Assembly: GCF_021044625.1 (NCBI RefSeq)
Contig: NZ_CP087999.1
Span: forward strand, 389,001 to 453,000
Reading direction: 5' to 3'
DNA: 64,000 bases
Origin: Geomonas sp. RF6
Lineage (GTDB): Bacteria; Desulfobacterota; Desulfuromonadia; Geobacterales; Geobacteraceae
Made by a program: the position numbers and the translations under genes
Part shown: positions 1-64,000 of the stretch, one piece after another
Position numbering within the stretch: position 1 is the first letter of the stretch
Layout: each line of letters opens with the position of its first letter
Notes under the pieces: generated by a model
What the model was told of the DNA's origin: nothing
What the model saw: the letters and a program-made list of their open reading frames with translations, nothing else
Database searches by the model: none

Positions 1-440
1 AGTCCTTTGTGGTCATGGCCCGGACGGACGCAGTCGCCGTCGAGGGGCTTGAGGCCGCCATAGAGCGAAGCTGCCGCTATCGCGAGGCAGGAGCCGATCT
101 CCTCTTCCCGGAGGCGCTGACCGAACTCTCGCAGTACCGGCTCTTCGCCGACCGCGTCGGGCTGCCCCTTCTGGCCAACATGACCGAATTCGGCCTCACC
201 CCGCTCTACAGCGTCTCCGAGCTTGCCTCGGCTGGAGTCGCCGTGGTGCTGTACCCCCTTTCCGCCTTCCGCGCCATGAACGCTGCGGCGCTGAAGGTGT
301 ACCGGGCCATCCGGCAGGAAGGGACGCAGGCCTCCGTGCTCGATTTCATGCAGACCCGCGCAGAGCTCTACGACATCCTCAACTACCACCAGTTTGAGCA
401 GATACTGGATGAGTCGCTCGAAAAGGAGGAGCCATCATGA
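1..440 (+). CDS. prpB: Methylisocitrate lyase, C-terminal part (5' end outside window)
   Basis: The reading frame is open from base 3 and runs from the window edge to a TGA at 438-440. About 145 C-terminal residues are visible. The stretch FVVMARTDA followed by an [12 protein letters not shown] segment is typical of the PrpB/isocitrate lyase superfamily (TIM barrel); the KKCGH catalytic loop would lie upstream of the window. The enzyme cleaves 2-methylisocitrate to pyruvate and succinate, the last step of the 2-methylcitrate cycle for propionate. The stop codon overlaps the prpC start (ATGA), which implies translational coupling. Identification rests on family similarity plus the prpC-prpD neighbours. 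Confidence 0.93.
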
Positions 441-1564
441 GCATGGAAAACTACAGCCCGGGGCTGGAAGGTGTCGTCGCCGGCACCACCGCCATCAGCA
501 CGGTCGGGAAGAAAGGAAGAGGGCTGACGTACCGGGGCATTGCCATTGAAGATCTCGCCGGGCACGCCTCGTTCGAGGAAGTAGCGCACCTCTTGATCCA
601 CGGCACCCTCCCGCAGGACGAGGCGGAACTGGACAGCTACCGCAAGCGGCTGACGGCACTTCGCGCACTCCCGGACGCGCTTCAGAGAGTACTGGAACAG
701 CTACCTCCCACCGCGCACCCGATGGACGTGCTGCGCACCGGTTGCTCCGCCCTAGGGACGATGGAGCCGGAGGTGGGGGCGGGAAACGAGGAACAGGTAG
801 CGGACCGGCTGGTCGCGCTCTTTCCTTCCATGCTCCTGCACTGGTACCAGTTTCACCGGAGCGGGGCGCGGCTGAGCGGCGCAAGCGACGAGCCGGGCAT
901 TGCCGCCCATTTCCTGAGGCTGCTGCACGGGTCGCAGCCTGACGAGCTCAGGCAGCGGGCGGTGGATGTTTCCCTCATCCTCTACGCCGAGCATGAATTC
1001 AACGCCTCCACCTTCTCCGCGCGGGTCACCGCCTCCACCCTTTCCGACTTCTACTCCGCCATAACCTCCGCAATCGGCACGCTGCGCGGTCCTCTGCACG
1101 GAGGGGCCAACGAGGAGGCGATAAAGCTGATCGAGCGGTTCACCTCCCCCGACGACGCGCAGCAGGGGCTCATGCAGATGCTCGCCGCCAAGGAAAAGGT
1201 TATGGGGTTTGGTCATCGCATATATAAATATGCCGACCCCCGCTCCGCCATCGCGCGGGATTGGGCGCTGAGGCTGTGCGGCGGAGTGGGGGACGCGCGG
1301 CTTTGCGAGATCGCGGAGCGGATCGAGGAGGTCATGTACAAGGAAAAGAACCTCTTCCCCAACCTCGACTTCTACACCGCCATCGTCTATCGCCTCTGCG
1401 GGATACCGACAGAGATGTTCACCCCGCTCTTCGTCTTTGCGCGCGTCGCCGGCTGGTCCGCGCACATCATAGAGCAGCGCAGCGCCAACCGTATCTTCAG
1501 GCCGATCGCCGAATACGTGGGGCCCGAGCGGCAGGAATATGTGCCGATCGGGAAGAGGAGGTAA
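437..1564 (+). CDS. prpC: 2-methylcitrate synthase (citrate synthase family)
   Basis: 375 residues, the normal length for bacterial type-II citrate/methylcitrate synthases. The three citrate-synthase signatures are visible: [11 protein letters not shown] (first catalytic His), [10 protein letters not shown] (second His) and FPNLDFYTA (catalytic Asp). It condenses propionyl-CoA with oxaloacetate. The specificity call (methylcitrate rather than citrate) comes from its position between prpB and a prpD-family gene and from resemblance to PrpC/GltA2 proteins; some activity with acetyl-CoA is possible. The start overlaps the prpB stop and the prpB tail carries an AAGGAGGAG ribosome site just upstream. 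Confidence 0.92.
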
Positions 1565-1576
1565 ATCCAAAACATT

Positions 1577-1839
1577 TTGAACCGCAAAGACGCAAAGGAC
1601 GCAAAAAAAGATCGATCAGGGCGACAAGGTGCGGCTCGTTCCCAAGGTCATCTTGGGAACGCACTTGGGTGCAAAGCTCCGGCTTTGCATCCGCCTCAGC
1701 GGATATTGATGATCCGCGGTGCGAGGCACAGCCTCGGGGGCAATTGCGTTCCCAAGCTGGAGCTTGGGAACGAGTCGGAAAGGTGAAGAAGAGTCCTTCG
1801 CGGTTTTCCCCTTTGCGTCTTTGCGTCTTTGCGGTTCAA
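1577..1839 (+). repeat. Nested palindromic intergenic repeat
   Basis: This fills most of the 316-base prpC-prpD gap. An outer inverted repeat built on a CCGCAAAGACGCAAAGG motif has arms at 1577-1598 and 1818-1839. Inside lie perfect hairpins based on CGTTCCCAAG (1637-1661, 10-bp stem) and on CGTTCCCAAGCT (1747-1772, 12-bp stem), and smaller stem-loops at about 1667-1692 and 1715-1740. No coding signal was found. It looks like a mobile palindromic element inserted in the operon, and the structured RNA could tune prpD expression. Confidence 0.75.
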
Positions 1840-1880
1840 GCCTTTCCGCCTTTCGCTTTTGCCTTTGACAAGGAGGAGCC

Positions 1881-3338
1881 ATGATCAACAGTGCTGACGC
1901 AGACGTTAACCTGCGCCCGGAGCCGGACCGGGAGATGCAGGATATCGCAGAGTACGTGCTGAGCGACGCCGGCACCCCCGAAGCGTACGACACGGCACGC
2001 TACGTCCTCATGGACTCCATCGGTTGCGCGATGCTGGCGCTGCGCTTCGCCGAGTGCAGGCGGCTCCTCGACACCGTCACCGCCGATGCCCCCCCTTCCG
2101 GACCGGTGCCGGTACCGGGCACCGACCTGCGCCTGGATGCTGTTACCGCCACCCTTGCCATCGGAGCGCTGGTGCGCTGGGTCGATTTCAACGACACCTG
2201 GCTCGCCGCCGAATGGGGGCATCCCTCAGACAACCTCGCCGCCATCCTCTCCTGCGCCTGCCAGGTGAGCCGCAGCAACAGATCGGGGAGAATGCCGATG
2301 ACGATGGGGACCGTCCTCTCCACGATGATCAAGGCGCACGAGATCCAGGGGATCATGGCGCTGGAGAACAGCTTCAACCGCGTGGGACTCGACCACGTTC
2401 TCCTCGTCAAGCTCGCCAGCGCAGCGGTTGCCGCCTACCTCCTGGGGGGCACACGAGAGGAGATCGTGAACACGGTCTCGCAGGTGTGGGTCGACGGCCA
2501 GAGCCTGCGCACCTACCGCCACGCCCCGAACACCGGCCCCCGCAAGTCGTGGGCAGCGGGGGATGCCGCCAGCCGCGGGGTGCGCCTGGCACTCCTCTCC
2601 GTGGCGGGGGAGCCGGGATACCCCAGTGCCCTCAGCGCCAAGGGGTGGGGCTTTTACGACGCCTCCTTCCGCGGCGAAAAATTCCGGCTGCCGCGCCCCT
2701 ACGGCTCATACGTCATGGAGAACATACTCTTCAAAGTCTCCTTCCCCGCCGAATTCCACGCCCAGACGGCAGTCGAGTGCGCCATCACGCTGCACCCCCA
2801 GGTGCGCGACAGGCTCGCGGAGATCGACAGGGTGGTCATCGCGACACAGCAATCCGCGCTGCGAATCATCAACAAAACGGGCCCGCTGTACAACCCCGCG
2901 GACCGCGACCACTGCCTCCAGTACATGGTCGCCGTCGCCCTCATCTTCGGGGACCTCACCGCCGACCACTACCGCGACGAGATAGCAGCAGATCCGCGCA
3001 TAGACGAGCTTCGTGAAAAGATCGTCGTGGTGGAGGAGTTGCGCTACTCGCAGGATTATCTCGATCCGGAGAAGAGGTCGATTTCAAACGCGGTGCAGAT
3101 CTCCTTCAAGGACGGCGACAGCACCGATCTTGCGGAGGTGGAGTACCCGGTGGGGCACAGAAGGCGGCGCCAGGAAGCATTTCCCCTCCTCGAGGAGAAG
3201 TGCCTGGCGAACCTGAGCAGCCGGTTCCCGGCGCAGCGCGCGGAGGAGATAGTGGCCCTGTGTCTCGATCCGGAGCGGCTCGACGCCTTGCCGGTGACAG
3301 AGTTCATGGAAATGCTGGTGCTCGACCGCAATTTGTAG
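1881..3338 (+). CDS. prpD: MmgE/PrpD family 2-methylcitrate dehydratase
   Basis: 485 residues, the usual PrpD length, with the family's N-terminal all-helical core (for example WVDFNDTWLAAEWGHPSDNLAAIL, here including the conserved D-N-W/GHPSDN segment) and the C-terminal alpha/beta domain. PrpD dehydrates 2-methylcitrate to 2-methyl-cis-aconitate without an iron-sulfur cluster. The start at 1881 has a strong AAGGAGGAG site six bases upstream. It follows prpC after a repeat-filled 316-base gap, so the prpBCD order is intact. The stop codon (TAG, 3336-3338) is embedded in the first bases of a dispersed repeat copy. Confidence 0.92.
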   Translation: MINSADADVNLRPEPDREMQDIAEYVLSDAGTPEAYDTARYVLMDSIGCAMLALRFAECRRLLDTVTADAPPSGPVPVPGTDLRLDAVTATLAIGALVRWVDFNDTWLAAEWGHPSDNLAAILSCACQVSRSNRSGRMPMTMGTVLSTMIKAHEIQGIMALENSFNRVGLDHVLLVKLASAAVAAYLLGGTREEIVNTVSQVWVDGQSLRTYRHAPNTGPRKSWAAGDAASRGVRLALLSVAGEPGYPSALSAKGWGFYDASFRGEKFRLPRPYGSYVMENILFKVSFPAEFHAQTAVECAITLHPQVRDRLAEIDRVVIATQQSALRIINKTGPLYNPADRDHCLQYMVAVALIFGDLTADHYRDEIAADPRIDELREKIVVVEELRYSQDYLDPEKRSISNAVQISFKDGDSTDLAEVEYPVGHRRRRQEAFPLLEEKCLANLSSRFPAQRAEEIVALCLDPERLDALPVTEFMEMLVLDRNL

Positions 3339-3535
3339 GCCGGGATAAGCCGCAGGCGTTCCCGGCGTTTTGCTTGTCGCGGGAGTTTTGGAGGACGACC
3401 TGAATGACGACTAAGCCATCGGCAGTGCGTCCCTCCCCTTTCAAGGGGGAGGACAGGAGGGGGATGGGGTTGGCGCGCTCACGAACCTTTACCCCATCCC
3501 CACCCTGTCCCTCCCCTTGAAAGGGAGGGGACGCC
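3336..3535 (+). repeat. Dispersed repeat copy plus a second inverted repeat
   Basis: A copy of the GTAGGCCGGGATAAGCC-type palindromic element begins at the prpD stop codon and continues to about 3367; related copies occur near 6460, 10692 and 53625. A separate inverted repeat follows, with arms of about 40 bases at 3430-3470 and 3491-3531 built from TCCCTCCCCTT and its complement. The rest of the 282-base gap shows no gene. Readthrough transcription into the acetoacetyl-CoA synthetase gene seems likely but is unproven. Confidence 0.7.
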
Positions 3536-3620
3536 TGAGGATCTGCTCCACTAGAGGAAAGGACGTCATTCTGGCGGCATTTGCGCCCCCTCCGCCTCTT
3601 CACCCCAACAGGAACACCAT

Positions 3621-5576
3621 ATGAAGACACCGATCTGGAACCCGCCGCCGGATAAAGTAGCGACCGCAGCCATCACCAGGTTCATGGCCCTGGTAAATGA
3701 ACGGCACGGGAAAGCCTTCACCGGCTACCATGACCTCTACCGCTGGTCAGTCACCGACTCCTCCACCTTCTGGGGCGACATGTGGGACTTCGCCGGCATT
3801 ATCGCCTCGCGGCCGTACCTCCAGGTCATCGATGATCCCACCAGGTTTCCCGGCGCCAGATGGTTTCCGGGGGCCACCCTCAACTTTGCCGAAAATCTCC
3901 TTCGCTACCGCGACGAGCGTACCGCCATCGTCTTCAAGGGAGAGGAGGGCAGGACCCGACGCATCAGCTACCGGGAGCTCTATCAGCAAGCAGCACAGCT
4001 GGCTCACGCCCTGCGGACGGCGGGAGTGGTGGCAGGAGACCGGGTCGCGGGGTATCTGCCGAACCTCCCGGAGACGGTCATCGCCATGCTCGCCGCCACC
4101 AGCCTCGGCGCAGTCTGGTCCTCCTGCTCGCCGGAATTCGGGGTACAGGGAGTGCTGGACCGCTTCGGCCAGATCGAGCCGAAGGTCCTCTTTACCGCCA
4201 GCGGGTACCTGCACAAGGGGACCCACTTCCCGATGCTGAAGCGGGTCTCCGAGATCGCTGAAAAGATCCCTTCCCTCGAGCACGTCGTGGTATTCCCCTA
4301 CCCGCACAGGGAAGGGGGTGTCACGGAGATCCCCCGTGCGGTGCGCTATGAGAATTTTGTCTCGTATCAAGATGCACCAGATGAGATCGACTTCGTGCAG
4401 GTCCCCGCCGGTCACCCCCTCTACATCATGTATTCCTCCGGCACGACCGGCGCCCCGAAGTGCATGGTGCAGGGCGTGGCCGGCATACTGGTGAACCAGC
4501 TTAAAGAGCACCTGCTGCACGTGGGCCTCACCCGCGACGACACTATTCTCTACGTCACCACCTGCGGGTGGATGATGTGGAACTGGCTCGTCTGCGCCCT
4601 GGCGGTCGGCGCGACAATCGTGCTGTACGAGGGTCACCCCTTTCATCCCGCACCGGATGTCCTGTGGCAACTCGCGGAAGAGGAGCAGATCACCGTCTTT
4701 GGCACCAGCGCCCGCTACCTCGCTTCTCTCGAGCGGTCCGGCGTCCGCCCCGCCTCGGGCCACGACCTCTCCCGCCTGCGCGCCATCCTCTCCACCGGAT
4801 CTCCCTTGGCCGAGCACACCTTCCACTACGTGTACCGGGAGATCGGCAGCCAGCTGCAGCTCTCGTCCATCTCCGGGGGAACCGACATAAACGGCTGCTT
4901 CGGGATAGGCAGTCCGGTCCTGCCGGTGTACCCGGGCGAGTTGCAGTGCCGGGGGCTCGGCATGCCTGTTCAGGTATTTGATGACTCCGGCAACGCGGTG
5001 GAGGGGAAGGCGGGGGAGCTTGTCTGCACCGGGCCTACTCCTTCCATGCCCCTTTTCTTCTGGAACGACCCGGACGGCAGCAAGTATCTCAAGGCGTACT
5101 TCGAAAAGTTTCCCGGCGTGTGGACCCACGGTGACTGGTGCGAGATCACCCCCACCGGCGGCCTCATCATCTACGGGCGCTCCGACGCCACCCTCAACCC
5201 GGGGGGGGTCCGGATCGGCACGGCGGAGCTGTACCGCCTCATGGAGACCCTCCCGGAGGTCGCGGACAGCCTCGCAGTGGGGCAGCGGGTGGAGGGGGAC
5301 GAAAGGGTGGTCCTCTTCGTGCGACTGGCAGAAGAGGCGCAATTCGGGCCCGAGCTGGAGGAGAAGCTGCGCCGCGAGATCCGGGAGAAGCTCTCCCCGC
5401 GTCACGTCCCGGCGAAGATCATTCCCGTTTCGGACATCCCGTACACGGTGAACATGAAGAAAGTGGAGTTGGCGGTGCGCAACATAATCCACGGGGAGCC
5501 GGTGACGAACAGGGAGGCTCTCATCAACCCGCAGGCACTGGAGCTGTATCGGGACCTCCCGGACCTAAAGAGCTGA
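3621..5576 (+). CDS. Acetoacetyl-CoA synthetase (acetoacetate-CoA ligase)
   Basis: 651 residues, matching the acetoacetate-CoA ligase subfamily of adenylate-forming enzymes. The AMP-binding motif YIMYSSGTTGAPK is present at about residue 270, followed by the GGTDI motif and the YGRSDATLNPGGVRIGTAELY hinge region. The C-terminal catalytic Lys is in the segment IPYTVNMKKVE. The enzyme activates acetoacetate, or a similar short acid, with ATP and CoA. It lies downstream of prpBCD and 16 bases before an aldo/keto reductase, so it is probably part of the same short-chain acid locus. A role in propionate activation cannot be excluded, although the W-G-D N-terminal region and length favour acetoacetate. 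Confidence 0.88.
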   Translation: MKTPIWNPPPDKVATAAITRFMALVNERHGKAFTGYHDLYRWSVTDSSTFWGDMWDFAGIIASRPYLQVIDDPTRFPGARWFPGATLNFAENLLRYRDERTAIVFKGEEGRTRRISYRELYQQAAQLAHALRTAGVVAGDRVAGYLPNLPETVIAMLAATSLGAVWSSCSPEFGVQGVLDRFGQIEPKVLFTASGYLHKGTHFPMLKRVSEIAEKIPSLEHVVVFPYPHREGGVTEIPRAVRYENFVSYQDAPDEIDFVQVPAGHPLYIMYSSGTTGAPKCMVQGVAGILVNQLKEHLLHVGLTRDDTILYVTTCGWMMWNWLVCALAVGATIVLYEGHPFHPAPDVLWQLAEEEQITVFGTSARYLASLERSGVRPASGHDLSRLRAILSTGSPLAEHTFHYVYREIGSQLQLSSISGGTDINGCFGIGSPVLPVYPGELQCRGLGMPVQVFDDSGNAVEGKAGELVCTGPTPSMPLFFWNDPDGSKYLKAYFEKFPGVWTHGDWCEITPTGGLIIYGRSDATLNPGGVRIGTAELYRLMETLPEVADSLAVGQRVEGDERVVLFVRLAEEAQFGPELEEKLRREIREKLSPRHVPAKIIPVSDIPYTVNMKKVELAVRNIIHGEPVTNREALINPQALELYRDLPDLKS

Positions 5577-5592
5577 CAAAGGAGCTGCCTCT

Positions 5593-6426
5593 ATGGCGAT
5601 ACCAAAACGGAAACTGGGAAAGACCGGGGAGGAGGTGACGATCCTCGGGCTCGGCGGGGAGGGGATATTGCGCACCTTCGGCCTGGAGCGCGACGCCTAT
5701 GCCCTCATCAACAGGGCGCTCGACCTCGGCATCACCTACTGTGAGTCGGCGCGGGCCTACCAGGGGAGCGAGTCGTACTACGGGAAGGCGCTGAAGGAGC
5801 GGAGAAAGGAGATCTTCCTCACCAGCAAGTCGCACGCGCGCGACAAGGATGGAGCGCTGGAGCACCTGCACGAGACGCTGCACAACATGGGGACCGACCA
5901 TATCGATCTCTGGCAGGTGCACGACGTGCGCACCCGGCGCGAGCTGGAGGAAATCTTTGGCCCCGGCGGAGCCATCGAGGCATTCGTGGAGGCAAAGGAG
6001 CAGGGGAAGGTCCGTTTCATCGGCGTCACCGGCCATCACGATCCCGCTATTTTGCGGAGCGCCCTGGAGCTATTTCCCTTCGACACCGTCCTTATGCCGG
6101 TTAATCCGGCGGAAGCGTCCCACAAGAGCTTTGTGGAAGGGGTCCTGCCTCATGCCATGGAGCGGGAGATGGGGATCGTGGGTATGAAGGTGTATCTGCG
6201 CGGCCTGGCTTCGCGGGTGCCGGGATACCAGAGCATGGAGCCGTATCTGCGCTACGCCCTCTCGCACCCGGTGAGCACCGTGGTTATCGGCTGTGACGAT
6301 CTGCGGCAGGTAGAGCAGAATGTTCTTTTCGCGACGAGATTCGAGCAGATGACGGATGAGGAGATGGGTGAGATCGTCGAATACCTGCACCCGTTCGCGC
6401 GGCAGCTTATGTATTACAAGCCGTGA
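5593..6426 (+). CDS. Aldo/keto reductase family oxidoreductase
   Basis: 277 residues with the (beta/alpha)8 aldo/keto reductase pattern: N-terminal LGKTGEEVTILGLGGEG, the ESARAYQGSESYYG segment carrying the catalytic Tyr, a Lys in TSKSH, and the VHDV motif with the active-site His. It probably reduces a carbonyl with NAD(P)H; the substrate cannot be told. It starts 16 bases after the acetoacetyl-CoA synthetase stop with an AAAGGAG ribosome site, so the two are co-transcribed. It lacks the C-terminal ferredoxin-like extension seen in some relatives. A repeat hairpin directly downstream may end the operon. Confidence 0.86.
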   Translation: MAIPKRKLGKTGEEVTILGLGGEGILRTFGLERDAYALINRALDLGITYCESARAYQGSESYYGKALKERRKEIFLTSKSHARDKDGALEHLHETLHNMGTDHIDLWQVHDVRTRRELEEIFGPGGAIEAFVEAKEQGKVRFIGVTGHHDPAILRSALELFPFDTVLMPVNPAEASHKSFVEGVLPHAMEREMGIVGMKVYLRGLASRVPGYQSMEPYLRYALSHPVSTVVIGCDDLRQVEQNVLFATRFEQMTDEEMGEIVEYLHPFARQLMYYKP

Positions 6427-6459
6427 GGACAAGGTGCCGTCACGTTGGAGGAAAATATG

Positions 6460-6541
6460 TAGGCCGGGACAAGCCGCAGGCGTTCCCGGCAGTCCAGCGA
6501 TGTCGGACCGCCGGGAACGCCCTCGGGCTTATCCCGGCCTA
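6460..6541 (+). repeat. Complete palindromic repeat element
   Basis: A roughly 31-base arm starting TAGGCCGGGACAAGCC (6460) is followed by a short loop and a near-complementary arm ending GCTTATCCCGGCCTA (6541). This is the most complete copy of the family also found at 3336, 10692 and 53565-53658. It sits between convergent operons and could act as a bidirectional transcription end or mRNA-stabilising hairpin. Confidence 0.8.
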
Positions 6542-6578
6542 CAGTGTTACGGTACACCTACATCAGACCCTGCATCCC

Positions 6579-7058
6579 TCACACCGGGACGAAATAGACG
6601 TCGGTCGGCTTGAACTTGCAGTTGCGCAGGAAGCGGGCACGCACCGGCATCCCTATCTTTATCTCGTCCCCTTCTGCCCCGAGCAGCCGCGAGAGGAACA
6701 GCGTCTGCACCCCCTCGAACTCCACCAGGATCAGGGTGAACGGCGTCTCCTTCAGGAACGCCTCGCCGCCGAAATGGCAGGTCGTGAAGGTGTGCACGAT
6801 CCCGCGCTGCGGCAGCTCCACCCATTCCGTCGGCGACCCGCACTCCATGCAGTGGCTGCGCGGCGTGGCGAAGGTGTAGCCGCACCCCTTGCAGCGGCTC
6901 CCCAGGAGCTTTTGCTTCGCCAGCCCCGCAAAGAACGGGGTATCCTGCGCATAGGTATGTATGTAATCTATCTCGTAGTGAAATTTCTGGATGATGGGAT
7001 TCACGTTGAAAAGAATCGTTCCAGCGTCTGTTTCCGGCAGCTTGATGTCCTTGTTCAT
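6579..7058 (-). CDS. DUF35 OB-fold / zinc-ribbon acyl-CoA-associated protein
   Basis: 159 residues. A zinc ribbon CxxC...CxxC (SRCKGCG then HCMECGS) at about residues 55-80 is followed by an OB-fold region ending near CKFKPTDVYF. DUF35 proteins pair with thiolases (for example HMG-CoA synthase/thiolase complexes) and are thought to channel acyl-CoA. Here the gene lies 51 bases after the thiolase gene on the same strand, which fits that partnership. The start is an ATG at 7058. It is the last gene of an acyl-CoA dehydrogenase-thiolase-DUF35 transcription unit. Confidence 0.85.
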   Translation of the reverse strand: MNKDIKLPETDAGTILFNVNPIIQKFHYEIDYIHTYAQDTPFFAGLAKQKLLGSRCKGCGYTFATPRSHCMECGSPTEWVELPQRGIVHTFTTCHFGGEAFLKETPFTLILVEFEGVQTLFLSRLLGAEGDEIKIGMPVRARFLRNCKFKPTDVYFVPV

Positions 7059-7109
7059 GGCGCCCCCTCCGCGAAAGCGTGCAGCTCGACCGAAAGCCTC
7101 GAAAGCTCG

Positions 7110-8402
7110 TCAGACCTTCTCCAGTATCGACACGGTGATATACGTCCCGGTCCCCGCGTGGCTGTGGATCAGCCCGCGCTTCGGGGCGGACAACTGCAGC
7201 GTGCTGTCCCCCAGGTGCTTCTGCACGGAGCCCTGCAGTTGCCAGAAGGCGAAAACCGCCTGCATGAGTCCCGTCGCACCGACCGGATGACCGCAGGCGA
7301 GGAGCCCGCCTGACGGGTTCACCGGGAGCTTCCGCCACCGGGAGGTGTCGGAAAAGGTGAGACCGTATTCGATGTTCGGCATGAAGGGAGCGCCGGAGTC
7401 GACGTAGGAGCCACCCTCGCCGTAGCGGCAGAGCCCCAGATCCTCGTACGTCTGGATCTCCGATGAGGTGTAGGCGTCGTGCAGCTCGATGAAGTCAAGA
7501 TCCTGCCCAGGGTCGTTTATTCCTGCCATGGCGTAGGCCAGTTTCGCCGCCATCCTCCCGCCGCGGAAGGAGTGGACGCCGGGATACTTCACATCGACGT
7601 AATCCTCCTCCTTTTCATGAGGCAACAGGAGCACCTTCCCGTGCGGGCGGTCCGCCATGCGCATCGCGTCTGTGCCGCTGCCGACCCCTTTCACCAGTAC
7701 CGGCGTTCCCCCGAGGCGCTGCGCCGCCTTTTCGCTGGCCAGGATGCACACAGCGGCGCCCTCGGACATCTGGCAGATGTCCAGCAGCGTAAGAGGCGTT
7801 GCCACCATCTGAGAGGAACGCACGTCCTCGATGGTGATCCTACCCGGCCGTTGTGCGTAGCGATTGTGCACGGCGTTGATGTGGTTTTTTACCGCCACCT
7901 TCGCCATCTGCTCCACCGTGGTGCCGAATTCGTACATGTGGCGGTTCAGCATCATCGCGTAGTACCCGGTATAGAAGCCTCCAACCGGAAAGTCGAAGTT
8001 GGTGTCGGAGGCAAGGGCGATGAACTCGTTCCCTTTCCAGGTATTGACCCGGCCCATCGTCTCGAACCCCATGGCGAGGCAAACTTCCATCCGACCGGAG
8101 GCCACCGATTCCCAGGCAGACTGGAAGCAGAGGCCGCCGGTGGCACCACCCCCCTCCACGCGGCGCGACGGTTTCGGCGAGAGCCCCACGTAGTCCTGCA
8201 CCATGGCACCCGCCATAAGCTGCCGGGTGAAGTGGTCGGAAAAGTAGGAGCAGACGCTGCCGTCGATTTCGTCGAGCGAAATGCCGGGAAGATCGCCCAT
8301 GGCGTAGTCCAGCGCCTCCTTCACCATGAGTCGGAAATCTTTGTCGGGATGCGATTTCGCGAACTTCGTGATGCCACCCGTTACCATGTACACCGGTCTC
8401 AT
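7110..8402 (-). CDS. Thiolase family protein (acetyl-CoA acetyltransferase-like)
   Basis: 430 residues with a thiolase fold. The likely nucleophilic Cys is C92 in GGLCFQSAWES; a His lies in ELHDAYTSSE and the C-terminal motif is CGHPVGATG. It resembles the SCP2-like/lipid-transfer thiolases that work with DUF35 partners rather than classical AtoB. A role in beta-ketoacyl-CoA cleavage or condensation is likely, and the chain length is unknown. Its ATG overlaps the acyl-CoA dehydrogenase stop (ATGA at 8399-8402), so translation of the two is coupled. Confidence 0.87.
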   Translation of the reverse strand: MRPVYMVTGGITKFAKSHPDKDFRLMVKEALDYAMGDLPGISLDEIDGSVCSYFSDHFTRQLMAGAMVQDYVGLSPKPSRRVEGGGATGGLCFQSAWESVASGRMEVCLAMGFETMGRVNTWKGNEFIALASDTNFDFPVGGFYTGYYAMMLNRHMYEFGTTVEQMAKVAVKNHINAVHNRYAQRPGRITIEDVRSSQMVATPLTLLDICQMSEGAAVCILASEKAAQRLGGTPVLVKGVGSGTDAMRMADRPHGKVLLLPHEKEEDYVDVKYPGVHSFRGGRMAAKLAYAMAGINDPGQDLDFIELHDAYTSSEIQTYEDLGLCRYGEGGSYVDSGAPFMPNIEYGLTFSDTSRWRKLPVNPSGGLLACGHPVGATGLMQAVFAFWQLQGSVQKHLGDSTLQLSAPKRGLIHSHAGTGTYITVSILEKV

Positions 8403-9550
8403 GATACCCCCTCCTCTTTCAGAAGATCGCGGGAAATAACCATACGCTGTATCTCAGAAGTCCCCTCCCCGATCTCGCAAAGTTTCGCCTCGCGCAGGTA
8501 GCGCTCGACCGGAAATGCCTTCGTATACCCGTAGCCGCCATGTATCTGGACAGCCTTCAACGCCGCCCGGGTGGCGGCCTCCGATGAGAAGAGCTTCGCC
8601 ATCGACGCCTCCCGGCGGAAGGGGCGGCCGAGATCCCTCAGCACTGCCGCCCGGTGCACGAGAAGCCTCGCCGCGTCAAGCTCCGTGGCCATGTCCGCCA
8701 CCATCCACTGGACCGCCTGGAACTCCCCGATCGGCTTTCCGAAGGCGTTCCGCTTGCGCATGTAGGCGAGGCTGTCCTCGAGGCAGGCGCGCGCGATCCC
8801 GATCGCCATGGCGGCGACTCCGATGCGGCCGGTATCGAGCACCTGCATCGCCTGGTAGAACCCCTGGTGCATCTCCCCAAGGAGCGCGTCGCGCGGCAGG
8901 ACGAGGTCTTTCAGCATGAGCGCTGTCGTGTCGGAGGAGCGAAATCCCAGCTTGTCGAGGTTCTTGCCGCGGGCGAGCCCGGGGGTGTCGCCCGGGACGA
9001 CGAAGGCGGAGATCCCTTTCGCCTGCCGCTCCGCATCGGTGAGCGCCATGATAACGAGTGTGTCCGCTTTCGAACCGTTGGTGATGAAGTACTTCTTTCC
9101 GCTCAGCCGCCACCCCTGCGACTCGGAGGCGGCCACCGTCTTGATCCCGCCGGCATTGCTCCCGGCGTCCGGCTCGGTCAATGCCCATGCCCCAAGCTTC
9201 CGCCCGCTTACCAGCGGCCCGAGGAAGCGGTCTTTCTGCGCGGGCGATGCGAAGAGATTTATGTGGGTCGTGCACAGCGTGTGGGCGAGAAGGGTGATGG
9301 TGACCGAGGCATCGCAGCGAGCCAGTTCCTCGATGGCGAGGACAAAGGAGAGGAGATCGCGCCCTCCCCCTCCGTACTCCGACGGGAAGATCAGGCCGAA
9401 GAGCCCCATCTGTTGCAGTTCCCTGACCTCGTCCCAGGGAAACTCCCCGCTTTCATCGCGCTTGGCCGCCCCGGGCTTCAGCTTCCCCTCCGCGAACTCG
9501 CGCACCATGTCCCGCAATGCCCGCTGCTCGCTGGTAAGTTCCCATTCCAT
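8399..9550 (-). CDS. Acyl-CoA dehydrogenase (short-chain type)
   Basis: 383 residues from the ATG at 9550, chosen because a CCAGGAGGAG site sits just upstream; the frame stays open further upstream without such a site. Family motifs are ALTEPDAGSNAGG (FAD/substrate), KKYFITNG and the C-terminal LCEIGEGTSEIQRMVISRDLL, which carries the catalytic Glu position of butyryl-CoA-type dehydrogenases. It oxidises an acyl-CoA to the enoyl-CoA and passes electrons to ETF. It heads a unit with the thiolase (overlapping) and DUF35 genes. Confidence 0.9.
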   Translation of the reverse strand: MEWELTSEQRALRDMVREFAEGKLKPGAAKRDESGEFPWDEVRELQQMGLFGLIFPSEYGGGGRDLLSFVLAIEELARCDASVTITLLAHTLCTTHINLFASPAQKDRFLGPLVSGRKLGAWALTEPDAGSNAGGIKTVAASESQGWRLSGKKYFITNGSKADTLVIMALTDAERQAKGISAFVVPGDTPGLARGKNLDKLGFRSSDTTALMLKDLVLPRDALLGEMHQGFYQAMQVLDTGRIGVAAMAIGIARACLEDSLAYMRKRNAFGKPIGEFQAVQWMVADMATELDAARLLVHRAAVLRDLGRPFRREASMAKLFSSEAATRAALKAVQIHGGYGYTKAFPVERYLREAKLCEIGEGTSEIQRMVISRDLLKEEGVS

Positions 9551-9625
9551 AGTGCTCCTCCTGGAAGTCTTTTGCCGGCCACCTTCCACCACCCCCTGCC
9601 CGCCGCGAGGGGCGGGGGCGGAACA

Positions 9626-10564
9626 TCAAGCCGGTCCCTCCACCTTCCCTACCTTTATGAAGGTGCCTTTCTCGTAGTCGTTGAAGGCGGTGCGCAACTC
9701 CTCCTTCGTGTTCATGACGATCGGGCCGTACCACGCCACCGGCTCGTTCAGAGGGCGCCCCGACACCAGGAGAAAGCGCACCGGCTCGTCCTCCGTGCAC
9801 ACGGTCACCTCGTCCCCGTCGCCGTAGAGGACCAGGTGGCGGCTTCCCACCTTGCACGGCCGATTCAGCTCGAACCACTTCTTCCCCACCACCTCATAGG
9901 AAAAGGGGTCCCGGCCGGGATCGAAGTAGCCGGAGCCTTCAAAAACGTAGGTGAAGACCTTGTGGCCGCGGCGAGTTGCGTGGGTAAAGGTGCTATTTGC
10001 CGGGACTGTCACGTCCAGGTATTCGGGATCGATCACCACATCCTGTACCGGTCCCCGCACGCCATTTACCTCGCCGCAGATGATCCGCGCCTTCACGCCC
10101 CCCTCCAGGGAAACCTCCGGAATCTCTGCCGCCGTGAGGCCGCGGTAGCGGGGGTCCATCATCTTGTGGGAGGCAGGCAGGTTCGCCCAGAGCTGAAATC
10201 CCCACATAAGGCCGGTGGCATCCCCCTTCGGCATCTCCTGATGGATGATGCCGCTCCCCGCCGTCATCCACTGCACGTCGCCGGAGCCGATCACCCCCTT
10301 GTTCCCCATGCTGTCCCCGTGCTCCACGTCGCCGTGCAGGACGTAGGTGATCGTCTCGATACCGCGATGCGGGTGCCACGGGAACCCTGCGAGATATTCG
10401 GCGGGGTCTGCCGAGTGGAAGTCATCGAGAAGGAGAAAGGGATCGAGATCCGGGACCTGGTAGTAGCCGAAGGCTCGCTGCAGGTGTACCCCCGCCCCCT
10501 CTATCGTCGGCTTGCTCTGCCATACCTTGGCTATGCGCCTGACCTCGTTTTGCCCCTGTGGCAT
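9626..10564 (-). CDS. Pirin family protein
   Basis: 312 residues with the pirin bicupin layout. The N-terminal metal-site motif region GFPWHPHRGIETITYVLHGDVEHGDS holds the His/His/His ligands, followed by the GSGIIHQEMP motif. The C-terminal pirin domain includes a KEELRTAFNDYEKGTF tail. Bacterial pirins include quercetinase-like dioxygenases and regulators, so the function here is open. A strong AAAAGGAGG site precedes the ATG at 10564. It lies 75 bases upstream of the acyl-CoA dehydrogenase on the same strand and may be co-transcribed. Confidence 0.9.
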   Translation of the reverse strand: MPQGQNEVRRIAKVWQSKPTIEGAGVHLQRAFGYYQVPDLDPFLLLDDFHSADPAEYLAGFPWHPHRGIETITYVLHGDVEHGDSMGNKGVIGSGDVQWMTAGSGIIHQEMPKGDATGLMWGFQLWANLPASHKMMDPRYRGLTAAEIPEVSLEGGVKARIICGEVNGVRGPVQDVVIDPEYLDVTVPANSTFTHATRRGHKVFTYVFEGSGYFDPGRDPFSYEVVGKKWFELNRPCKVGSRHLVLYGDGDEVTVCTEDEPVRFLLVSGRPLNEPVAWYGPIVMNTKEELRTAFNDYEKGTFIKVGKVEGPA

Positions 10565-11082
10565 GCGTAACCTCCTTTTCTGTAGCTCAAAATGGGCATG
10601 ATAACTTTAACCTCATTAGCTTCAATGTCCACTGGTTGCATAGCGCCTCATGCGCTGTGAAGCGGCATGTGGCGGCGGATGGCACAGGGATTGCCGGGAC
10701 GCCTGCGGCTTGTCCCGGCGTGCATGACGTTCATTACGTGCAAGGTGTTGGAGTTGACAAAAGAGCCGGGAGGAACAGGCGAGGCTATTGAGTCGGAGAG
10801 ATCGGGATTACGAGTGATGTCAGAGGAGCAGGCAGGAATCACGTTCCCCTTTTGCGAAGGGGGACAGGGGGAATTTCGTCTCGAAGGTGGGGGACGACAA
10901 AAAGCTTTATCCGCAGATTACGCAGATTCCGCAGATTTTAGATGCAATGAGATTCTCAGCTCATATCTTTCTGATTCTTTCATGGCGCGCATCGAATAAT
11001 CAGAATGGTAATCTGCGTAATCTGCGGACAAAAAAGCCTTTAGTGCTTGAGTAGCACGATCCGCCCACAGAGCCGAAGATGT
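10565..11082 (+). repeat. 518-base gap holding three dispersed repeat types
   Basis: There is no convincing gene here. A partial copy of the GCCGGGACGCC-type palindrome lies at 10692-10719. A copy of the TTTGCGAAGGGGGACAGGGGG element lies at 10845-10875. A third inverted repeat based on CCGCAGATTACGCAGATT has arms at about 10904-10935 and 11008-11036 and could fold into a long hairpin downstream of the kinase gene that ends at 11083 on the minus strand. Confidence 0.65.
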
Positions 11083-13977
11083 CTAGCTTATCATCTGCGC
11101 GTTGTACGTCTTCTCCGCGACGGGGAGGGAGACCTGAAAGGTGCTCCCTTTGCCGAGCACGCTTTCCACCCGCACGTTCCCGCCGTGTGTGTCGATCACC
11201 TCACGCACCAGGGCGAGCCCGAGGCCGGTCCCCCCCACCGTGCGAGCGTCGGTGTTGTCCACCCGGTAGAATCTCTCAAAAATCTTGTTCAGCGCTTCCG
11301 GCGGTATCCCTATCCCCCTGTCCTGTACGGAGACGGCGACGTTACTCCCTTCGGACCTCGTCGTCAGGACGATCTCGCCCCCAGCGGGTGAGTACTTGAT
11401 GGCATTGGACAGGAGGTTGTTGAAGACCTGGTGCAGGCGGTCCTCGTCCCCTATGACCGCGGGAAGTTCGGAGTCAACGTTGAGGGTGATGTGGTGCTTC
11501 TTCGAGGTGTTGGCAAAGAGTGCCGCGGTATCAGTAATCAGGCTGTTCAAGGCGAGCGGCTTGAAAGAGTAGAGCGCCTTGCGGGCCTTCAGGCGCTGCA
11601 GGTCGAGGAAATTGCCGATAAGCTCATTCAGGCGCACTGTCTCGTTGTACATCGTCTCCAGGTACTCCCTGAGCTGCGGATCGGCGAGCCCCTTCTCCTG
11701 GATGATCTGGAAGTACCCGATGAGCGCTGTGAGGGGGGTGCGCATCTCGTGGCTTACCGCCGAGATCATGCCGTCCTTCATCCGCTCCATCTCCTGCCGC
11801 TCCGTGATGTCGTCCAGCACCGTGATCCAGTTGCCGGAGCAGGGGACGACGTTGACGCGCGCATAGGTGTGGAAGATGGTGCCGTCTTTCTTCCTGTTGG
11901 CGAACTCCCCGAACCACATGCCGTGTCGCTTCAGGCTTCCAGCGACATCAGGGGGGAATGCCCCGCTGTCACCGGAGGGACGGTGTCCGAGAATGGAGAC
12001 GTTTTTCCCCAGCAGCTCACCTTTGGGATAGCCGAAAATCGCGTCGAAGGCGGGATTGGTGAAGAGGATGGTGCCGTCACCTGCGCACTCGCTGACCCCT
12101 TCCGCCATGTTCTCCAGCACAAGGGCCTTTGCCTGCAGCATCTCCTCCTGCCGCTTCCGTTCCGTTATGTCGCGGATGACGCCGACATGGCTGACGACGG
12201 CGCCGCTCTCGGAACGAATCGGGGTGATGACGTGCTCGGAGTCGAAGATGGTGCCGTCCTTGCGCCTCAGCTTGTAGGTGGCCTCGAAGTACCCCTTCTC
12301 CCGGTACATTTTCATCCTCATCTCACAAAAGTGCTCGTACATTTCTGGGCTGACGTGCAGATCGGCGACCCGTCTACCGACCAGTTCCTCCACGGAGAAG
12401 CCGAGCATCCTCTTCGCCATGTCGTTGCAGGCCTCAATGATCCCCCCCTCGGCCCCGACTATCAGCACCGTCTCGTTCAGGCTGGCGAAGGTCCGCTGCA
12501 GGATGTTGTAGGAGGCACGCAGGTCTTCCTCCACCCGTTTTCGGTCCGAGATGTCGCGCACAATGACGAGACTTGCGGAGCAGCCGTGCCACAGGGTGCT
12601 CGAGCACGTAACCTCGACCGGGACTTCGCCGCCACCGGTCGTGACCACTCTCGTCTCGTACTGCTGCTGGTCCTTCTCCCCTGCGACTCGCAGGAGGCTC
12701 TTCCAGCGCGGGAGTTCTTCTGCCGGGGCAAGCTCCGTGATATCCGCGCCGATCAGTTTGTGGGCGCTGTACCCGAGGATCTGGGCGATGCGGGAATTGG
12801 CGTACATGAGGGCGCCGTCTTCCGCAACTACGAGCATCCCGTCGTTCGCCGTCTCTGCGAGGGTCCGGAAGTTGTTCTCACTCTCGCGCAGAGCCTTTTG
12901 CTCCCTTTGCAGCGATGAGGCCATGGCATCGAAAGAGGCGCCGAGGCTTCCGAGCTCCCCCCCCTGGACGAGCTCTGAGACCCTCACATCGAGGTCCCCC
13001 CTGGCAAAGCGCTGCGATGCGCTGTGCAGGACCGCCACCCGATCGACGATCGAGTGCTTCCCGATACGCCCGGCGACGTAGAAAGCGAGTGCCAGGAAGG
13101 GGAGAAGACAGAAGAGGTTGGTGATAAGGGCCATGTTGGCAGACCCGTAGACGGACTTCATCGGGATCCCGGCGCGGATATACATGTATGGTGAGGATTC
13201 CCCCTCGAGGAAGATCCTGCGGTAGCTCGAGTAGCGGACAACGCCGTCCACGCCCGGAGAGACCATCGTCTCTCCGTCCCGGGTATTCAGAAGCTGCTCC
13301 CTCTGCTTCCCGGTGCTCTTCATCCCTATGTAGCCGACCGGATTGATCCCTTTCCCGACGATCACGCCATTGCGGTCCACCATGAGGCAGCTGGAACCGG
13401 CGGGGAGCCTGAAGCGCTCCAGCGTGCGACTGCAGTAGTTGAGGTCGAAGTTGGCGCACACCACCCCGGCGATCTCGCCCCGCTCGTTCCTGTACGGGTA
13501 CCCGAAGCTCAGGGCCGGCTTGTGGAGTATCCTGTCCACGATGCACTCGCCCGAGGAGAACCTCCCGGTCCGCACCGCATTCTGGAAGTACCTGCGGTCT
13601 GCCGCGTCGAGACCGGGGGGGCCCGGGACCGCGGATGCCCAGAGCTTCCCCTTCGCGTCGAGGATGAATATGTTCAGAAACTGCGGATTGATCTGCAGGT
13701 TCTGGGCGAGGATCGAGCGGACGCGCTCCTCGTTGTGGTTGCGCACGTCCGGGAGGAGCGCGAGGGTGCTCAGCAGCTGCTTCGCGCACGCCACGAGCGT
13801 CTGCTGCTCCGAGACAAGATTTGCCACGACCTTCTGCGTCTCCACCCGCGCCTTCACCAGCGCCTCCTCGCGCTGCTTGAGCCCCGAGTACACGATGATC
13901 CCCGCCGCAGGAAGCGCGATGATGAGCGCCATGAAGAAGAGCTGCGCCCGTATCGTTATTGTTGAAAATTTCGACAT
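11083..13977 (-). CDS. Membrane sensor histidine kinase (Cache-HAMP-3xPAS-HisKA-HATPase)
   Basis: 964 residues. An N-terminal membrane helix (about 10-30) is followed by a periplasmic double-Cache region (about 35-280), a second helix (about 285-305) and a HAMP segment. Three PAS domains follow (about 370-480, 495-610, 620-735), each closed by a DI(S/T)(D/E)RK-type linker. HisKA has the phospho-acceptor motif SHEMRTPLTAL. The ATPase domain shows N (NLLSNAIKYS), G1 (DRGIGIP) and G2 (GGTGLGLALV) boxes. No receiver or regulator gene is adjacent, so it is an orphan kinase. The sensed ligand cannot be deduced. Confidence 0.93.
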   Translation of the reverse strand: MSKFSTITIRAQLFFMALIIALPAAGIIVYSGLKQREEALVKARVETQKVVANLVSEQQTLVACAKQLLSTLALLPDVRNHNEERVRSILAQNLQINPQFLNIFILDAKGKLWASAVPGPPGLDAADRRYFQNAVRTGRFSSGECIVDRILHKPALSFGYPYRNERGEIAGVVCANFDLNYCSRTLERFRLPAGSSCLMVDRNGVIVGKGINPVGYIGMKSTGKQREQLLNTRDGETMVSPGVDGVVRYSSYRRIFLEGESSPYMYIRAGIPMKSVYGSANMALITNLFCLLPFLALAFYVAGRIGKHSIVDRVAVLHSASQRFARGDLDVRVSELVQGGELGSLGASFDAMASSLQREQKALRESENNFRTLAETANDGMLVVAEDGALMYANSRIAQILGYSAHKLIGADITELAPAEELPRWKSLLRVAGEKDQQQYETRVVTTGGGEVPVEVTCSSTLWHGCSASLVIVRDISDRKRVEEDLRASYNILQRTFASLNETVLIVGAEGGIIEACNDMAKRMLGFSVEELVGRRVADLHVSPEMYEHFCEMRMKMYREKGYFEATYKLRRKDGTIFDSEHVITPIRSESGAVVSHVGVIRDITERKRQEEMLQAKALVLENMAEGVSECAGDGTILFTNPAFDAIFGYPKGELLGKNVSILGHRPSGDSGAFPPDVAGSLKRHGMWFGEFANRKKDGTIFHTYARVNVVPCSGNWITVLDDITERQEMERMKDGMISAVSHEMRTPLTALIGYFQIIQEKGLADPQLREYLETMYNETVRLNELIGNFLDLQRLKARKALYSFKPLALNSLITDTAALFANTSKKHHITLNVDSELPAVIGDEDRLHQVFNNLLSNAIKYSPAGGEIVLTTRSEGSNVAVSVQDRGIGIPPEALNKIFERFYRVDNTDARTVGGTGLGLALVREVIDTHGGNVRVESVLGKGSTFQVSLPVAEKTYNAQMIS

Positions 13978-14298
13978 CGACTCTTAACCTGTCACTTTTT
14001 TTACCGGGATAGGGAAATCTAGCTCACTTTACACCTTAAAGCAATCCAATTATTGTCAATAAAAGTGTGTTTTGTAATTTTTTCCCGCAGTCGGCAGTGG
14101 TGCCCTTGGCACAGGGAGGGGAAAGGGCAGATTACTCTGTCATAACCGATTATCCGGGCAGGGGCTGTGTGTTAAGGGGCCGACGCTATGAGAGTCGATC
14201 CGGAGAAAATGGTACCTTATGAGAGAACTTTGCGGCGGACGGGGAGAAGAGGCGGGGCGAATGAGGATCTTCGATAGGAAAAGGAAAATGCAGGGCTC
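13978..14298. other. 321-base intergenic gap, AT-rich core
   Basis: This gap lies between the kinase start and the end of the NlpC-type lipoprotein gene. It has an AT-rich stretch (14020-14090) unlike its GC-rich surroundings. A TTGACA on the minus strand (complement of 14055-14060) could be a -35 box for the kinase, but the matching -10 is poor. No gene, repeat or clear terminator was found. Confidence 0.35.
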
Positions 14299-15720
14299 TC
14301 AGGGGAGGTGCATCGCATCGCGGCAGCGGCCGGTAATGATCCCCAGGGCGGTGACGCGGTCGAGAAGCGTGCTTCCCTTCGCCGCCCCGATCTCTTTTCC
14401 CGGTTGCAGGGTCGTCACTACCGTCTTCCCCACATAGTGCACCTGTGGCTTCCGGTCGCTTTCCAGGCGGATCGACCAGGCGTTGTGGAAGACGAGGGGG
14501 CGTCCGCTCCGGTCGCACCCGATGTACAGCATGACGTGCCCTGGCTTGAAGAGGAGGGTGCGGAATGGTATGCCGGACTCCTTCAGTCTCCTTTCCTTTT
14601 CCTGCGGCGACAGCTTGCTCAGATCTATCTGCGGCATCGACTCGATCTGGTCCCGCGAGGTCCGCGGCAGCCAGATCCCGAAAGGCATGAAGAGATCGCG
14701 CAGCAAGGCCGAGCAATCGCGCAGCCCGTACATCTCACCCCAGCCGTATGCCCCCCCCGCCAGCTGGTTTCCAAGAAGAGGAATGGTCCGGGCATCGAAG
14801 GAAACGGGGAAGGGAAGTGCCCCTTCCCGGGGGAGCCGCACCTCACGGATCACCGCACTGCGGCTGTCGTCGGCGCTCGCCACCGCGACCTCCCAATCCC
14901 CCTCCCGGACCCCGCACAGGGGGAGGAGCGTCCCGATCTTCGCGCGGAACCCGCCCCCCCTGCCATCGGAGACTTTCTGGAAATCACGCACCAGCACCAG
15001 GAGCTCGCCGTCCAGCCAGCGCTTCATGACCCCCCGGTCAACGAGCGCGACGGCGCGGGCGTCGACCCAGCCGCAGGAATAGGGGGTTTCCACAAAGAGC
15101 CAGAGCCCATCCGTGGTGGCGTGCAGTACGCGCAGAGGCTCGTTCAGCTTCATCTGCGGATATTCGAGCTGGTCGAAAGGGAAATCCCCGAACTTCTCGA
15201 AGAGGGGGAGCGTGGTCGGGAGCCCTCGCAGGTGGGAGGGGAGGACCGCGATGGCGGGATCGTTCCTGGAGGGAAAGCTCTCCAGCGCGCACGACTCCAG
15301 GAGCGTGCGCAGAAAGGCCGAGTCCACCCGGCGTCTGTTCTGCCCGTACCATTTCCCGCGCGCCACCGCAATCATCCCCCCCTTTGTCTGCGCGATGTCG
15401 AAGGGTGAGGGGCCACCGCTCCACGGCCTGAAGTACTCGCGACGAAACTCCTCCAGGAGCTGGGCGCGGCAAGGGGGGGGGATGGGAAGGGAGTCTGCGG
15501 CGTCGGCCGCATACCCGTCCAGTCTCTGCGGTAGGAGAAGGACATCTGCCAGCTCGGCGTCGGGTGGGATCTTTCTTTCCCGGTGGGTGCAGGCCGCCAG
15601 GAGTGCCGGGAGGAGGGTGAGGACCCCCGCGGCATAGAGCGCTCTTCTGCCTGTACAGCGCGAGAGGGGGGATATGGCGGTCTCGCCGGCCTGGGAGCCG
15701 GTGCGCTTCCCCCCTTTCAA
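14299..15720 (-). CDS. SH3 / NlpC-P60-type cell-wall hydrolase lipoprotein
   Basis: 473 residues if translation begins at the TTG at 15718-15720. No ATG or GTG in frame gives a sensible signal peptide, and this TTG overlaps the TGA of the upstream small membrane gene (TTGA). The N-terminus then has a hydrophobic stretch and an LLAAC lipobox. An SH3-like middle region (FVETPYSCGWVDARAVAL) is followed by an NlpC/P60-like core with GEMYGLRDCSALLRDLF (catalytic Cys in DCSALL) and GHVMLYIG (catalytic His). It probably trims peptidoglycan stem peptides in the periplasm. The start codon is inferred. Confidence 0.78.
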   Translation of the reverse strand: MKGGKRTGSQAGETAISPLSRCTGRRALYAAGVLTLLPALLAACTHRERKIPPDAELADVLLLPQRLDGYAADAADSLPIPPPCRAQLLEEFRREYFRPWSGGPSPFDIAQTKGGMIAVARGKWYGQNRRRVDSAFLRTLLESCALESFPSRNDPAIAVLPSHLRGLPTTLPLFEKFGDFPFDQLEYPQMKLNEPLRVLHATTDGLWLFVETPYSCGWVDARAVALVDRGVMKRWLDGELLVLVRDFQKVSDGRGGGFRAKIGTLLPLCGVREGDWEVAVASADDSRSAVIREVRLPREGALPFPVSFDARTIPLLGNQLAGGAYGWGEMYGLRDCSALLRDLFMPFGIWLPRTSRDQIESMPQIDLSKLSPQEKERRLKESGIPFRTLLFKPGHVMLYIGCDRSGRPLVFHNAWSIRLESDRKPQVHYVGKTVVTTLQPGKEIGAAKGSTLLDRVTALGIITGRCRDAMHLP

Positions 15721-15914
15721 CGCCTCTTGTCCAGGACCATCTTCATGAGGGGTATCGTGCTGGCCGCGCCGATGAGGAAGAGGCTCCACCCTGCCATGCG
15801 GCGCTCCTTCTCGGTCATGCGATCGGCAAAGAGGAGGGCGATCCCGCCGCCGAGGGCGATCCTCGTGCCGGCGATGAGGGAGAGCTCGGGGAAGGAGAGA
15901 TCTGCCTTTTTCAT
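15717..15914 (-). CDS. Small two-helix membrane protein (unknown)
   Basis: 65 residues from the ATG at 15914. There are two hydrophobic segments (about 11-30 and 41-60) with a charged linker DRMTEKERRM. Its ATG overlaps the stop of the upstream gene (ATGA) and its stop overlaps the TTG start of the NlpC-type gene, so three genes form a tightly overlapping unit. I do not recognise a family. The context suggests a membrane partner of the cell-wall lipoprotein. Confidence 0.65.
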   Translation of the reverse strand: MKKADLSFPELSLIAGTRIALGGGIALLFADRMTEKERRMAGWSLFLIGAASTIPLMKMVLDKRR

Positions 15915-16240
15915 TCTGGTCCTCCTTTCGACCGCTCCTCCCTTTCCTGGGACCTGCGCCGCAGCGCAAAGATCGCGGTAAAGACGAGGGCGGACAGGAT
16001 GCACACGAGGAATGCCGGGCCGTAGGTGCCAAGCCCCTCCGGCCCCCCCCTGGCGACATAGGCGACGCCGAAGCCGCCGGAGGTCCCGATGAGTATGAGG
16101 GCGGCGACGATGAGGAAGGAGTCGAGCGGGTCGCCGCGGACCCCGAAGGGGCGGTAGCAGGCGATGGCGAAGACCGCCGCCGTCAGAAACCCTATGGCTA
16201 GCATGATGGCCAGCATCGATTCGGTGATCGTGAAGTGCAT
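15911..16240 (-). CDS. Small three-helix membrane protein (unknown)
   Basis: 109 residues with hydrophobic segments at about 7-27, 41-62 and 73-95, ending in a strongly charged tail RRRSQEREERSK. It is the first gene of the overlapping unit with the 65-residue membrane protein and the NlpC-type lipoprotein. No family was recognised. The hydrophobic pattern and conserved-looking overlap make it a real gene rather than chance. Confidence 0.68.
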   Translation of the reverse strand: MHFTITESMLAIMLAIGFLTAAVFAIACYRPFGVRGDPLDSFLIVAALILIGTSGGFGVAYVARGGPEGLGTYGPAFLVCILSALVFTAIFALRRRSQEREERSKGGPE

Positions 16241-16320
16241 GTGTACCCCCGGGGGCGCACGCCGCCTTCTGCAGCGCCGCCCGAGGCGCCGGCACCCCTT
16301 CGGGGGCCCGTGTACCGAGG

Positions 16321-16953
16321 CTAGATCAGCCCTTCCTTTATCAGAGACTTCACCACCAGCTGCGCGAGCTCCTTGCTCACGGAGATCGTCTTCTCAGGAT
16401 CCGAGGTCTCCAGAGTCGCCGCCCAGATCAGCTTTCCGCTCTTCGCGTCGAAGAGGTTGCTCTGCAGGGAGGCGACCTGGTAGGTGGAGACGAGCGTGGG
16501 GTCGTAGTAGGTGGACGCCCCGTAATAGCCGCGCAGGTCCCAGGCGGAGAAGACCGAGGGGTACCAGTAGCCGGGGTAGACGGAGGGGTATCCGGGCTGG
16601 ATGCTCGTGTGCTTCTCCACATTGACCGTCTGCACGGTGAGGACCCCGTCCGCCTGCGACTTTCGCAGCGCCTCCTCCAGCGTGTCCCAGTTCTGCTTCT
16701 TGTCGTCCGCTATCAGCGTGTGCCCAGGCACCCCCTCGACCCCCCGCTTTTGCAGCTCCGCGGCGATGACATCCTCGTACACGCTGCGGTTCCCGTCCTT
16801 GTTGGTGATCCGCACCACCAGGAGCTTCCGTATGTGGGGAGGCGCGGTGAGGTTCGGGTTGCGCCAGGTGTCCACCAGCGTGGTCGAGGCACAGGAGGAA
16901 AGAACGCAGGTGACGAGCAAGAGTCCGAGAAGCTTCAGCATGTTCCTTCGCAT
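16321..16953 (-). CDS. Lipoprotein, DUF4136-like
   Basis: 210 residues from the ATG at 16953, picked because it gives a clean lipoprotein signal (MRRNMLKLLGLLLVTCVLSSC, of which VLSSC is the lipobox) and has an AAGGTGG site upstream. The mature part carries VDTWRNPNL near the start and a beta-rich region with an aromatic stretch (GYPSVYPGYWYPSVF), as in small envelope lipoproteins of the DUF4136/GNA1162-like type. Function is unknown, with a likely periplasmic face of the outer membrane location. It is probably a single-gene unit from the promoter at 17107-17134. Confidence 0.72.
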   Translation of the reverse strand: MRRNMLKLLGLLLVTCVLSSCASTTLVDTWRNPNLTAPPHIRKLLVVRITNKDGNRSVYEDVIAAELQKRGVEGVPGHTLIADDKKQNWDTLEEALRKSQADGVLTVQTVNVEKHTSIQPGYPSVYPGYWYPSVFSAWDLRGYYGASTYYDPTLVSTYQVASLQSNLFDAKSGKLIWAATLETSDPEKTISVSKELAQLVVKSLIKEGLI

Positions 16954-17106
16954 GTGGCACCCCCCACCTTTCCGTGTGCGGCTCTTTTTCAGCTGGCTCA
17001 TAAAAGAAAAGGGAAAGCCTTGCCGACTTCCCCTGCGTGAGATCAGGAAAAGGGTCTCCCTCACCCCCTGCCTGTCGAGACTCCTTCCTGCTGCGCAGGC
17101 ACCCAA

Positions 17107-17134
17107 AAAATAACTTAAAAAAGGTGCGTGTCAA
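17107..17134 (-). promoter_or_regulatory. Sigma-70 type promoter for the lipoprotein gene
   Basis: On the minus strand, TTGACA (complement of 17129-17134) is followed after 16 bases by TATTTT (complement of 17107-17112). It lies about 150 bases upstream of the lipoprotein start at 16953, in an otherwise GC-rich 386-base divergent gap shared with the uspA-like gene. Confidence 0.5.
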
Positions 17135-17240
17135 GCCGCCCCGCCCCGCCCTTTCCCCATCCACGGGGGGTCGCGGTCTTCCGTTTCTGCGCCGCTGCAC
17201 CGCCGGGAACCAGCGCCGTTTTCAAGTCAACTATGCCACG

Positions 17241-17269
17241 TTGCCGAAGCTTCGCAACAGTTATATACT
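17241..17269 (+). promoter_or_regulatory. Sigma-70 type promoter for the universal stress protein gene
   Basis: TTGCCG (17241-17246), 17-base spacer, TATACT (17264-17269). The spacer overlaps a perfect hairpin-like palindrome CGAAGCTTCG (17245-17254) that could be an operator. The start codon is 70 bases downstream. Confidence 0.5.
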
Positions 17270-17339
17270 TGAAATGTCAGGCACAAAACCGATTACCATG
17301 CATCTTGTACTGTATCTGGCAGCTTGTAAGAGGTCGGTT

Positions 17340-17810
17340 ATGGGGAGTGTACAGAAGATTCTTGTAGTGAGCAGGGCATCTCACTCATGCCGCCATGCGG
17401 TTGATTGCGGTATCTCCATGGCAAAGTTGTACGGCGCGAAGCTCCATGTGCTTCACATCGTCTCCGAGCCGGTGGACATGGAAGCGCTCAATGCGCCGGA
17501 GTTCATCAGTGAAGGGAAATACAAGACGTATGTCACGCTGCGGCAGGAAGCGAAGGAAGAACTGGACAAGACTCTCAGAAGGGAGATAGAGGCAGGGCTC
17601 CCGATAAAGATCGTCGCAGGCGACGACGGTGGGGTCGCCGACATCGTGAAGACCGTAAAGGAGGAAGAGATCGACCTGGTGATCATGCTCGGGCAGGAGG
17701 AAGGGCGCCTCGAGCATCTCCTCTTCGGTGGAGAGAACGACGAGCTCATACGCAGGATGCCGTGCTCCATCCTCCTCGTGAAGAAAGAGCCGGAGCCGGT
17801 ATCCTGGTGA
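17340..17810 (+). CDS. Universal stress protein (UspA family)
   Basis: 156 residues from the ATG at 17340, preceded by AAGAGGT. The Usp alpha/beta fold is evident: QKILVVSRASHSCRHAVDCGI at the start, then AKLHVLHIV, IDLVIMLG and the C-terminal MPCSILLVKK strand. The usual ATP-binding G-x2-G-x9-G-S motif is not obvious, so it may be a non-ATP-binding Usp. The next gene, 112 bases downstream, is a rubredoxin, which suggests a redox or oxygen-stress role. Confidence 0.85.
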   Translation: MGSVQKILVVSRASHSCRHAVDCGISMAKLYGAKLHVLHIVSEPVDMEALNAPEFISEGKYKTYVTLRQEAKEELDKTLRREIEAGLPIKIVAGDDGGVADIVKTVKEEEIDLVIMLGQEEGRLEHLLFGGENDELIRRMPCSILLVKKEPEPVSW

Positions 17811-17922
17811 AAAAGCGGCAGGCCGGCGCCGGCGGCGAGTCCCGCACATGCCGGGGTTTCCCCCCGCCCCCCCAGTTGCGCTGAGCCGTCCTCCCTGAAA
17901 GGCGCCTGAAAGGAGAGAGTAC

Positions 17923-18081
17923 ATGCAACGCTGGATATGCACGGTATGCCAACACATCTACGATCCGGAGCAGGGGGACGACAGAAACGGCGTCCCGGCC
18001 ATGATCTCCTTTACGGAGCTCACCGAGGAGTGGACCTGCCCCGTTTGCAAGGCGAAGAAGAACTTCTTCAAACCTCTGTGA
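17923..18081 (+). CDS. Rubredoxin-type iron protein
   Basis: A short gene of 52 residues starting MQRWICTVCQHIYDPEQGD. The two CxxC pairs (CTVC and CPVCKAKK) at about residues 6-9 and 39-42 are the four Fe ligands of a rubredoxin. The acidic loop and the aromatic WTCPVC context match the family. It carries single electrons, often to oxygen or peroxide reductases. An AAAGGAGAG site sits six bases before the ATG. The sequence between the pairs (NGVPAMISFTEL) lacks the common GDPENGVAPGT loop, so it is a divergent member. Confidence 0.88.
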   Translation: MQRWICTVCQHIYDPEQGDDRNGVPAMISFTELTEEWTCPVCKAKKNFFKPL

Positions 18082-18210
18082 GAGGGTGCCCTCCTCGCGC
18101 CCTCTTTCCCCCTTCCCCCGAACAACCCTCCTCAAGTTTTGTAAACACTATCCGATAGAGGGGATAGTTGTGTTGTACAGCTGCATTGAACGACATCCCG
18201 GGAGATCTGC

Positions 18211-19392
18211 ATGAACACCCTTTGGAACTGCTACCTGAACCTCTCCATCCGGCTTCGGCTCGCCGTGCTGTGCGCCTCGTACAGCCTGTGCATGATCGCC
18301 GTCGGCGTCTGCGCCCAGTCCGGCTCTCCCCTGGTGAAGTACGGCTCGATGGCCTTCCTGATCCTCCTCGGCGGGATCTTCGGCTGGATCAACATCTGGT
18401 CCATCAACAGGCCGATCCAGCGCACCATCGGGTACCTGCAGACGATGGCGGGGGGGGACCTCACCCAGGAGATCCGGGTGCTGCGCAAGAACGAGTTCAG
18501 CAAGATGATCGCGGCTACCAAGGAACTGCAGGATTCGATGCGCACCATCATCTCGGGGATCAAGGGGACGGCGGATCGCCTCGCCACCTCCTCCGAGCTC
18601 CTGCGTTCCACCTCCTCGGAGATCGTGGCGGAGACGGAGCAGGCCTCCAGCCAGTCCCGGGAGGTGAGCACGGCGGTGGAGGAGATGGCTTCGGTGAGCG
18701 AGGGGATCTCCCTCAGCTGTCAGGAAATGGCGCAGAAGGCGTCCGGGACGAACAGCGCCACCCACAGCGGCGCGGAGACGGTCGCGGGGATGCGTGCGAT
18801 GATGGCTGAGATCGAGCGGATGGTGCTCGGCACGGTGGAGGCGGTGAAGGCGCTCGGCGCCAATTCGGAGCGGATCGGAGACATCGTGGTGGCGATCGAG
18901 GACATCGCCGACCAGACGAACCTCCTGGCGCTGAATGCCGCGATCGAGGCGGCTCGTGCCGGGGATCAGGGGCGGGGATTTGCCGTCGTCGCCGACGAGG
19001 TGAAAAACCTGGCGGGGCGCACCACCTCCTCGACCCACGAGATCCAGGGGATCGTCGCCTCCCTCTTGAAGGACGTGAAGAACGTGGTGCGCTGCATGGA
19101 GGAGAGCGCGAGTTGCGTGCGCACCGGCTGCACCGACGTGGAACATTCCAGCGAGGCGATACGGCTCATCGAGGCGCACTTTGCGCCGCTTCTGGAGCAC
19201 GTCTCGCACGTCGCCACCGCGGCGGAGGAGCAGTCGGCTACCAGCCACAGCATCACGAACAGCATGCGCGGCATCTCCCAGGTCATAGAAATCGCGGCAG
19301 GGGGCGCCCACGCCACCGAGCGCGCCGCCTGCGAACTGGCAGACTCGGCGAGCGGGCTGCAGCAGATGATAAACCGCTTCAGGCTGGGGTAG
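18211..19392 (+). CDS. Methyl-accepting chemotaxis protein without a periplasmic domain
   Basis: 393 residues. Two membrane helices (about 15-37 and 46-66) are separated by only a few residues, so there is almost no periplasmic sensor. A HAMP follows (about 67-120), then a cytoplasmic signalling coiled coil with the hairpin-tip motif EDIADQTNLLALNAAIEAARAG and GFAVVADEVKNLAGR. It binds CheA/CheW and relays an intracellular or membrane signal (for example redox or energy state). No che genes lie nearby, so it is an orphan receptor. The start at 18211 is the first plausible ATG. Confidence 0.93.
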   Translation: MNTLWNCYLNLSIRLRLAVLCASYSLCMIAVGVCAQSGSPLVKYGSMAFLILLGGIFGWINIWSINRPIQRTIGYLQTMAGGDLTQEIRVLRKNEFSKMIAATKELQDSMRTIISGIKGTADRLATSSELLRSTSSEIVAETEQASSQSREVSTAVEEMASVSEGISLSCQEMAQKASGTNSATHSGAETVAGMRAMMAEIERMVLGTVEAVKALGANSERIGDIVVAIEDIADQTNLLALNAAIEAARAGDQGRGFAVVADEVKNLAGRTTSSTHEIQGIVASLLKDVKNVVRCMEESASCVRTGCTDVEHSSEAIRLIEAHFAPLLEHVSHVATAAEEQSATSHSITNSMRGISQVIEIAAGGAHATERAACELADSASGLQQMINRFRLG

Positions 19393-19395
19393 CGG

Positions 19396-19887
19396 TCAGC
19401 GGCGCAGTTCCATCGGCACCCCTGCCCGGTCCGCTTTCAGGTCGAGGTCGGAGAGCTCCTGCTTCAGCCGGGCAATCCGCTCCTCGCTGCGGCGGATCTC
19501 CTCCAGCTTCGCGTAGTAAGCGGCGCGCGCCGGGGCCGGCGTCGTCAGCGGCGTCTGGTTGTAGTACGGATTTTCCTCCGGCTTTGCCTTCCCTTTCGCC
19601 AGTTTCTCCTCGAACTCCTTTATCTCCTTCTCTGTCGGAGTCCTCCCCTTCTTGACGACCCACTTGTGGCGCAGCTTCGGGAGTTCCTCCCGCATCGCGA
19701 CAAGCCCCGTCTCGGCACCCTTCAGCTCCTGGCGCAGCCTCGCATACTCCGTGACCACCGCGCGCACGCTCACCTCACCGGACGGATCGGAGGAGGCGCC
19801 CCTTCCACTCCCCTCGCCGACCGTGAGGAGCGAACCGACCAGCAGCAAAGGTACCACCGCATGTCGCAACAAACCCGCTTTCTTCAT
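19396..19887 (-). CDS. Exported coiled-coil protein (unknown)
   Basis: 163 residues. The N-terminus has a Sec signal peptide (hydrophobic core VVPLLLVGSLLTV). The mature part is strongly charged and predicted to be helical: about 60-105 (RLRQELKGAETG to KEFEEKLAKGK) and the C-terminal LEEIRRSEERIARLKQELSDLD are heptad-like. No catalytic motif. It is convergent with the chemotaxis receptor gene, only three bases away. Function unknown; likely periplasmic. Confidence 0.65.
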   Translation of the reverse strand: MKKAGLLRHAVVPLLLVGSLLTVGEGSGRGASSDPSGEVSVRAVVTEYARLRQELKGAETGLVAMREELPKLRHKWVVKKGRTPTEKEIKEFEEKLAKGKAKPEENPYYNQTPLTTPAPARAAYYAKLEEIRRSEERIARLKQELSDLDLKADRAGVPMELRR

Positions 19888-20097
19888 CTATCCCTCCTGC
19901 GCCGCAACTCGTCGGCAAGCGGCCGAGCCGCTTTTGGCTGGAGCATTTATAGACTCCTTCCCGAGAGAGGTCAAGGGGAGGGATGGGGCATTCCTTCCGG
20001 AAAATAAAATCATGAAGCCGAGCGCACACATAAACGAGAGCTTGCAATGTTCTCATTATTGAATTAGCATAAGCTAACCGTAAACATCCAGGACAGA

Positions 20098-21261
20098 ATG
20101 CCTGACCCCGAGGTTTCCATGCTAGAGCAGACCATAAAGATCTCCCTTTTGGTAGTGGAGGACGACGCCATCTCCCGCGCCACCCTCGTCGACCTCATCT
20201 CCCGGAAGTTCCCCGAACTTGAGGTGACCAGTGCGGAGAACGGCGCCGTCGGCCTCGCCACCTACCGGGAGACCCCCTGCGACATAGTCGTTACGGATAT
20301 AAACATGCCGCTCATAAACGGTATCGATATGGCAAAGGAGATCCGTACCGAAAATCCCGCCTCCTTCGTGATCTTCCTTACCGCATTCAGCGACTCCCGA
20401 TACCTCATGGACGCGATCAACCTCGGCGCCAGCGGCTACGTGCTGAAACCGGTCGACAGCACCCTCCTCTTTGCGGCGATTCGGGAGGGGATCACCCGCA
20501 TCACGCAAGGAAGAAGGATCGAGGCGCTCACCCGGTCCCTCGCCACCCGCAGCGCAGAACTGGAAACGCTGAACCAGGAGTTGAAGGCGACGAACCGGGA
20601 ACTGGAGGCATTCAGTTCCATGGTCTCCCACGACCTGCGGCAACCGCTGCACAAGATAAACCTGTACTGCCAGGTCCTTCTCGACCTGAACGACACCGTA
20701 CTGGACGACGAAAGCAAAGGGTACCTGCAGGACATAACCGGGAGTGTGGAGGAGATAGTGCGGCTTATCGACGCCCTCCTGGAGTTTGGCCGCATCTCGC
20801 ACCAGCCTATCCGCAAGGAAAAGGTGGACCTCGGGAGGATCGCCAGCGACATCGCCAACGGGCTCTCGCTGCAGCAGCCGAGCCGCGACGTCCTCTTCGA
20901 CATAGAAGAGGGAACCGAGGCCGAAGGGGATGAGCAGCTTCTGAAGTTGGTGCTCCACAACCTCCTCGGGAACGCCTGGAAGTTTACCTCCAAGGAGGAG
21001 TCGGCCCGGATCGAATTCAGGCGACTGAAAGAGGACGGCAAGCAGGTCTTCTTCGTGCGCGACAACGGAGTCGGCTTCGAGCTGGAAAATCCCGACCTCC
21101 TCTTCAGCCCCTTTCACCGCTACCACGACAAGGCGCATTACGAGGGGCACGGCATCGGGCTTTTCACGGTGCAGCGGATCATCCAGCGCCACGGCGGCAA
21201 GGTCTGGGCCACCGGCGCGCCGCGGGAAGGGGCAACCTTCTACTTCGCACTCGATTCCTGA
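20098..21261 (+). CDS. Receiver-histidine kinase protein
   Basis: 387 residues with the receiver first. It has an acidic pair (VVEDD), the phospho-acceptor Asp in VVTDINMPLING and the Lys in YVLKPVD. A coiled-coil linker (about 140-175) leads to a HisKA with the motif SHDLRQPLHKI and an HATPase domain (LHNLLGNAWKF, DNGVGFE, GHGIGLFTV). It resembles phytochrome-type kinases. A second start (ATG at 20119) with GAGG six bases upstream is also possible. It is the first of three same-strand signalling genes, so signal integration between them is likely. Confidence 0.9.
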   Translation: MPDPEVSMLEQTIKISLLVVEDDAISRATLVDLISRKFPELEVTSAENGAVGLATYRETPCDIVVTDINMPLINGIDMAKEIRTENPASFVIFLTAFSDSRYLMDAINLGASGYVLKPVDSTLLFAAIREGITRITQGRRIEALTRSLATRSAELETLNQELKATNRELEAFSSMVSHDLRQPLHKINLYCQVLLDLNDTVLDDESKGYLQDITGSVEEIVRLIDALLEFGRISHQPIRKEKVDLGRIASDIANGLSLQQPSRDVLFDIEEGTEAEGDEQLLKLVLHNLLGNAWKFTSKEESARIEFRRLKEDGKQVFFVRDNGVGFELENPDLLFSPFHRYHDKAHYEGHGIGLFTVQRIIQRHGGKVWATGAPREGATFYFALDS

Positions 21262-21467
21262 CCCTTCGCGGGGGGGCGCCCCCTTTCCCCCCGGACCTGC
21301 CCTGAAAGGGGCGAATCAAAGGGCAGCAACGCCATATTAACCGCAAAAGATGAAAGTCCTCTCTTGCATCTCCCCGCTCCCCTGCGCTATTATGTGCCGC
21401 CTCGGCCACCTCTGCCGCCATCGTCCCAAAGCATCGGCCACCTCTCACCCACACGGACGAGCCCCTC

Positions 21468-22262
21468 ATGAAGGATATTGCCGATCTCCCCATAGTAGTC
21501 GTAGAGGATGATCCCGCCGTCCTCTCCCTCTTCGGGATCATTCTCGAAGGGCAGGGGTACCGCTCCCCCCTCCTTTTTGACAGCAGTCTGAACGCCCTCG
21601 AATTCCTCCGCACCGGAGATGCCGCGGCGATCATCCTCGACCTTTTCCTGCCGGACATGTCAGGTCTCGACCTTCTGCGTTACGTCAGCTCCCGGCTGGC
21701 CCACATCCCCGTTATCATCGTCTCCGGCAACAGCCAGATCGACACCGCCATAGACTGCATGAAGCTCGGCGCCGTCGACTACCTCAGGAAGCCGTTCACC
21801 GGGACGCAGATCGCAGCAAGCCTCACCCGCGCCCTCGCTCTCAGGCCCGGGAGGGGAGAGAGCGAGATCCCGTCCCCCGTCGGAGGGGAGCCCCTATTCC
21901 CGCCACCCGAGGGGGTACCGGAGCGGCTGCGCAAGGCGGCGGCGTTCATGGAGGAGAACCTCGCACGCCCCCTCTACCTGGAGGGGATCGCCCGGCAGGC
22001 GTGCCTCAGCAAGTTCCACTTCTGCAGGGAATTCAAGAAATTCTACGGCATGAGCCCCATGCACTTCATGCTCCGGCGGCGCATAGCCCTGGCGACCTCT
22101 CTTTTGGACGGTGATAGCGCAGCGATCTCGGAGGTCGCCATACAGTGCGGCTTCAGCGACCAGAGCGAATTCACCAAGTGGTTCAAGAAGGCGACCGGTG
22201 TGACCCCTTCCCGCTACCGCAATGCCCGAAAAAGATGCCAAACGCTCCTCCCTCCACGCTGA
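21468..22262 (+). CDS. Response regulator with AraC-type DNA-binding domain
   Basis: 264 residues. Receiver at about 1-120 (VVEDDPAVL, phospho-acceptor Asp in IILDLFLPDMSG, Lys in YLRKPF), a variable linker, then an AraC/XylS helix-turn-helix pair at about 165-255 (LSKFHFCREFKKFYGMSPMHF and ISEVAIQCGFSDQSEFTKWFK). The recognised DNA sites are unknown. Its position between two kinase/receiver genes makes those the likely phosphodonors. Confidence 0.92.
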   Translation: MKDIADLPIVVVEDDPAVLSLFGIILEGQGYRSPLLFDSSLNALEFLRTGDAAAIILDLFLPDMSGLDLLRYVSSRLAHIPVIIVSGNSQIDTAIDCMKLGAVDYLRKPFTGTQIAASLTRALALRPGRGESEIPSPVGGEPLFPPPEGVPERLRKAAAFMEENLARPLYLEGIARQACLSKFHFCREFKKFYGMSPMHFMLRRRIALATSLLDGDSAAISEVAIQCGFSDQSEFTKWFKKATGVTPSRYRNARKRCQTLLPPR

Positions 22263-22403
22263 ATAGCACAAAATCCCTAAATTTGAGCAAAATTTCACAA
22301 GATGCAGTTACCGTATACCTGTTATAACTTTCGTGGTTAAGCATCCATGCGGCCCCAGCCGCCGACGACTGTCCCGGTCCATTCCCAAGCGGAAGAGGTC
22401 TAC

Positions 22404-24335
22404 ATGTTGCCGTTCGATCACTCGAGTCCCGCCATCTCCCTCCTCTATGTCGAGGACGACCCCTATGCCAGAGAAAAGGTAGTCGATGCCCTGACCCGGA
22501 ACTTTCCCGGCCTCACCGTGTACCCCGCGGAAGACGGCGCGGCGGGGCTCAAGCTCTGCCGGGAGCTGCGCCCCGAAATCGTCCTCACCGACATAGAGAT
22601 GCCCGCCCTCGATGGGATAGAGATGGCCCGGGAAATCCTCTCCTTCGCCCCCGGGACCCGCGTCATCATCATCTCCAGCCACAGCAAGACAGACTATCTC
22701 TTCGAGACGATGCGCCTGGGGATACGGCACTACCTCACGAAGCCGCTCGATTTCCGCCACCTCTTCAACGCGGTCGGCGAATGCCTCTCGGCGGTGCAGT
22801 TGGAAAGACAGGTCCGGCGCCAGGAGGAGTGCATCCGCGTCCTCTCGCAGGTAGTAGAACAGAACTCCCGGATGGTGGCGGTCAGCGACAGGGAAGGGAA
22901 GATCGTCTATGTGAACGACACCTTCTGCAAGACCGCCGAGCAGGGCGCCCAGGAAATCCTCGGGAAGGGGTTGCAGGAGCTCTCCCCCCTCGACCCGGAG
23001 CGCTTCCGGGAGGTGTGGAAGGCGGTGAGCTCCGGCGCGGAGTGGCACGGCGAGTGGACACGCAGCAGAAAGAGCGGCGAGGTCTCGTGGGAACTGGCCT
23101 CCATATCCCCCCTTTTCGACAGCGACAAGTCGATCTGCCACTTCGTGACCATAGCGGAGGACATCACCGCCAGGAAAAAGAGGCAGGAGGAGCTGGAGCG
23201 GGTCCAGAGACTGGAATCGCTCGGGGCGGTGGCGGGAGGGATCGCCCACGACTTCAACAACATCCTCACCGGGATTCTCGGGAATATCTCCTTTGCGCAG
23301 GCGCTGGCAGGGGATAACCATGCGGTGCGGCCCGCCCTCGAGGACGCAGAGAAGGCTTCGCTGCGCGCGGCCGACCTCGCCCGCCAGCTCCTCACCTTCG
23401 CCAACGGCGGGAAGCCGGTGAAGAAGCGGGTATCGGTGCGGCATCTTCTCGAACAGGCGATCTCCCTCGCCCTCGGCGGCTCCTCGGTGCGATGGGAGCT
23501 GCAGCTCACCGACGAAGTCGACGGGGTGGAGGTCGACCCGGCCCAGATACAGCAGGCCTTCCGGAACATCCTGGTAAACGCGGTGGAGGCGAACCCGGGA
23601 GGAGAGATCGTGGTGAACGCCGGAAACATCTCCCTCCCCCCCGGAAACGCGCCCGAGCTCCCCGCCGGCAGCTACGTGCGGATCTCTTTCTCGGACCGCG
23701 GCTGCGGCATTCCGGAAAAGGAACAGCAGCGCATCTTTGACCCATATTTCACCACCAAGCCGGGAGGGACGGGACTCGGGCTCACCTCGGCGCACTCCAT
23801 CGTCATGAGGCACGGCGGGCACATAGCGGTGGACTCCTCCCCCGCCCGGGGAACGACCTTCACCTGCTACCTCCCCTCCACGGGGACGGCGTACGCGCCG
23901 GCGGAATCAAAGCCCAGGAAAGAGGGGGCCCAAGCCGCCGGCGGGGCGGTCCTTGTCATGGACGACGAGAGCGTCGTGCGCAAGGTGACGGGGAAGATGC
24001 TCCAGTGCCTCGGCTACGAGGTGACGACCTGCAACAACGGCGAGGAGGCGATAGAGCTGTACCGCAAGGCGCAAGGGGCCGGGGACCGGTACAAGGCGGT
24101 CATAATGGACCTCACCGTGATGGGCGGAATGGGAGGGAAAGAAGCAGCGGAGCACATCCTGAGGCTCGACCCGGAGGCCCGCCTGGTGGTTTCCAGCGGG
24201 TACTTCGACGATCCGGTCCTCGCCGACTATCGCGAACACGGCTTCTGCGCCGTCCTGCCGAAGCCTTATAAGAGCTCCGATCTGGCGGAAGTAATCAACA
24301 ACCTGGACGAGGCCGCAGCCCGCGACGGTGGCTGA
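22404..24335 (+). CDS. Hybrid sensor kinase: receiver-PAS-HisKA-HATPase-receiver
   Basis: 643 residues from the ATG at 22404, chosen for its GGAAGAGG ribosome site; an upstream ATG at 22347 would add 19 residues. The N-terminal receiver has its Asp in VLTDIEMPALDG. A PAS domain (about 140-245) precedes HisKA with [13 protein letters not shown], the form seen in fast hybrid kinases, then HATPase (DRGCGIPEKE, GGTGLGLTSA). A C-terminal receiver (AVIMDLTVMGGMGG) completes a two-receiver phosphorelay. It follows the AraC-type regulator by 141 bases. Confidence 0.92.
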   Translation: MLPFDHSSPAISLLYVEDDPYAREKVVDALTRNFPGLTVYPAEDGAAGLKLCRELRPEIVLTDIEMPALDGIEMAREILSFAPGTRVIIISSHSKTDYLFETMRLGIRHYLTKPLDFRHLFNAVGECLSAVQLERQVRRQEECIRVLSQVVEQNSRMVAVSDREGKIVYVNDTFCKTAEQGAQEILGKGLQELSPLDPERFREVWKAVSSGAEWHGEWTRSRKSGEVSWELASISPLFDSDKSICHFVTIAEDITARKKRQEELERVQRLESLGAVAGGIAHDFNNILTGILGNISFAQALAGDNHAVRPALEDAEKASLRAADLARQLLTFANGGKPVKKRVSVRHLLEQAISLALGGSSVRWELQLTDEVDGVEVDPAQIQQAFRNILVNAVEANPGGEIVVNAGNISLPPGNAPELPAGSYVRISFSDRGCGIPEKEQQRIFDPYFTTKPGGTGLGLTSAHSIVMRHGGHIAVDSSPARGTTFTCYLPSTGTAYAPAESKPRKEGAQAAGGAVLVMDDESVVRKVTGKMLQCLGYEVTTCNNGEEAIELYRKAQGAGDRYKAVIMDLTVMGGMGGKEAAEHILRLDPEARLVVSSGYFDDPVLADYREHGFCAVLPKPYKSSDLAEVINNLDEAAARDGG

Positions 24336-24510
24336 CCATTCCCACCCCCGCCAAAAAAATCTCTCAGAGATACTACTTGCGGTCTCTTTTTCAACAGCTG
24401 TTCACACACTGCAGTTCAAATCTTGCACAGGAGGGAGGGTACCTTCCCTCCCCCCACGCACATTCCTCTTTTTAATGAGCCACTTACAGGGGCCATCCTT
24501 CCGTCCGCCC

Positions 24511-24526
24511 TTGGCATGCATGTTGC
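24511..24526 (+). promoter_or_regulatory. Possible sigma-54 promoter within a palindrome
   Basis: TTGGCATGCATGTTGC places GG and GC exactly ten bases apart, as in -24/-12 promoters. The site is palindromic (it also reads as GG-N10-GC on the other strand), so it could equally be an operator. The next gene on the plus strand starts 100 bases downstream at 24627. Confidence 0.35.
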
Positions 24527-24626
24527 CAAACTCGAGCTCAAAGATCACCGGGTGATGGCGGCGCAGCCGGTCCACCGCGGCGAGCAGCGGCAGGAATCGC
24601 CGGAGCGACGGCGAAAGGGGGGAGTT

Positions 24627-24887
24627 ATGGAGCCTTTGGTATTGGCAAGTGTGGGAGTGGTTCTCTTCTGCGGTTATCGCACAGTGATGGAGATCGTTGC
24701 CGACATGGTGAGCGAGGGTACGTGGGAGGCGATGCAGGGGGAGCTGCGACAAAGGCTCACCGCCGTCACGGGCGCCGTCGAGCGGCTGCACCGCGCGCGG
24801 GCGCGAAAGGCTCCGTATTACGGCAATTTCTTCCTCGAAGGACGCGCCCCCCGTCCCCGCACCGTTCTGCTGAAGCGTCACGCCTGA
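24627..24887 (+). CDS. Small single-helix membrane protein (unknown)
   Basis: 86 residues from the ATG at 24627, which has an AAAGGGGGGA site upstream; the same frame is open further upstream but without ribosome-site support. One N-terminal hydrophobic helix (about 3-20) is followed by a basic region (RLHRARARK). No family recognised. Codon use resembles that of the neighbours. Confidence 0.5.
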   Translation: MEPLVLASVGVVLFCGYRTVMEIVADMVSEGTWEAMQGELRQRLTAVTGAVERLHRARARKAPYYGNFFLEGRAPRPRTVLLKRHA

Positions 24888-24956
24888 TGCTGCGGACGGA
24901 TTAATTTCCGCGGAAGGGTTGCGTTGTTGGGCGATATACATTAAGCTTCCGGCGCT

Positions 24957-25289
24957 ATGGTCCAGCGTCGCCCGCGACATAAAAGGGGATGGGCCCTCAC
25001 CTCCCTCCTCATAGTCCTTTGCCTCGTCTTTTCCGCGATCCGCACGACAGACCTCTCGCCCCCCGGGCAGCCGAAGCCGACCCGGCGGGCGGTGCTCGAG
25101 ACGAAGATCAAGGAGTCGGCGGGAAGCGCGAAGAAATTCTTCACCGACGTCTCCCCCCTCCCCTGCAGTGCCGCCCTCTCTCCCCCCTTCTGGTACACCA
25201 CGGGGCGCACCAGCACCGAAATCCCGTCGCTGCACCACCCCCCCCTGTTCCCCCACGCATCCCGCGCCCCTCCCGCTTCGACAGGCTGA
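24957..25289 (+). CDS. Small anchored or secreted protein (unknown)
   Basis: 110 residues. A basic n-region (MVQRRPRHKRGWA) is followed by a hydrophobic stretch (about 14-28) that could be a signal anchor. The remainder is Pro/Ser/Thr-rich without a recognised motif. The ribosome site is weak. It may be a real small envelope protein, but a chance reading frame in GC-rich DNA is possible. Confidence 0.35.
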   Translation: MVQRRPRHKRGWALTSLLIVLCLVFSAIRTTDLSPPGQPKPTRRAVLETKIKESAGSAKKFFTDVSPLPCSAALSPPFWYTTGRTSTEIPSLHHPPLFPHASRAPPASTG

Positions 25290-25366
25290 CCGGTCACTGC
25301 ATCCGGCTGCAGATGCTGCAGTCCGGGCCCACCTTGCGTCTACTGTTGAAATACTGGAGGAAAAAA

Positions 25367-25966
25367 ATGAACGCTACCTCGAAATGGCTCCTGCCCTTTC
25401 TTCTTGTCGGGACCTTTACCTATGCCGGCTGCGCCAAGGAGGAAGTGGTGAAGAAGGACGAGCCGCTGGCACCCGCCGCAGCCGTCAAACCCGCCCCGGC
25501 CGCGGGAGTGAAAGCCGCGCCGGCAACCGTAAAGGCGGCGCCGGCAGCAGAACCGATTGCGCCCCTCTCCGGCGGAGAGCTGAAGGAGTCGGCAGCGAAG
25601 AAAGAGAGTGCAGTCAGTGAGACGAGCCTGCAGCGTAACCTTGAGACGATCTACTTCGGGTTCGACTCGTCGACGCTGAGCGCGGAAGCGAGCGCTGCAC
25701 TGGTGAAGAACGTGGAGATCATGAAAAAGAACCCGGAGCGGAAGGTGCGCGTGGAAGGCTACTGCGACGAGAGGGGCTCCGACGAGTACAATCTCGCGCT
25801 CGGAGAGCGCCGCGCGCAGGGGGCGGCGGGGTACCTCGCTACGCTGGGGATCCCCCGCGAGCGCCTCTCCGTCCTGAGCTACGGCAACGAGAAGCCGGCG
25901 GATCCGGGGCACGACGAGACCGCCTGGGCGAAGAATCGCAGGGACGAGTTCGTCTTTGCGAAGTAG
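25367..25966 (+). CDS. pal: Peptidoglycan-associated lipoprotein (Pal/OmpA family)
   Basis: 199 residues from the ATG at 25367, with a CTGGAGG site just upstream. The signal peptide ends in a lipobox-like TYAGC. An Ala/Pro-rich linker (about 30-75) leads to an OmpA-like domain with YFGFDSSTLS, GYCDERGSDEYNLALG and the peptidoglycan-binding Asp/Arg residues (ERR). It tethers the outer membrane to peptidoglycan. The tol genes are not in the window, so whether it is the main Pal or a paralogue is open. A terminator follows immediately. Confidence 0.88.
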   Translation: MNATSKWLLPFLLVGTFTYAGCAKEEVVKKDEPLAPAAAVKPAPAAGVKAAPATVKAAPAAEPIAPLSGGELKESAAKKESAVSETSLQRNLETIYFGFDSSTLSAEASAALVKNVEIMKKNPERKVRVEGYCDERGSDEYNLALGERRAQGAAGYLATLGIPRERLSVLSYGNEKPADPGHDETAWAKNRRDEFVFAK

Positions 25967-25973
25967 ATAGCTG

Positions 25974-26894
25974 TCACGGAAGGGGCCGCGCGGTCCCTTC
26001 CTTTTTTTGCAGGGCCAGCTGGTTGGCCTGCTCCTGTCTCTTCATGGCAAGGTAGTCCGGCTTGTCCATCTCCTTCAGCTGCCGGGGGTAGCGCACCGTG
26101 AGGTCGTACCACCGCGATGTACGCTGCTCGAAGCGCTGCCCCTCCGGAAAGCTCAGCGTGTCGAGGTAGCTCTGCACGGCCAGATAGTAACGGACCGCGT
26201 TTCGCTCTATCGCCCCCCTCACCCCCCCGACGAACCCCTTCCCTCCCCCCGCCAGGCTGAAGCCGACCTTGTCCCGCCCGATCGTGGCGAAGTAGCTCTT
26301 CATCGCCATGCGGGTCATGGAGCCGTACCCGTAGGTGTAGCTGAAGTGAACGAAAGAGTGCCCCTCCGGGAGGGGCGCCGCTTCCAGACGCATGCGGTGG
26401 TTCTTCGTATGCAGCGGCCCCTCGTCCGCGGAGAGGAGGAGCTGGAGGTAGTTCGGCTCCTGGGAGGGGGCCTGGAACTTCAAGCGGAGCGGGTATGCAT
26501 CCGACGCAGGCTGATAGTACTTTCTCCCGCTGTACAGCGTGAGGTACCACTGGTCCCCGCTCTTGCGGTAGGTGCACGCCTTGATGTTTATGTGCAGCGA
26601 GGTGATGTCGCACCAGTTCGACGGCGACTGCAGCGCGTCGCGCAAGGCGGAGAAGGGGTGGTGAAAGACGCCGTACATATCGACCCGCAGCGAGTCCCCC
26701 GCCTCGGCGGACTCGAGGTATATGGGGGCGCCAAGGTAGCTCTTTTCCAGCTTCGACTGCAGGGCCGGGTACTTTGCCAGAAGCGCCTGCTCCCCCCCCG
26801 GATCGGCGATCACTCCCCCTGCCGCCGCAAAAACGAGGAGGGTCGAAAGTAAGAGGAACCCGCACCAGCGCACGATGGAGTACTTTCCGCTCAT
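25974..26894 (-). CDS. Exported protein of unknown function
   Basis: 306 residues from the ATG at 26894, which has a GAGAGG site upstream. A signal peptide with hydrophobic core CGFLLLSTLLVFAAAGG is cleaved near VIA/DP. The mature region contains YGVFHHPFSALRDALQ and a beta-rich middle reminiscent of START/polyketide-cyclase-like folds (FVHFSYTYGYGSMTRMAMKSYF), but I cannot assign it. The last ten codons overlap the pal terminator on the opposite strand. Probably periplasmic. Confidence 0.7.
   Translation of the reverse strand: MSGKYSIVRWCGFLLLSTLLVFAAAGGVIADPGGEQALLAKYPALQSKLEKSYLGAPIYLESAEAGDSLRVDMYGVFHHPFSALRDALQSPSNWCDITSLHINIKACTYRKSGDQWYLTLYSGRKYYQPASDAYPLRLKFQAPSQEPNYLQLLLSADEGPLHTKNHRMRLEAAPLPEGHSFVHFSYTYGYGSMTRMAMKSYFATIGRDKVGFSLAGGGKGFVGGVRGAIERNAVRYYLAVQSYLDTLSFPEGQRFEQRTSRWYDLTVRYPRQLKEMDKPDYLAMKRQEQANQLALQKKEGTARPLP
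25978..26008 (+). terminator. Rho-independent terminator of the pal gene
   Basis: A GGAAGGGGCC/GGTCCCTTCC-type stem at 25978-26001 is followed by seven Ts. It overlaps the last codons of the convergent gene that ends at 25974. Confidence 0.8.
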
Positions 26895-27104
26895 ATTGTC
26901 ACGCCTCTCGATCCCGGTTGGCCGACCTTCGGTCTCTGTTCCGCCACCCCCGCTTCTGCTAATAACTATAAACCTTTTCAACGCGCCCCGACCGCTACAA
27001 CGGGGAGGCGGACCTGCCGTGCGTGAAACGTGAAAGAGCCGATCCGCACAGGAGGATAAAACAGTAAATATTTGAATTTACAGGATGTTTTACGGAGCCC
27101 CTTC

Positions 27105-27132
27105 TTGACAATAGGGCTGCCGGTGTTAAATT
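27105..27132 (+). promoter_or_regulatory. Sigma-70 type promoter for the DUF1259 gene
   Basis: TTGACA at 27105-27110, 16-base spacer, TAAATT at 27127-27132. The -10 lies in an AT-rich palindrome GTTAAATTTTTTAAC (27125-27139) that could be an operator. It implies a 5' leader of about 150 bases before the start at 27292. No known riboswitch fold was recognised in the leader or the rest of the 397-base gap. Confidence 0.5.
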
Positions 27133-27291
27133 TTTTAACATGCGACGCAAACAGAAACTCGGAGATGCGCCCCCGCCCGGGTAGTGACCAAAGGAAGATT
27201 TCGAACGACAGCCGGGATGCTGCTGCTCACCCGTGGCATCTTTATGACCGGTTACCTCTCTGCGCGGGGACGTCAGGGATTGGAGGCTTCC

Positions 27292-28488
27292 ATGAAAGTA
27301 TTCGCACTACTTGCAGTTTCACTTTTCGTTAGCGGCACCGCCATGGCACAGGACAACTGGCGCGATGCCGAGGACGTCTTCCGCACCACCGGGAAGATGC
27401 TCGACAGCAAGACGGTGGAGTTCAGCATTCCTCGCTCGGACCAGACGGTCATGAAGGGAGACACGAAGCTCGCGCCGGAGTTCGGCCTCGCCACACACAT
27501 CAAGTTTACCGGCACCCCTGAAAAGGCAATGATGGCCGCCGACCTGGTGCTCCTGGAGAAAGAGGTGACCCCGGTGGTGACCCAGCTGCAGGCCCAGCGG
27601 CTGGAAATAACCGCCCTGCACAACCACCTTTTCGGCACGGACCCCAACGTCCTCTTCCTGCACGTCTCGGGCTCCGGCACCGCGAAGGCGCTGGCCACGA
27701 GCCTGAAGGCCGCCCTTTCCCAGACGGCTACCCCGCTGGGGAGTGCGGCGGCGGCGAAGAGCACGACTGTCGCGGCGCAATGGACGACGGTTCAGGGGGT
27801 GCTCGGGCAGAAGGGTGAACAGAAAGGGGACGTATTCGAGGTAATGGTCCCAAGGAAGGACAAGGTCACCGAGAAGGGGAAGGCAGTACCGCCGTTTTTC
27901 GGGGCAGCGCACCACTTCTTCTTCCAGAAGGCGGGTGACAAGGTCGCCACCACCGGCGAGTTCGTCCTGCTGGACAAGGAGGTGAACCAGGCGATCAAGG
28001 TCCTGAACGGCGGCAAATTCGACATCACCGCGCTGCACAACCACCAGCTCTTTGACAACCCGCGACTCTTCTATCTCCACTTCTGGGCGACGGACAGCCC
28101 CGACGCCGTTGCGCGGACGTTGCGGCGCGTGCTGGACATGACCGCTGGCGGTGTGTCGGCCACTACTCCTTCCACGACCCGGGGGACGCCCGGCACCACC
28201 ACGACCCCGAGCGGCGCAACTGGCGGCACCACAACATCCCCGAGCAGCGGGACTACCACCACTCCTTCCACCAGCACGGGGAGCGGACGGACGACGACCA
28301 CCCCCTCCACCGGTACGGGTACCGGCGGAACGACGACGGCGCCTGGCACCACGACGGCGCCTGGCACCACGACGGCGCCTGGCACCACGACGCCCCCCCC
28401 CAGCAAGGGCAGCACGACCACACCGAGCGGCACTACCTTGCCAGGGGGCACCCCGCCGATCCCGAGCGCTACCACCCCGAAACGCTAG
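27292..28488 (+). CDS. Exported DUF1259 (LppY/LpqO-like) protein with Thr/Gly/Pro-rich tail
   Basis: 398 residues from the ATG at 27292, which has a TTGGAGG site. A signal peptide ends at TAMAQ. Two tandem DUF1259 units follow (about 20-150 and 165-290), each with the histidine motif ITALHNH and an LFLH or LFYLHFW strand. The C-terminal 100 residues are a low-complexity Thr/Gly/Pro/Ser tail with TTTAPG repeats, like a cell-surface spacer. Function is unknown; the His motifs suggest metal or small-ligand binding. A shorter homologue without the tail is at 61980. Confidence 0.88.
   Translation: MKVFALLAVSLFVSGTAMAQDNWRDAEDVFRTTGKMLDSKTVEFSIPRSDQTVMKGDTKLAPEFGLATHIKFTGTPEKAMMAADLVLLEKEVTPVVTQLQAQRLEITALHNHLFGTDPNVLFLHVSGSGTAKALATSLKAALSQTATPLGSAAAAKSTTVAAQWTTVQGVLGQKGEQKGDVFEVMVPRKDKVTEKGKAVPPFFGAAHHFFFQKAGDKVATTGEFVLLDKEVNQAIKVLNGGKFDITALHNHQLFDNPRLFYLHFWATDSPDAVARTLRRVLDMTAGGVSATTPSTTRGTPGTTTTPSGATGGTTTSPSSGTTTTPSTSTGSGRTTTTPSTGTGTGGTTTAPGTTTAPGTTTAPGTTTPPPSKGSTTTPSGTTLPGGTPPIPSATTPKR
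28333..28386 (+). repeat. Three perfect 18-base tandem repeats inside the DUF1259 gene
   Basis: The unit ACGACGGCGCCTGGCACC occurs three times head to tail at 28333-28350, 28351-28368 and 28369-28386. Each encodes the hexapeptide TTAPGT. As 18 is a multiple of three, copy-number slippage would change the tail length in frame. Confidence 0.85.
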
Positions 28489-28525
28489 AGGCACGCTGTG
28501 CGGCACCTGTTTTTCTTGCCGTACC

Positions 28526-28600
28526 TGAGGGAGAAAGCGAGTGCTCCCTCACTTTCCACGACACAGGAGTCCGGCCCCACCCTCTCCGGAGCCGGACTCC
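28526..28600 (+). terminator. Paired hairpins after the DUF1259 gene
   Basis: One stem (TGAGGGAG/CTCCCTCA, 28526-28551) is followed by a 10-bp stem GGAGTCCGGC/GCCGGACTCC (28567-28600). Neither has a T-tract, so they may be termination or mRNA-end structures. Confidence 0.4.
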
Positions 28601-28655
28601 GGCTGCAATTTGTGGGGTATACTGAGGGCAGTGAAGTCTTTTTGCAGGAGCTGCG

Positions 28656-29981
28656 ATGAACTGCACTGACCTCTCATCCCACGTAGCAGATCCGGAACGG
28701 CTCGCGGCGCTCCGGTCCGTAGCGCTCCTGGACACCCCCACCGAGGAGGCGTTCGACAGGCTGACCCAGCTCGCCGCCCGCTTTCTGGACGCGCCTGTAG
28801 CGCTCGTGTCCCTCATCGATGCAGACAGGCAGTTCTTCAAGAGCTGTCTCGGGCTTCCGGAGCCGTGGCTCTCCCGGCGCGAGACCCCCCTCTCCCACTC
28901 CTTCTGCCAGCACAACCGCATCGCGAAGCAGCCCCTCCTGGTGGAGGATGCCCGCAGGCACCCGCTCTTCAAGGACAACCCCGCCATTGAGGATCTGCAT
29001 GTCGTCGCGTACCTCGGGATGCCCCTCGTCACCACCGACGGCTACGTCCTCGGATCGTTCTGCGTCATCGACACGGAGCCGAGGCAGTGGACAAAGGAAG
29101 ATATCCTCGTCGTGGCTGACCTGGCGGATGCGGTGATGACGGAGATCCAGCTGCGCACGGAGATAAAGACGAGGCTCCAGGTCGAGGAGAGACTGAGAAC
29201 GCAGAATGAGGCGCTGCGCACGGCGTACGAGGAGCTGGAAAGGGAGACGGCGAAGCGCCTGCGCGCCCTCGAGGAGCTCAGGCAGAGAGATGCCCTCCTT
29301 ATCCAGCAAAACCGCCTCGCGGCCATGGGGGAGATGCTCTCAAACATCGCCCACCAGTGGCGCCAGCCCCTCAACATGCTCGCCCTGCGAGCCCAGGAAC
29401 TCCCCATGACGTACAAGCTCGGGGAGTTCAGCGCCGAGTACCTCGAGGAGAACGTCCAGAAGATGATGGAAGCGATAGAGCACATGTCCGACACCATCGA
29501 CAACTTCCGCAACTTCTTCAGCCTCGGGAAGGAAAAGGTGGAGTTCAGCGTCATGGAGACGGTGCAAAAAACCCTCTCCCTCCTCGATGCGACCCTGAAG
29601 CAGGCCCACATAACGGTGGAGATATTCGCAGTGACCGACCCCGTCGTCAGCGGCTACCCGAAGGAGTTCTCGCAGGTGCTCCTCAATATCATCATTAACT
29701 CGAGGGACGCCTTCCAGGCGCAGAAGATCACCTCCCCCGCGATCTCCATCGAGATCGGCAACGACGACGCGCGCGCCATCATCACCATAACCGACAACGC
29801 CGGCGGCATTCCGGAAGAGGTCATCGGCAAGGTCTTCGATCCCTACTTCACCACGAAGGGACCCGAGAAGGGGACGGGGATCGGGCTGTACATGTCCAAG
29901 ATGATCGTGGAAAGAAACCTCGGCGGCACCCTCACGGTGAGGAACGTGCAGGAAGGTGCCCAGTTCCGGATCGAGATGTAG
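28656..29981 (+). CDS. GAF-domain histidine kinase
   Basis: 441 residues, cytoplasmic. A GAF domain at about 20-165 (ALLDTPTEEAFDRLTQLAA, FCQHNR, YLGMPLVTTDGYVLGSFCVID) belongs to the type that precedes many kinase modules. A coiled coil (about 175-215) leads to HisKA with IAHQWRQPLNMLALRAQ and HATPase with TDNAGGIPEEV and GTGIGLYMSK. No receiver is attached. It is followed 201 bases later by a PocR-type hybrid kinase on the same strand. Ligand unknown. Confidence 0.92.
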   Translation: MNCTDLSSHVADPERLAALRSVALLDTPTEEAFDRLTQLAARFLDAPVALVSLIDADRQFFKSCLGLPEPWLSRRETPLSHSFCQHNRIAKQPLLVEDARRHPLFKDNPAIEDLHVVAYLGMPLVTTDGYVLGSFCVIDTEPRQWTKEDILVVADLADAVMTEIQLRTEIKTRLQVEERLRTQNEALRTAYEELERETAKRLRALEELRQRDALLIQQNRLAAMGEMLSNIAHQWRQPLNMLALRAQELPMTYKLGEFSAEYLEENVQKMMEAIEHMSDTIDNFRNFFSLGKEKVEFSVMETVQKTLSLLDATLKQAHITVEIFAVTDPVVSGYPKEFSQVLLNIIINSRDAFQAQKITSPAISIEIGNDDARAIITITDNAGGIPEEVIGKVFDPYFTTKGPEKGTGIGLYMSKMIVERNLGGTLTVRNVQEGAQFRIEM

Positions 29982-30182
29982 GAAAACAGAGGCACCCTTC
30001 CCTGTTAAAGAAATTACCCTCCTCAAGAAATCCTTTGTATACCCGATAAGGGAATCAGTCAGATACAGCCGTTCGCCCCTTCGGCGGATGCCACCCATAC
30101 CAGGGGGGTCGCTCCGCCTCGCGGAGGAAGGGGAACGCTTCAGCCTCCGCCGCCCCCAGTCCCGAAAACGCAGTGAGGAATC

Positions 30183-33029
30183 ATGAAACGAGTAGCCTTC
30201 CACGAACTGGTGGAGATAGCAGAGGTCCGCCGCATGCTGGAAGCGCACCAGCAGCTCACCGGAACGGTCTCTGCCATCGTAGACACCGACGGGAACATCC
30301 TCGTCGCCGCCGGGTGGCAGGACGTCTGCACCAGATTCCACAGGGCCAATCCGAGGACGGCCTGGCGCTGCCAGCAAAGCGATGCCTACCTGAAGGAGCA
30401 CCTCGGCACCGGCTCGGAGGAATACCTCGACTACCGCTGCCTAAACGGGCTGCGCGACGTCGCCATGCCGATCGTCATCTCCGGCGAGCACCTCGCCACC
30501 TTCTTCACAGGCCAGTTCTTCTACGAGGACGAAAAGCCGGATGAGGATTTTTTCCGCCAGCAGGCCCGTGAATTCGCCTTCGACGAGGAGGAGTACCTCG
30601 ACGCGGTGCGTCGCGCCCCGGTCTTTACCAGGGAGCAGGTGAGCCACACCATGCGCTACTTCCGCAGCCTGGTGCACCTGCTCGCCAACATGGGGCTAAA
30701 GAACCTGCACCTCGCCCAGGAGGTGCAGGAACGCCAGCACGCCGAAGCGGCGCTGCGCCGGACCGAGACGGTGCTGCGCAGCATTTTCGACACCATACCG
30801 GACCAGCTCTCCCTCATCGACAGGGAGTACCGCACCATCCACTCCAACCGGCCGGGGCGGCTGGAAAGGGCGGATAGGGGGGAGGCGGATCAGTGCCACG
30901 ACTTCTACTTCGGCATCGGGGAGCCGTGCAACAACTGCCATGTCGCGAAGGCCTTCGAGACCGGGGAGCGCGTCGTGACCGAAAAGAGGAACCCGCGCAT
31001 GGGGCACATCGAGGTCCGTGCCTACCCCGTCTTCGACGAATCGGGAGAGGTGGCGACGGTCGTCGAGCATATCCGCGACATCAACGAGCGCAGGCGCATC
31101 GACGAGGCGCTGCGGGAGAGCGAACAGAGGCTGCGCACCACCATCCACGGCTCCGCCATCCCCATCTTCGTTGTCGGCAGCGACAGGAAGGTGATCCACT
31201 GGAATCGGGCGCTGGAACAGCTGACAGGGATCAGCGAGGCCGATGTGGTGGGAACCGACCGGGCGTGGAGCGCGTTCCACGACACGGAGCGCCCTCTCCT
31301 GGCGGACCTCCTGGCGACGGGGAAAAGCGATGAGATATCGCGCTGGTACGGGACCTTCTGCGACAAGTCGAAACTGATCGCCGAGGCGTACGAGTCCACC
31401 GGCTTCTCCACGAAGGTTCCGGGGGGTGGGAAGTGGCTGCACTTCACAGCTGCTGCGCTGCGGGACACCAGGGGAAAGCTGATCGGCGCCATCGAAACGA
31501 TCGAGGACATAACGGAGCGGAAGGAGGCGGAGGAGAAGTGGCGCTCCCTCTACAACAACCTCCCGGGGGGGAGCTACACGGTCAACGAGAACCGGATCAT
31601 CGAGGACGTGAACGACCTGGTCTGCACCATCACCGGCTTCAGCCGCGACGAGCTGGTGGGAAAGCCGTGCGGCGTGATCTGCAGCAACGCGCAAGGGGGG
31701 TGCCACTTTCTCGATCACGGCGTCGAGCACCTCGACAACAAGGAGATACTCCTGCGGGGGAAGGACGGGCGGTACATCCCCATCATCAAGAGCGCGCGGC
31801 GCATCGTCACCGGAAAGAGGCTGATGGTGGTGGAGAACTTCCAGGACATCACGGAGCAAAAACGACTGGAAGAGCAGTTGCGGCACTCGCAAAAGATGGA
31901 GGCGATCGGGCAGATGGCCGGCGGCGTCGCGCACGACTTCAACAACATCCTCACCGTCATCCTCGGAAACGCAAACCTCCTGCAGATGAAGACGGAAGAG
32001 AACGAGCCGCTGCTAAGACATCTGGACCAGATAGTGAAGTCCGCCGAAAAGGCCACCCACCTCACCCATAGCCTGCTGGCCTTCAGCCGGAAGCACGTGG
32101 TTCGACTGACCGCAGGGAGCGTGAACGATATCGTGCGGAAGGCGGAGAACCTCCTTTCGAGGCTCATCCCGGAGGACATCGAGCTTCGCTTTGTCACCGG
32201 CGGAGACTTCCAGGTGAAGGCGGACTCGGTGCAGATCGAGCAGGTCATCATGAATCTGGTGACGAACGCCCGTGACGCCATGCCTGCCGGTGGGATGATC
32301 ACCGTAGGCACCGACGAGGTGGAACTCGATCCCGATGCGGCACGGATGAAGGGAATGGTGGAGGGGGGGAGATACGTGCGGATCTCCGTTTCGGACAACG
32401 GCATCGGGATCCCTGCAGACCTGCACCAGAGGATCTTCGAGCCATTTTTCACCACAAAGGAGACCGGTAAGGGGACGGGTCTCGGCCTCTCCATCGTGTA
32501 CGGCATCGTAAAGCAGCACAACGGCTACATAGACGTGCACAGCGAGCCCGGAAAGGGGACCGTGATGGAGGTGTGCCTCCCGTCGGTAGCGGAAACGGTT
32601 CCGCGGCAGGAAAGGACCGAGAGTGAGCCGCCGCGCGGGCATGAGACGGTCCTTCTCGCGGAGGACGAGCCGATGGTGAGAGAGCTAACCCGGTCGATAC
32701 TGGAGGCATCGGGGTACCGCGTCCTGGAGGCGGTCGACGGGCTCGATGCGCTGGAGAAGTTCCAGGCCGACGGCGACAAGATCCACCTGCTTCTTTTCGA
32801 CGTGATCATGCCGCGCATGAACGGGAAGAAGGCGTACGACGAGATCCGGAAGGTGCGCCCCGACGTCGCCGCACTCTTCATGAGCGGTTACACCGGGGAC
32901 TTCCTGAGCAGCAAAAGGGGGATAGATGAGGACTTCAACTTCATCTCCAAGCCCCTCACCCGGAGCACCTTGCTGCACAAGGTGCGTGAGGTCCTCGAGA
33001 CGGGCACACCGGTTCCGGCAAAGGCCTGA
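30183..33029 (+). CDS. PocR-PAS hybrid histidine kinase
   Basis: 948 residues. The N-terminal PocR ligand-binding domain (about 5-170) shows the Cys-containing WRCQQSD and YRCLNGL and the [17 protein letters not shown] strand. Three PAS units follow (about 195-310, 320-445, 455-560); the first holds CNNCH, a possible metal or heme-type site. HisKA has [13 protein letters not shown], HATPase has DNGIGIP and [11 protein letters not shown], and the C-terminal receiver has its Asp in [13 protein letters not shown]. PocR domains in enteric bacteria sense propanediol-like small molecules. It may regulate a catabolic or B12-linked locus, but no partner was found. Confidence 0.9.
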
Positions 33030-33030
33030 T

Positions 33031-33939
33031 TCACCAGGCGATCTTCACCTGCACCTTTCCGAAGGGGACGCCGTCGATGCGCAGATCGTCGCGGCTCCCT
33101 TCGTAGAAGACGAATCTCCTGGCGAAGGCATACCCTCCCGCGAATCCTGCCTTCACGGAGCGGGAGAGTGCCATATCGACTCCGGCCACGGCGCGGAAGT
33201 CGCGGTAGCTTATGATCTTCGCGCCGACTGAGTCGTCGTGCAGCCGGTACTCCCCCCGCCCGCTCTCCACCCCAGCATAACACTCCACACCGTTTGTTCT
33301 GTACATGACCCCCGTGCGCGGAAACCCGGCAGCAAATACCAGCCGATCGGAAGGCATATAGAGCACCCCCAGGATAGGGAGGACGGGGTAGGCGTGTGCT
33401 CCGCCCGTGAAGATGATCCCTCCGAGGAGGGTGAGGGTCCTTGAGCGCTGGTAGCGCGCGTTGAAGGAGACGGGGACCCGGACATCGTCCGTACCGATCC
33501 CGTTGAAATCGCTGCTTAACCCCGGGGAGATCCTGATCCCCAGGGTGAGGCTGTCGGAGGTACGGTACTCGCCGCCGAGGTAGATGGAGAGCGCGTGCAG
33601 CGCGTCGGGGAGATGGGCGGAGGCGGGCGCATCGATGAGTTGCGTGGAGTAGCGGACCCCGCCGGAGAGCTCCAGGCGGGAGTTCAAAGGGAACCTCCTG
33701 CCGATCCCCGCACGGACCTCTGTCATGGAGAGGTCATCGCCAGCTCCGCGCATTGCGCTGGAGGGGAGAAAGGTTATCTCCGCCGAGGCATCCCACACGG
33801 AAGGGTTCGGCTTTTCCGCGAGGGTCACGACATCGCCGTGCTCTTTTTCGGTGTCCCGAATTTCCTGGGCTCTGGCCAGCGGAGAAAAGGAGATGATGAA
33901 GAGAAGGGTCGACAGGGGAAGAAGGAGGCGGTTCAGCAT
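33031..33939 (-). CDS. Outer-membrane beta-barrel protein, DUF6268-like
   Basis: 302 residues from the ATG at 33939, supported by a GAGAGG site. The signal peptide ends near FSPLARAQ. The mature protein alternates aromatic and small residues in short amphipathic strands (RLELSGGVRYS, SIYLGGEYR, LTLGIRISPG) and ends in VQVKIAW, a typical barrel C-terminus with a final aromatic. It is convergent with the PocR kinase gene. Function unknown, and the DUF assignment is from memory of similar barrels. Confidence 0.72.
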   Translation of the reverse strand: MLNRLLLPLSTLLFIISFSPLARAQEIRDTEKEHGDVVTLAEKPNPSVWDASAEITFLPSSAMRGAGDDLSMTEVRAGIGRRFPLNSRLELSGGVRYSTQLIDAPASAHLPDALHALSIYLGGEYRTSDSLTLGIRISPGLSSDFNGIGTDDVRVPVSFNARYQRSRTLTLLGGIIFTGGAHAYPVLPILGVLYMPSDRLVFAAGFPRTGVMYRTNGVECYAGVESGRGEYRLHDDSVGAKIISYRDFRAVAGVDMALSRSVKAGFAGGYAFARRFVFYEGSRDDLRIDGVPFGKVQVKIAW

Positions 33940-34061
33940 GTAGTCCTCTCGGCTGCGAAGGTTGAAGGCTCTGGCGGGTACCTCGGGGGGCCACCCCCGC
34001 CCTCGGCGGCTGGGCGATAAGGCAAAGAAGGTGAACAAAGAGAATCGGCCTTGTCCCGCGT

Positions 34062-34560
34062 TCCTCCTTTGCGACAAAGGTCCACCCGGGAATTACGGGG
34101 GAGCGTGGGTACATTGCCACGAAGCACTGCATAAGGCCTAGTGTTCCCCCCTTTGCGAAGGGGGGCAGGGGGGATTTGATCTTCAAGTCTCCTCCAGAAC
34201 CGCAGCCCGTTTGACCGTACATCTCGGTCGTCGAACCGCAGTGCTGCGGATCAACGACATACGCTCCACCAGTTTTCTGCAAAGTGAAAATCTAAAAAAG
34301 TTGCTTGAGATCACAGCAGTTGCTCACTTGCAGGAGGGTCCTGGCCAAGTCAAATCCCCCCTGTCCCCCCTTCGCAAAGGGGGGGACGCGAGGCCTCGTG
34401 CGCCCCTTCCTTGGAACATACTGCGGCTTCCCCGGAATTCTCGGAAGAACCTTCGCAAAGGGGGGGACGTTGGGCCTTCTGCAGTGCTACGTGGCAATGT
34501 ACCCACGCTCCCCCGGAATTCCCGATGGACCTTCGCAAAGGGAGGCCGTGATGGCCCCGC
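34062..34560 (+). repeat. Cluster of composite intergenic repeats
   Basis: This fills most of the 727-base gap 33940-34666. An inverted copy (about 34062-34177) carries GGGGGAGCGTGGGTACATTG, GCAGTGCTTCGTGG on its other strand, and the CTTTGCGAAGGGGGG core. Direct copies follow at 34351-34388, 34444-34475 and 34476-34556. The family's full unit is about 120 bases; other copies are at 10845, 44424-44545, 52328-52447 and 54458. No gene is supported here. Confidence 0.75.
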
Positions 34561-34603
34561 CTACTCCGGTTCCTGAGATTCCCTGGTGAGCCTGCATCAA
34601 CAT

Positions 34604-34628
34604 AAAAAAGGCCTCCGTTTCGGAGGCC
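34604..34628 (-). terminator. Rho-independent terminator of the small membrane protein cluster
   Basis: Read on the minus strand, a GGCCTCCG/CGGAGGCC stem with a 3-base loop is followed by six Ts (complement of the A-run at 34604-34609). It ends the unit of the genes at 34667-35552. Confidence 0.85.
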
Positions 34629-34666
34629 GGTGCAGCTCTTTATATCAAGAAATTTCACTTAAGCTA

Positions 34667-34897
34667 CTACTTGGAGTCGGTGGATCCGGTCTGGTGGGCG
34701 AGCTCCCGCTTGCTGGTGATCCCCTTTGCGAGCCCGAACATCATCAGGAGTGCAGGGATCACCTGTGCAACGACGATGAGGGCGCAGAAACCGAGGAACG
34801 CCCAGACGAAGATTCCGCTGTCGTCTTGACGGCCGGTGGCGGCGAAGGCGTTGGTGACGGTGCCGAACAGGGTGGCGAAGGTAATGGCTTTCTTCAT
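34667..34897 (-). CDS. Small exported single-helix membrane protein (paralogue A)
   Basis: 76 residues. A signal-like N-terminus (MKKAITFATLFGTVTNAFA) is followed by one long hydrophobic segment (about 30-53: FVWAFLGFCALIVVAQVIPALLMMFG) and a short charged tail. It resembles the paralogue at 35337-35552 in length and layout: Ala signal, Gly/Ser-rich spacer, then an F-G-F-A/C-A-L-I-V helix followed by PAL. Unknown function. It is in a unit with a receiver protein and that paralogue. Confidence 0.75.
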   Translation of the reverse strand: MKKAITFATLFGTVTNAFAATGRQDDSGIFVWAFLGFCALIVVAQVIPALLMMFGLAKGITSKRELAHQTGSTDSK

Positions 34898-34912
34898 GAC
34901 ATCCTCCTATGG

Positions 34913-35308
34913 TTAAAACGCGGGACAAAATCCCTTGAGCTGCGTGGCAAAGGCGCACCTTACTGCCTGCCGTATCTCTTCCCACCCTTCCCTGCCGAGA
35001 GGCTTCAGGGCATGATAGAAGATCCCATGGTTGCGCACCTGGCGGATCAACGACAGGGGCGCGTTTCCTGACATAAATATGATGCTCAGCTTCTTGTTGC
35101 ACTGCTTCAAGACCGGTATCAGGTCGGCTATGGTGGAATCATCAACCTCATCCCCGAGGAGCACCACCTGCGCGCGCTCCTTTACCACGAGATACAGAGC
35201 CTGTGCCGCTGAGCCGGTGACGCTGACGTGGTACCCCTCCTCCATCAGGAGATCCGCCAGCATTTTCGTGGCGTTCTTATCCTTGTCGACCACCAGAATA
35301 TCGAGCAT
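34913..35308 (-). CDS. Stand-alone receiver-domain protein
   Basis: 131 residues from the ATG at 35308, with a GGGAGGGGGG site. Receiver features: VVDKDKN in the acidic-pocket position, phospho-acceptor region VVLLGDEVDDSTIADLI, Thr/Ser in IIFMSGNA and Lys in HALKPLG. The acidic pocket is weaker than usual (DKDKN) and the expected Asp sits in LLGDEVDD, so phosphorylation is uncertain. It lies between two paralogous small membrane proteins on the same strand and is presumably their regulatory partner. Confidence 0.82.
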   Translation of the reverse strand: MLDILVVDKDKNATKMLADLLMEEGYHVSVTGSAAQALYLVVKERAQVVLLGDEVDDSTIADLIPVLKQCNKKLSIIFMSGNAPLSLIRQVRNHGIFYHALKPLGREGWEEIRQAVRCAFATQLKGFCPAF

Positions 35309-35336
35309 ACCCCCCTCCCAAGCGCCCACGGCAGCG

Positions 35337-35552
35337 CTACTTCTTCGGCTCCGGAGCCGCACTCGAAAAGAGTCCCTTCAGCATCCCGCCCAGAAGCACG
35401 AGTGCCGGAACGAACTGGAAAACAATGACGAGTGCCGCGAAACCAAAGAAGGCGCTCATCAGCAGGCCGTTACCGGAGCCGCCGTCACCTGTGGCAAAGG
35501 CGGGGGTCGCCGCTGCTATAATGACCGCCAGGCTTTTCATGATGTTTTTCAT
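35337..35552 (-). CDS. Small exported single-helix membrane protein (paralogue B)
   Basis: 71 residues from the ATG at 35552, which has a GGGAGG site; an alternative ATG lies at 35540. A signal peptide (SLAVIIAAATPAFA) is followed by a Gly/Ser spacer, one hydrophobic helix (MSAFFGFAALVIVFQFVPAL) and a basic tail. It is the first gene after a strong sigma-54 type promoter. It pairs with the paralogue at 34667-34897. Unknown function. Confidence 0.75.
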   Translation of the reverse strand: MKNIMKSLAVIIAAATPAFATGDGGSGNGLLMSAFFGFAALVIVFQFVPALVLLGGMLKGLFSSAAPEPKK

Positions 35553-35594
35553 GGCATCCTCCCCTGAAGCAGGTTTGCATCTCACTCTTCCTAA

Positions 35595-35611
35595 CGCAAC
35601 TGTCGGGCCAA
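35595..35611 (-). promoter_or_regulatory. Sigma-54 (-24/-12) promoter
   Basis: On the minus strand TTGGCCCGACAGTTGCG matches the TTGGCACG-N4-TTGCT consensus at nearly every position and has the exact ten-base spacing between GG and GC. It lies about 43 bases upstream of the start at 35552. The rest of the 307-base gap (35553-35859) shows nothing else. Confidence 0.62.
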
Positions 35612-35859
35612 CTTTTCAGGCAGGAGAAGATTCTTATAAACTGCCGTTATCGTTGCGTTTATCTTTGGCGCATGTCATCCAGGACAGAGTCGGGTGTATA
35701 CGAAAAATATACGGGGAGAATGGCACCTCAGGGACACGCAAAGGCGAGAAGGCGCTTTCACCGCCGTCATTCCGCATAGTTACAAAAGTTCCTTTCATGT
35801 ATAAAAAAATATGCCTTCGGGAATTTATAGGTGCCACCTGATGGAGGGGGGGCGCGGCT

Positions 35860-37320
35860 TCATTCCAGCGAGGCAGAAAGGGGTGCTGCTATCTTTTCCA
35901 GGGAGGTCCGTTCCGCTTTCACTCCGATTGCACCTTCCACGACCGCTGCCAAAAGCATAAGAAGCGCCGCGCCGAGGTACCCGTAGAAGACCCCCTGCCG
36001 CGACCCGGTCCCGATCAGGGTGCCAAAAAGCCACGGAGCGACGACTCCTCCGGCGGCTGTGCCGATGGCAAAAAAGAAGGCGATGGCGAATGCCCTCGTT
36101 TCCAGCGGGAAGATCTCGCTGACTGTCAGGTATGCCGAACTGGCGGCCGGGGAGGCGAAGAAGAAGATGACCGTCCACATGGCGGTCTGGGAAAAGGGGG
36201 TGAGGGCGGCGATGTTGAAGAGGTAGCCGGTGACGGCAAGGAGGAGCGCTGAGATGGTGTAGGTCGCAGCTATCATCTGCCGCCGCCCGATCGTGTCGAA
36301 GAAGATCCCGAGGATGAGGGGGCCGCAGAAGTTTCCGAGGGCGAAGGGAAGAAGGTACAGCCCCGTCTGGCTCCCCGGGACGTTGTAGAAGGTGGTGAGG
36401 ATCATGGCGTAGGTAAAGAAGATGGCGTTGTAGAGAAAGGCCTGCGACACCATCAGTGTCAGCCCGAGCACCGTGCGCCTCGGGTAGAGCGTGAACATGC
36501 CACGGATGATGGCGCCAAAGCCGAACCGCCGGTGCGGATGGATGGTCAGCGTTTCCTCTGCATCCTCGAGCTTTTGCCCTGTTTCCCGCTCAACCTCCGC
36601 CTCTATGCGGGCCACCATTTCCTCCGCCTCATGCAGCCTACCGTGGGTAATGAGCCAGCGGGGGCTCTCCGGCACCTTGCGACGCAGCACCAGGATGAAT
36701 AGGCTAAGAGCGGCCCCGATCGCGAAGCCGACCCGCCAGCCGACATTGACCGGCAGGATGTGGGGGTCGAGCAGGATGATCGTCGAACCGGAGCCCACGG
36801 CGGCCCCGATCCAGTAGCTTCCGTTGACGATGAGATCGATGCGCCCCCGCACCCGCGCCGGGATCAGCTCGTCAATTGCCGAGTTTATGGCGGCGTACTC
36901 CCCGCCGATCCCGAGCCCCGTGATGAAGCGAAAGAGAATGAAGCTCCCGAGGTTCCAGCTGAAGGCGGAGAGGAAGACACCGGCGAAGTAGACGGCAAGG
37001 GTGATGAAAAAGAGGAGCCGCCGTCCAAGGAGGTCCGTGAGATAGCCGAAGAAAAGGGATCCTGCAACAGCGCCGACGAGGTAGAAGGAAGCGATAGTCC
37101 CGATCTGCTGGCTGGTGAAGTGGAGGGTGCCCGGATCCTGAAGGACCCCGCTGATTGCACCCTTGAGCGTCACCTCCAGCCCATCGAGGATCCAGGTGAT
37201 CCCGAGGGCGATCACCACCAGCCAGTGGAACCTGCACCACGGGAGGCGGTCCATCCGTGCGGGGATCGACGTCTCTATCTGCAGGACCTCTGCCGCCCCT
37301 TTTCCCATTTCCTTTTTCAC
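35860..37320 (-). CDS. MFS transporter (sugar-porter/metabolite type)
   Basis: About 486 residues if it starts at the GTG at 37320, which overlaps the stop of the knottin-like gene (GTGA); an ATG at 37308 is an alternative. Twelve hydrophobic segments, with the MFS signature in loop 2-3 (GYLTDLLGRRLLFF) and its echo in the second half (FDTIGRRQM). A central charged loop (about 220-275) lies between the halves. It resembles the broad sugar-porter/niacin-type carriers; the substrate cannot be told. Translational coupling to the upstream peptide gene is notable. Confidence 0.85.
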   Translation of the reverse strand: MKKEMGKGAAEVLQIETSIPARMDRLPWCRFHWLVVIALGITWILDGLEVTLKGAISGVLQDPGTLHFTSQQIGTIASFYLVGAVAGSLFFGYLTDLLGRRLLFFITLAVYFAGVFLSAFSWNLGSFILFRFITGLGIGGEYAAINSAIDELIPARVRGRIDLIVNGSYWIGAAVGSGSTIILLDPHILPVNVGWRVGFAIGAALSLFILVLRRKVPESPRWLITHGRLHEAEEMVARIEAEVERETGQKLEDAEETLTIHPHRRFGFGAIIRGMFTLYPRRTVLGLTLMVSQAFLYNAIFFTYAMILTTFYNVPGSQTGLYLLPFALGNFCGPLILGIFFDTIGRRQMIAATYTISALLLAVTGYLFNIAALTPFSQTAMWTVIFFFASPAASSAYLTVSEIFPLETRAFAIAFFFAIGTAAGGVVAPWLFGTLIGTGSRQGVFYGYLGAALLMLLAAVVEGAIGVKAERTSLEKIAAPLSASLE

Positions 37321-37631
37321 GGCTTCCGGACGCACGTCGGAACAAGCCCCCCGAAACAGTAGTACCCGTGGCAGCACCTGTCGTTCAGCGTGTTGCACGT
37401 TTCCCCCTCCTTCAGGCAAGGGTCCCATGATGGTGCAACGTCAGAATGTTGAGCTCCCGCTCCAGTAGCGATCGCCTCCCTTTCCGAGAGTAGCTCCCGA
37501 ACGCCACCAACCACCTTCACATCCTCGCTGGCGCTGCTGCCGCCCGTCGACCCGCTCGGGTCGCCATGTGCTGCAGTCACTGAAAGTGAAAGGAGCAACA
37601 TCATTGCGAAAAAGGTATTTGTCACCGGCAT
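37317..37631 (-). CDS. Secreted cysteine-rich, knottin-like peptide precursor
   Basis: 104 residues from the ATG at 37631, with a GAGGAGG site. The signal peptide has the core FFAMMLLLSLSVTAAHG. After a Gly/Ser spacer, the C-terminal 30 residues contain six Cys in the order C-x6-C-x6-CC-x4-C-x7-C (CLKEGETC, then DRCCHGYYCFGG, then TC), the spacing of inhibitor-cystine-knot peptides. Its stop overlaps the start of the MFS transporter. A secreted toxin, protease inhibitor or scavenger role is possible, but function is unknown. Confidence 0.72.
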   Translation of the reverse strand: MPVTNTFFAMMLLLSLSVTAAHGDPSGSTGGSSASEDVKVVGGVRELLSEREAIATGAGAQHSDVAPSWDPCLKEGETCNTLNDRCCHGYYCFGGLVPTCVRKP

Positions 37632-38042
37632 CTTTGCCTCCTCGGTCCGTCCTCCACTCCTCAAAAGAGTATAAAGCCGGACATGCTGCTTGGTTTTTCT
37701 ACGAAGAGAAAAAGTAGCCTGCCCCCCCCGGTCCTCCCTCTCTCATTGACGTCACTCCGAACCCACCAGCCACTCAGTGGAACTGAATGAGGCGGTTACG
37801 CTATCTCATATCCAGCGCTTGTACCTTTTTCACTTATCCATTCACTCATGTTAATTATTCCCCCTTGACAAAGGCAAAAAACGCAGAATAGTTTAGCACT
37901 GTGACAGTGGTCTGACCTTTTGCTTGTAACTGCGATCTGCTACGCCGGTGCCTTCACGGCGTCAATTAAGTCACAATAGCCGGACGCTATGTCAGGCTGG
38001 AGGATTACGACCCTGCGTCGTCATTGCAAAGGAGGAGGTTCT
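37632..38042. promoter_or_regulatory. 411-base divergent control region upstream of the exported lyase island
   Basis: It separates the knottin/MFS unit from the plus-strand island. A TTGACA at 37865-37870 with a poor -10 (ATAGTT or TAGTTT, 17-18 bases on) is the best plus-strand promoter candidate. Short palindromes occur at 37776-37787 (CCACTCAGTGG type) and 37943-37960. No cobalamin-riboswitch core or sigma-54 site was recognised, although a remote fold could be missed by eye. Confidence 0.35.
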
Positions 38043-39149
38043 ATGAGAAAGCTGTCGCTTTTGTCACTGTGCATTGTCATCACTGTCGCTCTTTTGGGGA
38101 TCACGGCCTCGCAGGCAGCCCGAAAAGAAACGCTCAGGATCACCTGTTGGGAAGGGTACGCTGACGCCGCCATCGTGAAGGAATACAAGGCGTTGGTGAA
38201 GGCGAAGTACGGTATCGACGTCGACGTGCAGACGCACTACCCCACCGACCAGGACGAGTTCTACCAGGCAGCGAAAAATGGTACCGCCGACCTCATCTCA
38301 CCGCCAGCTGACCTCGCCAAGACCCCGCGCTTCAACTGCTTCCAGCAGGGGAACTTCCTCCTCTCGGAGGTGGATCTCAAAAACATCCCCAACGCACAGA
38401 AGATGATCCCCTTCTTCCAGGCGGACCAGTCCCTGATCCACAAGGGGAAGCGCTACGGCGTCCCGTACAACTGCGGGCCGTACGGGCTCGATTACAACAC
38501 CGAGATGGTGCAGGAGCCCCCGCAGAGCTGGAACGTCCTGTGGGACCCGCAGTACAAGGGGAAGTACACCATCAACAACAACTTCTGTAAGTGCAATATC
38601 TGGATCACCGCCCTCTCGCTCGGGTACCGTTACGACCAGATCTTCGATATCGAGAAGCTCGACCGCCAGAAGGTCCAGGAGAGGCTGAACGTTCTCGCAC
38701 AAAACGCCTACAGCTTCTGGGACGGCTCGGCCAAACCGGAGGAGTTCCCGAAGCTCGCGCTCGCGACGGACTGGGGTTTCGCTGCCGCGCAGGCAAACCA
38801 GAAGGGTGGCAAGTGGATGGTCGCCGCTCCCAAGGAAGGGGGCACAGCCTGGATCGACTACTGGTGCATAACGAAGGCAGCCGCAAAGGGGACGAAGAAG
38901 AAGCTCTGTGAGGAATGGATCAACCTGCAGCTTTCCCCGAAGGCCCAGGCAGCGGTCGTAAAAAAGCAGGGGGTCTCCCCCGTGGTCAATCTCGCCGAGG
39001 GTCTCGTGACCCCGACGGAGAGGACCCTGTTCCACGTGGGGGACAACGACTACTTCAAGACCGTGGCGATCTGGCAGGTCATGAGCGAGAAGACGGAGAA
39101 GGCGTACGCCGAGATGTGGGAGACGGCAAAGGCCACCAGAAAGAAATAA
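38043..39149 (+). CDS. Periplasmic solute-binding protein, polyamine (PotD/PotF) type
   Basis: 368 residues from the ATG at 38043, chosen for its AAAGGAGGAGG site and signal peptide (hydrophobic core LSLLSLCIVITVALLGI, cleavage after SQA). The mature start TLRITCWEGYAD matches the SBP_bac_8/PotD fold; PPADLAKTPRFNCF and VPYNCGPYGLDYNTE are typical hinge regions. No cognate permease of the Pot type is adjacent; instead the next genes are an outer-membrane protein and the exported EutB-EutC fusion. It could deliver or sense a small amine such as ethanolamine in the periplasm. Confidence 0.85.
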   Translation: MRKLSLLSLCIVITVALLGITASQAARKETLRITCWEGYADAAIVKEYKALVKAKYGIDVDVQTHYPTDQDEFYQAAKNGTADLISPPADLAKTPRFNCFQQGNFLLSEVDLKNIPNAQKMIPFFQADQSLIHKGKRYGVPYNCGPYGLDYNTEMVQEPPQSWNVLWDPQYKGKYTINNNFCKCNIWITALSLGYRYDQIFDIEKLDRQKVQERLNVLAQNAYSFWDGSAKPEEFPKLALATDWGFAAAQANQKGGKWMVAAPKEGGTAWIDYWCITKAAAKGTKKKLCEEWINLQLSPKAQAAVVKKQGVSPVVNLAEGLVTPTERTLFHVGDNDYFKTVAIWQVMSEKTEKAYAEMWETAKATRKK

Positions 39150-39235
39150 CCTGACGCAGTGCCAGCAAAGACTGGATGAAGAGACGGAAGCCGACACACT
39201 GAGATGCACCACCTAAAATGAATCAGGAGGGGAAA

Positions 39236-40060
39236 ATGAAGGTATCGCTTAGACTGTTCTCTTTGAGTTTCCTTGTTCTACTGGCGATCTGCATGGGGTC
39301 TGAGTCACGCGGGGAGGACCTTACCGCAGAGAAGCACCCGTCCGCAGCTGCCGAGGCTCCCAAGCCGGGGATGAAGGAGATCCCCGAAGACCTGAATGCC
39401 GATCTCAACGTCTCGTTCTACTCCAAGTACGTCTGGCGCGGCTACGAGCTCAGCAAGGACAGCCTCGTGATCTTCCCGACCGCGACCGTCGGCTACAAGG
39501 GATTCGCAGTGAACCTGTGGGCCGACATGGACACCCGCTTTTACGGCGGCCCCGACAAGGAGTTCAAGATCCAGGAAACGGACGTCACCGTCTCCTACAG
39601 CAACGCCATCGCGCCGTTGAAGCTCAACTACTCGCTGGGATGGATCTACTACAACTACCAGCCAAACAAGAACCAGGAAGTCTTTGCGACCTTCACCTTC
39701 GACACGATCCTGAAGCCGACCTTCTGCGTCTATAACGAGATAGAGATCGGGCAGGCCTGGTACTTCCTCCTCGGCCTTTCCCACAGCATCCCCGTCTACA
39801 GAGACTTCTCCCTCGACCTCGCCGCTACCGTCGCCTATCTGCACGACAAGTCCGAGCCTTCCGACTTCTCCAACTTCCACGACGGCAACCTCACCGTCGG
39901 CATGAAGATCCCGCTGAACAAGTACCTCTCGGTGTCGCCGCGGGTTCAGTACTCCTTCCCGCTCAACGAGCACGCTCGCCGCGAGATCCGCGATCTCAGC
40001 TTCACCAAAAACGACTCCGACTTCGTGTACGGAGGCCTCGTCTTCGACCTGGCGATATAG
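39236..40060 (+). CDS. Outer-membrane beta-barrel protein (TorF/Gcw_chp type)
   Basis: 274 residues from the ATG at 39236, with a CAGGAGGGG site. Signal peptide ends near ESRGE. The mature part has the N-terminal barrel signature NVSFYSKYVWRGYELSKDS of the TIGR02001/TorF family, followed by alternating strands (VGYKGFAVNLWADMDT, LKLNYSLGWIYYNY) and a C-terminal GGLVFDLAI with terminal hydrophobic. It lies 46 bases before the fused ammonia-lyase gene and is probably co-transcribed, perhaps letting its substrate enter the periplasm. Confidence 0.82.
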   Translation: MKVSLRLFSLSFLVLLAICMGSESRGEDLTAEKHPSAAAEAPKPGMKEIPEDLNADLNVSFYSKYVWRGYELSKDSLVIFPTATVGYKGFAVNLWADMDTRFYGGPDKEFKIQETDVTVSYSNAIAPLKLNYSLGWIYYNYQPNKNQEVFATFTFDTILKPTFCVYNEIEIGQAWYFLLGLSHSIPVYRDFSLDLAATVAYLHDKSEPSDFSNFHDGNLTVGMKIPLNKYLSVSPRVQYSFPLNEHARREIRDLSFTKNDSDFVYGGLVFDLAI

Positions 40061-40106
40061 CTCACGGTGACTTTGCAGACCACATCATAAAAGGAGGCCG
40101 CACAGC

Positions 40107-42389
40107 ATGAGACGATTACTTTTGATCACAGCGATGCTTTTCCTGGTGGTTCTCGGATTCGCGAGCACCAGCGGCGCCATCGTCATCAAGACCGTGAAAC
40201 CGGGTGAGGATGTCTTCAAGTACATGACCCGGGTGAAAGGCTCTTTCGACCAGACCCTGTACCGCCAGATCATCGGCGCGTCCAACGCCTTCAAGGAAGG
40301 TGACAAGACGATCGGCGTCGCCGCCGACACCAATGCCAGCAGGGAGAACGCCCGCAAGCTCCTGGCAAACACCACCATCAAGGACCTCTCCAGCCACCCC
40401 CTTTTGAACGACAACCTGTACAAGTTCGCCAAGGATTCGGTGGACGCGGCGCAGTACGAAAAGATAAAGAACTGGCCCCTGGGCAAGATGAAAAGCTTCC
40501 TCCTCACCGCTTCCGAGACGCAGATAAAGTCGGTCATGTACGGGATGAACTGCGAGGTCGTCGGCTGCCTGCCGAAGCTCATGAGCAACAAGGAGCTGAT
40601 CGCGGTGAACCGGAAGATCTTCAATCCGCTGCCGGGTACCAAGATCGGCGCCAAGGGGTACCTGAGCGCGCGCATCCAGCCTAACTCCCCGACTGACGAT
40701 CCGGAAGAGATCCAGTGGCAGGTGCTGGACGGCTTCGCCTATGGGGTAGGCGACCTCGTGCTCGGCACCAATCCGGTGGACGGCACCAAAGAGCAGACCG
40801 CACGGGTCGAGACCGCGCTGAAAGAGGTGGTCGACGCCTTCCAGCTGAACGGAAAGCTCCCCTGGTGCGTGCTGGCGCACATAGACGTGCAGCGGGAGAT
40901 CTACAACGAGAAACCCGAGCTCGTGAACATCATGTTCCAGAGCCTTGCCGGAACCGACGCCGCCAACAAGACCTTCGACATCACCGTCGACAAGATGGTC
41001 GACCACGCCAAGTCGCGCAAGGGACAGAAGTACGGCCTCTATTTCGAGACCGGTCAGGGCTCCGACTTCACCAACGGCGCCGCGGAAGGGGTGGACATGG
41101 TCGTCCTCGAGTCCCGCAAGTACGGGATGGCGCGCGGCCTGAAGCAGATCCTCGCCCAGGTGGAGCCCAACGGCGCCTACGTCCACCTGAACGACGTGGC
41201 CGGCTTCATCGGGCCGGAAGTGTTCAGGACGAAGGAGCAGCTGGTACGCTGCTGTCTCGAAGACATCCTGATGGGCAAACTGCAGGGGATCACCATCGGC
41301 CTCGACATCTGCTCGACGCTGCACATGTCGGTCAGCCTCGACGACCTGCAGTGGTGCCAGGACCAGATCATGGCGGCAAACCCCGCCTACCTCATGGCGC
41401 TCCCCACCCGGAACGACCCGATGCTCAGCTACCTCACCACGAGCTACCAGGACCACGTCCGGCTGCGCAGCAAGTTCGGTTACAAGGTAAACGACGTCAT
41501 GTGGGACTTCTTCAAGCGCATCCAGGTCATCGACGCCAACGGCAAGCCGACGAAACACTTCGGCGACCCGGTCTGGGTGTACTACCAGTTCCAGAAGGCG
41601 AAGGGTGACACCCGCACGCAGCAGGCGATCATGGCGGAAGGGAAAAAGAAGTACAACGAGATCCAGACGACCTGGCTGAAGACCGGAAACAAGGTCCCCC
41701 TCGCATCCGGATACGGCAAGAACTATTGGGATCCCAACCCGCAGCTCGACAAGCGGGTGCGCGAGCTCTACGCCGACGCCAAGAAGGCGATCTGGTCCGA
41801 GTTCTCCCCCGAGTTTGTGAAGAAGATCCCCGACTCCGTCCAGCTCGCCACCCTCTCCAAGGACCGCGAGAACTACATCGTGCATCCGGAATCCGGCGAG
41901 AAGCTGAACCCGCAGTCGGTGGCGACGCTGGAGAAGCTGCGCGACGCGTGGCAGGGGAAAGTGCCTGACGTGCAGATCGTGGTCTCCGACGGCCTGAACG
42001 CGAACTCCATCATGGATCCGGACCATGTGTTGCCGTACATCACGGCCCTCAGGGAAGAGCTCCAGGCCTCCGGCCTCACGGTGGACAAGAACACCATCGT
42101 GATCAACAGCGGCCGCGTGCGCGCCGGGTACATGGTAGGGGACATCCTCTACGGAAAATCAGATCCCAACAAGCCGCGCGCCATTGTCCACATCATAGGG
42201 GAGCGTCCGGGCACCGGTCAGAACGCCTTCTCCGTGTACATCGCAGCTCCGAAAGGGCAAGTGTGGCAGGAGCAGAAGTGCGACCACAACATGGTGAAGG
42301 TTGTGTGCGGCATCTCCAAGCAGGCCACGAAACCGAAGGATGCGGCGAAGCAGACCGTGAAGCTCCTGAAGGGGCTTATGTCAACGTAG
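40107..42389 (+). CDS. Exported ethanolamine ammonia-lyase, EutB-EutC fusion
   Basis: 760 residues, strong AAAAGGAGG site. Residues 1-24 form a signal peptide (MRRLLLITAMLFLVVLGFAS, cleavage near TSGA); normal EutB has none. Residues 65-500 match EutB: GVAADTNASRENARKLL, YLSARIQPN, GVGDLVLGTNPV, YFETGQGSD, MGKLQGITIGLD. By alignment to the E. coli enzyme, its five active-site residues are all kept: R189, Q191, N222, E314 and D400. Residues 615-755 match EutC: PDVQIVVSDGLNANSI, GRVRAGYMVGDILYG, IIGERPGTGQNAFSVY (cobalamin-binding region). The linker (500-615) has no obvious domain. EutBC uses adenosylcobalamin to convert ethanolamine to acetaldehyde and ammonia. Fusion and export are both unusual; an amino-alcohol other than ethanolamine is possible. 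Confidence 0.9.
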   Translation: MRRLLLITAMLFLVVLGFASTSGAIVIKTVKPGEDVFKYMTRVKGSFDQTLYRQIIGASNAFKEGDKTIGVAADTNASRENARKLLANTTIKDLSSHPLLNDNLYKFAKDSVDAAQYEKIKNWPLGKMKSFLLTASETQIKSVMYGMNCEVVGCLPKLMSNKELIAVNRKIFNPLPGTKIGAKGYLSARIQPNSPTDDPEEIQWQVLDGFAYGVGDLVLGTNPVDGTKEQTARVETALKEVVDAFQLNGKLPWCVLAHIDVQREIYNEKPELVNIMFQSLAGTDAANKTFDITVDKMVDHAKSRKGQKYGLYFETGQGSDFTNGAAEGVDMVVLESRKYGMARGLKQILAQVEPNGAYVHLNDVAGFIGPEVFRTKEQLVRCCLEDILMGKLQGITIGLDICSTLHMSVSLDDLQWCQDQIMAANPAYLMALPTRNDPMLSYLTTSYQDHVRLRSKFGYKVNDVMWDFFKRIQVIDANGKPTKHFGDPVWVYYQFQKAKGDTRTQQAIMAEGKKKYNEIQTTWLKTGNKVPLASGYGKNYWDPNPQLDKRVRELYADAKKAIWSEFSPEFVKKIPDSVQLATLSKDRENYIVHPESGEKLNPQSVATLEKLRDAWQGKVPDVQIVVSDGLNANSIMDPDHVLPYITALREELQASGLTVDKNTIVINSGRVRAGYMVGDILYGKSDPNKPRAIVHIIGERPGTGQNAFSVYIAAPKGQVWQEQKCDHNMVKVVCGISKQATKPKDAAKQTVKLLKGLMST

Positions 42390-42400
42390 GCGCCTCATAC

Positions 42401-42432
42401 CCCCAAGGAGGCAACGCACCGCCTCCTTGGGG
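42401..42432 (+). terminator. Strong hairpin after the EutB-EutC gene
   Basis: A perfect 12-bp stem (CCCCAAGGAGGC/GCCTCCTTGGGG) with an 8-base loop, starting 12 bases after the stop codon, is followed by CTTT but no T-tract. It may partly terminate transcription or protect the upstream mRNA, so the enzyme would be made in excess over the downstream transport and maturation genes. Confidence 0.6.
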
Positions 42433-42493
42433 CTTTCCCCAACCCTTTCCGTCGGCGTAACGAACCACCACACAGAATGCAGAGCTCGCCGCT

Positions 42494-43357
42494 ATGAAAG
42501 AAGAGCAACAGTTGGCACAATCGGAGTATGCCCCTCCTGCACTGTCAAAGCCGGTGGCATCCTCTGAGCACATCGCTCCACTGTCCCAGCCGGCGGCTCC
42601 CCCGGATTACGTCACCCCTCCCCTGTCGCAGAAGATAAAGCTCTATATTGCCGCGCTCCTTTCCGTGTGCTTCTACCGCTACGGGGAGATCGGCAACATC
42701 TGCTACACCATCGGGAAAAACATCCTCGACGGCGTCATCCTGTACACCATGTTTTCCATGGCGGAGGAGCAGCTGAAAGTCGCGGCGATCCTCGGCGTGG
42801 TGGTGAAATACGCCTATCCTGGAATCAGCATGATCTCCAGCACCTGCATTTCCGGCTATATAGATCACCTGGAGGCAACCCACGACCCGAAAACGCAGAT
42901 CGCGCGGCTCATCAGGGCGCAGCTCGGGGTGGCGACGGGGCAGTCGCTGGGGGCGATATGCCTGCTCCTTTGCTTCCCACCCGTATTCATGTACTTCTTC
43001 GGAGCCGTCTCCTTCAAGCCTCACCTCCTGGTGCTGATCTATCTGCTCCATCACGTGTGCGACGGCTCCGCGCAGATAGTGGAAGGAAGGACCTGGTTCA
43101 AGATCATCGAGATAAAGATTCGCAAGGGAGAGGACAAGAGGCTGTCACGGAACTTCTGGGTCATCTACACCCTCGCGCAGAACTTCCAGCTTTTGCTCGG
43201 GCAGCTCTTCATATGGGGGACGCTCGCCATGACCACGGAATTTTCCCCCAATCTGACGGCGCCGCTTCTGAGCGCGACCGTCTACACCGGCTTTCTCTGC
43301 GTCGTGGCGTCGAAATTCATACTGCCGGCCATGTACAAAATGAGGCTCTGCTCGTAG
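42494..43357 (+). CDS. Multi-pass integral membrane protein (unknown)
   Basis: 287 residues. After a Pro/Ala-rich, hydrophilic N-terminus (about 1-50), there are about six hydrophobic segments (for example LYIAALLSVCFYRYG, LGAICLLLCFPPVFMYFFG, LLLGQLFIWGTLAM). Between them are short charged loops (EIKIRKGEDKRLSRNFW). No transporter family is recognised. It lies 104 bases after the EutB-EutC gene and 20 bases before an ABC ATPase, so it probably works with them, perhaps as a permease or a membrane component handling substrate, product or corrinoid. The start at 42494 has only a weak ribosome site. Confidence 0.7.
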   Translation: MKEEQQLAQSEYAPPALSKPVASSEHIAPLSQPAAPPDYVTPPLSQKIKLYIAALLSVCFYRYGEIGNICYTIGKNILDGVILYTMFSMAEEQLKVAAILGVVVKYAYPGISMISSTCISGYIDHLEATHDPKTQIARLIRAQLGVATGQSLGAICLLLCFPPVFMYFFGAVSFKPHLLVLIYLLHHVCDGSAQIVEGRTWFKIIEIKIRKGEDKRLSRNFWVIYTLAQNFQLLLGQLFIWGTLAMTTEFSPNLTAPLLSATVYTGFLCVVASKFILPAMYKMRLCS

Positions 43358-43377
43358 GGGCGGGGGCGCGGCTTCAT

Positions 43378-44139
43378 ATGCTCGAACTGGACGGCATCGA
43401 ATTCGCCATAGACGGCACGAAGATCCTCGACGGCATCTCCGCGAGATTCGAGGGGGGGAAGATCCACGGCATCATCGGGCCGAACGGCTCCGGCAAATCG
43501 ACGCTGCTGAAGACCATCTGCAGGATATGGGAGCCGCAGTCCGGGACAATCAGCATAAACGGCAGGGACAACAGGACGATATCGAGGAAGGAGCTCAGCA
43601 CCCTGGTGACCCTTGTCCCGCAAAACACCTCCATCGGCTTCCCGATCTCCGTCTTCGATGTCGTCTCCATGGGGCGCAACCCGCACCTGCAGCGGTTCGA
43701 GGGGATGCGGCAAAGGGACCGGGAAATAATAGAGCGGGCGTTGCGGCAAACGGGTATCGAACCGCTGAAGGAGAGGAACATAAACGAGCTTTCCGGCGGT
43801 GAGGGACAGCTCGCCATAATCGCCCGGGCGATCGCCACGGAGGCGGAGCTGATCCTCCTCGACGAGCCGACCTCGGAGCTCGACGTGAGACACACCCTCG
43901 ATATATTCGGGATCCTCGACCGTTTTCGCGAAGAGGGGAAGACGATCCTGGTAAGCATCCACGACCTGAACCTCGCGAGGAAATTCTGCGACACCATCTC
44001 GATCCTCTGCCGCGGCAGGCTCTTTTTTTCCGGCACGCCCGAGGAGGCCTTCTCGGAGGAGAACATACGGCAGGTGTTCGAGGTGAACGTGAAGGAATAC
44101 AGGGTGGAGGAGACGACGTTCCTCGAGTTCGCGCGATAA
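43378..44139 (+). CDS. ABC transporter ATPase, BtuD/FecE type
   Basis: 253 residues. Walker A GPNGSGKST (about 35-43), Q-loop LVPQNTS, signature LSGGEGQLAIIARA, Walker B LILLDEPTSELD and H-loop SIHDLN are all present. The sequence is closest to ATPases of corrinoid/siderophore importers (FepC/BtuD family). A binding protein and a FecCD-type permease of the same transporter follow at 44543 and 45615, separated from it by inserted repeats. Within this island a corrinoid (vitamin B12) importer would serve the B12-dependent lyase. Confidence 0.88.
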   Translation: MLELDGIEFAIDGTKILDGISARFEGGKIHGIIGPNGSGKSTLLKTICRIWEPQSGTISINGRDNRTISRKELSTLVTLVPQNTSIGFPISVFDVVSMGRNPHLQRFEGMRQRDREIIERALRQTGIEPLKERNINELSGGEGQLAIIARAIATEAELILLDEPTSELDVRHTLDIFGILDRFREEGKTILVSIHDLNLARKFCDTISILCRGRLFFSGTPEEAFSEENIRQVFEVNVKEYRVEETTFLEFAR

Positions 44140-44204
44140 AGCACAGTATCCTTACTTCCGAGGCCCCCGGGAGCGTATGCGCACCAGGCAGTGCGCGACA
44201 AACT

Positions 44205-44338
44205 CGCTACAAAGAACCCGGGTGCCCCCGCGCTGGAGCGTAGGCATCTTGCCTGCGATGGCGGCGCAGCCGCCACAGACCGCGCGGCTGGCGCCGCGGC
44301 TACAGGCTGGGAAGCCTGTGCTCCAGCGCGGCGCCACT
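44205..44338 (+). repeat. 134-base inverted repeat element, copy 1
   Basis: This starts CGCTACAAAGAACCCGGGTG and ends GCTCCAGCGCGGCGCCACT; the GCGCTGGAGC and GCTCCAGCGC ends pair, and the interior also folds. The copy at 54277-54409 differs by only about three positions (two substitutions, one deletion). Located between the ABC ATPase and its binding protein gene. Confidence 0.85.
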
Positions 44339-44423
44339 GATGGTACTTAGGTATGACCGGCAGGTATTGTTGGAAACGGATGCGGTTCTGGAGGAGATAT
44401 TTCGGATATGCCGGCAAAGACCA

Positions 44424-44542
44424 AATCCCCCCTGTCCCCCCTTCGCAAAGGGGGGGACGTTAGGCCTTCTGCAGTGCTTCGTGGCAATGTATCGACGCCT
44501 CCCCGGAAAATCCGGATGAACCTTCGCAAAGGGGGGGACGTG
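44424..44542 (+). repeat. Composite repeat supplying a possible ribosome site
   Basis: A copy of the roughly 120-base family also seen at 34.1-34.6, 52.3 and 54.5 kb. It contains the CCTTCGCAAAGGGGGGGACG core twice and ends GTGATGGCC; that ATG (44543) is the first start codon of the binding-protein gene. The same GTGATGGCC end is in the copy at about 34550, so the element brings its own Shine-Dalgarno-like purine run and start codon. Confidence 0.7.
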
Positions 44543-45607
44543 ATGGCCTCTATCCCCCGCCATCCGGATAAACCAGCAACAAGTGCCATGGGAGCATTCC
44601 TGCTACACGCACTGCTTCTGGTCTGCTCCATCATCTTCTGCGCGACCCATTCGGAGGGAGCCGATCAGAAGGCTCCCCTCGACCTGGAGAGGCTGAGAAC
44701 GGAGCTGAGCCTGGTCCGTGGGACCGGAAAGACGCAAGGGGGATGGCCGCGGGAGATCCGCTCTCCACTCAAGACCTACGACTTCAAAAGCGACACCTTC
44801 CGCCAGGAAGGACGAACGCTGCTAGTGCAGAAGAAGCCGCTACGGCTGATACCACATTCCGTCGGCGTAGCCGAGATCCTGTGGGCGATCTGCCCGCGGG
44901 AGCGCCTGGTCGCGTTCAACGAGCTCTCCGCCGACCCGGAATCCAGCTTCATTGCAGCCGAGGTGCGCCAGCGCGGACCTATCTTCCGCTCGAAGGAGAC
45001 GGAACTCGTGCTCGGCTACCGCCCGGACCTCGTCTTTACCGTCTCCTATTCGAGCCCCGACTTCAAGGAGAAGCTCAGGCAGGCGCGCATACCGACCTTT
45101 GACCTCGGCTACTTCGGAACGATCGACTCCATAAAGGAGCAGATCGCCCTCATCGGCACCGTGATCGGAGAGGAAGGGAACGCCGCCGCGCTGGTGAGCC
45201 TGATAGACCGGAAGATGCGGGAACTGAAGACGAAGCTGCCGCGCAAAGGGCCGCCGGTGCGGGTGCTCTACTACGACGAGGGAGGCTACGTCCCCGGCGC
45301 CACGTCGAATTTCGACTCGATCTGCAGGATGATAGGCGCGGTCAATGTGGGGACGGAGCAGGGGATAAAGTCGTGGTCGCAGGTCGATTACGAAACGGTG
45401 CTGAAGTGGAACCCGGATGTGGTGGTCGTTCCAGCGCGGTCGAAGCTCAGGGACATCCTCATGTCCAGCCGCGTCCTCGCCCACGCCCGCGCCATCAGGA
45501 GCGGCGCCGTCTACTATGTACCCGGGGTGTATCTCCGGGCGTCGTCACAGTACATGCTCCTGAGCGCCGACTACCTCGCCGGGGTCATATACCGCCCCCC
45601 CCGCTGA
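44543..45607 (+). CDS. Corrinoid/siderophore-type periplasmic binding protein (BtuF/FecB family)
   Basis: 354 residues from the ATG at 44543, which is provided by the upstream repeat; an ATG at 44588 would start directly at the signal peptide (MGAFLLHALLLVCSIIF). The PBP fold of the BtuF type is seen in PHSVGVAEILWAIC, RLVAFNELSADPESSF, PDLVFTVSYSSPDFKEKL and YYDEGGYVPGATSNFDSICRMIGAVNV (the tail of the fold). It is the periplasmic partner of the ATPase at 43378 and the permease at 45615. A heme or iron chelate ligand is possible, but B12 fits the neighbouring lyase. Confidence 0.85.
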   Translation: MASIPRHPDKPATSAMGAFLLHALLLVCSIIFCATHSEGADQKAPLDLERLRTELSLVRGTGKTQGGWPREIRSPLKTYDFKSDTFRQEGRTLLVQKKPLRLIPHSVGVAEILWAICPRERLVAFNELSADPESSFIAAEVRQRGPIFRSKETELVLGYRPDLVFTVSYSSPDFKEKLRQARIPTFDLGYFGTIDSIKEQIALIGTVIGEEGNAAALVSLIDRKMRELKTKLPRKGPPVRVLYYDEGGYVPGATSNFDSICRMIGAVNVGTEQGIKSWSQVDYETVLKWNPDVVVVPARSKLRDILMSSRVLAHARAIRSGAVYYVPGVYLRASSQYMLLSADYLAGVIYRPPR

Positions 45608-45614
45608 AGCCGCC

Positions 45615-46643
45615 ATGCACAGAAAGGACTTCTTCCTCTTCATAGTGCTGGTGGCCCTCATCCTCGCGGGAGGGGTCATTTCGCTGTCCTCAGGTTCGTG
45701 GTCCGTACCGGCCTCCCATGTCCCTGCGATACTCCTGGCGAAGCTCGGACTCCACGGTGGGGTGGTGAACGATGTGGAGGCGGCGATCGTCTGGGACGGG
45801 CGGCTGCCGCGCTTTCTGGTCGCGCTTCTGGTCGGCTTTTCCCTCGGTGGCGCCGGCACCGTCATGCAGGGCATTTTCAAGAACCCTATGGCCAGCCCCG
45901 GTGTCATGGGGATCGATTCGGGAGCAGCTCTCGGGGCGGTGCTCTCCATCTACCTCGGCGTCGCCTCCGATTCGCTCGTGGTGCTCCCCTGCGCCGCGAT
46001 AGTTTTTTCGATCCTCACGCTGATCCTGGTCTTTGCCATCGCCACCTCCGGCGGGCGGACCTCGATCTCCACGCTGCTTCTGGCAGGGATCGCCCTGAAC
46101 CTCGTCTTCGGCGCGCTGACGTCGTTCATCATCACCCTCAGCACGCGGGAGTTCGACGTCGGGCGAGTCATCGTGAACTGGCTCATGGGGGACCTCAACA
46201 ACCGCTCCTGGGAGCACGTCAGTATCGTGGCCCCGACCACGCTCCTGGCGCTTCTGGGGACCCTCTTCTTCGCCAGGGACCTGAACCTCCTCATGCTCGG
46301 CGAGGAGACGGCGGCGAACCTCGGTGTCGATACCAAAAGGGCCCGCAACGCCCTCCTCCTCTTCTCCTCCGTTGAGACGGGGGGGGCCATCGCCGTCTCC
46401 GGCGTCATCGGCTTTGTGGGGCTCGTCGCGCCGCACATCATGCGCAGCCTCGTGGGGCCAGACAACCGCAAGCTCGTCTTCTTCTCGGGTCTACTCGCGG
46501 CGGTCTTCATAATCTACGCGGACCTCTTCGTCCGGCTCGTGGTGGCGGTCGACCTGAAGGTGGGGATCATCACCTCCATGCTGGGGGGGCCCTTCTTTCT
46601 CTACCTGATCATGAAACACAGAAAGCATTTCGAGTACATGTGA
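45615..46643 (+). CDS. FecCD/BtuC-type ABC permease
   Basis: 342 residues with about ten membrane helices, as expected for this family. Conserved BtuC/FecCD motifs are FSLGGAGTVMQGIFKNPMASPGVMGIDSG, LLLAGIALNLVFGAL, the cytoplasmic coupling-loop LGEETAANLGVD and GFVGLVAPHIMRSLVGPDNRKLV. It starts 7 bases after the binding protein and forms the transmembrane part of an importer with the two preceding ABC genes. The substrate is most likely a corrinoid given the context, otherwise an iron chelate. Confidence 0.9.
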   Translation: MHRKDFFLFIVLVALILAGGVISLSSGSWSVPASHVPAILLAKLGLHGGVVNDVEAAIVWDGRLPRFLVALLVGFSLGGAGTVMQGIFKNPMASPGVMGIDSGAALGAVLSIYLGVASDSLVVLPCAAIVFSILTLILVFAIATSGGRTSISTLLLAGIALNLVFGALTSFIITLSTREFDVGRVIVNWLMGDLNNRSWEHVSIVAPTTLLALLGTLFFARDLNLLMLGEETAANLGVDTKRARNALLLFSSVETGGAIAVSGVIGFVGLVAPHIMRSLVGPDNRKLVFFSGLLAAVFIIYADLFVRLVVAVDLKVGIITSMLGGPFFLYLIMKHRKHFEYM

Positions 46644-46685
46644 CAGGCCGTTTGAAGGGGCCGAGAGAAAGAGAGGGAGCGGTAC

Positions 46686-47708
46686 ATGAGGGAAAACGTG
46701 GCAACAGAGGTCGAGGTGGCGGAGCTCTTCGACCAGTACGCCGAAAGGGTCGAGCAGATAAAGGCCGAGATCGCCAAGGTCGTGATCGGCCAGGAGGAGA
46801 TGATCACCCTGATGATCCACACCCTCCTCTCCAGGGGGCACATCCTTCTCGAGGGGGTGCCGGGGCTTGCGAAGAGCCTCGCGGTGGAAACCTTCGCGAA
46901 AGTCATCGGCGGCAACTTCAAGCGCTTCCAGTTCACCCCTGACAAGATGCCGAGCGACATAACAGGCACCATGGTGTGGAACGAGAAGGAGAAGAAGTTC
47001 GAGTTTTACTACGGTCCGATCTTTTGCAACATCTTCCTTGCCGACGAAATAAACCGGGCCTCCCCGAAAGTGCAGTCCGCGCTGCTGCAGGCGATGCAGG
47101 AAAAGGAGGTGACGATAGAGCGCAAGCGCTACGACATCTCCCCCCCCTTCATGGTGCTGGCGACACAGAACCCGATCGAGCAGATCGGAACGTATCCGCT
47201 CGCCGAGTCGCAGGTCGACCGCTTCATGGTGAAGTACGACGTGGGATATCCGGGGAAGGACGAGGAACTGGAGCTCATCCTCAGGAAGAACACCGACTTT
47301 GACCAGCAGAAGGCGGAGATACGAAACATCCTTTCGCTCGAGGAGATAACGGCGATGCAGCAGCTCATCCACGACCAGGTCAGGGTGAGCCAGAAAGTCA
47401 TGGCCTACATCCTCAACGTCTGCACCGCCACCCGTCCGCGCGAGACCTACTCCCCCCAGGATCTCGTCGCGGAGATTCACCAGTACATCCGGCTCGGTGC
47501 CTCCCCCCGCGCCTCCGAATCGCTCCTCGCGCTGGCGAAATCATTTGCCTTCGGCCAGCACCGCGACTTCGTGAATTTCGACGACGTATCAGCCTGTGCC
47601 GCACACGTGCTGAGGCACCGGATACTGCTGAACAGCACCGCGTTGTCGCAGCAGATCGACTCCGACATGCTGGTGCAGGAAATCCTCAAGATGGTTCCAC
47701 CGTACTGA
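46686..47708 (+). CDS. MoxR-family AAA+ ATPase (MxaR-like)
   Basis: 340 residues. Walker A GVPGLAKS (57-64) in the GxPGxAKS form typical of MoxR, Walker B IFLADEINRA (D120, E121), sensor 1 region LATQNPIEQIGTYPL, and the C-terminal lid (DLVAEIHQYIRLGASPRASESL). MoxR ATPases remodel or activate proteins with VWA partners; MxaR is needed to activate periplasmic methanol dehydrogenase. Its stop overlaps the next gene's ATG by one base. It opens a six-gene block arranged as in mxaRSACKL. Confidence 0.93.
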   Translation: MRENVATEVEVAELFDQYAERVEQIKAEIAKVVIGQEEMITLMIHTLLSRGHILLEGVPGLAKSLAVETFAKVIGGNFKRFQFTPDKMPSDITGTMVWNEKEKKFEFYYGPIFCNIFLADEINRASPKVQSALLQAMQEKEVTIERKRYDISPPFMVLATQNPIEQIGTYPLAESQVDRFMVKYDVGYPGKDEELELILRKNTDFDQQKAEIRNILSLEEITAMQQLIHDQVRVSQKVMAYILNVCTATRPRETYSPQDLVAEIHQYIRLGASPRASESLLALAKSFAFGQHRDFVNFDDVSACAAHVLRHRILLNSTALSQQIDSDMLVQEILKMVPPY

Positions 47709-48592
47709 TGCCGATGGAGAAGACGGAAAAGACACTTTTATCGAAGAAAGAGCTTCTGGAAATCTTCGTGAATCATCGGGTCGACTCTCCCTTCCCAGGT
47801 GACTGGGAGAGTGTCTTCAAGGGGCTCGGGTACGAGTTCTGGGCGCTCAGGGAGCTCGAGCCGACCGACTCCTTCAAGAACATCGACTGGAAGGCGAAGG
47901 CGAGGACGGGGAAGTTCTTCGTGCGCGATTTCCTCGCCGAGAGCTACTTCAACGTCATGATCCTTTACGACGTCAGCAGGTCGGTGCAGTTCGGGAGAAA
48001 GGAGCTGCTCCAGGCGCACATCGCCGTCTCCCTCGCCTACAGCGCGATCGCAAGCAACGACGGCTGCGGGCTGATCCTCTTTGCGGATGACATCGTGAAG
48101 TACATCCCGCCGCGCATGGGGCGGACGCACTTCATGGAGATTCTCGATGCCATCGTGCACGCGGAGCCGGTGAGGTGCGGGGGGACGAGCCTTGGGCCCG
48201 CCCTGACGAAGCTCCTGAACGAGGTGCCGGAGAGTCTGACCTTCATACTCTCCGATTTCCTGTACCCGCTCGATTTCGGCTACACCTTTCATCACGCCGC
48301 GCAGGGCAGCACAAAGCACGAGGTGAAGGCGCTCCAGGTTCTCGAGGAGTGCGAGATCGCCCTTCCGCCGGGCACGAAGGGTATCCTTCCCCTCTACGAT
48401 TATGAGAGCGGCAGGACCGTGTCGCTCGACCTCACGAAGTGGCAGGCCTTCAACGACACCATGAGCCGCCAGCGGGAGGGGACGAGAACGCTCCTGGGGC
48501 GCGCGGGCATCGACCTCTTGACGGTAAGCCCGGCAGACGACTTTGGGCGGAAGATAAACAGCTTCATGAGAAGGCCCCCGTCAACCTACTAG
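47708..48592 (+). CDS. DUF58 protein (MxaS-like)
   Basis: 294 residues. The DUF58 core is clear: DWKAKARTGKFFVRDFLAE followed by a VWA-like segment ILYDVSRSVQFG, which keeps a D-x-S-x-S metal-site pattern. Further VWA strands are GCGLILFADDIVKYIPP and SLTFILSDFLYP. In methylotrophs the DUF58 protein MxaS acts with MxaR, and paired MoxR-DUF58 genes are common. The start overlaps the MoxR stop by one base (TGATG), which implies translational coupling. Cytoplasmic; it probably couples the ATPase to membrane VWA proteins. Confidence 0.88.
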   Translation: MPMEKTEKTLLSKKELLEIFVNHRVDSPFPGDWESVFKGLGYEFWALRELEPTDSFKNIDWKAKARTGKFFVRDFLAESYFNVMILYDVSRSVQFGRKELLQAHIAVSLAYSAIASNDGCGLILFADDIVKYIPPRMGRTHFMEILDAIVHAEPVRCGGTSLGPALTKLLNEVPESLTFILSDFLYPLDFGYTFHHAAQGSTKHEVKALQVLEECEIALPPGTKGILPLYDYESGRTVSLDLTKWQAFNDTMSRQREGTRTLLGRAGIDLLTVSPADDFGRKINSFMRRPPSTY

Positions 48593-48602
48593 CAGGTATG
48601 CC

Positions 48603-50396
48603 ATGAAGAAGTGTATTGCGATCATACTGCTCATTGTTGCCATGCTGGCGCATACCCCTTTCGAAGCGTGGGCACGAAGCGCCGCGCCCTTCTCCTTTGA
48701 CTCGCTCTGGTTCTACCGCGACGGCACGCGGGTGGTGCCCGAGATCGGAAAGCGCTGGGTCACCGTCGTCTTCGACTCGCGCTACCGCTCCGGCGCCGCT
48801 GATTTCCTCACCTCCGGCGAGGAGGAAGGAAACGTGATCCAGCGCAGGGCACGCGGGATGGTGAAGTCCCACAAAGCGCTCTCGAGCTACCTCTACGACC
48901 CGAACCTCGCGGAGGACGCCTGCTTTTTCAAGCTGCGCGACGGGGTGAAGCTCGACCAGATAGGGAGGCTCATCGGCGAGTTGAAAGGTGAGAGAGGGGT
49001 GCGCTACGTCCACCCCACCGTCATCATCGACAACAAGACCTTCGCCTTTTTCGACGACCTCGAACTGGAGTGGAAGACGGGAACCCCGAGGGCGCAGCGC
49101 GACTCCCTCCTGAAGGCCGCACATGTGGCGGCGGACGACAGGGATGAGAAGAGAAAGAGCTATGTCGTCGACCTAGCCGCCATCCCCTACTTCAGGGCGG
49201 TGAACCTCCTTGCCGAAGACGTGAAAGTCCTGAAGGTCGCCCCCCGCCTGGTGGAGATCAAGCCGTCCATAAGTGCCAAGCTCTCTTTTCTCATGGGGGG
49301 CGCGAACATCGGTGACAGCATCCCTTTTACCCTCACCATCGCCTTCTCCGACCGCGTAAGCATCGATCCCAGCTCCATAGCGACCCTCAACCTGAAGCCG
49401 CCGGAGCTGCAGAAGGAACTCTTCGACTGCACCTTCGATCCCTACGACTATGCAAAGGCGGTGGGGAAGAGCCCGATCATCATCACAGGACGGCTCAAGT
49501 TTTACGCGCCCGGAGAGTTCACCGTCCCGCCGGTGAAGATCAGCTACACCTGCCAGACGTGCACGAAGACTGCGAGCCGCTCGGTGAAGGCCAGCACCAA
49601 CAGCACCAACAGCACCGGCAGCACCGGCTCAGGGCAGAGCAGTGCGGTACCGATGCCCCCTCCCCCGCTGCCGGACGGGATAGCTGACACCGACAGCAGC
49701 GCGCCCCCCCCCGACACCTCGACGCCGCCGGATACCCTCCCTGCCGGGAGCCCCGTTTCCAGCACTAACGCGGTCACCGGCAGTGCGGCAGACAGCAACG
49801 TGCGCTTCGTGCAGACGCAGCCGGTACTTTTCAAGGTCTCCTCCATCATCCCGGCGGAAAAATCGGAGAACAGGCTCATCGTCCCGACCGCCCCCGTATC
49901 GGTCGACTTCCGGCTCCCCGCGCTGCACCAGCGGTCCCTGCGCTACCTGTGGCTCGGCATCTTCTCCCTCGCCGGTCTTTTCCTCTGCGTCGGCTGGTTC
50001 ATCTACATGCGCTACAGATTGATCCTCGAGAGGGACCGCACCAGGGAAGGGAAGAGGGACGGCATCCTCGTCGAGCAGCTGCGCACCCTGCTGCAGGAGC
50101 CGCCTTCGGCCCCTCACTGGGCGTATCTGGGTCGGGTAGGACTCTTGCTGCGCGAGTACCTGGTGGCGCTCTGCGGCGGGGACGCTAGGTTTCGGGGGGG
50201 GAGCGGCAGGCACTTCATGGAGAGGATGGGCTCGCGGCTGCCGCATGAATCGGTGGCACCGTTGACCACCATCCTTGCCGCCATCGACAACAGCGTCGCA
50301 ATGGAGACGGAGCACCATCAGGATATGGAGGCCCTGCAACGCGAGATCCTGGAGGTTGTCGAAGCCACGGCGCAGCGCTCGGCGGCCCAAGGGTAG
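48603..50396 (+). CDS. Membrane-anchored periplasmic protein, MxaA/BatD position
   Basis: 597 residues. A signal peptide (about 1-25, IILLIVAMLAHTPFEAWA) leads to a large periplasmic domain. A low-complexity Ser/Thr/Pro spacer (about 330-410; NSTNSTGSTGSGQS and PMPPPPLPDG) precedes one membrane helix (about 445-468, LWLGIFSLAGLFLCVGWFIYM) and a 125-residue cytoplasmic helical tail. BatD/MxaA-type proteins have the same topology, although MxaA is usually shorter. Two Cys pairs (KISYTCQTCTKT) may bind metal or form a disulfide. Its slot, between DUF58 and VWA genes, is that of mxaA. Function inferred from order. Confidence 0.75.
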   Translation: MKKCIAIILLIVAMLAHTPFEAWARSAAPFSFDSLWFYRDGTRVVPEIGKRWVTVVFDSRYRSGAADFLTSGEEEGNVIQRRARGMVKSHKALSSYLYDPNLAEDACFFKLRDGVKLDQIGRLIGELKGERGVRYVHPTVIIDNKTFAFFDDLELEWKTGTPRAQRDSLLKAAHVAADDRDEKRKSYVVDLAAIPYFRAVNLLAEDVKVLKVAPRLVEIKPSISAKLSFLMGGANIGDSIPFTLTIAFSDRVSIDPSSIATLNLKPPELQKELFDCTFDPYDYAKAVGKSPIIITGRLKFYAPGEFTVPPVKISYTCQTCTKTASRSVKASTNSTNSTGSTGSGQSSAVPMPPPPLPDGIADTDSSAPPPDTSTPPDTLPAGSPVSSTNAVTGSAADSNVRFVQTQPVLFKVSSIIPAEKSENRLIVPTAPVSVDFRLPALHQRSLRYLWLGIFSLAGLFLCVGWFIYMRYRLILERDRTREGKRDGILVEQLRTLLQEPPSAPHWAYLGRVGLLLREYLVALCGGDARFRGGSGRHFMERMGSRLPHESVAPLTTILAAIDNSVAMETEHHQDMEALQREILEVVEATAQRSAAQG

Positions 50397-50402
50397 CCCG
50401 CT

Positions 50403-51506
50403 ATGACGGTCGAGCACCCATGGGCACTCCTTCTCCTGGCACTGGTTCCGGCGGTCCTCTTCGCCCGGAGAAAGGGGGCGGCGCGGACCGGATTTTCTGC
50501 CGTGCCGGCGCTCGGCCGGGAGCTGCAGCCAGGGCCGCTCAAGAAGTATGGGCCGGACGTGCTGGCCGCAAGTGCCATGGTTCTCATCGTCCTCGCCATT
50601 GCAAACGTGCAGTACTCGAGCTACTGGCAAAAGACGTATCCGGAGTCGAAGTGGATCATGCTCGTCCAGGACCTCTCCGGCTCCATGGGCAGGCCCAGCG
50701 ACGAGAGCGGCAGCATGACGCTCGGAGACGTTGCCCTGGAGGGAGCGTCGGCCTTCATCGACATGCGCAGGAAAGACGACCTCATCGGCCTCGTCGCCTT
50801 TTCCAACGTCGCGCAACTGGTGGCGCCACCCTCCTTCGACAAGGAGATCCTGAAGAAAAAGCTGGAGCTTTTGAGGAGAAAGAACGATTCCAGCGTCTTC
50901 AGGGAGCTGAGCATCGGGGGGGAAACCAACGCCTCCCACGCAGCGTGGCTTGCCACGTGCGTTTTTTTCATGCTGCTGCCCGAGGAGAGCCAGCCCTCCT
51001 ACGAGCAGCTCGACAACCTGCGTTACTCGCTGATGGGTCGCGGCGATGCGGCGGCAGCGATCCCCGCCGCGCTGAAAAAGATCAACTTCGGACGCGGCAT
51101 GGCCATCGTCCTTTTCACCGATGGCCGGATAGAAGCGAGCCCGGGAGGTGACGGCGCCGAAGAAGGGCTCCTCAACTTCGTCAACGTGATAGGGCTGGTG
51201 AAGCGGCTCGGCATAAAGCTCTATCTGATCGTAGTCGGAGGGGACGTCACCGCCGAGGTCCGCCAGGCTCTCGAGGGGCGCGCGGGGGAGTCTGCGGCAG
51301 GGCATATCTTCTACATGCCCCGCTCCCTGGACAGGTCGCAGATCACCGCGGTGTACAACCGCATAAACGAGATGGAGAAGAACCGGCTGCTGGTGAAGCT
51401 GGAGAAACGGAAAAAGGACACGAGGCGCCCCCTCGCGCTCACGGCTGCCGGTATTGTGGCTCTCTACTGCCTGATGCACCTCCTGCCGGCCACCAGAAAG
51501 ATATAG
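50403..51506 (+). CDS. VWA-domain membrane protein (MxaC-like)
   Basis: 367 residues with two N-terminal helices (about 7-22 and 53-70), a VWA domain exposed next, and a C-terminal helix (about 345-362). The metal-ion site D90-x-S92-x-S94 is in VQDLSGSMGRP; further MIDAS positions are GGETNA (Thr) and LFTDGR (Asp). Topology matches MxaC/BatA, in which the VWA domain lies between membrane helices. It follows the MxaA-like gene by 6 bases and precedes the MxaK-like gene by 3 bases. Confidence 0.88.
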   Translation: MTVEHPWALLLLALVPAVLFARRKGAARTGFSAVPALGRELQPGPLKKYGPDVLAASAMVLIVLAIANVQYSSYWQKTYPESKWIMLVQDLSGSMGRPSDESGSMTLGDVALEGASAFIDMRRKDDLIGLVAFSNVAQLVAPPSFDKEILKKKLELLRRKNDSSVFRELSIGGETNASHAAWLATCVFFMLLPEESQPSYEQLDNLRYSLMGRGDAAAAIPAALKKINFGRGMAIVLFTDGRIEASPGGDGAEEGLLNFVNVIGLVKRLGIKLYLIVVGGDVTAEVRQALEGRAGESAAGHIFYMPRSLDRSQITAVYNRINEMEKNRLLVKLEKRKKDTRRPLALTAAGIVALYCLMHLLPATRKI

Positions 51507-51509
51507 GCG

Positions 51510-52268
51510 ATGAAAATGAAAGAACCTGTGCGCATAGCATTGATCACTCTTTTGGCTCTCCTTTTCGTAGTGCTCGGGCTGTACAGCGCCCGCGAGTACG
51601 GCTCCGCCAGCGCGCTGGAGACGCAAAGGAGGCACCAGGAGCAGGAGCTGAAAAGAGCGGACGCCATGGAGGACGACAGTGCAGCCGCAACGGTGCTGAA
51701 GAAGCTGGCCCCGGCGCCTCCGGAGGTCGAGCTGCGCATCGTCCAGCGCCAATGGCGCATGGCGCTCGAGCTTCTCAAATACATGCAGCGGGCGCGGGTG
51801 AACGTGGAGTTGCAGAACGAGACGGCATCATACGGCACGAGACTGAAAGGGATTCTCGACGAGATGCTGGAGCGCACCGGAAGCGCGCTGGCAGATCCTT
51901 CCGCCGTGCGCCCCGACGTGTTGTGGCAGCTTTACAATGCCTCCGGATCGGCAAAGGTGCTGAGCGCACTGGTGATGCTCGAGGCCGAGCAGAATCTCGA
52001 CAAAGTGCAGGGGATCATGCGCGACGCCCTCGCCGACTACAAATCGGCAATAGATGCCGTCGACAAGGCCGGTGCCCCCGCAGAGCAGAGGAACGTGCCA
52101 CGCTGGAACTTCGAGGTATTGAACGGCAGGGAATACGTCCAGAAGTTCGACGTCGCCATGTCCGACACCGAGCGAAACCAGGCGCTGAAGGAAACCCTGG
52201 AAACCCTGATGCCCGAAATGGGCGGCTACGCCCCGGGCGAACCGATAGAGACAATCGTTAAGAAGTGA
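51510..52268 (+). CDS. Single-anchor periplasmic protein in mxaK position
   Basis: 252 residues. One N-terminal membrane anchor (about 9-27, ALITLLALLFVVLGLYSA) is followed by a helical region. YNASGSAKVLSALVMLEAEQNLDKVQGIMRDALADYKSAIDAV looks like TPR-type helices, followed by the VPRWNFEVLNG segment, which is similar to MxaK/TPR accessory proteins. No enzymatic motif. Its place between two VWA genes matches mxaK. Family assignment is by position, size and helical content, not by a specific motif. Confidence 0.65.
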   Translation: MKMKEPVRIALITLLALLFVVLGLYSAREYGSASALETQRRHQEQELKRADAMEDDSAAATVLKKLAPAPPEVELRIVQRQWRMALELLKYMQRARVNVELQNETASYGTRLKGILDEMLERTGSALADPSAVRPDVLWQLYNASGSAKVLSALVMLEAEQNLDKVQGIMRDALADYKSAIDAVDKAGAPAEQRNVPRWNFEVLNGREYVQKFDVAMSDTERNQALKETLETLMPEMGGYAPGEPIETIVKK

Positions 52269-52327
52269 GAGGTCCCTCCGAGAGTTGCGGGGGCAAATTT
52301 CTGTTCCGAAAGCGCAGGCGAGGCCAT

Positions 52328-52447
52328 CACGCCCCCCCTTTGCGAAGATCCATCCGGGAATTCCGGGGGAGCGTAGGTACATTTCCACGAAGCGCTGCAC
52401 GCAAACTTACGTCCCCCCCTTTGCGAAGGGGGGACAGGGGGGATTTG
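52328..52447 (+). repeat. Composite intergenic repeat between the mxaK- and mxaL-like genes
   Basis: This 120-base copy has the core CTTTGCGAAGGGGGGACAGG at 52419-52438, a GGGGGAGCGTAGGTACATTT stretch and a shorter core at 52328-52338. It lies in the 261-base gap before the last VWA gene and is inverted relative to the copies at 44.4 kb. No gene in the gap. Confidence 0.7.
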
Positions 52448-52529
52448 CCTTTGATGTAGGCCATTTAGCACAGCCCGCTCCCTTTCTCATGAACCCGAAA
52501 AAGCAGCCTGCCCCCTTTCTGGTACCGCC

Positions 52530-53543
52530 ATGACCGTAGAACAACCACATTACCTTTGGCTCCTCCTTGGCATCCCGATTTTCGCCATCGCCTCCTATTT
52601 CTCCTATCAAAACGCCAGCGCATGGCTGTACCGCTTCGCCCACATTAGAAAGCGCCCCCTCCCCTATCTGCTCACAACCGTTTTCCTCAGCCTCGCCCTC
52701 TGCGCCGTCATCCTCGCACTGGCAGAGCCGAAGGTCCAGTACACGAAGACCGTGTTCAACCGCAGCGGCATCGATGTCGCCATCGGCATCGACGTGTCCA
52801 AATCGATGCTCGCAGAGGATGAAGCCCTTCCCGAAGAAGACAGGAAGCTCTTTGCAGTACCAAACCGCCTGAACCGCGCCCGCTGCTGTGCCCTCAACAT
52901 CATCAGCGCCCTGCGCGGCGAGCGTGCGGCTGTCTTCATGTTTGCCAGCAAAGGTGTCTCCATCGTGCCGCTGACCAACGACTACGGCTACTGCGACTAC
53001 ATCCTCAAGCACTTCAACGATGCCACCATCACCATTCCCGGCAGCGACCTCGGCCAGGCGATCACCACCGGACTCTCCCTCCTTGAAGGATCTCCCCGCA
53101 AGACAGTGAAAAGCATGGTGCTCATCTCCGACGGCGAAGACATAACCGGCGACTCGTCTGCGATGTATCAAGCCGCACAACGCGCAGCAGGTGAAGGAGT
53201 TGCGGTTTACACGGTTGGCACCGGGATGGGACAGGGGGTACTCATTCCGATACGAAGCGGTGCGGGGACCGGGATAGAGGGGTATTACCAGGATGAGGAT
53301 GGATCGGTCCTAAAGACCCGCATGGAACCGGAGACATTGAAGGGGGTAGCCACCGCTACCGGAGGGGGATTCTTCCGCGCCGGAGAGACGCGTATCGAGG
53401 AGAGGATAGTGGATGCCATCCTGAAGCGTGCGCGGACTATGGAATACACCAAGGCAACCGAACCGGCGTGGTATCCGCTCGCCCCGGCACTCCTCGGCGC
53501 AGCGCTCCTTTTTTTCATGCTCAGCCTGATCACCGGGCGGTGA
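52530..53543 (+). CDS. VWA-domain membrane protein (MxaL/BatA-like)
   Basis: 337 residues, with two N-terminal helices (about 8-25 and 45-65), a VWA domain and a C-terminal helix (about 312-332). The metal site is D88-x-S90-x-S92 in IGIDVSKSM, with the later Asp in LISDGEDI and Thr in ITTGLS. It is the second VWA protein of the island, where mxaL sits in methylotrophs. It is separated from the mxaK-like gene by a repeat, and no further gene of the unit follows before the strand changes at 53676. Confidence 0.88.
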   Translation: MTVEQPHYLWLLLGIPIFAIASYFSYQNASAWLYRFAHIRKRPLPYLLTTVFLSLALCAVILALAEPKVQYTKTVFNRSGIDVAIGIDVSKSMLAEDEALPEEDRKLFAVPNRLNRARCCALNIISALRGERAAVFMFASKGVSIVPLTNDYGYCDYILKHFNDATITIPGSDLGQAITTGLSLLEGSPRKTVKSMVLISDGEDITGDSSAMYQAAQRAAGEGVAVYTVGTGMGQGVLIPIRSGAGTGIEGYYQDEDGSVLKTRMEPETLKGVATATGGGFFRAGETRIEERIVDAILKRARTMEYTKATEPAWYPLAPALLGAALLFFMLSLITGR

Positions 53544-53564
53544 AACAAGCCCGCTACAGCTTAT

Positions 53565-53658
53565 GCCGGAAACGCTTCGCTTATTCCGGCCTACATGCCA
53601 TCTCGCTCCCCCCGATGATGACTTTGTAGGCCGGGATAAGCCGCAGGCGTTCCCGGCG
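53565..53658 (+). repeat. Palindromic repeat pair after the VWA gene
   Basis: A shorter arm (GCCGGAAACGCTTCGCTTATTCC, 53565-53587, continuing to 53594) is followed by a TAGGCCGGGATAAGCC-type arm at 53626-53658, the same family as at 3336, 6460 and 10692. It ends the island on the plus strand. Confidence 0.7.
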
Positions 53659-53675
53659 GTCCATAGAGCGGTCCA

Positions 53676-54119
53676 TTAAGCAAGCAGCCGCCAGATCTCA
53701 TACGATTCGCAGCGGGGGGTAGCCGCCTTCTTCGCCGCCTTGTATCTGCTGCCACTGTGGATGCAGGTCCCGGGGGACTTGCTCGACCTGGCGATCACAT
53801 TTCTCGACTTCGGATCAGGGGCGCGCTCGCCGTACCAGAATTCGCACGTCATGCAGATCGGTTCCGTGACGGGAGTCGCGAATCTCGTTCCGGGAGTAGA
53901 TTTTCCGCCCGATGCCCCGACGGCGGCCACCTCCGGAGCGTCAGTCACCGCCCAGACCAGAAACATTATGAGAGCAGCGATCAGGATGCCAACGAGGAGA
54001 AGCACCTCCTCTCTGGTGAAGGCAGCCTCGTAGAGGTCAAATCCAAGACGCACTGCGGCCACTCCGGTGAAAAGGCAAGCCGCGGTGAGCGCGAAGAGAC
54101 GGATACATTTCCTGAACAT
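53676..54119 (-). CDS. Small membrane protein with cysteine-containing tail (unknown)
   Basis: 147 residues from the ATG at 54119, with GGGGGTGG upstream. Two hydrophobic helices (about 7-27, LFALTAACLFTGVAAV, and about 40-60) precede a soluble region with Cys at CMTCEFW, PGTCIHSG and PRCESYE, a spacing that could bind a metal ion. No family recognised. It lies opposite the exported-lyase island and may be unrelated to it. Confidence 0.65.
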   Translation of the reverse strand: MFRKCIRLFALTAACLFTGVAAVRLGFDLYEAAFTREEVLLLVGILIAALIMFLVWAVTDAPEVAAVGASGGKSTPGTRFATPVTEPICMTCEFWYGERAPDPKSRNVIARSSKSPGTCIHSGSRYKAAKKAATPRCESYEIWRLLA

Positions 54120-54276
54120 AATCCACCCCCTGATTACGTCATTAGAATTTTTTATCGTCACTTCACAGAGGTTCTTGAGGTTTTTCCGGCGGGGTGAATT
54201 TGTGTGCACTCAAAGGGGTGTGCGAGCCCATTAGGTTCGCCCCCTGCGAAGGGTCTTCCGGGAATTCTGGGGAACG

Positions 54277-54409
54277 CGCTACAAAGAATCCGGGTGCCCC
54301 CACGCTGGAGCGTAGGCATCTTGCCTGCGATGGCGGCGCAGCCGCCACAGACCGCGCGGCTGGCGCCGCGGTACAGGCTGGGAAGCCTGTGCTCCAGCGC
54401 GGCGCCACT
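54277..54409 (+). repeat. 133-base inverted repeat element, copy 2
   Basis: Nearly identical to the element at 44205-44338 (one base shorter, two substitutions). It lies in the 402-base gap 54120-54521 together with a partial composite-repeat core at 54458-54497 (CCTTTGCGAAGGGGGGACAG type). No gene in the gap. Confidence 0.85.
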
Positions 54410-54521
54410 AGTGTCCCCTCACGTCAACGGAAGCGACCGGGCTGAATTCCCGGAATTCCCGGATGAACCTTTGCGAAGGGGGGACAGGGGGATTTGCTCC
54501 TGGTTTGGCCTGTGCCTCCTT

Positions 54522-55061
54522 TCAATCAACCAGCAGAAACGCATACTTCCTCATCTCCTGGCCGTACTCCCTGACCACCTCGATGGAAAAACCAGCGCTT
54601 CGCACCGTTGAAAAAACATCCACACCGAGCGCCTCGGGGCAGGGGCGCGCCATCGCAGGATTGGTGCACTCCGCCCGTGTGGCGGGGCACTCATCACAAA
54701 GCCGGCACTCGTCCACGAAGAGAAGCAATGCCTTATGATGCCCCGCGAGGAAGACCTCCCGCTCCAGGGGAAGGAGAGCCAGGTTCGTCTTGCGGCTCCA
54801 TTGCGTCAGTTCATGCGGCCCCACAGTCGCAGTTATCTGGAGGATCAGGACGTCGGCATATTCCGAAAACATCTCCCGGCACACGGATACAGAAGGCACA
54901 TCCGGAGGACACCCGGCCTTCTTCCCGAAAAAACTGCACCCAAACATGCACTTGAAGCGGACCCATTGACGGACCTGCACATCTTTCCCGGCGATCCACC
55001 GGCATTCGGAAAATCCGTGATTGCGGGCAACGATCTCGATCTTCTCCCTGTCAATCGGCAT
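54522..55061 (-). CDS. DUF2284 cysteine-rich metal-binding protein
   Basis: 179 residues. The DUF2284 layout is visible: RFKCMFGCSFFGKKAGCPPDVPS (three Cys) near 37-55, then ECRLCDECPATRAECTNPAMARPCPEALGVD (five Cys) at about 117-147. The Cys arrangement suggests an iron-sulfur or zinc site, as annotated for this family. Function is unknown; it occurs in anaerobes and methanogens. The start at 55061 has GGGGAG upstream. A single gene, divergent from the acyl-CoA ligase. Confidence 0.85.
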   Translation of the reverse strand: MPIDREKIEIVARNHGFSECRWIAGKDVQVRQWVRFKCMFGCSFFGKKAGCPPDVPSVSVCREMFSEYADVLILQITATVGPHELTQWSRKTNLALLPLEREVFLAGHHKALLLFVDECRLCDECPATRAECTNPAMARPCPEALGVDVFSTVRSAGFSIEVVREYGQEMRKYAFLLVD

Positions 55062-55269
55062 ACGACTCCCCTTTGCTCACCGTTGCTACTCAATCTATCA
55101 GCCACAGCATCAGACGTTTCAGTAGTAATGTGTGCTGGTAGAAAGTCAAGGGAGTGAGGCGCTCTGAGGATGCAGCCGCGGATCTGCGTTGCCTTCGCCG
55201 TCCCCTTTAATGTATAACTGGGCCGCCCGCTGCAGTGCCCACGCAGCGGCTATCACCGGGAGGCTCACG

Positions 55270-56916
55270 ATGACTGACACCCTCGTTTCTCGCACCCACT
55301 CCGCATACGACTACCCGCTCATCATAAAGAATCTCCTCTTCTATCCGGTTGTGGACAACCCCGACCAGGAGATCGTGTACCGTGACCACTACCGGGGCAG
55401 CTACAGGAACCTGAGAGAGCGGATCGCCCGACTCGCGAACGCCCTCATCGCTCTCGGGGTGAACCCGGGTGACACGGTCGCTGTCATGGACTGGGACAGT
55501 CACCGCTACCTGGAGCTCTTCTTCGCGGTCCCGATGATCGGGGCTGTGCTCCACACCATCAACATCCGTCTCTCTCCGGAGCAGATCCTCTATACCATCG
55601 ACCACGCCGAGGACGACGTGCTGCTGGTCAACACGGAGTTCATTCCGATCCTGGAGCAGATCCGCGGCAGGATCGACACCGTTCACTCATACGTCGCCCT
55701 CTGCGACGACGGCGTCCCTGCCGAAAGCACCGTCCCCTACTGCGGTGAATATGAGGCGCTTCTCGCCGCGGCCTCGCCCGATTTCCACTTTCCTGATTTC
55801 GACGAAGACACCCGCGCCACCACCTTTTACACCACAGGCACGACGGGATTGCCGAAGGGGGTGTATTTCAGCCATCGCCAGTTGGTGCTCCACACTATGA
55901 GCGTTCTTTCGGTGCTCGGGTCGGTGGCGCACGGCAGCTTCGGGCGCAACGACGTGTACATGCCGATGACCCCCATGTTTCACGTCCACGCCTGGGGGAT
56001 TCCGTACGTCGCCACCATGCTTGGCGTCAAGCAGGTCTATCCCGGGCGCTACAGCCCGGACCTCCTGCTGCACCTGAAGGAGCAGGAAGGGGTGACTTTT
56101 TCCCACTGCGTCCCCACCATCCTCCATATGCTCCTGCAGCACCCCCACATGGAGCGGATCGACGTGAGCGACTGGAAGCTCATCATCGGCGGGGCGGCGA
56201 TGTCGCGCACCCTCTGCATGGACGCGCTGAGGCGCGGCATCGACGTCTTCGCAGGCTACGGCATGTCCGAGACCTGCCCCATTCTCACCATCTCGCAGCT
56301 TACCCCCGAGATGCTGGAACTCCCCCTGGAGGAGCAGGCCGAGATCCGCTGCAGAACCGGGATTTCCATGCCCCTCGTCGACCTGCGGGTCGTTGACGAA
56401 AATATGCGGGAGCTGCCGCGCGACGGGTCCAGCACAGGCGAAGTGGTGGTGCGCGCCCCGTGGCTTACGCAAGGGTATCTTAAGGACCACAAGTTTTCCG
56501 AGCGTCTCTGGAAGGGAGGCTACCTGCACACCGGCGACCTCGCGGTGCGAGACGAACGGGGATACCTGCGCATAACGGACCGGAGCAAGGATGTCCTGAA
56601 GGTTGCTGGGGAATGGGTGTCCTCCCTCGAACTGGAGGACATCGTCGCCCACCACCCCGCCGTCGCGGAAGTGGCGGTGATCGGTCAACCGGACGCAAAG
56701 TGGGGGGAGCGCCCGCTGGCGCTGGTCGTGCTGAAGTCGGCCGAGGCGGGAAAGGTAACGGAGAAGGACGTGACGCGGCACGTGAAGGAATATGCCGACA
56801 AGGGAGTGGTAAGCAAGCAGGTGGTGCTGGTGAAGGTGCGTTTCGTCGACGCACTCGACAAGACGAGCGCGGGAAAGGTGAGCAAGGTGACCCTGCGGGA
56901 GAAATACCTGCGCTGA
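55270..56916 (+). CDS. Medium/long-chain fatty acyl-CoA ligase
   Basis: 548 residues from the ATG at 55270, which has a GGGAGG site. Adenylate-forming motifs: TTFYTTGTTGLPKGVYFSH (AMP-binding), AGYGMSETCP, the GYLHTGDLAVRDERGY region and ITDRSKDVLKVAGEWVSSLELE (hinge). The C-terminal catalytic Lys is in LDKTSAGKVSK. It activates fatty or aromatic acids to acyl-CoA. No beta-oxidation gene is adjacent, and whether it takes part in the earlier acyl-CoA cluster is unknown. Confidence 0.9.
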   Translation: MTDTLVSRTHSAYDYPLIIKNLLFYPVVDNPDQEIVYRDHYRGSYRNLRERIARLANALIALGVNPGDTVAVMDWDSHRYLELFFAVPMIGAVLHTINIRLSPEQILYTIDHAEDDVLLVNTEFIPILEQIRGRIDTVHSYVALCDDGVPAESTVPYCGEYEALLAAASPDFHFPDFDEDTRATTFYTTGTTGLPKGVYFSHRQLVLHTMSVLSVLGSVAHGSFGRNDVYMPMTPMFHVHAWGIPYVATMLGVKQVYPGRYSPDLLLHLKEQEGVTFSHCVPTILHMLLQHPHMERIDVSDWKLIIGGAAMSRTLCMDALRRGIDVFAGYGMSETCPILTISQLTPEMLELPLEEQAEIRCRTGISMPLVDLRVVDENMRELPRDGSSTGEVVVRAPWLTQGYLKDHKFSERLWKGGYLHTGDLAVRDERGYLRITDRSKDVLKVAGEWVSSLELEDIVAHHPAVAEVAVIGQPDAKWGERPLALVVLKSAEAGKVTEKDVTRHVKEYADKGVVSKQVVLVKVRFVDALDKTSAGKVSKVTLREKYLR

Positions 56917-56987
56917 TTCGCCGTGGGAATCATACAAAAGGGGACAGGCTACTCTATTCTCAGAAAAAGCAGCCTGCCTCCCCTTTA

Positions 56988-57338
56988 TCACATTCCCAAT
57001 GTTTCCGCTACGGCGGCGTAGACACGCTCAAGACACTTCTCGTCGAGGGTCAGAAGAGGGCCGTCGATCAGGCGCTTGTTATCTATGGCTCTGATCTGGT
57101 CGATGAGGAGATCCGAATCTTTATCAAGTCCATCACGAGCAGGAACACGCACCCTGAGCGGCTCAGCATCTTCAGCCAAGTTGGTCGTCAGGGGAATAAT
57201 TATCGTCGAAGGATGGCCAGCATCAAGGAGAGCTTGATTCTGCAATATCAGCACGGGCCGAACCTTCCCCGGCTCCGTCCCGCGTCCCGGATTGAGGTTC
57301 GCGAGCCAGATTTCTCCATGCTTATAGCGTCGCATCAT
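56988..57338 (-). CDS. MazF/PemK-type endoribonuclease toxin
   Basis: About 116 residues. The typical start RRYKHGEIWLANLNPGRGTEPGKVRPVLILQN contains the GxxR-P motif of MazF RNases; PSTIIIPLTTN and SDLLIDQIRAIDNKRL follow. It cleaves single-stranded RNA. Starts at 57338 or 57335 overlap the end of the antitoxin gene, the usual toxin-antitoxin order. It lies 72 bases after the acyl-CoA ligase stop on the opposite strand. Confidence 0.9.
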   Translation of the reverse strand: MMRRYKHGEIWLANLNPGRGTEPGKVRPVLILQNQALLDAGHPSTIIIPLTTNLAEDAEPLRVRVPARDGLDKDSDLLIDQIRAIDNKRLIDGPLLTLDEKCLERVYAAVAETLGM

Positions 57339-57558
57339 CTTCGAAGTTCTCGAACTCGGCATTGACGCGCATGCTTTCCCCCCTCACTTTGCAGCTGACT
57401 TCCATGAGGCGTGTCCTGCGACGTTCTGCTGCGACGGCAGCGTTCATCTGCTCCAACGCCTTCCGCACATACGCAGCACGCGGCATGCGAAGTTCCTTGG
57501 CATAGGCATCAACTTCATTCATAAGCTGATCCGGCAGGCGTAAAGAGATAGTAGACAT
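57322..57558 (-). CDS. Ribbon-helix-helix antitoxin (MazE-like)
   Basis: 78 residues from the ATG at 57558. The N-terminal TISLRLPDQLMNEVDAYAKEL region is an RHH DNA-binding fold, and the acidic C-terminus (NAEFENFEDDATL) would bind the toxin. It is upstream of and overlaps the MazF-type gene, so it autoregulates the pair in the normal way. A ribosome site is weak (GGAGTACATT). Confidence 0.87.
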   Translation of the reverse strand: MSTISLRLPDQLMNEVDAYAKELRMPRAAYVRKALEQMNAAVAAERRRTRLMEVSCKVRGESMRVNAEFENFEDDATL

Positions 57559-57724
57559 AATGTACTCCGAAAAGTGATACAACAATGAATACTATCATTG
57601 ACACCGCGCGCGAGCAAGCACCTCGTGCTTTGGTGGAGACGGATGCAATGTGGACCATTCCGCCGTTTCACCTTCTTTATGGCCCACCTCTGGTAAAGGA
57701 ACCCTGTTGGAGGCGCCGCACAGT

Positions 57725-57760
57725 AAAAAAGGGCTGACTCCGTATGTAGAGCCAGCCCTT
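57725..57760 (-). terminator. Rho-independent terminator of the DUF2318 gene
   Basis: On the minus strand, an AGGGCTGGCTC/GAGTCAGCCCT-type stem with a short loop is followed by six Ts (complement of the A-run at 57725-57730). Confidence 0.85.
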
Positions 57761-57827
57761 GTAGCCTGACAACGCCCATCTCGACCTCTCCAGGATCTCG
57801 AGGGCATTTCATTTTCGGCCCGTCCTC

Positions 57828-58313
57828 CTAGAAGAACCTCGCCCCCGCCTTCAGATCATTGGCAGTTATGACGATCTTCCCGCCAGCCTGGGTCGCAGGG
57901 AGGTAGCTCGGATTGCACCCGCCGACGGTGTGGGGACCGATCTGGGCGATGGCAAACTTCTGGCCGCAGTTCTTGCACTGCATCATATTCCCAGCCTGCA
58001 CGTACCCCTTCTTCTCCCGGAAGCAGACGTCGCAGGTGTCGAAGGCAGTGTGAATAGCACCATCGGCACCTTTCACAATAAAGAAGCCGATCTCCTTATT
58101 GCCATTGGCGAACCTGTAGAAGTGCGCCTTTCCATCCGAAACCTTGGAGAGAGGGATCGAGACGGCTCCATTTGCTGCAGTCACCTTCTCCCCCTTTCCA
58201 AAGCCGGGGAGTTGCAGGGCAAATACTGCGCTCGCGCCGAGCAGCAGGGCTGCTGCACTCATCAAAATCTGCTTCAACACCGGTTTTTTCATATGCTTCC
58301 TCCAGATTTTCAT
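57828..58313 (-). CDS. Exported DUF2318 metal-binding protein
   Basis: 161 residues from the ATG at 58313; an ATG at 58292 also has a GGAGGAAG site. A signal peptide (ILMSAAALLLGASAVFA) is followed by the DUF2318 pattern: FDTCDVCFREKKGY, MMQCKNCGQKFA and a C-terminal GGCNP. The paired CxxC motifs suggest an iron, copper or heme-iron site. The gene lies 14 bases after the HMA-domain gene and shares its probable promoter. Likely periplasmic metal handling. Confidence 0.87.
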   Translation of the reverse strand: MKIWRKHMKKPVLKQILMSAAALLLGASAVFALQLPGFGKGEKVTAANGAVSIPLSKVSDGKAHFYRFANGNKEIGFFIVKGADGAIHTAFDTCDVCFREKKGYVQAGNMMQCKNCGQKFAIAQIGPHTVGGCNPSYLPATQAGGKIVITANDLKAGARFF

Positions 58314-58327
58314 GTGTTCCTCCCCTC

Positions 58328-58765
58328 CTAGTTGGCTTTTCTATTCTTGTCGCAGCAGCCACCGCCGCACCCGCCGCGACCTGCGTTCTGCGATGCATCA
58401 CCCTTTCCGGCCGCCGCACGGTACTCGTCAAGGGACATGGCCTTCACGACAGTAGTGCCGTATCCCAGTCCGGTAATGGTGTCAGCGATAACTTCCGGCT
58501 TGATGGCTCCCGAATCGTACGCCGCGGTGACTCGTCCGTTGTCGACATCCACTTCGACGGCCGCAACTCCTGGCTTTTCCATCAGGGCCTTCTCAATCTT
58601 GCCTGCACAGCTCCCGCAGGAAACACCCTTGGACTTCATGATGACCACTGCGTCCGCGCCTTTTGGAGGCGTACTTTCCCCCATCGCTACTGCAGCGAAG
58701 AGCGCGAGAAGGAGCGTGAAAGAAGTCGCTCCGATTTTCACAATTCGACACATCCTGATTTTCAT
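58328..58765 (-). CDS. Exported heavy-metal-associated (HMA) domain protein
   Basis: 145 residues from the ATG at 58765, with a CAGGGTGGTG site. A signal peptide (TSFTLLLALFAAVAMG) is followed by an HMA domain with the metal site GVSCGSCAGKIEKAL (CxxC) at about 50-64, VEVDVDNGRVTAAY and GLGYGTTV. The C-terminus is Gly/Cys-rich (GGCGGGCCDKNRK), a second potential metal site. It probably carries Cu(I) or another soft metal in the periplasm. Confidence 0.87.
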   Translation of the reverse strand: MKIRMCRIVKIGATSFTLLLALFAAVAMGESTPPKGADAVVIMKSKGVSCGSCAGKIEKALMEKPGVAAVEVDVDNGRVTAAYDSGAIKPEVIADTITGLGYGTTVVKAMSLDEYRAAAGKGDASQNAGRGGCGGGCCDKNRKAN

Positions 58766-58890
58766 GTCACCACCCTGTCTCAGTTCCGGTCGAGACAACC
58801 GCCATTGCAGAAGTGCCGGAAAGCGCCCCCGCATCCTTGCCAGTCAATGCCTTGTACTGTGCCACAATCACATATGGTCTGCGGCTTTAG

Positions 58891-58906
58891 TACAACCTTT
58901 GTGCCA
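58891..58906 (-). promoter_or_regulatory. Possible sigma-54 promoter for the HMA/DUF2318 pair
   Basis: On the minus strand, TGGCACAAAGGTTGTA matches TGGCACG-N4-TTGCA except that the -12 GC is GT. It lies about 126 bases before the HMA start at 58765 in a 306-base gap (58766-59071) that otherwise shows nothing. The upstream gene encodes an NtrC-type activator. Confidence 0.4.
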
Positions 58907-59071
58907 ACGGTGCAGCCGTCCGGGAATGGGCGGATTGAGCCTGCTCACGGGGGGATGAGGGTGCAGCAGCGGTGGATGCCCGAAGAATATTGGGCACCGG
59001 CTGTGGGATATTCTACACCAGGTAAGGATGCGGTGGCTCCCTGATAGCGAGGGGTGAGGTTCCTGTGATCT

Positions 59072-60436
59072 CTACCGCCTGTCCGGCAGCGTGATCCCGT
59101 ACTTTTCCATCCGGTATATGAGCACGTGTCGAGGAACCCGCAGGAACCGTGCTGCCGAGGTCTGGTTGCCGTTATTCCGCTCCAGCGCTTCCACGACCAC
59201 TTCGCGCTCAAGCTGCTCGAGGGAATACCCCTCTTCCGGGAGGTTTACCACCGGCCCCGTCGCGGCTCTCCGGGTATTCACAAACTTGACCGGGAGGTCC
59301 TCGAGCGAGATGACATCGCTGCGCCGCATTATGAGGAGCCGCTCCACCGTATTTTCCAGCTCCCGCACGTTCCCGGGCCATGGGTACGCCGTCAGGGCAT
59401 CGACTATGTCCTTTTCGAAAATGACGCCGCCACAGCCATGCTTGGTGGCAAAGTGCCGGATAAGGAGGGTTATGTCATCCTTACGCTCCCGCAGAGCCGG
59501 AAGGTGTATCGGAATGACGCACAATCTGTAGTAGAGGTCCTCGCGGAACGATCCATCTCTCATGCCGGCTTCCAGATCGACGTTCGTCGCGGCCACAACA
59601 CGGACATCCACTTTCTGCGCCTTTGTCCCCCCTACCGCCTCAACTGTCCTCTCCTGAAGTGCACGGAGCAGCTTCGGCTGCAATGCCGGCGGCAATTCAC
59701 CTACCTCGTCGAGAAAAAGCGTTCCACCGTCTGCCTGCTGGAACTTTCCAAGCCTGTCCTTTATGGCACCGGTGAATGCACCTTTGACGTGGCCGAAAAG
59801 CTCGCTCTCCAGGAGGTCACGGGGGATTGCAGCACAGTTGATCGGTACGAAAGGACCGCCACGGCGGGAACTGAGAGCGTGGATGGATCGAGCTACCAGC
59901 TCCTTTCCAGTCCCCGACTCTCCGGTAACGAGGACTGTAGCCTCCGTATCAGCCACCCGGCGAACCACCTCGAACACCTTTTCCATGGCGGCGGAAGACC
60001 CTATGATGCTCTTGAAGTCGGTCCGACCCGCGAGGTCTGCCTTTAGCTGCCTGTTCTCCTCCGTCAGACTCGTCAGTTCGAGTGCCTTGCGCACAGTCAG
60101 CTTCAGCTCGTCCCGGTTGAAAGGCTTGGTAATGTAGTCGTAGGCGCCGAGTTTCATTACCTCCACAGCGTTGTCTATGGCGCCGAAGGCTGTTATCACC
60201 AGAACCAGCGTCTCGGGGGAGGAGGCCTTCACCGCCTTCAGGACCTGTAGACCGTCCATTCCAGGCATTTTCAGGTCGGTGATGACGAGGGCCGGCTTCT
60301 CCTCTGCGAAGAGGCGCAGCCCCTGCTCGCCGGATGCAGCAGACACCACGAGGTACCTTTCCTCCTGCAGGTTGTATTCGAGTACTCGACGCAGGGAGTC
60401 ATCGTCATCGATGACTAGTATCCTTTTTTTCATCAT
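59072..60436 (-). CDS. NtrC-family sigma-54-dependent response regulator
   Basis: 454 residues from the ATG at 60436. Receiver at 1-120 (VIDDDDSLRR, phospho-acceptor Asp in LVITDLKMPGMDG, Lys in YITKPFNRD). AAA+ domain with Walker A GESGTGKE, the sigma-54 contact loop VKGAFTGA, Walker B GGTLFLDEVGEL and R-finger region. A Fis-type HTH lies at the C-terminus (ALERNNGNQTSAARFLRVPRHVL). No cognate kinase is adjacent. Likely target: the sigma-54-like site before the HMA gene. Confidence 0.94.
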   Translation of the reverse strand: MMKKRILVIDDDDSLRRVLEYNLQEERYLVVSAASGEQGLRLFAEEKPALVITDLKMPGMDGLQVLKAVKASSPETLVLVITAFGAIDNAVEVMKLGAYDYITKPFNRDELKLTVRKALELTSLTEENRQLKADLAGRTDFKSIIGSSAAMEKVFEVVRRVADTEATVLVTGESGTGKELVARSIHALSSRRGGPFVPINCAAIPRDLLESELFGHVKGAFTGAIKDRLGKFQQADGGTLFLDEVGELPPALQPKLLRALQERTVEAVGGTKAQKVDVRVVAATNVDLEAGMRDGSFREDLYYRLCVIPIHLPALRERKDDITLLIRHFATKHGCGGVIFEKDIVDALTAYPWPGNVRELENTVERLLIMRRSDVISLEDLPVKFVNTRRAATGPVVNLPEEGYSLEQLEREVVVEALERNNGNQTSAARFLRVPRHVLIYRMEKYGITLPDRR

Positions 60437-60487
60437 CCTCTCCATGGCCGGCATATTGAAGGCGCTTACCTGTTCGGCCCTCCAGCA

Positions 60488-61384
60488 TCAATGTTCTTTT
60501 ACCTCCAGAAGGAGATCGCTGCTCCCTTCGGACGCCCGCCCTTTCTTGTCGACAACCTGCCAACGAACTCTTACCGGCATCCCCGCCTTGAAGAGGGAAG
60601 GATCTTTAGGCTTCAGGACGGCAGCCATGTCGAAGACAGAGTGGTATATGTCGCCGTGAAAAACGGAACCGTCGGCGGCTGTCATCTGGAGCAGCTTGAT
60701 GTCCACGGGGCGGTCGAAGAAGGCGTTCACCTCTCCCACGTACCTGTCACCTTTTTCCTTCATGGCAGTGACGCTCAGCAGTCGCGGGGGCGGAAGGGGA
60801 AGGACGGCACGCTGGTCCACGCGCTTTACAAGCTGGCTCAGTCTCGAGTCCTTCCCTTCGACCTGAATCCGCACCGTTTTCACCCCCTCAAACTGGGTGA
60901 AGGTCAGCACAACGGCGTTGACGAGCGCCCGGTCAGCGGCATCATCCTCCTTGGCACGCAGAACTTCGGGACTGAAATTGACGGTCACGACCCCGCTTCC
61001 CTCTTCGACGGAAAGGAGACGAGTGCCTGGCGGAAACGGCTGGAGCAGTTCCCCCTGGTAGCTCTTCAGATCGGCCATGCCGCCCATCAGTCGCTGAACC
61101 GCAACCTTCTTGAGGCTTGCCTGGTCAAAGGTGAAGAAGGGGAAAGGAACAGCCTTTGCCGGGTCTTTGGCAGACGGGAAGAAGATGACGAACGCGTAGC
61201 AGCTTCCCTTGTCCGTGGTGGGTGCCGGGCCAAAATGTTCCTCAAATGCCTTGGTGGCTGAGACGCGTACCGGCTTGGTGGGCGCCGCAGCGTCCTTCCG
61301 GGAACAGCCGGTAAGGAGCAGCATAGGGATTAGGAGGATGGAGAGAAGTCGCAGAGCCGTCATCAGTACGTGTATCCTTTTCAT
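60488..61384 (-). CDS. GerMN-domain lipoprotein
   Basis: 298 residues from the ATG at 61384, with a GAGGGGA site. The signal peptide ends in an LLTGC lipobox. A GerMN domain is present at about 60-190 (ASLKKVAVQRLMGGMADL, PPGTRLLSVEEGSGVVTVNFSPEV, LVNAVVLTFTQFEGVKTVRIQVEG). A second beta-rich region (about 200-298) resembles bacterial Ig-like spore/cell-wall domains. GerMN proteins bind peptidoglycan-related structures in envelopes. It lies 51 bases upstream of the NtrC-type gene on the same strand. Confidence 0.85.
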   Translation of the reverse strand: MKRIHVLMTALRLLSILLIPMLLLTGCSRKDAAAPTKPVRVSATKAFEEHFGPAPTTDKGSCYAFVIFFPSAKDPAKAVPFPFFTFDQASLKKVAVQRLMGGMADLKSYQGELLQPFPPGTRLLSVEEGSGVVTVNFSPEVLRAKEDDAADRALVNAVVLTFTQFEGVKTVRIQVEGKDSRLSQLVKRVDQRAVLPLPPPRLLSVTAMKEKGDRYVGEVNAFFDRPVDIKLLQMTAADGSVFHGDIYHSVFDMAAVLKPKDPSLFKAGMPVRVRWQVVDKKGRASEGSSDLLLEVKEH

Positions 61385-61659
61385 TACGATCCCCTCGCCT
61401 TAGATTCGACCGTTAGTCGTTACTACTTCGCGTGTACCAGAACTTCGACCGACGCGCCGTGCGTCCTCAACTGCAACTGTTGCGAATCAGCACAACCCGT
61501 ACCAAAGCGTAAGGCCCTGAATGAGCTGCAACTTTCTCGTTGCAGCAGTGAGTTACTGTGGAATATTCCACAACCGTCCGTTGCATATTCTCCTGCACAA
61601 GAGGTTTGGACATCGCTACCGTCCGCGTCCCATGACCCGGCACTCCCGCTTCTGGATAC

Positions 61660-61697
61660 AAAAATGGGAGAGGCAACCGCTGGCTGCCTCTCCCATT
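61660..61697 (-). terminator. Terminator of the tRNA gene
   Basis: On the minus strand an ATGGGAGAGGCAGCC/GGTTGCCTCTCCCAT-type stem is followed by TTTTGT. It starts about 18 bases after the 3' CCA of the tRNA. Confidence 0.8.
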
Positions 61698-61715
61698 TCT
61701 GCATCTGAAAGTTTT

Positions 61716-61791
61716 TGGAGCGGGAACGCAGGAGTCGAACCTGCGGCCTCAACCCTGGTGGGGCTGTGCTCTACCACTAAACTATCCCCGC
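61716..61791 (-). tRNA. tRNA-Gly-like gene with atypical anticodon loop and T-arm
   Basis: 76 bases, encoded CCA. Cloverleaf on the minus strand: acceptor GCGGGGA/TTCCCGC, D-arm GTTT..GAGC, anticodon arm CAGCC..GGTTG, T-loop TTCGACT. The anticodon by position is ACC (Gly). Odd features: position 33 is C, not U; C32 could pair with G38, shrinking the loop; one extra G between the T-stem and acceptor gives a 13-bp acceptor/T branch instead of 12. It may be a diverged or specialised tRNA, or a pseudogene, but a terminator follows it. Confidence 0.65.
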
Positions 61792-61979
61792 GCACATCCA
61801 GTTTGCCAAAAGGTGGCCGGCTGTCAACGGCAGGTGTGACATGCCACCTCCCCTTGCCTCGCCACCTTCGGAAACCTGTATGCCCCTCCGAAGGCCGACA
61901 TCCTCACGATGGTACACTTGTAGTTGGTGCCTGCGCATTAACAAGCTGAACAAATCTTTCGCAGGCAAAGGAGTTTGCA

Positions 61980-62870
61980 ATGTTGGCTAGAAGTATGACG
62001 ATCATGACATGTGCGCTGGTGATGTTTTCGGCAACGGCGTACGCGCAGGGCGGTTTACCGGACACAGTAGTCATCGACCAGATGACCGGGATGAAAGGAA
62101 AAGCGAACGAGCAGGAAGGCGTCTACAAGGTCACCGCACCTCGTTCCGACCTGAAGGTCACCGTGGCAGGGACCAAGGTCACTCCCCCGATGGGCCTCAC
62201 GTCGTGGGCAGCTTTCAAGAAGGTCGGCAACAGCACGATGGTGATGGGAGACATCGTGCTCCAGGAAGATCAGATCGACCCGGTGATGGATGCGGCCCTC
62301 AAGAGCGGTCTGCAGGTGACAGGCCTGCACAACCACTTCATTTACGACGATCCCCGCATCATGTTCATGCACATCGGGGGAACAGGGAAGGACGCCGACC
62401 TCGCCTCGGCTGTCGGCAAGGTCTTCAACGCCGTAAAGGAAACCTCTGGGGGGACGACGAAAGCCGGTGCCGACATCGACCCGGCCAGCTCGAACCTCAC
62501 CACGAGCAAGCTGGAAGCGATCCTTGGCAAAGGTGAGTACAAGGACGGCGTCTTCAAGGTCACCATCGGGCGCACCACAAAGATGCACGGGCACGACGCA
62601 GGGAAGGAAATGGGGGTGAACACCTGGGCAGCCTTTGCCGGATCCGACAGCAAAGCGGTGGTGGACGGGGATTTCGCCATGCTGGAGTCGGAACTGCAAC
62701 CGGTGCTGAAGGCGTTGCGCGGTGCTGGAATCAGCATCGTCGCCATCCACAACCACATGACCCTGGAGCAGCCGCGAATCATGTTCCTCCACTTCTGGGG
62801 CGTGGGGAAGGCGGAAATGCTGGCTAACGGCGTCAAGTCGGCTCTCGGCAAGACAGCTTCGCAGAAATAG
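61980..62870 (+). CDS. Exported DUF1259 (LppY/LpqO-like) protein
   Basis: 296 residues from the ATG at 61980, with an AAAGGAG site. The signal peptide ends at TAYAQ. Two DUF1259 units follow (about 30-150 and 165-290) with the conserved VTGLHNHF and VAIHNHMTLEQPRIMFLHFWG motifs. Compared with the homologue at 27292 it lacks the Thr/Pro-rich tail. It is 35 bases upstream of chrA, so it may be co-transcribed with that transporter. Function unknown. Confidence 0.88.
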   Translation: MLARSMTIMTCALVMFSATAYAQGGLPDTVVIDQMTGMKGKANEQEGVYKVTAPRSDLKVTVAGTKVTPPMGLTSWAAFKKVGNSTMVMGDIVLQEDQIDPVMDAALKSGLQVTGLHNHFIYDDPRIMFMHIGGTGKDADLASAVGKVFNAVKETSGGTTKAGADIDPASSNLTTSKLEAILGKGEYKDGVFKVTIGRTTKMHGHDAGKEMGVNTWAAFAGSDSKAVVDGDFAMLESELQPVLKALRGAGISIVAIHNHMTLEQPRIMFLHFWGVGKAEMLANGVKSALGKTASQK

Positions 62871-62905
62871 GGGAAGGTGTAGCGAGCGCAGAGCACCCAC
62901 GCCAA

Positions 62906-64000
62906 TGAAGAGAGAGAACGAAGAAGAGGTCAAGGGGGAGGAGCACGGTGCCAAAGCTGTCGGGCTGTTGGAACTCACCCTCTACTTTCTGCGGCTCGGT
63001 GCCCTCGGGTTCGGAGGCCCGATAGCCCTGGCCGGCTACATGCAGCGCGACCTGATCCCCCGCGGGTGGATCACCGACAGAGAATACCAGGAGGGGCTGG
63101 CTTTTTCCCAGATGATGCCCGGTCCCCTCGCCGCACAACTCGCCATGTGGATCGGCTTCATCCGCCACGGCGTTGTCGGAGCCTCCCTCATCGGCATCGT
63201 TTTCATCCTCCCCACATTCCTCCTCGTCCTTTTGATCTCCTACCTTTACGTCGCATACCGCGGCATTTCCGTCGTCCAGGCCCTTTTCTACGGCATCGGG
63301 CCGGTCGTCATCGCCATAGTGGCGCTCTCGGCCCTGCGCATCGCCAAGAAGACGGTGGGGAGGGACTGGCGCCTCTGGCTGATTTTTGCCGTTGTTGCGC
63401 TGACAACCGTGGTGGTCCGTGCCGAAATCGCCCTCCTCTTCCTCGCGGCAGGAGGGATCGGCGTACTCATCTACCACCCGCCGAGATACTGGAGGCGGGG
63501 CACGACGACTCCAGCGGTATGGGGGATATCCGGATTTCTTGGCATCGCCGGCGCCCCCCGCCTCCTGGAGCTGGGCGCCTTCTTCGTGAAAGCCGGTGCG
63601 TTTACCTTCGGCAGCGGGCTCGCCATCGTGCCATTTCTGCACCAGGGTGTCGTGCTGCAGCACCATTGGCTGAACGAGCGGCAGTTTCTGGATGCAGTTG
63701 CAGTCGGAATCATCACTCCCGGCCCGGTGGTGATCACCGCGGCTTTCGTGGGATACCTGGTGGATGGATTTGTCGGCGCAGCAGTGGCCGCGGCAGCCGT
63801 CTTTTCCCCAGTGTACTTCTTCGTTCTCTTCATCGGTCGCTACATCATCCGGTACCGGGAAAATGCCGGGCTGCAGGGGTTCATCAAGGGGGCGACTTCG
63901 GCCGCCTCCGGCGCCATTGCAGGGGCGTCCGTCATTCTCGGGCAGGGTTCCGTTATAGACGTGCCTACCGCTATAATGTGCGCGGCGAGCCTTTTAATCC
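62906..64000 (+). CDS. chrA: Chromate transporter ChrA (3' end outside window)
   Basis: 365 residues visible from the ATG at 62906, and the frame is still open at the window end. The CHR family signatures are clear: YFLRLGALGFGGPIALAGYM, GLAFSQMMPGPLAAQLAMWIG, and in the second half FFVKAGAFTFGSGLAIVPFL and VGIITPGPVVITAAFVGYL. ChrA exports chromate, or imports it, with sulfate-like specificity. The ribosome site is weak. The real protein is about 400 residues, so nearly all of it is present. Confidence 0.93.

Follow-up and report, generated by a model that had tools for sequence, protein, structure and literature searches.

A single-chain ethanolamine ammonia-lyase variant, probably extracytoplasmic, encoded in Geomonas sp. 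RF6

Adenosylcobalamin (AdoCbl) radical enzymes are regarded as cytoplasmic, since that is where their cofactor is synthesised, shielded and repaired; the periplasm has no ATP for classical reactivation. Ethanolamine ammonia-lyase (EAL) of E. coli, EutB/EutC (PDB 3abo), is such an enzyme, related to diol dehydratase. Reductive dehalogenases have a different fold and chemistry from EAL, being cobamide/Fe-S reductases and not AdoCbl radical lyases. They show that a corrinoid enzyme can carry a twin-arginine (Tat) signal, the signal being described for PceA (PMC8905343) and a cobamide or corrinoid cofactor for the group (PMC5500849, PMC10624902). No report tying an EAL to twin-arginine export, the periplasm or an outer-membrane-vesicle proteome was found in the open-licence literature.

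Fusion of the two EAL subunits is already in print: a 2012 paper describes fused eutBC genes in Pelobacter carbinolicus (PMC3543383), so the statement in a preliminary description of the Geomonas locus that the subunits are separate in known EutBC enzymes does not hold generally. P. carbinolicus carries two fused copies (eutBC1 and eutBC2), with genes for cobalamin biosynthesis lying between the two; its strains grow on ethanolamine, the only eutBC genes named in the account are the fused ones, and the authors' own proposal is that neighbouring proteins take up ethanolamine (PMC3543383). Features shared with the locus described here are the fusion itself, an adjoining periplasmic binding protein, multi-TM protein and corrinoid-like metal ABC transporter, and VWFA proteins plus an ATPase nearby, with no eutA (PMC3543383). 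The two differ in the paired copies with intervening cobalamin genes, and in that the passages describing P. carbinolicus eutBC mention neither a signal peptide nor export (PMC3543383).

In Geomonas sp. RF6 the fusion lies in a 64,000-nt stretch of contig NZ_CP087999.1 (positions 389,001–453,000; the whole stretch is referred to as the window), and its product is the sole EutB in the genome (Table 1). The open frame starts at an ATG with a Shine-Dalgarno-like aaaggagg just 5′. Pfam EutB (PF06751) matches residues 52–483 (E 6.6e-149; 496.9 bits against a cut-off of 25) and Pfam EutC (PF05985) residues 551–758 (E 1.6e-33; 116.4 bits against 25.8). The NCBIfam EutB model NF011649 is also exceeded (642.9 against 554), while the EutC equivalog NF003971 scores only 90.2 against 230; by sequence the C-terminal domain is thus EutC-like and diverged, not a curated EutC equivalog, and only 14 of 29 EutC positions conserved in a comparison set are kept. 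In seven pairs of signal-bearing relatives, codon comparison gives dN/dS of 0.06–0.20, indicating purifying selection, which together with the intact frame rules out a chance open reading frame or pseudogene. The preliminary description of one gene joining a signal peptide, a full EutB and an EutC-like C-terminus is thereby borne out. Compared with E. coli EutB/EutC, the protein is one chain, has a predicted export signal and has an EutC part below the equivalog cut-off; it is judged an EAL variant, probably extracytoplasmic. Our main reading (probability about 0.72) is that it is an exported single-chain EAL, probably AdoCbl-dependent, that would act outside the cytoplasm, cleaving ethanolamine or a closely related vicinal amino alcohol that comes from phospholipid head groups.

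Table 1 Features of the lyase locus in Geomonas sp. RF6 (window coordinates).
Feature	Coordinates	Strand	Basis or remark
Solute-binding protein, polyamine type (PotD/PotF-like)	38043..39149	+	SBP_bac_6; PDB matches
TorF/Gcw_chp-like putative outer-membrane porin	39218..40060	+	ends 46 bases before lyase
EutB-EutC fusion, 760 aa	40107..42389	+	ORF; Pfam EutB and EutC over cut-off; AlphaFold2 model and PDB matches
Predicted Sec-type signal peptide, residues 1-24	40107..40178	+	sequence, hydropathy tests, orthologues, low pLDDT of residues 1-22
EutB domain, residues 52-483	40260..41555	+	contains R189, Q191, N222, E314, D400
EutC domain, residues 551-758	41757..42380	+	
Inverted repeat (12 bp, GC-rich) in the intergenic gap after the lyase	42401..42432	+	by eye; no T run
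Conserved multi-helix membrane protein, no Pfam family	42494..43357	+	true start may be internal
ABC ATPase, heme/corrinoid/siderophore importer class	43378..44139	+	start by comparison with relatives
Substrate-binding protein, heme/siderophore/corrinoid class (Peripla_BP_2)	44588..45607	+	start by alignment to relatives
FecCD-type permease	45615..46643	+	sole one over Pfam cut-off in genome
MoxR AAA+ ATPase	46686..47708	+	conserved near permease
DUF58/VWA protein	47708..48592	+	
BatD-like (name from gene order only)	48603..50396	+	signal-like start, later hydrophobic segment, no Pfam match
VWA-domain protein 1	50403..51506	+	
Protein of MoxR-VWA run, no Pfam match	51510..52268	+	
VWA-domain protein 2	52530..53543	+	

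Both domains of the predicted structure have the EAL fold. The AlphaFold2 model (pLDDT 88.5, pTM 0.86; residues 1–22 of low pLDDT) superposes on E. coli EutB (3abo_A) with Z 42.9 over 434 aligned residues at 2.1 Å and on EutC (5ysr_D) with Z 24.1 over 226 at 2.6 Å. Residue equivalences were taken from a HMMER alignment to 3abo chain A: R160, Q162, N193, E287 and D362 of E. coli EutB correspond to R189, Q191, N222, E314 and D400, which are identical in 92/92 relatives, so that the conservation claimed from the single sequence extends across the family and no loss of catalytic residues in homologues was seen. Retention of all five residues speaks against an exported EAL-type lyase acting on some other amino alcohol or amine (2-aminopropanol, choline or a polyamine-derived compound) instead of ethanolamine. 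We hold this possible but rather improbable; it gains from the comparison-set conserved positions that are not kept at 90% in the family (22/83 in EutB and 15/29 in EutC) and from the polyamine type of the cluster's solute-binding protein. The start of the latter was placed at the ATG after aaaggaggaggttct, and its 11 PDB matches include spermidine/putrescine-binding proteins.

The gene between this binding protein and the lyase encodes the putative porin (24.4 bits for Pfam Gcw_chp, where the cut-off is 24; 21.1 for NCBIfam TorF, below its cut-off of 47.15), which is conserved beside the lyase in relatives. Downstream, the multi-helix membrane protein had no match of note in PDB or Pfam, and its AlphaFold2 model, built from three rows, is unusable (pLDDT 46.8). 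FecCD, ABC_tran and Peripla_BP_2 are all present in the adjoining genes, as in importers of the BtuFCD/HmuTUV class, although equivalog cut-offs for BtuC and BtuD are not reached (best BtuC model, 274.8 against 461 bits; best corrinoid ATPase model, 233.6 against 537). A corrinoid transporter was among the best NCBIfam names and was set aside: the heme permease HmuU ranks above BtuC in a PDB profile search with the permease, and the importer is therefore assigned to the heme/corrinoid class and to neither substrate. Porin, membrane protein and importer lie beside the lyase in 21/26 relatives with a Sec-like signal and in 0/56 with a Tat-like signal, and MoxR-VWA genes usually come next after the importer in the Sec-type loci. 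Fisher's test on this table (p 3.6e-15) ignores descent, which leaves only two independent contrasts, and the statistical claim was dropped. Among the Tat-type loci listed, neighbour clustering revealed no cluster common to most members.

The genome, a single contig, gave 0 matches to bacterial microcompartment (BMC) shell genes (2/14 control genomes were positive), and in this it differs from the E. coli system, as it does in having only a short partial match to EutA. This match (29.8 bits; Pfam cut-off 27) covers just 46/475 positions, lies in a 418-aa frame and is read as another actin-fold ATPase. Full-length EutA was identified in 2/41 genomes with the family and in 0/5 with more distant EutB, the latter ruling out its absence as a peculiarity of this family. 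Scarcity of EutA, a periplasm that lacks ATP for classical reactivation, and an adjoining heme/corrinoid-class importer whose permease is the genome's only FecCD member over cut-off would all fit an extracytoplasmic, EAL-derived protein that has lost catalysis and binds corrinoids (e.g. hydroxocobalamin), either to scavenge them or to pass them on to the importer. We consider this unlikely, given the intact active site in every relative aligned, the lack of the importer cluster beside any Tat-type member and the growth on ethanolamine of P. carbinolicus strains, for which only fused eutBC is named (PMC3543383).

Export of the lyase is favoured by the family's N-termini. That of the Geomonas protein, MRRLLLITAMLFLVVLGFASTSGA followed by IVIK, resembles a Sec-type signal peptide, with cleavage after SGA placed by inspection. 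Close orthologues have a like kind of N-terminus, which with the purifying selection argues that neither this segment nor the frame arose by chance. Signals were called by our own hydropathy and twin-arginine tests, applied also to control EutB sets. A signal-like N-terminus was found in 82/93 relatives (56 Tat-like, 26 Sec-like, 11 none), in 0/8 members of a fused sister clade and in 1/57 more distant EutB. These counts include 12 rows added by a second, looser test that demands no start codon, or by reading, and Tat/Sec labels of two rows were corrected by hand; one added row (L017) has no ATG, GTG or TTG within 40 codons ahead of the motif, and another (L016) was labelled Sec only by reading. 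With the first, stricter test the counts were 70/93, 0/8 and 0/57, respectively. The signals include twin-arginine motifs and Sec-like types, with lipobox-like endings in myxobacteria, and two unrelated signal types on one family point to selection on export, not to a chance hydrophobic start. Named members span six phyla; in the Myxococcota sample 56/195 genomes have one, some without a signal. The 11 signal-less relatives comprise two rows of the planctomycete sample and nine Myxococcota (eight from one clade), so export would not be universal in the family. Together with the conserved residues (92/92) and the fold, the census gives the proposal of an exported protein with an intact EAL active site good comparative support.

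We think it unlikely that the lyase stays in the cytoplasm, or sits anchored in the membrane with its catalytic part on the cytoplasmic side, its hydrophobic N-terminus not serving for export: signal-less members (11/93, and 8/8 in the sister clade) and the uptake of ethanolamine proposed for P. carbinolicus (PMC3543383) fit it, but the variety of signals on one family is hard to explain on such terms, controls rarely score (0/8 and 1/57), and the Shine-Dalgarno-like sequence lies at the long start. Fusion as such is separable from export. The eight sister-clade proteins (35–40% identical to the Geomonas lyase) and 4/57 more distant EutB (L067, L083, L084 and L088; about 30% identical) likewise have EutB and EutC in one frame, and differ in that no signal was found. 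Because these four, which are not in the tree, are fused as well, the idea of a single origin of the fusion was rejected.

Under the main reading, an exported active EAL, the Geomonas lyase would use the Sec pathway into the periplasm and most relatives the Tat pathway; joining the subunits would allow both to be translocated on a single polypeptide. The cofactor is most likely a cobamide, probably AdoCbl, and the substrate, ethanolamine or a similar vicinal amino alcohol freed from phospholipid head groups, would be converted extracytoplasmically to ammonia plus an aldehyde. Tat-type members could load the cofactor in the cytoplasm and be exported folded; Sec-type members would need loading after export, with the porin, the heme/corrinoid-class importer and the MoxR-VWA module as candidates for supply and loading. 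A more speculative extension, which we put forward tentatively as possible but not probable, has AdoCbl radical catalysis taking place extracytoplasmically in several phyla, Tat types exporting a pre-loaded enzyme and the Sec lineage having exchanged this for loading in the periplasm by a dedicated cluster of porin, importer, new membrane protein and MoxR-VWA machine that would supply cobamide. The MoxR-VWA proteins would here replace the EutA reactivase, inserting or exchanging cofactor by ATP-driven action across the membrane. We know of no cobamide target for MoxR-VWA pairs. By domain content the module resembles NorQ/NorD-type cofactor-insertion pairs, in which a MoxR AAA+ ATPase and a VWA protein accompany a cofactor enzyme (PMC9976466, PMC13036017).

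A family mostly bearing export signals, in six phyla, suggests that B12 radical chemistry may occur outside the cytoplasm. If the lyase is exported and active, ethanolamine breakdown shifts to the cell exterior, and a testable question arises: how such an enzyme acquires its AdoCbl and is kept working where ATP is lacking. The Sec lineage offers concrete candidates in the importer and MoxR-VWA genes, and from its cluster a function is also suggested for the conserved membrane protein, whose family Pfam does not list.

No cobalamin riboswitch was detected at Rfam gathering scores in the window or nine related loci; the single one in the genome (C1:2132544) lies ahead of genes that by eye resemble cobU, cobT, cobS and cobC. 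No BtuB-type receptor was identified: the genome yielded seven TonB-barrel matches, of which six exceed the cut-off and none falls inside the window. The inverted repeat just downstream of the lyase gene is possibly an attenuator or processing site.

The fused EutB–EutC protein is best accounted for as an extracytoplasmic ethanolamine ammonia-lyase, a reading that we judge to be about 70% probable; the strongest argument is that two kinds of export signal (Sec and Tat) occur on one family whose active site is intact. The ATG of the gene lies a few bases downstream of aaaggagg, and its product is the sole EutB of the host genome (single contig, 5.26 Mb). EutB spans residues 52-483 (Pfam, E 6.6e-149) and EutC residues 551-758 (E 1.6e-33); the NCBIfam EutB model was passed (642.9 bits, cut-off 554) and the EutC equivalog fell below threshold (90.2 bits, cut-off 230). 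The predicted structure (AlphaFold2, 26-row alignment; pLDDT 88.5, pTM 0.86; residues 1-22 the single segment with pLDDT under 50) resembles EutBC. Its top PDB match in Foldseek is chain A of the E. coli structure, 3abo_A (E 8.0e-32), with the small subunit 3abo_B ranking eighth (E 1.3e-11), and VIA-align aligns 3abo_A at Z 42.9 (434 residues) and small subunit 5ysr_D at Z 24.1 (226 residues), diol dehydratases following the EutB/EutC structures at Z about 19.

Features in and around the lyase region (window coordinates unless a locus is named)
Feature	Position	Strand	Description
Histidine kinase	30183-33029	+	N-terminal PocR sensory domain, receiver
Repeat-like DNA	near 33700-34600		frames read PPLRKGG/PPFAKGG
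Fused EutB–EutC lyase	40107-42389	+	open frame, 760 aa
Membrane protein	42494-43357		multi-helix, well conserved (alignment A2, 13 rows), no Pfam family
Repeat-like DNA	44140-44590		frames read PPLRKGG/PPFAKGG
Repeat-like DNA	near 52400-53180		frames read PPLRKGG/PPFAKGG
DUF1259/DUF1529 protein	61980-62870	+	two matched stretches of the model, signal-like start
Lipoprotein-like protein	L121:12020-13057	-	start resembles glycerophosphodiester phosphodiesterase (by eye); lies close to the lyase in a single genome from the host's order

The proposed equivalence of R189, Q191, N222, E314 and D400 to the active-site residues of E. coli EutB was borne out by HMMER alignment to 3abo chain A, and all five are identical in 92/92 relatives. 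Positions aligned to S247, V326 and F329, which we take to lie near the cofactor, are likewise invariant in the same 92. Among EutB positions conserved at ≥95% in the distant set, 61/83 are kept at ≥90% in the relatives; for EutC, 85 relatives retain, at 90%, 14/29 of the positions conserved at ≥90% in distant loci (41 of the 57, those with detectable EutC). Seven signal-bearing pairs gave dN/dS values of 0.059, 0.116, 0.091, 0.116, 0.083, 0.075 and 0.204, and two signal-less pairs 0.353 and 0.282, some values possibly being raised because the whole open frame was used, including possible untranslated upstream codons.

EutB of any type (E ≤ 1e-5) is present in 29/147 genomes nearest the host, host counted. 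Matches at E ≤ 1e-100 were found in 19/395 genomes of the host's phylum, 13/343 in the phylum of a planctomycete locus and 56/195 in that of a Myxococcus locus; the host's order has matches in 23/141 genomes, a figure that takes in the fused sister clade and also genomes counted above. At least 592 relatives were found, and close relatives within the best 80 of these, which were kept (L032-L056), represent six phyla: Thermodesulfobacteriota (including Geobacteraceae), Myxococcota, Planctomycetota, Bacteroidota, Acidobacteria and Pseudomonadota (Phyllobacterium, Pseudomonadales). Census rows (tblastn ≥500 bits, closed 5′ end, one per identical core) numbered 93; L014, L031, L148 and L024 were excluded for an open 5′ end, L024 also for its low score. 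Myxobacteria are under-sampled, since 30 loci were taken from a longer list of places.

A first signal test required an in-frame start followed by a 12-residue uncharged window of mean Kyte-Doolittle ≥1.3 with net positive charge ahead of it; it was passed by 70/93 relatives, 0/8 of the fused sister clade and 0/57 distant EutB. With a twin-arginine rule added, a laxer window and no start codon demanded, the second was passed by 82/93, 0/8 and 1/57 (L090), respectively. In ten of the 12 rows gained, the motif is preceded by ATG, GTG or TTG at a distance of ≤40 codons; L017 lacks such a codon there, and L016 passed via an upstream pair, yet reads as Sec-like. By our hydropathy and twin-arginine tests, 56 relatives are Tat-like, 26 Sec-like (L011 and L016 reassigned from Tat by hand) and 11 carry neither signal. 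The protein studied here has RR at positions 2-3 and was labelled Tat by the first test, but is called Sec because its nine nearest orthologues (L003-L011) mostly have KR or QR there (eight; RR in L011) and its hydrophobic core is strong (3.14). Many myxobacterial members show a lipobox-like ending. The signal-less rows are two of the planctomycete sample and nine Myxococcota, eight of the latter forming one clade (L039, L189, L193, L196, L205, L208, L210, L211); in at least one genome (G530) such a member coexists with a second one (L183) whose signal is Tat lipoprotein-like. A predicted export signal is thus a strong tendency of the family and is not universal.

In a quick tree of the EutB part, with ten distant EutB as outgroup, a branch with SH-aLRT 99 sets the 93 relatives off from the other rows, and the fused sister clade (support 99) is their neighbour, both apart from the outgroup; the program warned of long branches meeting at the outgroup and at L181. 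A single clade of 30 rows (support 90) unites all 26 Sec rows with the Tat rows L012, L013, L035 and L139, which are nested among them. The signal-less sister clade (L018-L023, L058, L149; 35-40% identical) has D for H258 and L or I for F290 in 8/8. A fused EutC part also occurs in 4/57 distant EutB (L067, L083, L084, L088; planctomycete and alphaproteobacterial records, about 30% identical, signal-less by the second test); these lie outside the tree, and fusion may have arisen more than once.

Upstream of the lyase lie genes for a polyamine-type solute-binding protein and then a TorF-like porin; downstream are the membrane protein, an ABC ATPase, a Peripla_BP_2 protein (apparent start inflated by repeat-like DNA) and a FecCD permease, followed by a run of MoxR, DUF58 and VWA genes. 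Porin, membrane protein and ABC genes are found together near 21/26 Sec, 0/11 signal-less and 0/56 Tat lyases, although coverage around many Tat rows (L169-L211) extends only about 1.5 kb either way, so that a cluster lying farther off would escape notice. Sec rows without the cluster are L015, L016, L034, L134 and L143, the last still with a solute-binding protein; the four nested Tat rows also lack it. Fisher's test gives p 3.6e-15, not usable as significance because the rows are related by descent and offer two independent contrasts only, with which the association cannot reach significance. A MoxR gene lies near the permease in 12/13 genomes whose stretch reaches it (11 relatives and the host; exception, L033), and in planctomycete Tat locus L052 a MoxR-DUF58 pair follows about 4.5 kb farther along, the one such case among the Tat loci searched. 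Among loci examined, the membrane protein occurs only beside Sec-type exported lyases or lyase fragments without an N-terminus.

The permease is the only FecCD above cut-off in the host genome. Among the importer's NCBIfam matches, corrinoid-type names below cut-off suggest corrinoid import, although a heme permease outscores the corrinoid one against PDB. The genome's one cobalamin riboswitch sits upstream of genes identified by eye as cobU, cobT, cobS and cobC, so the host probably makes its own cobamide. PocR regulates B12-linked catabolism, and the PocR-domain kinase is a possible regulator of the cluster.

Fusion would make a two-subunit enzyme exportable as a single chain, though some fused forms have no predicted signal. 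Tat members could be pre-loaded and then exported; in the Sec lineage loading would be needed outside, with the cluster genes as candidate aids, a hypothesis based on gene order. MoxR-VWA pairs are described as inserting the metal cofactor of nitric oxide reductase (PMC9976466, PMC13036017), and the corrinoid enzyme PceA, described as bearing a Tat signal, is a precedent for cobamide enzymes on an export route (PMC8905343). If the lyase is exported, adenosylcobalamin would have to function there and be repaired without ATP. EutBC is treated in a review as two subunits, with the reactivase EutA and microcompartments (PMC5821096). In Pelobacter carbinolicus, strains of which grow on ethanolamine, eutBC1 and eutBC2 are fusions, and the section on them is silent on export (PMC3543383). 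A glycerophosphodiester phosphodiesterase-type enzyme, which the L121 protein resembles at its start, could supply ethanolamine extracellularly.
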